IMG/VR virus record: IMGVR_UViG_3300024967_000007 | Location: 1 to 24,398 of that record | Reading direction: 5' to 3' (one strand) | DNA length: 24,398 nt | Source of the DNA: a virus | Shown here: piece after piece, positions 1 through 24,398 of the stretch | How the letters are laid out: each line of letters begins with the position of its first letter | Numbering within the stretch: the first letter of the stretch is position 1 | Translations under genes and position numbers: made by a program | The notes under the pieces: generated by a model | The model's input: the letters and a program-made list of their open reading frames with translations, nothing else | What the model was told of the DNA's origin: nothing | Database searches by the model: none

Positions 1-233
1 CTGGCTCAGCAGATGATGTAGCCATCATTGCTACGCCTTGGAAAACATTGAGCGGTGAATATGTATCCCTTACTGTTGGCATTGCAAAGCAGTTTGTGCA
101 GTCGGCACTGACGCAGCAAGGGGCGCTATTTTCAGCAGCTCAAAGCAAAATTGGCGAAGTTAATGGCCTGACTACAGTTGAGCAGGTTCAGGCGTATGAC
201 GTTGATGCTGGATTTTCTGCTGTTTATCAATGA
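1..233 (+). CDS. Partial phage protein, DUF4376-like C-terminus (tail-fibre type)
   Basis: The frame is open from the window edge (position 3) to a TGA at 231-233, so only the C-terminal ~76 residues are present. The tail 'VSLTVGIAKQFVQSALTQQ' followed by 'LTTVEQVQAYDV' resembles the DUF4376-type ending of many phage tail-fibre or tail-assembly proteins (aromatic/threonine start, long helix, then a T-T-V-x-x-V-x-A repeat). The TTG at 48 is an internal codon, not a convincing start. The gene is followed with a 4-base ATGA overlap by a peptidase gene, so the two are probably translationally coupled. Family assignment is by eye and moderate. Confidence 0.6.
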   Translation, partial: GSADDVAIIATPWKTLSGEYVSLTVGIAKQFVQSALTQQGALFSAAQSKIGEVNGLTTVEQVQAYDVDAGFSAVYQ

Positions 234-676
234 TGAAATTACTTTTTACCAGGCGTAGGCATATCGGCTCGTGGTTTATCCGCTTTGTCACATGGAGTGA
301 GTACAGCCACGTTGATATTGTGCTTGATGAGCATTACCTGATTGGTGCGATTGCTGGTGATGGGGTAGTGATTAATTCAATTAATTATCGGCTGGATAAA
401 GCATCCAAGGCTGTAATAATGGATCTGCCGGTGCATTCAATTGATGATGCAGTGAATTATGCAAAATCACAGCTAGGCAAGCGCTACGACTGGTGGGGTG
501 TAATTGGCATCGGTTTGAAACGGAACTGGCAAGATGATGATAAGTGGTCGTGTGCGGAATTGGCTGCTGCAGCAGCAAAGCATGCCGGGCAGAAGCCTTT
601 TGATAGCAAGTTTTATCATCGAATCACGCCTCAGCATTTGCTTATGCTCAATTTTGAGAAGGTGAAAATTAAGTAA
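230..676 (+). CDS. Permuted NlpC/P60-like (papain-fold) phage peptidase
   Basis: 148 residues. An early histidine (His27 in 'SEYSHVDIV') and a late cysteine (Cys108 in 'KWSCAELAAAA') are in the order seen in circularly permuted NlpC/P60 (YiiX/YaeF-like) cysteine peptidases. A 'GKRYDWWGVIGIG' stretch lies between them, as in phage members of this group. Such proteins usually cleave peptidoglycan peptides or amide/ester bonds. The position between a tail gene and the lysis cassette fits a tail-tip or cell-wall role. There is no signal peptide. The start overlaps the previous stop (ATGA); a second ATG at 233 is an alternative. Catalytic activity is inferred from motif order only. Confidence 0.65.
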   Translation: MMKLLFTRRRHIGSWFIRFVTWSEYSHVDIVLDEHYLIGAIAGDGVVINSINYRLDKASKAVIMDLPVHSIDDAVNYAKSQLGKRYDWWGVIGIGLKRNWQDDDKWSCAELAAAAAKHAGQKPFDSKFYHRITPQHLLMLNFEKVKIK

Positions 677-738
677 TTATTAATGATTTAAGCGCCAGTC
701 AATAGGCGTTAATTAACAAAAAAGAAAGGTGAAAACCG

Positions 739-1062
739 ATGCCCAATGAACATTGCAGACAAATTATAGAGAATGGATACACGTTTTTTGATTACATTCC
801 ATTCGCTGCACTTATAAGCGGAAAAACTCAAATGGCAACTCCTTTAACTACCAGATTGGTTGAAACAGTATTGATGTCTGCTGTAGCAGGCGGGTTTGCT
901 ATGTATGTATCAGTTGAGGTTGTGAAAACCGAATTGAATAGTGTGAAGTCCGGCATCGTGAAGCTAGATGAGAAAGTTGAGACTAAGTTTGATCAGCTAG
1001 ACAATAAAATTGAAAGGGTACGAGGTGATTTATATGTGCCGATAGGTAAGGTTGATCGATGA
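739..1062 (+). CDS. Small membrane-anchored phage protein with coiled coil
   Basis: 107 residues, preceded by a good ribosome binding site (AAAGGTG about 8 nt upstream). One probable membrane segment lies at about residues 43-60 ('ETVLMSAVAGGFAMYVSVEVV'). It is followed by a charged heptad-like helix ('VKLDEKVETKFDQLDNKIERV') typical of small phage proteins encoded beside holins. Its stop overlaps the next start by ATGA. It sits immediately upstream of a two-helix membrane protein and the endolysin, so a role in lysis (holin partner or antiholin) is plausible but not shown. No named family recognised. Confidence 0.6.
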   Translation: MPNEHCRQIIENGYTFFDYIPFAALISGKTQMATPLTTRLVETVLMSAVAGGFAMYVSVEVVKTELNSVKSGIVKLDEKVETKFDQLDNKIERVRGDLYVPIGKVDR

Positions 1063-1286
1063 ATTTTATTAAATGGGCAGATGCAAAAAACTTTATCTCA
1101 GTACGCTCGTTTGTTCTTTATGTGACGGTATGGATGACCTGGCAAGCATTTGCATGGGCAGCGGTGTTTGCTACTACTACAGATAAAACCGGAGCCGATG
1201 TAGCGCTTATTATTGCTGCAGTCACAGCTCCAATATCAGTACTGCAGGGTTTTGTGTTTAAAGTGTATTCAGAAAGCAGGACTTGA
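1059..1286 (+). CDS. Putative holin, two transmembrane helices
   Basis: 75 residues with two hydrophobic segments (about residues 16-38 'RSFVLYVTVWMTWQAFAWAAV' and 45-67 'DVALIIAAVTAPISVLQGFVF') and a short charged C-terminus. This is the usual architecture of class II phage holins. The gene overlaps the preceding one (ATGA), and its TGA stop at 1284-1286 overlaps the ATG of the amidase, giving a compact holin-endolysin-Rz/Rz1 order. Holins form the inner-membrane lesions that release the endolysin. The call rests on topology and position, not on sequence identity to a known holin. Confidence 0.6.
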   Translation: MNFIKWADAKNFISVRSFVLYVTVWMTWQAFAWAAVFATTTDKTGADVALIIAAVTAPISVLQGFVFKVYSESRT

Positions 1287-1846
1287 TGAAGCGTACGATA
1301 AATTCGATCGTAGTTCACTGTGCAGCTACACCCAATGGCAAGCCATTCACTATTTTAGATATTGATATGATGCATAAAGTGCGCGGATTCAAACGGGATA
1401 GTCAGGCAGTTCGCAGCTTAAACCCTGATCTTAAATACGTTGGTTATCACTTTGTCATTGAAGTTGATGGCAGTGTTAAATCAGGACGCGGCCTAGAAGA
1501 GATTGGCGCGCACGTGCAGGGCAGTAATGCAAAATCAATTGGCATTTGCATGATCGGTACTGATAAGTTCAGCCAAGTGCAATGGATGGCGCTGCGAGAG
1601 TGTTTGATCAACATGGCCAGCAAAATACTAGGCCGCACCATCATGTCAGCAGACTCTATGCTGCAATCATTTAAGGATGCTGGAATCAGCATTAAAGGCC
1701 ATCGCGATTACTCGCCTGATTTTAACGGTAACGGCATCATCGATCGCAACGAGTGGACGAAGATCTGCCCTGGGTTTGATGTATCTGCATGGATTATTAG
1801 CGGCATGATGCCATTAAAGGGGGCGTTGTATGTTCAATCCGATTAA
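1286..1846 (+). CDS. Endolysin: N-acetylmuramoyl-L-alanine amidase (Amidase_2/T7-lysozyme type)
   Basis: 186 residues. The fold's zinc ligands are visible: His11 ('SIVVHCAAT'), His139 ('IKGHRDYSP') and Cys161 ('KICPGFDV'), with the 'YVGYHFVIEVDGSV' strand between. The family hydrolyses the MurNAc-L-Ala bond of peptidoglycan. Between His139 and Cys161 lies a canonical EF-hand loop, Asp145 to Glu156 ('DFNGNGIIDRNE'), a calcium-binding insert also found in other phage amidases. There is no signal peptide, so export probably depends on the upstream holin. The start is ATG 1286, overlapping the holin stop; TTG 1283 is less likely. It overlaps Rz by 17 bases. Confidence 0.9.
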   Translation: MKRTINSIVVHCAATPNGKPFTILDIDMMHKVRGFKRDSQAVRSLNPDLKYVGYHFVIEVDGSVKSGRGLEEIGAHVQGSNAKSIGICMIGTDKFSQVQWMALRECLINMASKILGRTIMSADSMLQSFKDAGISIKGHRDYSPDFNGNGIIDRNEWTKICPGFDVSAWIISGMMPLKGALYVQSD

Positions 1847-2348
1847 TTTCATATCAGGTCTAAGTTCGCAAATAAAGCTAGGTCTGATTGCAGTACTTGT
1901 AATCGGCGCTTTCTTTGGGGGCTGGACAGTGCATGGCTGGAAAACTGATGCCGGTGTAGCTCATAGTATCGACCGTGATTTAAAAACCAGCCAGACGCTC
2001 GATACGAAAGCCGAAAAAATCATTGAAACCAAACAAGCCAAAGAACAGGAGATTAAAATTGTATACCGAGATATTAAGCACGAAATACGTGAGCAGGCTG
2101 ATGATCGTATTTGCTTCACTCATGATTCTTTGCAGTTGTGGAACGCCGCGATCACAGGTACCGATAGTCATCGAGCCGAGCCTGCTGGAGAGGCCGCAGA
2201 AAATGCAGCCGTTGTCGCCACAGTTGAAGAAGTCCTTACAAACGCCGCAGAAAACTTCGAGACCTGCAACAGCAACTCAGTGAAACATAATGCTTTGCTG
2301 GATAAGCTGCAGACGCTTAAGGGGAAAATGTGTGTTTGTAGCGAATGA
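1830..2348 (+). CDS. Rz: Rz-like i-spanin
   Basis: 172 residues. An N-terminal membrane anchor at about residues 16-36 ('IKLGLIAVLVIGAFFGGWTVHGW') is followed by a long periplasmic helical region rich in Lys/Glu/Gln ('AEKIIETKQAKEQEIKIVY'). This is the Rz i-spanin architecture. The start follows a strong AAAGGGGG ribosome binding site and overlaps the endolysin. A lipoprotein ORF is nested in the +1 frame (2101-2283), as expected for an Rz/Rz1 pair. Together they fuse inner and outer membranes in the last lysis step. Spanins diverge fast, so the call rests on topology and nesting. Confidence 0.8.
   Translation: MFNPINFISGLSSQIKLGLIAVLVIGAFFGGWTVHGWKTDAGVAHSIDRDLKTSQTLDTKAEKIIETKQAKEQEIKIVYRDIKHEIREQADDRICFTHDSLQLWNAAITGTDSHRAEPAGEAAENAAVVATVEEVLTNAAENFETCNSNSVKHNALLDKLQTLKGKMCVCSE
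2101..2283 (+). CDS. Rz1: Rz1-like o-spanin lipoprotein nested in Rz
   Basis: 60 residues, wholly inside Rz in another frame. The start chosen is ATG 2101 because it gives a short lipoprotein signal, 'MIVFASLMILCSCG', with a lipobox cysteine at residue 11 or 13. It is followed by a proline-rich mature part ('TPRSQVPIVIEPSLLERPQK'), the hallmark of Rz1 proteins. The reading frame is open further upstream (to 2023), but that would bury the signal peptide. The mature lipoprotein would sit in the outer membrane and bind the periplasmic end of Rz. Proline content, lipobox and nesting agree well. Confidence 0.78.
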   Translation: MIVFASLMILCSCGTPRSQVPIVIEPSLLERPQKMQPLSPQLKKSLQTPQKTSRPATATQ

Positions 2349-2362
2349 ATCTGGATAATTTA

Positions 2363-2395
2363 GATCCCTGCTAATAATTGATATTGGCAGGGATC
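2363..2395. terminator. Inverted repeat between convergent genes, possible terminator
   Basis: Perfect 9-bp arms (GATCCCTGC at 2363-2371, GCAGGGATC at 2387-2395) flank an A/T-rich 15-base loop. The site is 15 nt after the Rz stop and 12 nt beyond the stop of the oppositely oriented Cas2/SinR-like gene. There is no long T run, so it is either a weak bidirectional terminator or an RNA-stabilising hairpin. Confidence 0.45.
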
Positions 2396-2406
2396 GTTTA
2401 GATCAA

Positions 2407-2679
2407 TTAATTCAATTGCTGCTTAATCCAATTTACGATAATTGCGCTTAAGTTGCCCCATGCTGCATCTGGAGTAATTTTTGAGACAAAAATTGCATCA
2501 TCACTATCCATATATATTTGGCAATAGTTTCTGATGCTTTCAGCGTCATCACCAGTCTTCACCATCCAATTTGAATCTAATACATGGCAGTATATTGGGT
2601 ATTTTTTTACAATTGCATCAATTAATGAATTGTAGTTTTTAACTTTTTTTAAATCATAAGCTATCAAATAGGTAGCCAT
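2407..2679 (-). CDS. Stand-alone Cas2-like/SinR-family small protein
   Basis: 90 residues. The opening 'MATYLIAYDLKKVKNYNSL' and the core 'CHVLDSNWMVKTGDDAESI' match the SinR-like, Cas2-fold family: an N-terminal beta strand ending in Y-D-L, then a 'W-V-K-T' strand. Members occur singly, away from CRISPR loci, and their function is not established. The start is placed at ATG 2679, which has AAAGGG about 6 nt upstream, not at an upstream start nine residues longer. The gene is isolated on the minus strand between the lysis genes and the integrase, which suggests an independently expressed moron. No CRISPR repeats or Cas1 are visible. Confidence 0.65.
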   Translation of the reverse strand: MATYLIAYDLKKVKNYNSLIDAIVKKYPIYCHVLDSNWMVKTGDDAESIRNYCQIYMDSDDAIFVSKITPDAAWGNLSAIIVNWIKQQLN

Positions 2680-3151
2680 ATAAATCCCTTTTCTAATATA
2701 AAACACGAAAAGGTTGCTTACAAAAGTAAATGGTTTTATGATTCACTAAGCAACGCATTCTAGTGTGTTGTTTGAGCTAAATAATAAAGGTGTTGCACTA
2801 CCACGGCTTGTAAATAGACTAGCTTTCCACGGACAGACTATTTGCAAGCCTTTCTTTTAGATCCCGGCAGGGTAGTATCCTGCATTGCTACCAGGATCAA
2901 TCTATCTTCTCATTCAAAAACCTCCTAAAACCACAATATATGGTGCTATTTACAATAATTTAGTCATTAAGTTGTGGTAGGTCAAGATGTTTTTATGGGA
3001 ATTCAGTGAAAATTAATAAATAAATAGCGGAATGTTGAAAAAAATAAACTATTACAAACCAATGAGTTATGTTTTACCCTGCTTAGGGAATGCAGTGACG
3101 CTAGTGTAATATCAAACGGTTTTTCGGCTGGCAGCAGCTTGGCGTGAGTAG
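2680..3151. other. Non-coding region with two hairpins, upstream of the integrase module
   Basis: About 470 bases without a convincing gene. It carries a long hairpin followed by a T-rich tract (2805-2858, listed separately). It also carries a second nested inverted repeat: outer arms GATCC 2860-2864 / GGATC 2894-2898, inner arms GGTAG 2871-2875 / CTACC 2888-2892. The rest is A/T-rich with no recognisable promoter. The position between lysis genes and integrase is where an attachment site would be expected, but no tRNA-like core is visible. Confidence 0.4.
2805..2858 (+). terminator. Long hairpin plus T-rich tract, candidate terminator or structured RNA
   Basis: Arms of 13 bases (2805-2817 and 2838-2850, one G-T type mismatch) begin GGCTTG and end CAAGCC around a 20-base loop. 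The tract TTTCTTTT follows at 2851-2858. This fits a rho-independent terminator read on the plus strand. CCACGG occurs both just before the hairpin (2801) and in its loop (2827). A related 13-base word recurs at 3527-3539. Confidence 0.5.
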
Positions 3152-3361
3152 TTGCGCGAAAAAATCAGAAGTGATAGCTTCACAGTGCCCGAAGTTGCCC
3201 AAGCTGCCAGCCTCGCTGCCGAAGAGTGGAGAGAGCGTTACGCAGCCCTTGTTGGACAATATGAAACGCTGAAAGAAGGCGCAGCAATAACTACGTCAGA
3301 CTTTAATGCCTGCCGCAAGCTGCTGGATGCTGATGCTTTAGTATGTGAACGTGAAGAGTAG
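3122..3361 (+). pseudogene. Small phage gene, apparently interrupted by an in-frame TAG
   Basis: From a TTG at 3152 the frame encodes 69 residues ('LREKIRSDSFTVPEVAQAAS' then 'LAAEEWRERYAALVGQYETL'), a pattern of small phage helical proteins. Directly upstream in the same frame are codons for 'FRLAAAWRE', then TAG (3149-3151), then 'LREKIRSD'. The text reads as one helix, R-L-A-A-A-W-R-E-[Q]-L-R-E-K, with CAG changed to TAG. No good start or ribosome binding site precedes either part; a TAA lies at 3107. It may be a decayed gene or a short gene starting at TTG 3152. No function is recognised. Confidence 0.4.
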
Positions 3362-3423
3362 GCTATAATGCGTTGCTAGTCTGGAATGGCCGCGGTGTTA
3401 TCTGGTGGGGTATATTTTAGATA

Positions 3424-3445
3424 GTACGTACAAAAGACGTATGAA
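3424..3445 (+). repeat. 22-bp direct repeat, copy 1 (integrase region)
   Basis: It matches copy 2 at 3634-3655 with a single C/T difference. Each copy is itself dyadic (TACGT near the left, ACGTA near the right). The copies are exactly 210 bp apart, close to 20 helical turns, which suggests a protein binding the same DNA face. Confidence 0.6.
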
Positions 3446-3633
3446 CTGCTTGAAAACCCCGTAAAACAAGGGTTTGATGGTGCCCAAAAGAAGCACCTTC
3501 CTATCTTTTTGCACAATCCTATGTAAGCCTTGCAAATAGGCGTTTACACAATGCTAGAGTCGATTCTGCGCTGTTTATCACTTCATTTGTTTTTGACTAT
3601 TATTTGCTATTTTTAACAACTTTCTGTTATGTT

Positions 3634-3655
3634 GTACGTATAAAAGACGTATGAA
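3634..3655 (+). repeat. 22-bp direct repeat, copy 2 (just before the integrase start)
   Basis: Ends 12 nt before the integrase ATG, so a bound protein would overlap the integrase promoter or leader. One mismatch to copy 1. Confidence 0.6.
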
Positions 3656-3667
3656 ACAGGAAATGCC

Positions 3668-4654
3668 ATGGCAAGTTATAGAAAGCTACCTAGTGGCAAT
3701 TGGTATGCTGAACTAAAAGTATTAAATCAGCGTGATGCAAAGGGAGGGTTCCTCACAAAAGGGCATGCTGTCGCCTGGGCTACTGAGCGTGAGGTTGAAA
3801 TTCGCGCAAATAAATCAACAGGCACGGCAGTAAAAAAATCACTTCATGATGCACTTGTTCAATACAGGCGAGACGTGACCCCAACCAAAAAAGGTAAGCG
3901 CTGGGAGGAGTTGCGTATCGATAAACTAATCAAAGAGCTTTCATTTGTTGGAAAGTTGATGGGTGACGTTAGTGTGACTGATATTGCTGATTGGCGTGAT
4001 ACCCGTCTTAAGCTGGTAAAAAGCAGTTCAGTTAATCGAGAGATGAATATCCTGTCTTCAGTTTTTACTATCGCTGTGCGAGAGTGGCGGTGGTGTGATC
4101 ATAATCCTGTGCGTGATGCGAAGCGACCAAAGAATCCCCAGCACCGGGACAGGCTTACTACACAAAATGAGCGACAATCAATGCTTGATGCGCTTGGATA
4201 TATTGATGGTGCTGCTCCTGTTACGGTTGGGCAGAAAGTTGCTTATGCCTATTTGATAGCTCTCGAAACGGCTATGCGTGCCGGTGAGATTTGTTCTATT
4301 AACAAAGACACTCTTTACCTTGGGCAGAAATTTGCCAGGCTGATTGATACAAAGAATGGTGAAAGTCGTGATGTGCCATTGTCCAGCCGGGCAATTGAAT
4401 TGTTTAAATTGGTACCGGATGGGGTAGGTATTACAACGGCTCAGATTGATGCCATGTGGCGGAAGGCTAGAGGAAATACTGAAGGTAAAGTAGTGGATCT
4501 GAAATTTCATGATTCACGCCACCAGGCAATTACTAATCTTGCTAAAAAATTAAATGTACTAGAATTGGCCAGAATGGTGGGGCACAAGAACCCTAAAACG
4601 TTGCTGATCTATTTTAATGATACGGCCACAACGATGGCTGATAAGTTGGGGTAG
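3668..4654 (+). CDS. int: Phage integrase, tyrosine recombinase
   Basis: 328 residues. The catalytic set is complete: Arg204 ('ETAMRAGEICS'), His281-x-x-Arg284 ('LKFHDSRHQAIT'), His306 ('MVGHKNPKT') and Tyr315 ('LLIYFND'). The N-terminal 'YRKLPSGNWYAELKV' resembles the arm-binding/AP2-like segment of phage integrases, followed by a SAM-like core-binding domain (about 55-150). It catalyses site-specific integration and, with an excisionase, excision. The ATG at 3668 follows a GGAAATGCC leader. It is transcribed towards the end of the opposing long operon (stop codons 4654 and 4657 nearly touch), so it is expressed separately, behind the paired 22-bp repeats. Confidence 0.95.
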   Translation: MASYRKLPSGNWYAELKVLNQRDAKGGFLTKGHAVAWATEREVEIRANKSTGTAVKKSLHDALVQYRRDVTPTKKGKRWEELRIDKLIKELSFVGKLMGDVSVTDIADWRDTRLKLVKSSSVNREMNILSSVFTIAVREWRWCDHNPVRDAKRPKNPQHRDRLTTQNERQSMLDALGYIDGAAPVTVGQKVAYAYLIALETAMRAGEICSINKDTLYLGQKFARLIDTKNGESRDVPLSSRAIELFKLVPDGVGITTAQIDAMWRKARGNTEGKVVDLKFHDSRHQAITNLAKKLNVLELARMVGHKNPKTLLIYFNDTATTMADKLG

Positions 4655-4656
4655 TA

Positions 4657-4911
4657 TTAACTTAATTCTTGCATAATTTTTGTGGCGTCAATCCCATACT
4701 TTTTGCATAAATATGAATATGCCTTGGTTTTCTGCCCGGTATGCATATAAAATCGTGCAATTAAAAAATTTAATAAATCAGAAAATTTATATTTAAGCTC
4801 TTCAAATGAAATGCATGAACTATATGTATCAATTATCTGATTGTCGGTCATACCTTCAACATAGGACGGATATTTTTTCTTAAATCTGGCTAATGCTATA
4901 TTTTCTTCCAT
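4657..4911 (-). CDS. Hypothetical small phage protein
   Basis: 84 residues if it starts at ATG 4911; a GTG 12 nt upstream is an alternative and would overlap the previous gene. The protein is helical and lysine-rich with 'FKKKYPSYVEGMTDNQIIDTY' near the start. No membrane segment, signal or recognised domain is present. It is the last gene of the long minus-strand operon and ends 2 nt from the integrase stop. It is A/T-richer than the DGR genes, as are the next two upstream genes. Function unknown. Confidence 0.6.
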   Translation of the reverse strand: MEENIALARFKKKYPSYVEGMTDNQIIDTYSSCISFEELKYKFSDLLNFLIARFYMHTGQKTKAYSYLCKKYGIDATKIMQELS

Positions 4912-4913
4912 GA

Positions 4914-5120
4914 TTAACCCCACTTTGTATTTGGTAATCTTTTCATATCAATCCTTAATAGTCGTAGCAATTGAGGTCTGTCGTCATTCATTTGTGTTAC
5001 ATCAATATCATTAACAGAAATGCTATCTAAGACCATATCAGTATCTAATTCAAGTTTTTGCAGAATGTCGGATATTTGTTTTTCAGCATTTTTTATTAGT
5101 TGGTTGTTTTCACTGGACAT
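4914..5120 (-). CDS. Hypothetical small acidic phage protein
   Basis: 68 residues from ATG 5120, chosen because AAGGAG lies 8 nt upstream; an ATG at 5186 lacks a site. The sequence is helical and acidic ('SENNQLIKNAEKQISDILQK', then 'DTDMVLDSISVNDIDVT'). No domain recognised. It lies between two other small genes at the promoter-distal end of the operon and nearly abuts the next gene. Function unknown. Confidence 0.6.
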   Translation of the reverse strand: MSSENNQLIKNAEKQISDILQKLELDTDMVLDSISVNDIDVTQMNDDRPQLLRLLRIDMKRLPNTKWG

Positions 5121-5187
5121 ATAATTCTCCTTGGTGCTTGCATTAAGCATGAGTGTATATAACTTTAATGCAGCAAATGGTGACATA

Positions 5188-5397
5188 TTACTTAATCTCT
5201 ACAATATATTGATATACTCTACGCACAAATGATTTTACGTTGTAATACCATCTCTCGTAGAATTTTAATTTTCTAATATGAAATTCATTACTTGTACCAA
5301 AAGATAAAATCTTATAAGGCTTATAATTAATAAAAACTAGATCGCCGATTTCTAGGCCGTGATCTATGCTGTTTATTGTAAAAGTTTTAAATTCCAT
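5188..5397 (-). CDS. Hypothetical small basic phage protein
   Basis: 69 residues with an AAAGGA ribosome binding site about 6 nt before ATG 5397. The 'HGLEIGDLVFINYKPYKIL' stretch looks like a small beta-barrel (KOW/SH3-like turn), followed by an aromatic, basic helix ('KFYERWYYNVKSFVRRVYQY'). It is 9 nt downstream of the HTH gene in the operon. No family recognised; a nucleic-acid-binding role would be only a guess from its charge. Confidence 0.6.
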   Translation of the reverse strand: MEFKTFTINSIDHGLEIGDLVFINYKPYKILSFGTSNEFHIRKLKFYERWYYNVKSFVRRVYQYIVEIK

Positions 5398-5406
5398 AAC
5401 TATCCT

Positions 5407-5691
5407 TTAGGCCGCATGTTTTAATTTTCCGGTATTAATCCGCGCCCACTCAATTACATCAGTCGCAAACCACACCTTATGACCTTGTTTTGATTGTGTC
5501 GGACTGAATGGCGCGGGGAATGTTGGCATTTTGACAATGCGATCGCGCACCTCGGAATTTTTCAGCTTCAGCCAGTTGGCAATATCTTCTGTAGTCCAGA
5601 GTTCAGGCGCTTTGCTTACCTTAAGCGCACTAGCGCTTGCTTCCATCGCTTTGGCGATGCGCTCTAGGTTTTTAATTAAATCTTCGCTCAT
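5407..5691 (-). CDS. Excisionase/AlpA-like winged-helix DNA-binding protein
   Basis: 94 residues. The core 'ELWTTEDIANWLKLKNSEVR' followed by 'MPTFPAPF' and 'HKVWFATDVIEWARI' fits the MerR-like winged helix of AlpA/excisionase proteins (HTH_17): a helix-turn-helix, a proline/phenylalanine wing, then 'W-x-x-x-D-V-x-x-W'. An amphipathic helix precedes it. Its ATG overlaps the RT stop (ATGA), so it is coupled to the retroelement genes. Being the nearest regulator to the integrase, it is a candidate excisionase or integrase regulator. It could also act on the operon itself. Confidence 0.7.
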   Translation of the reverse strand: MSEDLIKNLERIAKAMEASASALKVSKAPELWTTEDIANWLKLKNSEVRDRIVKMPTFPAPFSPTQSKQGHKVWFATDVIEWARINTGKLKHAA

Positions 5692-6677
5692 TTTGTTGTA
5701 ACTCCTGTATGGCTTAGTGCTGCTCGATATGAATTCAATGCCTGGCTGCGGTCGTAAATGCCGGATTCATGCTGCCTTAATGTGTGGTGGTACCGGCTGC
5801 GCAGGTATGCGCCGGCTGATACGTGGTGCGGCCATGTTACGTAGCCTAAAAACGGTATTCCGCTGATCGTGGTTGCCAAGCGTATTTTCTTTGGGTGAAT
5901 GGTGATGCCTTCAGTGGCCAGTTGCTCAATGATTGTCTGGCAGATCTGCTGCAGGTATTCTTTGCTGTGGCCAAGGATTACCATGTCATCTACATAGCGC
6001 ACGTAATGCTTAACTTGCAGCGTTTCTTTCAGCCAGTGGTCAAAGTCGTTCAGGTAGATGTTGGCAAATAGTTGGCTGCTCAGGTTGCCAATTGGCATGC
6101 CTTTGTTTTGGTTGGTGCGGTACAGGCTATCGGCTGCAAATAAGTGATCGTAGTTGTCGCCGGTTCGATATGAGTCAATCAGGTCGATCAGAAGCTGGCG
6201 CACATCATGGTCACCAATGTGGCGCAATGCGCGTTCTTTAAGCTGTGCATGCGGTACCGAGTAGAAATACTTGCTGATGTCCAGCTGCAGCACCCATGAT
6301 GTGTTTTCGCGCCTGGCGAATTGTGCAACGCGGTCTATGGCTGCATGACTGCCGCGCCCTGGTAAATTGCCGAATGTGTCATGAATGAATTTTGGCTGCC
6401 AGATCGGCAGCATGTACTGGTACAGCATCCAATGAACGATGCGGTCTTTCATCGGTGCATCGACCACATCACGGAATTTCTTTTCACGAACGGTAAATGT
6501 TTTGTATTCGCCAAAGGCGTAAGTGCGTGCGCGGAGGCGTTGCTGAATGGTTGTCAGGTAGCTGAGCGCGTCTGCTTCAAAGCGCTGCATGCGTAAGCTG
6601 CTGCCTTTGTTGAGTTTGGCTTTGAGCCAGCATCTGTAGAGGTTTGGCATGCTGGTTATGTTCATGAAGTCACTCAT
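5688..6677 (-). CDS. DGR reverse transcriptase
   Basis: 329 residues. RT motifs run in order: 'VVDAPMKDRIVHWML' (about 71-85), 'GRGSHAAIDRV' (108-117), 'LQLDISKYFYSVPH' with catalytic Asp133, the DGR-type motif 4 'GMPIGNLSSQLFANIYLND' (193-211), catalytic 'YVDD' (228-231) and 'FLGYV' (276-280). The I-G-N-L-x-S-Q form of motif 4 separates DGR enzymes from retron and group II RTs. The enzyme makes cDNA from TR RNA with errors at adenines and delivers it to the VRs. The ATG overlaps the PP-loop gene stop, and the stop overlaps the HTH start. Length is normal for the family, and all catalytic aspartates are present. Confidence 0.96.
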   Translation of the reverse strand: MSDFMNITSMPNLYRCWLKAKLNKGSSLRMQRFEADALSYLTTIQQRLRARTYAFGEYKTFTVREKKFRDVVDAPMKDRIVHWMLYQYMLPIWQPKFIHDTFGNLPGRGSHAAIDRVAQFARRENTSWVLQLDISKYFYSVPHAQLKERALRHIGDHDVRQLLIDLIDSYRTGDNYDHLFAADSLYRTNQNKGMPIGNLSSQLFANIYLNDFDHWLKETLQVKHYVRYVDDMVILGHSKEYLQQICQTIIEQLATEGITIHPKKIRLATTISGIPFLGYVTWPHHVSAGAYLRSRYHHTLRQHESGIYDRSQALNSYRAALSHTGVTTK

Positions 6678-7708
6678 TCACATAAACCATAAGAAGATGA
6701 GCAACCGGAGTTTTTTTCTAGTTCATCAAAGAAATTTAATTGCTTTCCACCACGGGATGTTTTTGCCCAAAATATTACTTCATAAATATCTGCTACTTTG
6801 TTAGCGCCAGATTTATTGACTGCAAAGAAGGTTGGTTGCTGTCTTTTACTTGCTGCTGAAACAAGCAATTCCCATTCATGTATGCGGTCAATGTGTTCTG
6901 GGAAGCGTTTTGCGATCTGGTTTAATTCTGGTTTTGCTGCATTGATACACGGCATACATCCAACACGGCCCATGCCCTGTTTATATAGGGGGTTTGGCTT
7001 AATGTGCTTGTTTGAACAAAATGTGAAAACGTCATCTGCAGACCAATCCACAATAGGCCTGAAAATCCATAGGCGCTTGCCTACACGTTCAAATTTCTTT
7101 GATTTACTGCGGTTCAGTGATTCATCGCGCCTAATACCTTGCCAACTCAAAACGCTAAACCCTTGATCCATTAAATTCATTTGAAATTCAACTGCAATAT
7201 TTCGTTTTAATTCTTCGGTGCAAAATTGAGCTTTACGGCTTGGAAATCTACCTTTCCATAGACATAAATCTAAAAATGGATTTCCAGTAGGATGTAATGC
7301 ATTTAACGCACGGCGTTTTGCTTTATTTGACCATCTAATCCTGCGGCCAGAATCATCGCGTCGCGTGCGCATATCACGCGCAATAAACATACGTTTACGG
7401 GCAATCTGCTCACTAAACTCAGCTTTAAGACGTGTGATTTTTATATTAAGTGCTGATTCCAAATAATATAAATATTCATATACAGCCTCATGCTCATTGC
7501 CAGTGTCACAAAATATTGGAATGATTGATTCACGTGGGCAGTTATCAATCGCAATCAACAAAGTCGCAGCGGAATCTTTGCCACCACTTACTGAAATTAC
7601 ATGTTTTACTTTCCCGCTTTCCACAACAGCACCCGTAGGCGCTGCTGCGGTTTTCGGTTTGGCTTGTTGCCTTGCTTTTGCAGGTTTCTGCGGGATGCTC
7701 TCGACCAA
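6674..7708 (-). CDS. PP-loop ATPase, PAPS-reductase/DndC-like, between TR and RT
   Basis: 344 residues from TTG 7708, chosen because AAGGA lies 6 nt upstream. The frame stays open to an ATG at 8017, but that extension runs through the template repeat, giving a run of threonines, and into the avd gene. The PP-loop 'ISVSGGKDSAATLL' is at about 38-51. Cys163 ('QFCTEELK') and Cys251/Cys254 ('GCMPCINA') resemble thiol or Fe-S cysteines of this superfamily, and 'FRPIVDWSADDVF' is the typical C-terminal signature. Phage members are usually annotated as PAPS reductase, but the substrate is unknown (sulfur transfer, nucleotide or RNA modification). The stop overlaps the RT start (ATGA). Confidence 0.82.
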   Translation of the reverse strand: MVESIPQKPAKARQQAKPKTAAAPTGAVVESGKVKHVISVSGGKDSAATLLIAIDNCPRESIIPIFCDTGNEHEAVYEYLYYLESALNIKITRLKAEFSEQIARKRMFIARDMRTRRDDSGRRIRWSNKAKRRALNALHPTGNPFLDLCLWKGRFPSRKAQFCTEELKRNIAVEFQMNLMDQGFSVLSWQGIRRDESLNRSKSKKFERVGKRLWIFRPIVDWSADDVFTFCSNKHIKPNPLYKQGMGRVGCMPCINAAKPELNQIAKRFPEHIDRIHEWELLVSAASKRQQPTFFAVNKSGANKVADIYEVIFWAKTSRGGKQLNFFDELEKNSGCSSSYGLCE

Positions 7709-7761
7709 GATTGATCCTTCCGTGGCAGCATGGCCAGCGTCTAGGTGTTGTAATGTTGGGT

Positions 7762-7875
7762 CAGCGGAAGCCAACGTTGTTGTTGTCGTTGTCGGGCCAG
7801 TCGTTGTTGAGATTGAACACGCCGGCATTGTCGTCCGAGTTCCAGTAGCCGCCTCGGATGAGCGCATTGCCAGAC
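7762..7875 (-). repeat. DGR template repeat (TR)
   Basis: 114 bp homologous to VRs at 9207-9320, 12907-13020 and 13687-13800, with no indels. Read on the minus strand it is rich in AAC/AAT codons and would encode 'NSDDNAGVFNLNNDWPDNDN', then a stop directly after 'VGFR'. It contains 28 adenines, 26 of which differ in at least one VR. It begins 24 nt after the stop of the Avd-fusion gene and ends 53 nt before the proposed PP-loop start, so avd end, TR and spacer RNA are contiguous as in BPP-1-type DGRs. The 3' 15 bases (7762-7776) lack adenines on the sense strand and are identical in TR and all VRs. Confidence 0.97.
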
Positions 7876-7899
7876 TTTCCAGAGCGCACCCTGTATCGA

Positions 7900-8694
7900 T
7901 CATGATGTTGTCCTTTGTGCGCGTTGCAATCCGCCCAGGATGCGACCAAGCTCGACCACTAAACCCACTCGATGCTCGAATGAGATTTTGAATAGGTTTA
8001 GTGCTTGTGCCTGGCATATATAGTGGCGGATCAGATCCACGTCAGCAGATAGCTGTTTCAGCAGTTGCGGCTTGTTATCTTCATTGCCGTACAGATAGGT
8101 GTTGCGCATGATGCGCTGCATGGTCTGGCGCACGTTTTCGCCCCATGTAATACGGATGTCACGCGGTAGTTTGATCATGTCCTGCAGCAGCATTGAATCC
8201 AGATCGCCGGCTTTGGTTTTAAAGATGAAGTCCTGCGTATCCGGGTTGGCCAGTGCTTTTGCCGTGGTGGATGTTTTTAGCTGCTTGCTGGTGATCAGAT
8301 CCGCAATTACCTGGTTCACGATATCATCCGAGATTGCATCCAGTGCGTAGCTGGGCGCTGATACTTCGCATACATCGATGTCGGTTTGATTGACCACAAC
8401 ATAGGAAATATTGTGTTCATCCATGATTGGCCATAAGCGCTGTTTGTAATTGGCGACCGGAAAACCAACCAACAAGTGAGGCTTGTTAGCTGGGCCGGCA
8501 AGCCTGATTTTGTATTGCTTTAACGTGTGCAGCGCGTAGGCGGATTTGTTGAAAGCATGCAGCCAGGTTCCTGATTGCACCAATACCATGTGATGCGGGT
8601 ATTGGGCTTGCAGTTTTTCGCTGGTCTCTACGTGCGGATCAGTGGCGGTGAATGTGACTTCGATGCCTTGGATTAGATGATTAATTTGCATCAT
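7900..8694 (-). CDS. avd: MutS domain I-like/Avd fusion, DGR accessory protein
   Basis: 264 residues. The C-terminal part (about 170-260: 'IKLPRDIRITWGENVRQTMQ', 'LIRHYICQAQALNLF', 'ELGRILGGLQRAQ') has the pattern of Avd, the basic four-helix-bundle protein that binds DGR RT and TR RNA. The N-terminal part (about 25-110) resembles the MutS mismatch-recognition domain I: 'QYPHHMVLVQSGTWLHAFNK', then 'LLVGFPVANYKQRLWPIMDE' and 'ISYVVVNQ', parallel to MutS G-D-F-Y-E-L-F, G-V-P-x-H and V-A-I-C-E-Q. The Phe-x-Glu mismatch wedge is Trp44-x-His46 here. A linker of about 50 residues joins them. The start overlaps the previous stop (ATGA). The Avd call is firm; the MutS-I call is by eye. Confidence 0.8.
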   Translation of the reverse strand: MMQINHLIQGIEVTFTATDPHVETSEKLQAQYPHHMVLVQSGTWLHAFNKSAYALHTLKQYKIRLAGPANKPHLLVGFPVANYKQRLWPIMDEHNISYVVVNQTDIDVCEVSAPSYALDAISDDIVNQVIADLITSKQLKTSTTAKALANPDTQDFIFKTKAGDLDSMLLQDMIKLPRDIRITWGENVRQTMQRIMRNTYLYGNEDNKPQLLKQLSADVDLIRHYICQAQALNLFKISFEHRVGLVVELGRILGGLQRAQRTTS

Positions 8695-8927
8695 TGAACC
8701 TCGTGAGCCTTAACGTCTGGCATGCCTTGTTCCCAAAGTTCTAATAGGTTTTTAATCTCACCTACGGATTGCTCTCGATTAACATTGCTGATGTAACTTG
8801 CACGTTCATCCGTGAATACAATTAAAGTAAAACCGACTTTTCTATAGCAACAAGCTTCAATTTCCTCTTCTAAATTTTTAGCGATTTCTTGCAGGTGTTT
8901 GCTCAATCTGATTGCTTCCGCGCTCAT
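8691..8927 (-). CDS. Conserved hypothetical small phage protein
   Basis: 78 residues. The helical N-terminus ('LSKHLQEIAKNLEEEIEACC') leads to a beta hairpin ('GFTLIVFTDERASYISNVNR') and a C-terminal helix ('VGEIKNLLELWEQG'). The Y-I-S-N-x-x-R-E followed by L-L-E-x-W is a pattern I have seen in small phage and prophage proteins of unknown function. It overlaps both neighbours by ATGA, upstream of the MutS/Avd gene, so it is translated together with the DGR accessory gene. No catalytic motif is visible. Confidence 0.65.
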   Translation of the reverse strand: MSAEAIRLSKHLQEIAKNLEEEIEACCYRKVGFTLIVFTDERASYISNVNREQSVGEIKNLLELWEQGMPDVKAHEVQ

Positions 8928-9133
8928 ACCTTAGCCTTGCTTCTACGTTGAGATTTTTCAGCAGCTCTGCGCTCCGCACGATTGCCACCAAAGCCTCTTT
9001 GCAGATTGGAATTTTCATCTTCATTCAGCGTAACTTTTTGATGCTGCGCCTGTTGGTTTGGCTGCTCTCTTAGTTTTTCCATCATCTTGCTAAATGCGTC
9101 AGCGCCTTCAAACGCTCGGTTAATCATTTCCAT
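8924..9133 (-). CDS. Small basic hypothetical protein downstream of DGR target 1
   Basis: 69 residues with GGAG 6 nt upstream of ATG 9133. The N-terminal half is an amphipathic helix ('AFEGADAFSKMMEKLREQPN'). The C-terminal half is Gln/Asn-rich, then strongly basic ('GGNRAERRAAEKSQRRSKAK'), like a disordered nucleic-acid-binding tail. The R-A-E-R-R-A-A-E-K motif is frequent at the C-termini of small phage proteins. It begins 17 nt after the hairpin that follows the first VR gene and overlaps the next gene by ATGA. Function unknown. Confidence 0.6.
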   Translation of the reverse strand: MEMINRAFEGADAFSKMMEKLREQPNQQAQHQKVTLNEDENSNLQRGFGGNRAERRAAEKSQRRSKAKV

Positions 9134-9150
9134 TTTTAACTCCTATTAAA

Positions 9151-9175
9151 GCCGCCCGCCTTTCAAGCGGACGGC
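9151..9175. repeat. Hairpin downstream of VR1
   Basis: GCCG-C-CCGC pairs with GCGG-A-CGGC (8 bp plus one mismatch, 7-base loop). It ends 31 nt from the VR1 boundary. No T run follows on the minus strand, so it is not an obvious terminator. It is the positional counterpart of hairpins at 12838-12875 and 13629-13655 and of the hairpin/cruciform known to aid target recognition in BPP-1. Confidence 0.7.
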
Positions 9176-9190
9176 ATGAGTGACAAGTGA

Positions 9191-10129
9191 CTAGAGACTC
9201 TTGGTGCAGCGGAAGCCAACGTAGCTGCTGTCGTAGCCGGGCCAGTCGTTGCGGAGACGGAACACGCCGGCAACGACGCCCGAGTACCAGCAGCCGCCTC
9301 GGACGAGCGCAGAGCCAGACCAATCACCGCCGCCGATGCTGGTATCGCCTATGCCATGTTCGCGGCTTTCGTATGGCGCTGTGGTGACGGTAGGGGAGTC
9401 TTTGGCAAACTTCTTGGCAATCACGCCATTTTCATCGCCTTGTACGTCATCAAATACCCAGCTGTAAATATTGCCGCTGAAGTCATAAACGCGCTCACCG
9501 TTTGCCAGTACATGCCAGCGGCGCTCTGTTGGCTCATCGCTTTCATAATGGCCATCTTTCGGTTCTGATACGCTGCCTTTATGAATACCGCGATAGACTT
9601 CGCCTTCACCAGCCTTGCCGCCCGTCCAGTTTTCATCCTGGTTAACGATCTGATGTGCGATTGCCAGGTATTGCAGTTCCGTTATCAGTAAGTAGCCGGC
9701 ATCGATACATGCCTGCTTAGCTTTGTGAAAGGTGATGTAATTCCATGGCTTGCGATCTGCCGTGATGATGGCCGTGTCTATGTCTGACTTGCTGCAGGCG
9801 TACTTGCCAACATTAAATGCCGGTACCACTGTGCCGTTTGGCAATGTGGTTTTAGGCACTGTCACAAACTCATCCTTGCCTTGCAGTCTGTTACGGACGA
9901 TGGTGCGCAGATCTGCCGCCAGTAACGGATATTCGTTTTCGCATGATTTGGCATAAGCGCTGATCGCAGGAATGGCATGCTTGTCCGTACTCAGGTTAAG
10001 CACGTAATATTCATCATGTTCGTGCTTTTCGCCTGGTGCGCTTTGTCCATCGGTGCGGATAATATGGAATTTAGGGTAAAGGCCAATATTGCTTTTGTCT
10101 ATTTTAGTGTTGTCTGTAGCGGTGTTCAT
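9191..10129 (-). CDS. DGR target protein 1, FGE/C-type-lectin fold with extra N-terminal domain
   Basis: 312 residues with AGGAG before ATG 10129. The C-terminal ~230 residues are an FGE-sulfatase (SUMF1-like) C-type-lectin fold: 'ITELQYLAIAHQI', 'GNIYSWVFDD', 'RGGCW', 'VGFRC'. VR1 covers about residues 270-308. It lacks FGE active-site evidence and so is read as a binding scaffold. Unlike targets 2 and 3 it carries about 90 extra N-terminal residues ('HDEYYVLNLSTDKHAIPAIS', 'YPLLAADLR') resembling small stand-alone phage proteins. From about residue 150 on it is nearly identical to target 3, so one arose recently from the other. No signal peptide or membrane segment. The diversified face probably binds a ligand; which one is unknown. 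Confidence 0.92.
   Translation of the reverse strand: MNTATDNTKIDKSNIGLYPKFHIIRTDGQSAPGEKHEHDEYYVLNLSTDKHAIPAISAYAKSCENEYPLLAADLRTIVRNRLQGKDEFVTVPKTTLPNGTVVPAFNVGKYACSKSDIDTAIITADRKPWNYITFHKAKQACIDAGYLLITELQYLAIAHQIVNQDENWTGGKAGEGEVYRGIHKGSVSEPKDGHYESDEPTERRWHVLANGERVYDFSGNIYSWVFDDVQGDENGVIAKKFAKDSPTVTTAPYESREHGIGDTSIGGGDWSGSALVRGGCWYSGVVAGVFRLRNDWPGYDSSYVGFRCTKSL
9207..9320 (-). repeat. DGR variable repeat VR1
   Basis: 114 bp aligned to TR without gaps. 18 differences, all at positions where TR has adenine on the coding strand. Encodes the last diversified segment of target 1, ending 'SSYVGFR'. Its boundaries coincide exactly with those of the other VRs. Confidence 0.97.
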
Positions 10130-10156
10130 GGTTGCTCCTGTCCTTGGTTAAATGAA

Positions 10157-11119
10157 TTAAGCTGCTAGTTTTCTTGCTTGAACATGCGCCTTGAACTTTT
10201 CTGCCCACTGAGCGCACAGTGCATTTACTGCGTTTTCATCAAGTGTTGCTACATCTACGGTATAGCTATCACCAGATGCTATCGCATCATCCAGATCGGA
10301 TTTTTTAAGTCCTACCAGTTTTAACTGGTTTGGCATTTCTGGCAGTTGGATAGCAAACGTGATTGAGATCACTGGCTGTTGTGGTATTTGTTCCGGTACC
10401 GCATTTGTATTCATTTGTTTTTCTTTCTTTTCGGTTGGTGTTTTGGCTTTGTGATGCTGTTCCTGTGTTGGAATGTTGTTTGTCACGTGGCTCTGCGCAT
10501 TTAATTTGCGCTTCAGAAAGGCTTCATCCGTGTAGTAGTGCTTTGATTTTTCCAGCGTACCAACTTTAAAGTCATCGCATTTTGTAAAACCGCCATACTT
10601 GAGCACGTAGGTGATCATGTTGGCCGCCTTTGTAGTTTCATCATAATCGGTCGAGTTGTTGGTGATTTTGGCTATTAGCTCTTTATGCTCAATGCCTGGG
10701 TGCTCAGTAATAATGTCGCGGATCTGTTTTGCTACATTGGTATGTGCTGGCATATCGGCCTCTGCTTTAATGGTTGGTTTTTCAAACGTGTTGAAAGCAC
10801 GACCCTCTTTAAAAGTCATGGTGGTTGCTACTTTGTTGTTTTGTTTAATTACACTTTGTTTGATTGGCTTTAATTCCTCGGAGTTAGCTGGAGGTAGGTA
10901 GGCTGCTTTTTCAATATTTCGTCTTAATGGGCAAAAGCTACGGCCTAGCTCCGTAAGCTTGTAACCTGTTGCATCATTTTCTACATAACCAAGTTTTAAT
11001 AGCCTTGATGCTCTGATGCCACTTGGAAATCTATCCAAAAGCTCCGTATGGCTTATTGTTCCGGCTCTAAGTGCCTGCATTACCCTGGCTTCACATGTGC
11101 TTATTTTTGCTGCTTTCAT
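10157..11119 (-). CDS. Hypothetical phage protein with winged-helix-like segments
   Basis: 320 residues with CAGGAG about 8 nt upstream, overlapping the previous stop (ATGA). Residues 1-70 ('MKAAKISTCEARVMQALRAG', 'LDRFPSGIRASRLLKLGYVE') look like a winged helix, ending in 'TELGRSFCP'. A second one lies at about 128-190 ('IRDIITEHPGIEHKELIAKI'). A low-complexity linker (about 225-250) leads to a C-terminal domain ('ISITFAIQLPEMPNQLKLVG', 'ALCAQWAEKFKAH'). Two DNA-binding-like segments suggest a regulatory or replication-accessory role, but no family is recognised. Confidence 0.65.
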   Translation of the reverse strand: MKAAKISTCEARVMQALRAGTISHTELLDRFPSGIRASRLLKLGYVENDATGYKLTELGRSFCPLRRNIEKAAYLPPANSEELKPIKQSVIKQNNKVATTMTFKEGRAFNTFEKPTIKAEADMPAHTNVAKQIRDIITEHPGIEHKELIAKITNNSTDYDETTKAANMITYVLKYGGFTKCDDFKVGTLEKSKHYYTDEAFLKRKLNAQSHVTNNIPTQEQHHKAKTPTEKKEKQMNTNAVPEQIPQQPVISITFAIQLPEMPNQLKLVGLKKSDLDDAIASGDSYTVDVATLDENAVNALCAQWAEKFKAHVQARKLAA

Positions 11120-11595
11120 GCTGCTAACTCCTGGCCTCTTTCACTTTGTTCATAAAAGTCATCCACTACTTTTGAGCCGATAGCGTTGTACACTTTTGCA
11201 TCGGCCATCAGGTATAGTTTGCGCTGCACGTCCAGTACTTTCTCAGCATCCAAGACAGTTTGCATGTCCATTGTCTGCCCGATGCGTAGCTTGGTGAGCA
11301 GCTTGCGCATAGGTTGGTCGTTGTAGTCTGGAAGGTAGTGCGTTGCCAGTTCTGCAAAGAAATTAACCCACTCTGTTGCTACTTTCAGCAGGTAGCAGAT
11401 AGTGCCATCGGCTTTTTTGTAGACTAATACCCATTCGCCGCTTTTCAGGTCTTTGGCCTCAAGTGCCTCGCATGTTTTAAGCTGACGAAAAACGGCTTCA
11501 ATCTCTTCAAAGTCTTCTTTCATTGCAATTAGGCGAATGTTGCGTGTGCTGCCGCATGGCTTTGGTTTGTATTTTTTGCGAGGTTTACGACTCAT
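11116..11595 (-). CDS. Hypothetical phage protein
   Basis: 159 residues. The very basic start 'MSRKPRKKYKPKPCGSTRNI' is followed by a mostly helical body ('EEIEAVFRQLKTCEALEAKD', 'LLTKLRIGQTMDMQTVLDAE', 'QRKLYLMADAKVYNAIGSKV'). The K-Y-K-P-K-P-like opening is familiar from small proteins in early operons of betaproteobacterial phages, but no function is known to me. It overlaps both neighbours by ATGA. No membrane segment, no catalytic motif. Confidence 0.65.
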   Translation of the reverse strand: MSRKPRKKYKPKPCGSTRNIRLIAMKEDFEEIEAVFRQLKTCEALEAKDLKSGEWVLVYKKADGTICYLLKVATEWVNFFAELATHYLPDYNDQPMRKLLTKLRIGQTMDMQTVLDAEKVLDVQRKLYLMADAKVYNAIGSKVVDDFYEQSERGQELAA

Positions 11596-11960
11596 GCGCG
11601 GCCTTCTTTCTTAAGGTCAGCAACAACCTGAGCCATTGTTCTGGCTTGTGGTACCGGGTTGTATGAAAGGTCTGTGCTTAGTACGTCTTCAATTTCAGCA
11701 TCTATTGATTTGTGCCTTATCAACTTTTTATGTGAATACATGCTGGCAGTGATTGCAAACGGGCCCGCAATTAAATAGGCGGCAATGTCCAGCGTGTCTG
11801 CCTGTGGTACGGTTTTGAATAGCACCAAGTTAGCCAAGCCAATAGCAAAGCTGGTAAAAAACGCAGCCTTGTAGTGTCCGTTATTCACGTTTAGGCTTTG
11901 AAAACCTAGTGCGAATACCAAGGTAAATGTGCTGGCAAAAATGAGTAGGGCGGTGATCAT
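11592..11960 (-). CDS. Hypothetical membrane protein, early operon
   Basis: 122 residues with three hydrophobic segments: about 2-20 ('ITALLIFASTFTLVFALGF'), 31-49 ('KAAFFTSFAIGLANLVLF') and 58-74 ('DIAAYLIAGPFAITASM'). A cytoplasmic-looking polar tail follows ('RTMAQVVADLKKEG'). It overlaps both neighbours (ATGA). Small membrane proteins in leftward early operons often act on superinfection or host membrane functions, but nothing specific is visible here. Confidence 0.65.
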   Translation of the reverse strand: MITALLIFASTFTLVFALGFQSLNVNNGHYKAAFFTSFAIGLANLVLFKTVPQADTLDIAAYLIAGPFAITASMYSHKKLIRHKSIDAEIEDVLSTDLSYNPVPQARTMAQVVADLKKEGRA

Positions 11961-12151
11961 GCTGCAACCATTTCAGAACCGTCGTCTTCCGCATAATGTT
12001 TGGTTGCGTGCTCACCCATCATTTTTATGATTAAATTATGGCAAGCGCCTATGTTTTCAGTGGTTGGCGGCACCTTTCCCGTGTCTCGGTTACAGATAAG
12101 GTCTGCAAGTGCTGCTAGGTCGGAAAGCGAAACGGTAACATGTGTAGTCAT
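11957..12151 (-). CDS. Hypothetical small phage protein
   Basis: 64 residues, overlapping both neighbours by ATGA. 'VSLSDLAALADLICNRDTGK' and 'ACHNLIIKMMGEHATKH' suggest two helices; the tail is acidic. No domain recognised. It is supported mainly by tight coupling within the operon and normal codon use. Confidence 0.55.
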   Translation of the reverse strand: MTTHVTVSLSDLAALADLICNRDTGKVPPTTENIGACHNLIIKMMGEHATKHYAEDDGSEMVAA

Positions 12152-12531
12152 GCTGCAGCCTTTGAATTAATGGCAATTAGTTCAAGTTCTGCTTGTTTAA
12201 TGAATTCGATATGCTGGGTTAGTATATCGATCATCACCTGAGCATCTATTGCCGATAGGTACTCTTGAATTCTTGCTGAGCCGGTTTCAATGACGAAAAC
12301 CGAATACACTTTATCCTCAACTCTTTTTGTTGTGTAATCTTTAATCCATACAGAAGTTCTCACTGTTGAATTCTTTAAGAGAATTTCTGATGTATTAAAT
12401 TTTTCTGGATTAAAACTCATAGTGTCCACCCCGCTAAATCCCATGCTGTTTTTAAGTTGTAGCCACGATTTTTGTAATAATGGCGTGTTAATTTGATGCG
12501 TTTTAATAGTTTGATCATTTAAAATCTCCAA
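12148..12531 (-). CDS. Hypothetical phage protein
   Basis: 127 residues with GGAG-type sequence overlapping the end of the small membrane gene (12515-12634). Predominantly beta in the middle ('SEILLKNSTVRTSVWIKDYT', 'KVYSVFVIETGS') and helical at the end ('AQVMIDILTQHIEFIKQAEL'). No recognised family. It is somewhat A/T-richer than its neighbours. It overlaps the next gene by ATGA, so it belongs to the same transcript as the DGR. Confidence 0.6.
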   Translation of the reverse strand: MEILNDQTIKTHQINTPLLQKSWLQLKNSMGFSGVDTMSFNPEKFNTSEILLKNSTVRTSVWIKDYTTKRVEDKVYSVFVIETGSARIQEYLSAIDAQVMIDILTQHIEFIKQAELELIAINSKAAA

Positions 12532-12634
12532 TGCTCAGTGGGTCACATAGGGCATAGGTGATGCTTACAATGCAAAGCATTGCTACAGCGACACGCAGCG
12601 CGTCATAGATAAAGTCGTTTGTATGGATGCTCAT
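12515..12634 (-). CDS. Very small membrane protein (39 aa)
   Basis: The ATG at 12632-12634 lies 2 nt after the TAA of the upstream gene and the frame ends at TGA 12515-12517, overlapping the next gene start by 17 nt. The peptide starts 'MSIHTNDFIYDALR' and has one membrane helix 'VAVAMLCIVSITYALC', then 'DPLSIGDFK'. Start-stop proximity and the hydrophobic helix support a real gene that fills an otherwise empty gap. Function unknown. Confidence 0.55.
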   Translation of the reverse strand: MSIHTNDFIYDALRVAVAMLCIVSITYALCDPLSIGDFK

Positions 12635-12636
12635 GA

Positions 12637-12819
12637 TTAAGCAGCCTCCGGACTTGTACACATCTGCATGCGGCGAATCTCAGCCGCTTCTTTGATGTTC
12701 ACAACTTTGCGCGGCTTTGGATCAGGGTGATGCACCACGCGCAAACCAAGTGATTTGGCTTCATTAATAAGGGTTTGTACGGTGCGAATATCGGTGTTTT
12801 CTGCAATTTGAAGATTCAT
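12637..12819 (-). CDS. Hypothetical small phage protein
   Basis: 60 residues with GGAGAG upstream of ATG 12819. 'TVQTLINEAKSLGLRVVHHP' then a basic loop 'DPKPRKVVNIKEAAEIRRM' could form a small alpha/beta unit. It lies 18 nt beyond the hairpin that follows VR2, so it is the first gene after target 2. No domain recognised. Confidence 0.55.
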   Translation of the reverse strand: MNLQIAENTDIRTVQTLINEAKSLGLRVVHHPDPKPRKVVNIKEAAEIRRMQMCTSPEAA

Positions 12820-12837
12820 TTTTACTCTCCGGTTAAA

Positions 12838-12875
12838 CCAGTCCGCGGTGACAAAAATCAGTCACATCGGACTGG
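12838..12875. repeat. Hairpin downstream of VR2
   Basis: Outer arms CCAGTCCG (12838-12845) and CGGACTGG (12868-12875) are perfect. Inside, GTGAC pairs with GTCAC around an 8-base loop. Exactly 31 nt separate it from the VR2 boundary, as for VR1 and VR3. Not followed by a T run on the minus strand. Confidence 0.75.
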
Positions 12876-12890
12876 ATGGGTGACAAGTGA

Positions 12891-13610
12891 CTAGAGACTC
12901 TTGGTGCAGCGGAAGCCAACGTAGCTGAGGTCGCCGATGGGCCAGTCGTCGTTGAGACGGAACACGCCGGCATAGGCGTCCGAGTCCCAGCAGCCGCCTC
13001 GGATGAGCGCACGGCCAGACCAATTACGACCGCTATCTGGTCGCCACCCCATGCCTTTTTCAAGGCTAGGGTAGGGTGCTGTTGAAATTGAAGGGTCTTT
13101 TGTGTCGAATGGCTTATTGATAACGCCTTTTTCATCACCATGGATATCGTCAAATACCCATGAAAAGACATTGCCATTCATATCGCAGATTTTTTCGCCA
13201 TTGCTCAGGGTGAGCCAGCGGCGCTCTTTTTTGTCGGCAGGATCAAAGTCACCGGCTTGCGCTTCTGTTACGTTACCTTTACGGATGCCACGGAATAGCT
13301 TGCCTTCACCGACCTTGCCTTTAGTCCAGTTGGCGTCCACGTTCACCACGTTATGCGCGATGGCCAGCCATTGTGTTTCTGTGATCAGTGAGTAGCCGGC
13401 ATCCAGGCATGCTTGTTTTGCGTTTTTGAAGTTTATGCTTGTCCAGGTCTTACCGTCAGCTGTAATAACCGCTTTTCCGTCACCTGACTTGCTGGCTGCG
13501 TACTGACCAACCTGGAATGATGGCACTAGGGTCCCGTTAGGTAGTTCTGTCTCCGGAACGGTGACAAATAGGTCTAGTAGTGCTGCTTTGTGTTCGGTTT
13601 GCATGTTCAT
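12891..13610 (-). CDS. DGR target protein 2, FGE/C-type-lectin fold
   Basis: 239 residues, with AAAGG 7 nt before ATG 13610. Single FGE-sulfatase/C-type-lectin domain: 'ITETQWLAIAHNV', 'GNVFSWVFDD', 'RGGCW', 'VGFRC'. VR2 covers about residues 197-235, followed by the constant tail 'CTKSL'. The N-terminus ('EHKAALLDLFVTVPETELPN') is nearly identical to target 3, while the middle differs from both other targets, so the three are mosaics. No signal peptide or membrane segment is visible. The variable face probably determines binding specificity; the ligand cannot be read from the sequence. Confidence 0.92.
   Translation of the reverse strand: MNMQTEHKAALLDLFVTVPETELPNGTLVPSFQVGQYAASKSGDGKAVITADGKTWTSINFKNAKQACLDAGYSLITETQWLAIAHNVVNVDANWTKGKVGEGKLFRGIRKGNVTEAQAGDFDPADKKERRWLTLSNGEKICDMNGNVFSWVFDDIHGDEKGVINKPFDTKDPSISTAPYPSLEKGMGWRPDSGRNWSGRALIRGGCWDSDAYAGVFRLNDDWPIGDLSYVGFRCTKSL
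12907..13020 (-). repeat. DGR variable repeat VR2
   Basis: 114 bp, gap-free against TR. 17 differences, 16 at TR adenines and one (12938) at a TR guanine on the coding strand, which together with a neighbouring adenine change turns Asp into Ile. The only non-adenine change among the three VRs. Confidence 0.97.
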
Positions 13611-13628
13611 AATGAACCTTTCATTAAA

Positions 13629-13655
13629 CCAGCCCGCCGTTGCACATCGGACTGG
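13629..13655. repeat. Hairpin downstream of VR3
   Basis: CCAG-C-CCG (13629-13636) pairs with CGG-A-CTGG (13648-13655) with one mismatch and an 11-base loop. Spacing to the VR3 boundary is exactly 31 nt. The right arm is the same as at VR2, but the left arm and loop differ. Confidence 0.7.
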
Positions 13656-13670
13656 ATGGGTGACAAGTGA

Positions 13671-14384
13671 CTAGAGACTCTTGGTGCAGCGGAAGCCAAC
13701 GCTGCCGCCGTCGCCGTCGGGCCAGCCGATGCCGAGACGGAACACGCCGGCATAGCCGTCCGAGACCCAGCAGCCGCCTCGGAGGAGCGCATTGCCAGAC
13801 CAATCACCGCCGCCGATGCTGGTATCGCCTATGCCGTGTTCACGGCTTTCGTATGGCGCTGTGGTGACAGTAGGGGAGTCTTTGGCAAACTTCTTGGCAA
13901 TCACGCCATTTTTATCGCCTTGTACGTCATCAAACACCCAGCTGTAGATGTTGCCGCTAAAGTCGTACACACGTTCGCCATTGGATAGCACATGCCAGCG
14001 GCGTTCTGTTGGCTCTTCGCTTTCATAATGACCGTCTTGCGCTTCTGATACTTTCCATTTGTGAATACCGCGGTAGATTTCACCTTCGCCTACTTTATTG
14101 CCTGTCCAGTTTTCAGCCTGTTGGCTGATCTGGTAGGCAATAGCTAGGTATTGCAGCTCGGTAATGAGTGCATAGCCAGCCCCAGCGCATTCAGCGCGTG
14201 CGTCATGGTAGTTAATGTTGCGCCAAGGTTTGTTGGCCTGGTCAATAACAAGCGTACCGTCATTGTTTTTACTGCAATGGTATGCGCCTACCTGAAACGA
14301 TGGCACTACGGTGCCATTGGGCAGTTCTGTCTCCGGAACGGTGACAAATAGGTCTAGTAGTGCTGCTTTGTGTTCTGTTTGCAT
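13671..14384 (-). CDS. DGR target protein 3, FGE/C-type-lectin fold
   Basis: 237 residues, AAGG about 8 nt before ATG 14384. Same fold as the other targets ('ITELQYLAIAYQI', 'GNIYSWVFDD', 'RGGCW', 'VGFRC'); VR3 covers about residues 195-233. The first ~30 residues match target 2 nearly exactly, while the part from about residue 80 to the VR matches target 1 almost base for base. It is therefore a recombinant or the common parent. First target gene after the operon promoter, 10 nt beyond a small gene. No export signal visible. Confidence 0.92.
   Translation of the reverse strand: MQTEHKAALLDLFVTVPETELPNGTVVPSFQVGAYHCSKNNDGTLVIDQANKPWRNINYHDARAECAGAGYALITELQYLAIAYQISQQAENWTGNKVGEGEIYRGIHKWKVSEAQDGHYESEEPTERRWHVLSNGERVYDFSGNIYSWVFDDVQGDKNGVIAKKFAKDSPTVTTAPYESREHGIGDTSIGGGDWSGNALLRGGCWVSDGYAGVFRLGIGWPDGDGGSVGFRCTKSL
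13687..13800 (-). repeat. DGR variable repeat VR3
   Basis: 114 bp, gap-free against TR; 19 differences, all at TR adenines of the coding strand (A to G most often, also A to T and A to C). Most diverged of the three VRs. Confidence 0.97.
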
Positions 14385-14394
14385 GGCATCAACC

Positions 14395-14577
14395 TTAAAT
14401 ATTGTTGTACCAGTAGTTTTTTGCTACTGGGGCTGGTCTACGCTTTGCGTAGTTGTTTGCCAGCCGGTTTAAACAAATCGCAAGGCCTTTATTAGCCAAT
14501 GCGCTTTCAAGCGTGTAACCAAAACTGGCTAGTTTTGCTCTGTTGAATGCTCGCTGCAGATCAGTTTGTGTGTGCAT
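14395..14577 (-). CDS. Hypothetical small protein, first gene of the DGR operon
   Basis: 60 residues; GGGAG lies about 9 nt before ATG 14577. The sequence 'LQRAFNRAKLASFGYTLESA' followed by 'LANKGLAICLNRLANNYAKR' is helical and basic, a form often seen for the first small gene of a phage leftward operon. It is about 45 nt downstream of the proposed -10 element. No domain recognised; a regulatory role (for example antitermination) would be guesswork. Confidence 0.6.
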   Translation of the reverse strand: MHTQTDLQRAFNRAKLASFGYTLESALANKGLAICLNRLANNYAKRRPAPVAKNYWYNNI

Positions 14578-14619
14578 TTTTCAAAACTCCCTAACTTGGT
14601 TTAGGTGGCGCTTTGAAAT

Positions 14620-14649
14620 ATACTAAACGTAATGTTTAGTAACTGTCAA
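14620..14649 (-). promoter_or_regulatory. Leftward early promoter (PL-like) of the DGR operon
   Basis: On the minus strand a perfect -35 TTGACA (14644-14649), an 18-bp spacer and a -10 TAGTAT (14620-14625). The same -10 is used at the cro promoter. A dyad operator sits inside the spacer/-10 and a second overlaps the -35, so repressor binding would block transcription. Strong candidate, untested. Confidence 0.75.
14621..14641. promoter_or_regulatory. Repressor operator OL1-like
   Basis: Perfect dyad TACTAAAC-N5-GTTTAGTA, identical in both arms to the operator at 16896-16916. It overlaps the -10 and spacer of the DGR operon promoter. Confidence 0.82.
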
Positions 14650-14662
14650 ACAAAATGTTTAG
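14646..14662. promoter_or_regulatory. Repressor operator OL2-like (weaker)
   Basis: TCAAAC-AAAAT-GTTTAG, one arm perfect and one with a T to C change against CTAAAC. Overlaps the -35 TTGACA. Its centre is 23 bp from the first operator. The spacer AAAAT is the same as in the weaker operator at 16864-16880. Confidence 0.7.
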
Positions 14663-14715
14663 TTTTGTGATGATATTTTTTTGAGCAAAGATAATTTTGT
14701 GAGAAATAGGCGAAA

Positions 14716-14739
14716 AAAAACCGCCGAATGGCGGTTTTT
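14716..14739. terminator. Bidirectional rho-independent terminator
   Basis: AAAAACCGCC (14716-14725), loop GAAT, GGCGGTTTTT (14730-14739): a perfect 10-bp stem with T runs on both strands. It lies 19 nt beyond the minus-strand stop at 14759, ending the repressor operon and isolating it from the DGR promoter. Confidence 0.92.
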
Positions 14740-14758
14740 GCTGGTAATGAGGGAATAG

Positions 14759-15745
14759 TTAATTCGGCTGTGTTCTTACTGAAATAATTGTTGCTGTGGT
14801 TATATTGCCTCTTAGCTCGTTTGCATTAACGCTGAGATAAACTTTGTTTTTTGGTCTGGACCATTCAGCAGCTTGTAATTCTGCAATCTGTCTTTTATCG
14901 AGTGAGTTGTCTTTAAACTTAGCTACGAATTCTCGATTTGAATCCAGGTGAAGCAATCTAATTTTTATTTCATCTGGCTGGGTCGTATTGACTTGTAACA
15001 CATGATAGTTACCATTGACTTGTATTTCTGCTGATTCTGCTCTGGCGTTAGATGAAAGGCGTTTTGCATCTTCTTTATTAAAGCTAATGCCATTTATTTC
15101 TATGGTTTCTGCATCGGATATCCCTTTTAGCATAGAAATATTGGTTTGCTTTGCGTCTTTTTTTATACTTTCTAATGCCGGCCTGTCACGCATCGCATCT
15201 GCAAATATCTGCATTCTGGCAGTTTCCTGCTCGGAGAGTTTTATTCTTTCAATAGTTGCTTGTTCGAGAGCTTTTCCAGCTGCAGCTGATTCAACATATG
15301 TTTTATAAGCAACAGTAGATGCCCATGTAACGGCCGCGCCAAGAATTAATATAGTTAGTTCTTTGCCTGTCATCTTGTTGGTAATCTTATCAATTAATGC
15401 CCCAAAAGACTTTTCCAAGTCCACAGTGATGTGAGTGCATCCGTCTTCAACCTTTGCTTTAAACTCGAGTGCCTTGCGCTCATCGTCACTAAGGTGCCTA
15501 GTGTTTTTATCTAAAGCTAGTTTAGCATAAGTACGATTAAGGCCTTGCTGTAATTCTAACAAGGCGGACATGATTGATGGTGTTAATGTGCTGTTGTATC
15601 CCTCGCCTTCAAGCTCAATGGTGATCTTTGGCCAATTATCAAATTTGATTTTTATATCATCAGGGATTTCATCGCGTAGCGCCTTTTGAAGAAACTCAAA
15701 CGCATCTGCTTCGCTAGTTATTTTTAATTCTTGTTGGTTATCCAA
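14759..15745 (-). CDS. Membrane-anchored protein of unknown function, candidate moron
   Basis: 328 residues. A soluble N-terminal domain (1-125, 'FEFLQKALRDEIPDDIKIKF', 'ITIELEGEGYNSTLTPSIMS') precedes one probable membrane helix at about 128-148 ('KELTILILGAAVTWASTVAY'). A helical region and a beta-rich C-terminus follow ('IEINGISFNKEDAKRLSSNA', 'VYLSVNANELRG'). Not a structural or replication family I know. It lies in the repressor operon, ends just before a terminator and is A/T-rich, so it is probably expressed in the lysogen. Superinfection exclusion or phage defence is a reasonable hypothesis, no more. Confidence 0.6.
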   Translation of the reverse strand: MDNQQELKITSEADAFEFLQKALRDEIPDDIKIKFDNWPKITIELEGEGYNSTLTPSIMSALLELQQGLNRTYAKLALDKNTRHLSDDERKALEFKAKVEDGCTHITVDLEKSFGALIDKITNKMTGKELTILILGAAVTWASTVAYKTYVESAAAGKALEQATIERIKLSEQETARMQIFADAMRDRPALESIKKDAKQTNISMLKGISDAETIEINGISFNKEDAKRLSSNARAESAEIQVNGNYHVLQVNTTQPDEIKIRLLHLDSNREFVAKFKDNSLDKRQIAELQAAEWSRPKNKVYLSVNANELRGNITTATIISVRTQPN

Positions 15746-15790
15746 AAGTGGTCCTTGAGTTTAAGACAATGTTTAATAGGCTATTTGTAT

Positions 15791-16204
15791 TTATAGAGAA
15801 CATTTTCTGTAGTCATCTAGCGCCCATTTTTTTAGTAATTTTGAGTGACCTTCCGCGGATCCAACTGAGTAAAATGCCGTTACCTTAGACTTGTTGTCAC
15901 CAATTTCCTTAATATCGATTACCTGGTAATAACTGGTACCGAGCCCGCCTCGTAGTGATACTGCAATAGTTCCTATTTTATTGTCCGGGTCTAAATTTCC
16001 CTCGGTGACCATTTGTGCGGTTACCATCCACCCGTCGCTGCATTGCTGGGTTTGTTCTAATAATTTCTTGTATAAGTGCTGGTAATTTTCTGGGGCATCA
16101 AAGGAGGCTGACTTTGATGGGGCCAACTCTCGAACACCGCCAATTGTATGTGGGGTGCATGCGGTAATTAGCAGCGGGATCAGTGCAATGTGGAATATTT
16201 TCAT
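15791..16204 (-). CDS. Small lipoprotein, repressor operon
   Basis: 137 residues. The lipoprotein signal peptide 'MKIFHIALIPLLITACTPHT' has a clear lipobox (L-I-T-A-C, Cys16). The mature part is a compact alpha/beta domain ('YQHLYKKLLEQTQQCSDGWM', 'IAVSLRGGLGTSYYQVIDIK') with two further cysteines near its start and end. Gram-negative lipoproteins of this size occur in prophages and as host genes. In a lysogenic operon such proteins often alter receptors or exclude other phages (compare Cor-like lipoproteins), but there is no direct evidence for that here. Confidence 0.7.
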   Translation of the reverse strand: MKIFHIALIPLLITACTPHTIGGVRELAPSKSASFDAPENYQHLYKKLLEQTQQCSDGWMVTAQMVTEGNLDPDNKIGTIAVSLRGGLGTSYYQVIDIKEIGDNKSKVTAFYSVGSAEGHSKLLKKWALDDYRKCSL

Positions 16205-16209
16205 TTTTT

Positions 16210-16389
16210 TTAATTATTTTGTTCTAGTAGCTGTTTTAGCAGTTTGTTAGTTTCTTTGGATTCTTTAATTTGTTGCTCAATTAAATCTTTTGTCCCAAAT
16301 ATTGCAAATGGTAAAAAGAACCATAGCAGTGCCAATACAATTAAAAATATTACTATAAGCAACCCCAGCCCCGTATCTACACCTGACAT
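16210..16389 (-). CDS. Small single-span membrane protein with coiled-coil tail
   Basis: 59 residues from ATG 16389, chosen for the AGGGGG site about 6 nt upstream; an upstream start would add eight residues. One long hydrophobic helix ('GLLIVIFLIVLALLWFFLPF') precedes a charged helix ('DLIEQQIKESKETNKLLKQL'). It lies 5 nt before the lipoprotein gene and downstream of the repressor, in the same operon. Function unknown; candidate exclusion factor together with its neighbours. Confidence 0.6.
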   Translation of the reverse strand: MSGVDTGLGLLIVIFLIVLALLWFFLPFAIFGTKDLIEQQIKESKETNKLLKQLLEQNN

Positions 16390-16451
16390 TTGTTCCCCCT
16401 GATTAAAAATCAAAATTTCGTTGTATTTGTAGCCGATAAATATTATTTAAC

Positions 16452-16847
16452 TTATGTTCCGGTTGCTTTGGGTGGGTTATGGCCGTTTGGTTTTGGCTCT
16501 GGTTCAGCAAGCGAATCGCTGATTTTTACAACCTGATATTTTGTTGCCTCATCCATATGTTGCATAGCTAAAACAACTTGTGCCTCAGGTGAGTTTTTAT
16601 ATGGGCGTAGTGGATCAAACATTTCACCAGTTCCGTCTCTGACATATTTAATTCTAAAGCTCCATTCATCTGCCAGATCGATTAAATAGTCTTTGGGTAC
16701 CCCTCTGACTTTCCAGTTTCTAATATGCTGGTCTAAAAGATTAAATTTTCTAGCCAATTCAGCATCTGACATCTCTATTTTAAGAGTTGTCATTACTTTT
16801 CTTAATCTTGTATAGCTTTCATGTTCCATTTCAGCAATGTAATTCAT
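16452..16847 (-). CDS. CI-like repressor without peptidase domain
   Basis: 131 residues from ATG 16847, chosen because AAAGGAC lies just upstream. The HTH is in 'KIEMSDAELARKFNLLDQHI' followed by 'RNWKVRGVPKDYLIDLADEW', the pattern of phage CI repressor N-terminal domains. The remainder (about 75-131) is short and has no Ser-Lys S24 peptidase residues, so RecA-stimulated self-cleavage is unlikely and induction may use another route (for example an antirepressor). It faces cro across operators 16864-16880 and 16893-16919 and probably also binds the leftward operators at 14621-14662. Confidence 0.72.
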   Translation of the reverse strand: MNYIAEMEHESYTRLRKVMTTLKIEMSDAELARKFNLLDQHIRNWKVRGVPKDYLIDLADEWSFRIKYVRDGTGEMFDPLRPYKNSPEAQVVLAMQHMDEATKYQVVKISDSLAEPEPKPNGHNPPKATGT

Positions 16848-16863
16848 GGACTGTCCTTTTGTG

Positions 16864-16880
16864 CTAAACAAAATGTTTTG
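16864..16880. promoter_or_regulatory. Switch operator (weaker), repressor-proximal
   Basis: CTAAAC-AAAAT-GTTTTG, one arm perfect. It lies 17 nt upstream of the repressor start, where it could control repressor transcription. Its centre is 34 bp from the stronger operator. Confidence 0.7.
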
Positions 16881-16888
16881 TCTTTTTG

Positions 16889-16919
16889 TTGTAAATACTA
16901 AACATTTAGTTTAGTATTT
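16889..16919 (+). promoter_or_regulatory. cro promoter (PR-like) with embedded perfect operator
   Basis: -35 TTGTAA (16889-16894), 17-bp spacer, -10 TAGTAT (16912-16917). A perfect 11-bp-arm dyad, AAATACTAAAC / GTTTAGTATTT, spans 16893-16919 and shares its TACTAAAC-N5-GTTTAGTA core with 14621-14641. The predicted transcript start (about 16923-16926) falls at the cro ATG, so the mRNA would be leaderless or nearly so. Confidence 0.8.
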
Positions 16920-16925
16920 GTGACT

Positions 16926-17165
16926 ATGATTTCTGAAATTATTAAAAAGCATGGTGCGGCCTCGTTAGCTAAGAAGCTGAATGAATCCATTCAGACTATT
17001 AATAATTGGGTAAGCAGGGGTGTCCCGCTGGATAAGGCGGTTGCCTTTTGTGATGCAGTTGATTATGAGATTTCCCCACATCAAATGTATCCAAAGCAAT
17101 ACCCGCATCCAAACGATGGGCTTCCACCCGGCCTTCGCTGTGCTTGCGAGGATAAAGCCGCATGA
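16926..17165 (+). CDS. Cro-like regulator (YdaS/Cro-type HTH)
   Basis: 79 residues from ATG 16926. 'MISEIIKKHGAASLAKKLNE' then 'IQTINNWVSRGVPLDKAVAF' is the HTH of YdaS/Cro-like antirepressors, ending 'VDYEISPHQMYP', the usual closing segment of this group. A GTG at 16920 would lie upstream of the predicted transcript start and is rejected. No ribosome binding site is visible, which fits leaderless translation. It is divergent from the repressor across the operators, so it is the lytic partner of the switch. Confidence 0.82.
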   Translation: MISEIIKKHGAASLAKKLNESIQTINNWVSRGVPLDKAVAFCDAVDYEISPHQMYPKQYPHPNDGLPPGLRCACEDKAA

Positions 17166-17222
17166 ACATCGGTGCTATCTACAATTCTTTTTCTGGTCAT
17201 GGTGTTTATATCCCTGGCAAAC

Positions 17223-17489
17223 CTAAATCGTTGAGAAAACTTCATCAATTGCCGTGCGTGCGCATTTTTGAAATTCATCATCGAAATTTGCGGCGTCCAT
17301 GTGCATGGTCAATGCATCGTAGGCCCCGGTCATTAATCTTTGTTTTGTCGATTGGTCGATCTGTATGAGCGGCAGCAATGATCTGCAGCTCATCATTAAG
17401 CCTTCGTGCCTGGCGGCTAAGGTTCTATGTGCATCTACTAGCTGCTCCAATCGTTCTTCTAATGCTGCTATGCGTTCGTCAGTGGCCAT
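17223..17489 (-). CDS. Hypothetical phage protein with N-terminal coiled coil
   Basis: 88 residues from ATG 17489 (AAAGG about 7 nt upstream; the frame is open further up, but that would run through the next gene). 'DERIAALEERLEQLVDAHRT' is a clear heptad coiled coil; the remainder is helical ('KQRLMTGAYDALTMHMDAAN'). It reads against cro with its stop 58 nt beyond the cro stop. The opposing plus-strand frame at 17162-17368 is judged a shadow. Function unknown. Confidence 0.6.
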   Translation of the reverse strand: MATDERIAALEERLEQLVDAHRTLAARHEGLMMSCRSLLPLIQIDQSTKQRLMTGAYDALTMHMDAANFDDEFQKCARTAIDEVFSTI

Positions 17490-17539
17490 GGGGCTGCCTT
17501 TCTTGAGATTTCTTGGGGGTTTAAATGCGTAACCAATAC

Positions 17540-17851
17540 TCAGTGTGTTGTGCCGTAAGCTTCTTTCACGGCAAGGTTGGCGAACTGTATTCTTGCCTGG
17601 GCGTCGATATTCAGGCCGCGAGACTTGCACCAATCGGGAAACGATTTGGGATCGATGATCACGCGCATCACGATATGGCCGTCTCTTCTCAGGCTCTTCT
17701 CTCCCTTCTCGGCTTTCATGAGCCATTCGTGGAATGTTCTGGGGAGCTTCGCGCTGTCGGTCATGATCCTGAGGATGGCGCTGTAATCTTCGAGACGGTA
17801 CCAAGCCATTCCGGTGGCTCTGACTGTTATTTGGCCGGATGATTTTTCCAT
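17540..17851 (-). CDS. Conserved hypothetical phage protein
   Basis: 103 residues from ATG 17851 with GAAAGGA upstream. 'MAWYRLEDYSAILRIMTDSA', 'LPRTFHEWLMKAE' and 'VIIDPKSFPDWCKSRGLNID' form a pattern I have seen in many proteobacterial genomes and prophages (W-Y-x-x-x-D-Y, L-P-x-T-x-x-x-W, W-C-x-x-x-G), always of unknown function. It sits between two other minus-strand small genes inside the region that the cro transcript must cross to reach cII. Confidence 0.7.
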   Translation of the reverse strand: MEKSSGQITVRATGMAWYRLEDYSAILRIMTDSAKLPRTFHEWLMKAEKGEKSLRRDGHIVMRVIIDPKSFPDWCKSRGLNIDAQARIQFANLAVKEAYGTTH

Positions 17852-17894
17852 GGAGATTCCTTTCGTGATTAACACTAGATTTTTGTTTGAGAGC

Positions 17895-18056
17895 TTAGAT
17901 TCTAGCATGCTTGGAATCTCCACCTTTTCCCGCCGCGCCGGTATGGTTGTATGCCGGATATGCCAGAGAACTGGATGCATGTCCTCCAACCTTAATACCA
18001 GTAGCCGGTCTCCGGTTGCGGGTATCTTTTTTTCCTGGTTGGTGCTGCGTTTGCAT
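17895..18056 (-). CDS. Possible small basic protein
   Basis: 53 residues from ATG 18056 with a GGCGAG site about 6 nt upstream. The peptide is basic and low in complexity ('QTQHQPGKKDTRNRRPATGI'). It is the first of three co-directional small genes (next starts 43 nt on). Support is limited to the start site and context; it may be spurious. Confidence 0.4.
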   Translation of the reverse strand: MQTQHQPGKKDTRNRRPATGIKVGGHASSSLAYPAYNHTGAAGKGGDSKHARI

Positions 18057-18117
18057 TTTTATCTCGCCATTTGTTGTGTTGATGGCTGAAGTATGTGGGG
18101 ATTTAAAAAATAAAAAC

Positions 18118-18150
18118 ACGGCTTTTTTGCAGTGATTTAGCCGTTTTATT
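18118..18150 (+). terminator. Terminator-like hairpin before cII
   Basis: ACGGCT (18118-18123) pairs with AGCCGT (18139-18144), followed by TTTATT, with the A-rich AAAAAC preceding. The position between cro and cII recalls lambda tR1. The stem is only 6 bp, so it is probably weak. Confidence 0.45.
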
Positions 18151-18162
18151 GTGGAGGTAATT

Positions 18163-18621
18163 ATGGTAGCGAATACGAATGTTTTGGATGCAGCGTATCA
18201 CACGGTGCATGATTTCCCTGGCGGTACTCATGCCATGGCACAGCGGCTTGGTGATGTGAGCCCAAATGTTTTAAACAAGCAGATTGATCCGAATGTGGAT
18301 ACACATGTGCTTGGGTTAAGCCGTAGTGTGAAAATACAGCGCATTGCCAAAGATCCTCGCATATTACATGCAATGGCATTTGAGTTGAATCATGTTGCTA
18401 TTCCGCTTCCTGAAGTTCCTGAGTATGGCGATATGTCATTGCTGGATGGCTTCATGGATATTATCAATGAAATGGCTGATTTTACTCAGGCGTTTCAGCA
18501 AAGCTGGGCTGATGGAAAAATCACCAGCAAAGAATTTGAACGCATTAAAAGCGAGGCTGCTGATGTACAGGCTCGATTTGCGGCGATTGTTGCACGCATC
18601 GGCGATATGAAAGTTGATTAA
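18163..18621 (+). CDS. CII-like phage regulatory protein
   Basis: 152 residues. ATG 18163 has GGAGG at 18153-18157. 'DAAYHTVHDFPGGTHAMAQR' then 'LGDVSPNVLNKQIDPNVDTH' matches the phage CII-family opening (Y-x-x-V-H-D-Y/F-P-G-G, L-N-x-x-x-x-P). A long C-terminal helical region follows ('DGFMDIINEMADFTQAFQQS', 'KEFERIKSEAADVQARF'). The family usually acts in the lysis-lysogeny choice as a DNA-binding activator or regulator. It lies 5 nt before dnaB, in the rightward replication operon. Confidence 0.75.
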   Translation: MVANTNVLDAAYHTVHDFPGGTHAMAQRLGDVSPNVLNKQIDPNVDTHVLGLSRSVKIQRIAKDPRILHAMAFELNHVAIPLPEVPEYGDMSLLDGFMDIINEMADFTQAFQQSWADGKITSKEFERIKSEAADVQARFAAIVARIGDMKVD

Positions 18622-18626
18622 TCGTT

Positions 18627-19988
18627 ATGGTTGATATTCACGATCAGTCAACATCTGAAATTAAGCCTCTATACAGCGAGGATGCTGAACAGAGTGTGCT
18701 GGGCGGTATTTTTATCGACAATACCGCGTATGACAGGATTGTCGGTGTTATCACTGAGTATGACTTTTATCCGCGTGAACACCGCATGATTTTCCGTGCA
18801 ATCAGTCATCTGCTGGATGCTTCAAAGCCTGTGGATGTGGTGACGGTTGGTGAGTTCCTGGATAGTCACAAACTGCTGGAAGATGCGGGCGGCATTACCT
18901 ACCTGGTTAACATCATTCAGAATACTCCAAGCGCTGCGAACATCATGCGTTATGCGGAGATTGTCCGCGACTATTCATTAATGCGCAAAATGAGCGCAAT
19001 TTCCGCGGAAATTTCCGAAAAAATCAATAAACGCAATGGTATGTCAGCCAAGGATTTACTGGACTTTGCACAAAGCCGGTGGATGACGGTTGGTGAAACA
19101 TTAAACAGATCGAACAACACCATGCAGCACATCAACCAGGTGATGTCATCGGTGATCGATAAGATCGACGAAATGTACATGCGCGAAAGTAAGGATGACG
19201 TGACCGGACTTCGTACCGGTCTGGATGATCTGGATACAAAAACCACAGGCATGCAGCCTGGTGAGTTAAACATTATCGCTGCGCGCCCAAGCATGGGTAA
19301 GACCTCTCTAGCGTTAAACATCGTTGAAAATTGTGCGTTAAAGCAGGGCAAGAATGCTGCTGTGTTCAGCCTTGAAATGATCAACAACCAGCTTGGTATG
19401 CGTTTGCTTTCCAGTGTGGCTAGGTTACCTGCCCAGCGTGTGAGTATTGGTCGGGTGAATGATGATGAATGGTCTTTAATTACCAAGGCCGTACATGACC
19501 TGAAAGATAAAGGCATTTACCTGGATGAGGAAAGCACGCTGAATGTGAACGATATACGCGCGCGTGCAAGGCGTTTGTATCGTGAGTTAAAGGGTGAGCT
19601 GCATCTGATTGTGATTGACTATGTACAGCTGATTGCGCTATCCGGCAGCGATACCAGGAGTAATGAGATTGGCGATATTTCGCGTGCATTGAAGCTGTTG
19701 GCCAAGGAACTGCATCTGCCAATTATTCTGTTATCTCAGTTGAATCGTGGGCTTGAGCAGCGTCCGAATAAGCGTCCGGTGATGAGTGATCTGCGTGATA
19801 GCGGTGGGCTTGAACAGGATGCTGACAATATTTTCTTTATCTATCGTGATGAAGTTTATCACCCAGATACGCCTGATAAGGGCACGGCTGAGATCATCGT
19901 TGCAAAGCAGCGTAATGGCCCCATTGGTTCTGTTCGTACAACATTTGTGCCTCACCTGATGCGGTTTGAGAACTTTTACAGTAGCTAA
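18627..19988 (+). CDS. dnaB: Replicative DNA helicase, DnaB type
   Basis: 453 residues, full length. The N-terminal DnaB domain ('YSEDAEQSVLGGIFIDNTAY', 'PVDVVTVGEFLD') is followed by the RecA-like ATPase: Walker A 'ARPSMGKTS' (219-227), 'FSLEM' (247-251), Walker B 'LIVIDYVQL' (327-335) and 'SQLNRGLEQRPNKRPVMSDL', then 'DSGGLEQDAD'. It unwinds DNA at the phage fork and replaces or supplements host DnaB, analogous to phage P22 gp12. It starts 5 nt after the CII-like gene, so it is probably translationally coupled. The iteron-bearing initiator gene follows. Confidence 0.96.
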   Translation: MVDIHDQSTSEIKPLYSEDAEQSVLGGIFIDNTAYDRIVGVITEYDFYPREHRMIFRAISHLLDASKPVDVVTVGEFLDSHKLLEDAGGITYLVNIIQNTPSAANIMRYAEIVRDYSLMRKMSAISAEISEKINKRNGMSAKDLLDFAQSRWMTVGETLNRSNNTMQHINQVMSSVIDKIDEMYMRESKDDVTGLRTGLDDLDTKTTGMQPGELNIIAARPSMGKTSLALNIVENCALKQGKNAAVFSLEMINNQLGMRLLSSVARLPAQRVSIGRVNDDEWSLITKAVHDLKDKGIYLDEESTLNVNDIRARARRLYRELKGELHLIVIDYVQLIALSGSDTRSNEIGDISRALKLLAKELHLPIILLSQLNRGLEQRPNKRPVMSDLRDSGGLEQDADNIFFIYRDEVYHPDTPDKGTAEIIVAKQRNGPIGSVRTTFVPHLMRFENFYSS

Positions 19989-20064
19989 TTAGGTGAAAAA
20001 AACGGAAATTGCGCGGCGCATTTCCGCGAAAAAATTGAATATTTGATGTGGAAGGTTAGTAAAA

Positions 20065-20898
20065 ATGTCGGTAAAAATGATGAGTTTGGTGTTTGAACGA
20101 TTCCCTTATGGCGGGAATGAGCGCGTACTTGCTCTGGCAATTGCTGATCATGCCCACGATGACGGATCCAATATTTATCCTGGCAATGAACGCCTTGCAC
20201 ATAAGACCATGACCAGTGAACGCACGGTGATTAGACTGATGCAAAAGTTTGTAAAAATAGGCTGGCTGATCAAGGTTAAAAATGGCAATTCAGGTAGAGG
20301 TATTGCAAACGAGTACTGCATTAATCCTGATTGGATAAAGGGTGACAAATTGTCACCCTTTGTGAAAGACGAAAAAAGGGTGACATCTGAAGCAGAAAGG
20401 GTGACAAATTTAACAGAAAGGGTGACACCGGAGGTAATAAAGGGTGACACAGCTATGTCACACCAACCGTCATTAACCAAATGCAACCATCAAGAAACAT
20501 CACCGCATGCGCGAGAAGCATCACCTGAAAATCAAGCACCGAGGCCTGAAGGATTGCTTGCGTGTCGTTTGATTAAACTAAACGTGGCTGTTACCAGCAT
20601 CAACCCAATACTGTGCAGATGGGTTTCTGAAAACATCCCATTTGATTTCATTGAGCAGTGCGTACAGCTTGCAAGGCAAAACAAGCCATGGCCTGAGAAG
20701 ATAGCAGCTGGTTATCTGGATGCAATCATTCGCAATGAGTTGAAACCAAAGACTGACAACAGCTGGCTGATGACTGATGAAGGAACGATTGCTAAAGGAC
20801 GTGAGGTTGGTATTGAAGCCCGAGCTGGGGAAAGCATGAATGACTACCGGCAACGCTTAAAAAATCAATTGTCCATGAATAACCAGAAAGCAGCCTAA
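20065..20898 (+). CDS. Replication initiator, lambda O-like, with internal origin
   Basis: 277 residues with GGAAGG about 9 nt before ATG 20065. The N-terminal winged helix (about 1-95: 'MSLVFERFPYGGNERVLALA', 'IADHAHDDGSNIYPGNERLA', 'TSERTVIRLMQKFVKIGWLI') is the HTH_36 domain of phage replication proteins. The middle (about 92-135) is encoded by the iteron array, giving repeated 'E-R-V-T' peptides. The C-terminal part ('LCRWVSENIPFDFIEQCVQL', 'AGYLDAIIRNEL') probably contacts the helicase. As in lambda O, the initiator would bind repeats inside its own gene and load the helicase encoded next door. Confidence 0.82.
   Translation: MSVKMMSLVFERFPYGGNERVLALAIADHAHDDGSNIYPGNERLAHKTMTSERTVIRLMQKFVKIGWLIKVKNGNSGRGIANEYCINPDWIKGDKLSPFVKDEKRVTSEAERVTNLTERVTPEVIKGDTAMSHQPSLTKCNHQETSPHAREASPENQAPRPEGLLACRLIKLNVAVTSINPILCRWVSENIPFDFIEQCVQLARQNKPWPEKIAAGYLDAIIRNELKPKTDNSWLMTDEGTIAKGREVGIEARAGESMNDYRQRLKNQLSMNNQKAA
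20337..20449. repeat. Iteron array, candidate phage replication origin
   Basis: The 11-mer AAAGGGTGACA occurs at 20337, 20375, 20396, 20417 and 20439 (spacings 38, 21, 21, 22 bp). An inverted copy at 20351-20361 makes a perfect 12-bp-arm dyad (20337-20361) with the first. Spacing near two helical turns is typical of initiator binding sites. The array lies inside the O-like gene, as in lambda. Confidence 0.85.
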
Positions 20899-20900
20899 TC

Positions 20901-21698
20901 ATGCATATCAGTTTTAAATCAGACATTAATCAGACAATTGGATTTGTTGACAGGTTTTCTAAACAGGTACCGTTTGCAGCTGCTGTTGCTTTGACCAAAA
21001 CAGCAAAGCAAGGCGCTGATGATATGCGTGCAAAGTTTCTAAGTGTGTTTGACCAGCCGACACGCTACACCATGAACTCTGTATTCAACTCAAGCGCAAA
21101 CAAGCGTGACCTGATAGCGGCATTCGGTGTTAAAGACCAGGGCATGCTTTCAAAGTCTGGTGGCAATAGTCCTGCCGATGTTCTTGGTCATCACTTCAGC
21201 GGCGGTCAATCAAGACTGGCGCGCTATGAGTTGGCGTTCCGCAAGCTTGGCATGCTTGGTTTCAATGAAGATATCGTACCAGCGTCAGAACTCAATGAGT
21301 TGAATCAGTACGGCAACGTACCAGCATCGTTGATTGTTAAATTAATCTCATACTTCGGTGGCTTTGGTGAGCAGGGTTACAAGGCCAACAGCTCAGCTGA
21401 TACAAGAGCGAAGCTTGCCAAGCGTACCGATAAGAACTCCAAAGGCAAACGCCAAAGCAAGTACGTCAAAATCAATGGTGTTGTTTACTTCTATGCCAGT
21501 GGTGCAGATCACCTACATCGTGGTATCTGGGCTAAGAGCGGCACGCATGGTTCAGACATACGACCGATCCTGATGTTTGTTAAACGCGCCAGTTACAGCA
21601 AGCGCTTTTACATCGATAAGTTTGCAAGCAAAGCACGGTCAGACTTTGCCGTTAACTTTAAAGAGTCATGGGCCTACGCCGTGCGGACTGCGCGATGA
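20901..21698 (+). CDS. Phage minor tail protein Z-like (gpZ) protein
   Basis: 265 residues. 'SKQVPFAAAVALTKTAKQGA', 'FDQPTRYTMNSVFNSSANKR' and 'IAAFGVKDQ' match a family in which helix A-L-T-x-T-A is followed by F-D-x-P-T-x-x-T-x-N-S, usually annotated as prophage minor tail protein Z or a tail-completion-like protein. A glycine-rich centre and basic strands follow ('VVYFYASGADHLHRGIW'). It lies between replication and terminase genes, away from the tail module, so a tail role here is inferred. The start is 2 nt after the preceding stop. Confidence 0.6.
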   Translation: MHISFKSDINQTIGFVDRFSKQVPFAAAVALTKTAKQGADDMRAKFLSVFDQPTRYTMNSVFNSSANKRDLIAAFGVKDQGMLSKSGGNSPADVLGHHFSGGQSRLARYELAFRKLGMLGFNEDIVPASELNELNQYGNVPASLIVKLISYFGGFGEQGYKANSSADTRAKLAKRTDKNSKGKRQSKYVKINGVVYFYASGADHLHRGIWAKSGTHGSDIRPILMFVKRASYSKRFYIDKFASKARSDFAVNFKESWAYAVRTAR

Positions 21699-21805
21699 GT
21701 AAGTCGATTAAATCATTTATATCAACACCATTCCTTGCTGCAGGATTTCTTGTTGTTGTGGTTGGTTATGTATTGATACGTCTTGCTATGTGGGTTGAAA
21801 AGTGA
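21695..21805 (+). CDS. Very small membrane protein (36 aa)
   Basis: ATG 21695 overlaps the previous stop (ATGA) and the frame ends at TGA 21803-21805. 'MSKSIKSFISTPFLAAGFLV' leads into one hydrophobic helix ('FLVVVVGYVLIRLAMWV') with a positive N-terminus. Coupling to the upstream gene and the clean helix support a real gene; function unknown. The following ~100 bases up to 21909 show only a ribosome binding site (AAAGGGG, 21875-21881). Confidence 0.5.
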   Translation: MSKSIKSFISTPFLAAGFLVVVVGYVLIRLAMWVEK

Positions 21806-21909
21806 AGGTACTCCCAGAAGCAAGCTATAAGGGTAATGAGAGGCTCATGTTTTCTCTAGTCACAAGGATTTTATAAAGGGGTTATATCATACAAAACAGT
21901 AACTTAGAT

Positions 21910-22428
21910 ATGTTAAGCAGTTTGCAAATCGCCGTAACTCAAAAGGTTTTCGGCGAGATTGTTGGCATTTCTCAGCCTGCTGTTAGTGACCTGATCAAGC
22001 GTGGCATTTTAACTGACGGAGATATTGCAAGTAATTGGCTGGTTGCATATTGCTCACATCTTAGAGAACAGGCTGCCGGTCGTGCTGGATCTGATGGAAG
22101 TCTTGACCTGGTAAGTGAGCGGGCTCGACTGGCTAAAGAGCAGGCCGATAAAGTCGCGTTTCAAAATGCGATCACTCGTAACCAGCTTGCGCCAGTTGAC
22201 TTGCTGGAAGAGGTGTTGGCGAAAGCCGCTGCGCGTATCAATGGTGTTTTTGATGCAATACCAGGAATGATCAAACGCCGCGTTCCATCGTTGAGTTCAG
22301 AAGATGTTGATTTGATTTCAGGTGAAATTGCGCGAGGCAGAAACATCGTTGCATCAATGTCCTTGAATGACCTTAACGAAAATTCATCCATATCTGATGA
22401 AGACGTTATTGTCGGTGATGTTGATTAA
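21910..22428 (+). CDS. terS: Terminase small subunit, Nu1/TerS-like
   Basis: 172 residues. The N-terminal winged helix 'AVTQKVFGEIVGISQPAVSD' followed by 'LIKRGILTDGD' is the DNA-recognition domain. The helical oligomerisation region 'LVSERARLAKEQADKVAFQN' and 'VLAKAAARINGVFDAIPG' is typical of Nu1-type subunits. It recognises the packaging site and recruits the large subunit encoded downstream. The ATG at 21910 has no ribosome binding site, whereas AAAGGGG at 21875-21881 is correctly spaced for an in-frame ATA (21889) or ATC (21886), so the true start may be non-standard and seven or eight residues longer. Confidence 0.82.
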   Translation: MLSSLQIAVTQKVFGEIVGISQPAVSDLIKRGILTDGDIASNWLVAYCSHLREQAAGRAGSDGSLDLVSERARLAKEQADKVAFQNAITRNQLAPVDLLEEVLAKAAARINGVFDAIPGMIKRRVPSLSSEDVDLISGEIARGRNIVASMSLNDLNENSSISDEDVIVGDVD

Positions 22429-22610
22429 TGTGGGAAGAGTGGGGCGCTTATGCGGTGCGTAAAGGTAATTATTCAATCAGTAAAGCGATGATCGATGGGA
22501 AGTGGATTTTTCAGTTATGGCAGTTATCACCTGAAAAGAGCCTTGGCAAGTTTGCCAGATATAAAGAAACGCAAGCGGCACATGAAAAAATATTGAGCAA
22601 AGAGAAATAA
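22428..22610 (+). CDS. Hypothetical small protein between TerS and TerL
   Basis: 60 residues; its ATG shares a base with the TerS TAA stop (TAATG). 'GNYSISKAMIDGKWIFQLWQ' suggests a small beta sheet and 'KFARYKETQAAHEKILSKEK' a helix. The shape is that of small phage proteins encoded among head genes. It ends 3 nt before TerL. No family recognised; position makes a packaging or head-joining role possible. Confidence 0.6.
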   Translation: MWEEWGAYAVRKGNYSISKAMIDGKWIFQLWQLSPEKSLGKFARYKETQAAHEKILSKEK

Positions 22611-22613
22611 CAA

Positions 22614-24398
22614 ATGGGCGCAATAGATAGTAATGTTTTTGATATAGGCAATATTGAGCGAAGCCTGATGCTTGGCATGCAGGCTTTTGGTGTGCCTGAG
22701 CCACTTACTTTGGATCAGTGGGCTGAAAAGCATTTCTATCTATCAAAAGAGTCCAGCTATGTTGAACAGAAATGGAAGGCTTGGTCGTTTCAGCGTGCGA
22801 TTTTATCCTGGATGTCTAATGATGATATTGAAGAGATTAACTGGCGAAAATCTGCACGTGTAGGCTATACAAAGTGCATCCTAGCGTGTATTGGATATAC
22901 CGCGCATCATAAACGCCGCAACCAGGCATTATGGCAGCCGACAGATGATGACCGGGATGAGTTTGTAAAGACAGAGCTTGACCCCATGCTGCGTGATGTT
23001 GATGCCATGTCACAGGTGATTTCTACTACCAATGCGCGCGATAAAGACAACACGCTGCAGCAAAAAAAATTCAAAGGCAGCATGTGCCATCTGCGTGGAG
23101 GCAAGGCCGCTAAAAACTATCGCAGGATCTCGGTTGATACTGGTTACCTGGATGAATACGATGCTTTCGACAGTAATATCGAAAAGGAAGGTGATGCCGG
23201 TGATCTGGCAGGTAAGCGTGTTGAAGGTGCTACTTTCCCAAAAATGATATTTGGCACGACGCCAAAACTGGACGGATTCAGCAATATCCAGAAACGTGAA
23301 CGTAATGCCGACGTATTCATGACTTATCGCGTGCCTTGTCCACATTGCGATGATTACCATGCAATCAGTTGGGGCGGTAAAGATGAGCCGCATGGCTTCA
23401 AGTGGAATGAAGGTGATTATGAAAGCGTCCGTCATTTATGCCCGCATTGCGGGGCATTAATCACTCAGGCCGAATACCTATCTATTGCTGATCAGGGACG
23501 TTACGAATCTGAATCGGGCATCACTTCTGATTTCAATGGTGTGTTTCGTGACATCGAAGGCAATATTATCCGCGCTCCCCGTCATGTCGCCGTGCATGTC
23601 TGGTCTGCCTATAGTCCTAATGTTTCATGGGCTGGGATCGTACGTGAGTTTCTTGAAGCTCATCAGGAGATGATGGAGGGTAAGTCTGAAAAGATGCAGA
23701 CCTTCACCAATACTACGCGCGGTGATTATTGGGCCCAGGATGTAGATAAAACAGACTCAGATGAAATTAAATCCAGGGCAGAACCATTTCCGCTTGAGCG
23801 GTTGCCGATGGGATGTTTGATATTACTGGCGGGGGTTGATACTCAGGACAATAGGCTAGAGTGTAAGGTTTGGGGATATGGTCGCGGATGTCAAATGTGG
23901 ACTATTGCGCACCGTATATTCTTTGGCAATCCATCCCAGGATGAGGTTTGGGAGGATCTTGAAGAATTCCTGTTTGAAACTCAATTCCAGCATGCCAGTG
24001 GTAATCAGGTGAAAATATACGCGACTGCGGTCGACTCACGCGGTCACAACACACACGCAGTGTATAACTTCTGCAGCAAGCATCAGCGCCGCCGTGTTCA
24101 TGCCATTGCCGGTAGAAACGGGCGTGAAAAACACATCAAGGATGGCGCTTCAAAAGTAGATATTGACTGGCGCGGCAAGGTGTCGAAACAAGGCGGCATT
24201 CTATGGTGGGTAGGTACAAACCATGCAAAGGATATGTTTTATAACCGCTTACAGATAACTAAGCCTGGGCCCGGCTATGTCCATTTCTCGCATGAGTTAT
24301 CAGATGAATTCTTTAAACAGATCACCGGTGAAAAAAGAACCACACGCCGCAATGCGCGCGGAGCTGAGGAATCAGCATGGGTAGCTACACGTAAACGG
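22614..24398 (+). CDS. terL: Terminase large subunit, lambda gpA family (3' end beyond window)
   Basis: 595 codons are visible, open at the edge. 'EPLTLDQWAEKHFYLSKESS' opens the family. The deviant Walker A is 'WRKSARVGYTKCILA' (about 78-92) and the Walker B-like acidic motif is 'LDEYDAF'. A zinc-finger pair 'VPCPHCDDYH' and 'HLCPHCGAL' follows, and the C-terminal nuclease domain begins at 'LAGVDTQDNRLECKVWGYGR' with 'AVDSRGHNT'. The protein translocates DNA into the prohead and cuts concatemers; lambda gpA members cut at cos. Packaging type here is inferred from the family. It follows TerS and a small gene in one operon. Confidence 0.95.
   Translation, partial: MGAIDSNVFDIGNIERSLMLGMQAFGVPEPLTLDQWAEKHFYLSKESSYVEQKWKAWSFQRAILSWMSNDDIEEINWRKSARVGYTKCILACIGYTAHHKRRNQALWQPTDDDRDEFVKTELDPMLRDVDAMSQVISTTNARDKDNTLQQKKFKGSMCHLRGGKAAKNYRRISVDTGYLDEYDAFDSNIEKEGDAGDLAGKRVEGATFPKMIFGTTPKLDGFSNIQKRERNADVFMTYRVPCPHCDDYHAISWGGKDEPHGFKWNEGDYESVRHLCPHCGALITQAEYLSIADQGRYESESGITSDFNGVFRDIEGNIIRAPRHVAVHVWSAYSPNVSWAGIVREFLEAHQEMMEGKSEKMQTFTNTTRGDYWAQDVDKTDSDEIKSRAEPFPLERLPMGCLILLAGVDTQDNRLECKVWGYGRGCQMWTIAHRIFFGNPSQDEVWEDLEEFLFETQFQHASGNQVKIYATAVDSRGHNTHAVYNFCSKHQRRRVHAIAGRNGREKHIKDGASKVDIDWRGKVSKQGGILWWVGTNHAKDMFYNRLQITKPGPGYVHFSHELSDEFFKQITGEKRTTRRNARGAEESAWVATRKR

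What the first reader, a model, noticed from the sequence alone, without database searches (positions are those of the whole stretch)
7762..13800. A complete diversity-generating retroelement with one template and three variable repeats
TR (7762-7875) aligns without gaps over 114 bp to VR1 (9207-9320), VR2 (12907-13020) and VR3 (13687-13800). By hand count there are 18, 17 and 19 differences, and 53 of 54 lie at TR adenines. 26 of 28 TR adenines differ in at least one VR. All four copies begin and end at the same base, with an adenine-free shared 3' end of 15 bases. A canonical DGR RT and an Avd-like protein accompany it. Three targets served by one TR is well above the usual one.
Basis: partly seen in the sequence, partly recalled or inferred. 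Interest (0 to 1): 0.92.

Follow-up and report, generated by a model that had tools for sequence, protein, structure and literature searches.

The report
Retroelement template inside its polymerase's gene
A temperate bacterial virus carries a working-looking cassette that rewrites three of its own genes by error-prone copying of a template; in this virus family that template also appears to be translated as the front end of the copying enzyme's gene, or of an exchangeable passenger gene slipped in front of it.

Summary
It is a diversity-generating retroelement (DGR) with three paralogous FGE/C-lectin-type targets. In a near-identical phage, two targets have 0 differences in 300 bp upstream and 60 bp downstream but 20 and 18 inside the VR, so it has diversified recently. 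Multiple targets are common (28.6% of DGRs in one survey).

What is less ordinary was not reported. In 46 relatives a conserved ATG at the avd stop opens a frame that runs through TR and its structured spacer with no stop (0/2293 spacer codons), then in phase into the RT, or into a cargo gene with the RT restarting at its own ATG. Half of the cargo-free RTs (17/35) have no other usual start codon. The cargo slot swaps rapidly: PAPS reductase here, DNA methyltransferases in sister phages. Only 3/62 other upstream-TR DGRs share the open frame. The Avd is a MutS-domain-I-Avd fusion. Overlap of TR with an annotated RT ORF was catalogued in 2012, so I call this a new variant of a known kind. Translation is inferred, not measured.

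The parts
7762..7875 (-). Template repeat (TR), 114 bp
   Evidence: 83-85% identical to three VRs, differences at adenines
9207..9320 (-). VR1, 3' end of target T1
   Evidence: 18 differences, all at TR adenines
12907..13020 (-). VR2, 3' end of target T2
   Evidence: 17 differences, 16 at TR adenines
13687..13800 (-). VR3, 3' end of target T3
   Evidence: 19 differences, all at TR adenines
9191..10129 (-). Target T1, 312 aa, extra N-terminal region plus FGE-sulfatase-like domain ending in the VR
   Evidence: FGE-sulfatase 9e-5 (just below cut-off), phrog_9572 2e-38
12891..13610 (-). Target T2, 239 aa, FGE-sulfatase-like
   Evidence: phrog_2889 9e-33
13671..14384 (-). Target T3, 237 aa, FGE-sulfatase-like
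   Evidence: Pfam FGE-sulfatase 7e-8; formylglycine-generating enzyme 6s07 E 0.01
9151..9175 (-). Hairpin-forming inverted repeat downstream of VR1 (GAAA-type loop)
   Evidence: same place as the BPP-1 target hairpin of PMC3240598
12838..12875 (-). Hairpin-forming inverted repeat downstream of VR2
13629..13655 (-). Hairpin-forming inverted repeat downstream of VR3
7900..8694 (-). Avd with an N-terminal MutS domain I, 264 aa
   Evidence: NF033474 2e-8 (below its cut-off), bAvd in 15/15 relatives; model matches MutS (1ewq, 1nne) and Avd (4dwl, 8ub7)
7901..7903 (-). Start codon of the leader ORF, overlapping the avd stop as ATGA, with AAAGGA upstream
   Evidence: ATG present in 46/46 relatives, SD-like motif in 42/46
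7613..7775 (-). TR 3' end plus spacer RNA: structured, covarying, and in the leader reading frame
   Evidence: 32 pairs, 98.3% paired, 16 pairs with compensatory change; CM hit 155 bits
6674..7903 (-). Leader-cargo ORF: about 95 aa encoded by TR and spacer, in frame with a PAPS-reductase-family protein (cargo from about 7627)
   Evidence: PAPS_reduct 4e-24, phrog_424 3e-66; stop overlaps the RT start as ATGA
5688..6677 (-). DGR reverse transcriptase, 329 aa (DISKYF 133, GMPIGNLSSQ 193, YVDD 228)
3668..4654 (+). Phage integrase (context: the DGR and targets lie between integrase and regulator, not in the tail module)
   Evidence: phrog_1 3e-44

Best explanation
A temperate-phage DGR that works by mutagenic retrohoming: the RT with its MutS-I-Avd partner copies the TR RNA, misincorporates opposite adenines, and the cDNA replaces the VR of any of three FGE/C-lectin-type target genes, each followed by a hairpin. 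The twist is that TR and its spacer are not a separate non-coding RNA but the 5' coding part of the next cistron. Ribosomes start at an ATG overlapping the avd stop and read through TR and spacer. In most relatives they read straight into the RT, which is therefore made with an unstructured tail of about 100 residues. In this phage and other cargo carriers the leader continues in frame into an inserted gene (here a PAPS-reductase-family enzyme) and the RT restarts at an ATG overlapping the cargo stop. Shown by sequence: TR/VR adenine pattern, recent VR divergence, conserved leader start and frame, covarying spacer RNA, cargo exchange. Inferred: that retrohoming is active now, that the leader is translated, and that the tail or the translation/templating conflict has a function.
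For: Adenine specificity. Window v L006: target T2 0/300 differences upstream, 20 in VR (19 at TR A), 0/60 downstream; T3 0/300, 18 (17), 0/60; TR itself 2. Leader ATG in 46/46 relatives with an SD-like motif in 42. No leader-frame stop in 2293 spacer codons v 47 and 11 in the other two frames. Six different spacer lengths, all in phase with RT in 35/35 cargo-free loci. 17/35 RTs have no ATG/GTG/TTG after TR and 27/35 no ATG. Cargo in the leader frame in 9 loci (the 8 plus L012), RT restarting at an overlapping or touching stop/start in the 8. In three loci whose cargo is in another frame with its own start, the leader frame is still open to RT; P 0.016, 0.0036, 0.0044 given the cargo protein. 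Outside the clade only 3/62 TR-upstream DGRs have the RT frame open through TR. Loci not used to find the rule obey it: L014, L029, L038 (leader-RT) and L195 (leader-D12 methyltransferase). Spacer covariation 0/500 shuffles as high. Fold: leader residues 1-97 disordered, RT well folded from about 100.
Against: No expression, ribosome or protein data. Amino-acid constraint on the leader is weak (pooled pN/pS 0.69, null 0.83, 6/300), so what is conserved is openness rather than a peptide sequence. Relatives are not independent, and one other frame is also fairly open (11/46 loci with a stop). BPP-1, whose RT has its own ATG, also happens to be open through TR. In the window the cargo could instead start at GTG 7625-7627.
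Confidence: 0.78

Rival explanations
1. Ordinary DGR with a non-coding template: the open frame is a by-product of spacer composition and RNA structure, and the RT starts at a non-standard codon near its core.
For: Weak amino-acid constraint; BPP-1 is open by apparent chance; strong RNA constraint.
Against: Six spacer lengths all in phase; off-frame cargo loci keep the leader frame open; 3/62 in other DGRs; conserved ATG with SD-like motif.
Confidence: 0.13
2. The leader is translated only to couple translation of avd with the next gene; the peptide and the overlap with TR have no further role, and the fusion may be clipped. (A rival about function, compatible with the translated-leader reading.)
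For: Leader predicted disordered; weakly constrained peptide.
Against: Coupling would work with a stop/restart as at the cargo-RT junction, yet no cargo-free locus uses one.
Confidence: 0.4
3. The PAPS-reductase cargo is an unrelated hitch-hiking gene that starts at its own GTG (7625-7627) and has nothing to do with the leader.
For: GTG at +151 follows GGGTG in the window, L006 and L035; standalone relatives start at about the same place.
Against: Cargo in phase with the leader in 9/9 such loci (chance about 5e-5 if phases were free), and L025 has no usual start codon at all between TR and cargo.
Confidence: 0.35
4. The DGR is a fossil: VR differences spread by recombination among phages, not by current homing.
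For: Decayed relatives exist (L049, L050).
Against: VRs differ at TR adenines between phages identical on both flanks; RT motifs intact; TR nearly frozen.
Confidence: 0.06

Closest known systems
BPP-1 DGR of Bordetella phage (mtd, avd, TR, brt)
   Same: Gene order target-avd-TR-RT, adenine mutagenesis, IMH/IMH* difference, spacer RNA of similar length, hairpin after VR (PMC3240598, PMC12875486, L104)
   Different: Single tail-protein target, single-domain Avd, RT with its own ATG and no cargo; the spacer model R1 finds nothing in BPP-1
Multi-VR DGRs (DiGReF table 2, PMC3521204; 28.6% of DGRs in PMC6642488)
   Same: One TR, several paralogous targets, each with adenine-only changes
   Different: Not different in kind; three is on the high side
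[quoted passage not shown]
   Same: Possibly the same arrangement as the cargo-free relatives, seen through gene annotation (its member list could not be checked)
   Different: There treated as architecture, with RT- and TR-RNA thought to be separately transcribed; here frame, start codon and cargo behaviour argue for one translated cistron
MSL (MutS-like) DGR accessory protein (mentioned in PMC10053308)
   Same: MutS domain I in a DGR
   Different: Here fused to the N terminus of Avd in one protein in all 15 relatives aligned; I could not read the paper that defined MSL, so whether this fusion is already described is open

Membership tests
Diversity-generating retroelement | TR/VR pair with substitutions confined to TR adenines | tested here: met
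   53/54
Diversity-generating retroelement | RT of the DGR clade | tested here: met
   Best PDB match BPP-1 bRT 162 bits, next 80 bits; motifs at 133, 193, 228. No full RT-superfamily tree was built
Diversity-generating retroelement | Avd or other accessory protein | tested here: met
   (sequence scores below the curated cut-offs; fold match clear)
Diversity-generating retroelement | VR at the 3' end of a C-lectin/FGE-type target with IMH different from IMH* | tested here: met
Diversity-generating retroelement | Mutagenic retrohoming in living cells | not testable with these tools
   Only the population trace was seen
BPP-1-type target hairpin | 7-10 bp GC-rich stem with GRNA loop 4-34 bp after VR (PMC3240598) | tested here: inconclusive
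   Stems after all three VRs, GAAA loop after VR1 only
MutS domain I | Fold and sequence of the mismatch-recognition domain | tested here: met
   Foldseek prob 1.00 to MutS (E about 1e-3), rmsd 2.4-5 A over about 100 residues; Pfam 8e-5 in the best relative, weak in the window. Mismatch binding untested
Non-coding DGR template RNA | TR and spacer outside any gene | tested here: not met
   for this clade, by reading-frame evidence only

The most novel reading that the evidence does not exclude
Template RNA and RT mRNA are one molecule whose translation and reverse transcription exclude each other, giving a self-limiting switch, and the slot between template and RT is a docking site for exchangeable DNA-modification enzymes that are made with the same leader as the RT.
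Probability: 0.25. Interest if true: 0.8.

Novelty: new variant of a known kind. Interest (0 to 1): 0.6.

Why it matters
How DGR template RNA is made, protected from ribosomes and handed to the RT is not settled. A clade in which the template must be translated to make the RT makes cis-coupling directly testable by recoding. The cargo slot, exchanged between near-identical phages and often filled with DNA methyltransferases or PAPS-reductase-family enzymes, also suggests that DGRs can act as carriers for other genes.

Tried and rejected
No close DNA or protein relative of TR or MutS-Avd among isolated phages. Rfam has no model for the spacer. A first guess that the PAPS reductase is a conserved DGR accessory was dropped: nearest relatives carry other genes in that slot. 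A guess that the RT always lacks a start was narrowed: loci whose cargo is in the leader frame have an RT with its own ATG. BPP-1 was checked as a possible second case; its frame is open but it has its own start and no ATG at the avd end, so it is not counted. Two motif hits (L075, L084) have no avd or RT beside them and look like chance. Genome searches for more cellular members found few.

Full report
Observation. The DGR lies on the minus strand. The window is an IMG/VR virus record of 24.4 kb; its closest relative found in a cellular genome is in Methylotenera oryzisoli (L035). A fixed mismatch just past the 3' end (TR GACCC, VR GCACC) is shared by most relatives and is the expected IMH*/IMH difference.

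Machinery. RT 5688-6677 is closest among solved structures to BPP-1 bRT. The gene at 7900-8694 combines an N-terminal MutS domain I with a C-terminal Avd: Pfam and NCBIfam give weak Avd hits, all 15 relatives match bAvd, and the AlphaFold model (mean pLDDT 73) gives matches to MutS of about 100 residues and to Avd and the DGR ribonucleoprotein of about 110 residues. By eye, the MutS Phe-x-Glu position seems to read FLH/WLH here, so classical mismatch reading by the glutamate is unlikely; this is inference. The targets are FGE-sulfatase-like, each with a hairpin-forming repeat starting about 30 nt after VR.

Activity. Between the window and L006, targets T2 and T3 are identical for 300 bp upstream and 60 bp downstream of the VR but differ at 20 and 18 VR positions, 36 of 38 at TR adenines, while TR differs at two. 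That is the trace of recent mutagenic homing at two of the three VRs; T1 is also diverged (19 of 21 at TR adenines) but its flanks differ too. Whether homing occurs today is not shown.

A template inside a gene. Reading the region between avd and RT in relatives showed an ORF that starts at an ATG overlapping the avd stop, crosses TR in a frame different from the VR frame, crosses the spacer, and joins the next gene in frame. A TR-specific pattern brought in 54 stretches, giving, with earlier loci, 46 that hold both avd and RT. All 46 have the ATG; the leader frame has no stop in 2293 spacer codons while the other two frames have 47 and 11. In 35 cargo-free loci the spacer has six lengths, all keeping RT in phase; 17 of these RTs have no ATG, GTG or TTG after TR, 27 no ATG. 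Cargo in the leader frame is found in nine loci (the eight plus L012); in the eight the cargo stop overlaps or touches a new RT ATG. Three loci (L011, L013, L060) carry small cargo in another frame with their own start, and there the leader frame is still open through the cargo to an RT without a start codon at its usual position, which random synonymous coding of those cargos gives in only 1.6%, 0.4% and 0.4% of trials. Among 62 other DGRs with TR upstream of RT only three have the RT frame open through TR. Loci outside the discovery set follow the rule (L014, L029, L038), including a genome (L195) where the leader joins a protein very like the D12-class methyltransferase of L006.

RNA. The spacer is also a structured RNA: 32 pairs, 98.3% of cells paired, 16 pairs with compensatory changes, no shuffle reaching the covariation score and slid controls at 31-57%. 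Its last hairpin ends just before the point where cargo is inserted, so insertion spares the RNA. A covariance model finds it in clade members not used for training (L054, L062, L012) but not in BPP-1 or the other outgroup loci searched. RNA pairing therefore seems to dominate nucleotide constraint, and coding selection on the peptide is weak (pN/pS 0.69 v 0.83 under shuffling, 6/300). The leader is predicted disordered and the RT fold begins near residue 100. My reading is that translation through the template is conserved, not the peptide.

Cargo. Within three close RTs (about 94% identical) the slot holds a PAPS reductase, a D12 methyltransferase and a small ORF; a related PAPS reductase (88% identical) appears in L012, whose RT lies in another subclade. 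Other cargos are an N6/N4 methyltransferase (L035), a Dam-type methyltransferase (L082), a second PAPS reductase (L025), an H-NS-C-terminal-like protein (L036) and unknowns. Standalone PAPS reductases in other phages have a methionine about where the fusion begins (Parlo, S1).

Known or new. DGRs, multiple VRs and MSL accessories are known (PMC3521204, PMC6642488, PMC10053308). DiGReF already listed TRs overlapping annotated RT ORFs as group 3 but concluded that TR and RT RNAs are probably separate. I found no paper in the held library that treats the template as translated, but the large NAR classification survey of DGRs is not held, so prior description cannot be excluded. Hence new variant of a known kind.

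Limits. All evidence is comparative. Relatives are not independent. In the window itself the cargo could start at GTG 7625-7627, so for this phage the leader-cargo fusion is likely rather than proven.

Noticed in passing
window 4657-16871: The DGR and all three targets sit on the minus strand between integrase and a regulator-like gene, away from the tail genes, so the diversified proteins may not be tail fibres.
   Followed up: partly
L049:1000-1150, L050:8690-8804: Two relatives have avd cut at the same residue (about 254) and joined to similar foreign DNA; L049 keeps only an RT remnant: decayed DGRs with what looks like a shared breakpoint.
   Followed up: no
window 9191-10129 and relatives: Many complete loci have one long target (T1 type, extra N-terminal region, usually next to avd) plus one or more short ones; the roles may differ.
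   Followed up: no
window 8691-8927 and 8924-9133: Two small overlapping ORFs between T1 and avd without clear family matches; the overlapping stop/start codons suggest translational coupling with avd.
   Followed up: no
window 14759-15745: 328-aa protein of phrog_6191 (function unknown), 100% identical in L005 although nearby VRs differ.
   Followed up: no
L012:86-263: L012 carries a 15-nt in-frame insertion in the spacer.
   Followed up: no
L104 (BPP-1): In BPP-1 the RT frame is also open through TR, in the same frame relative to the VR reading frame; may be chance in a GC-rich genome.
   Followed up: partly
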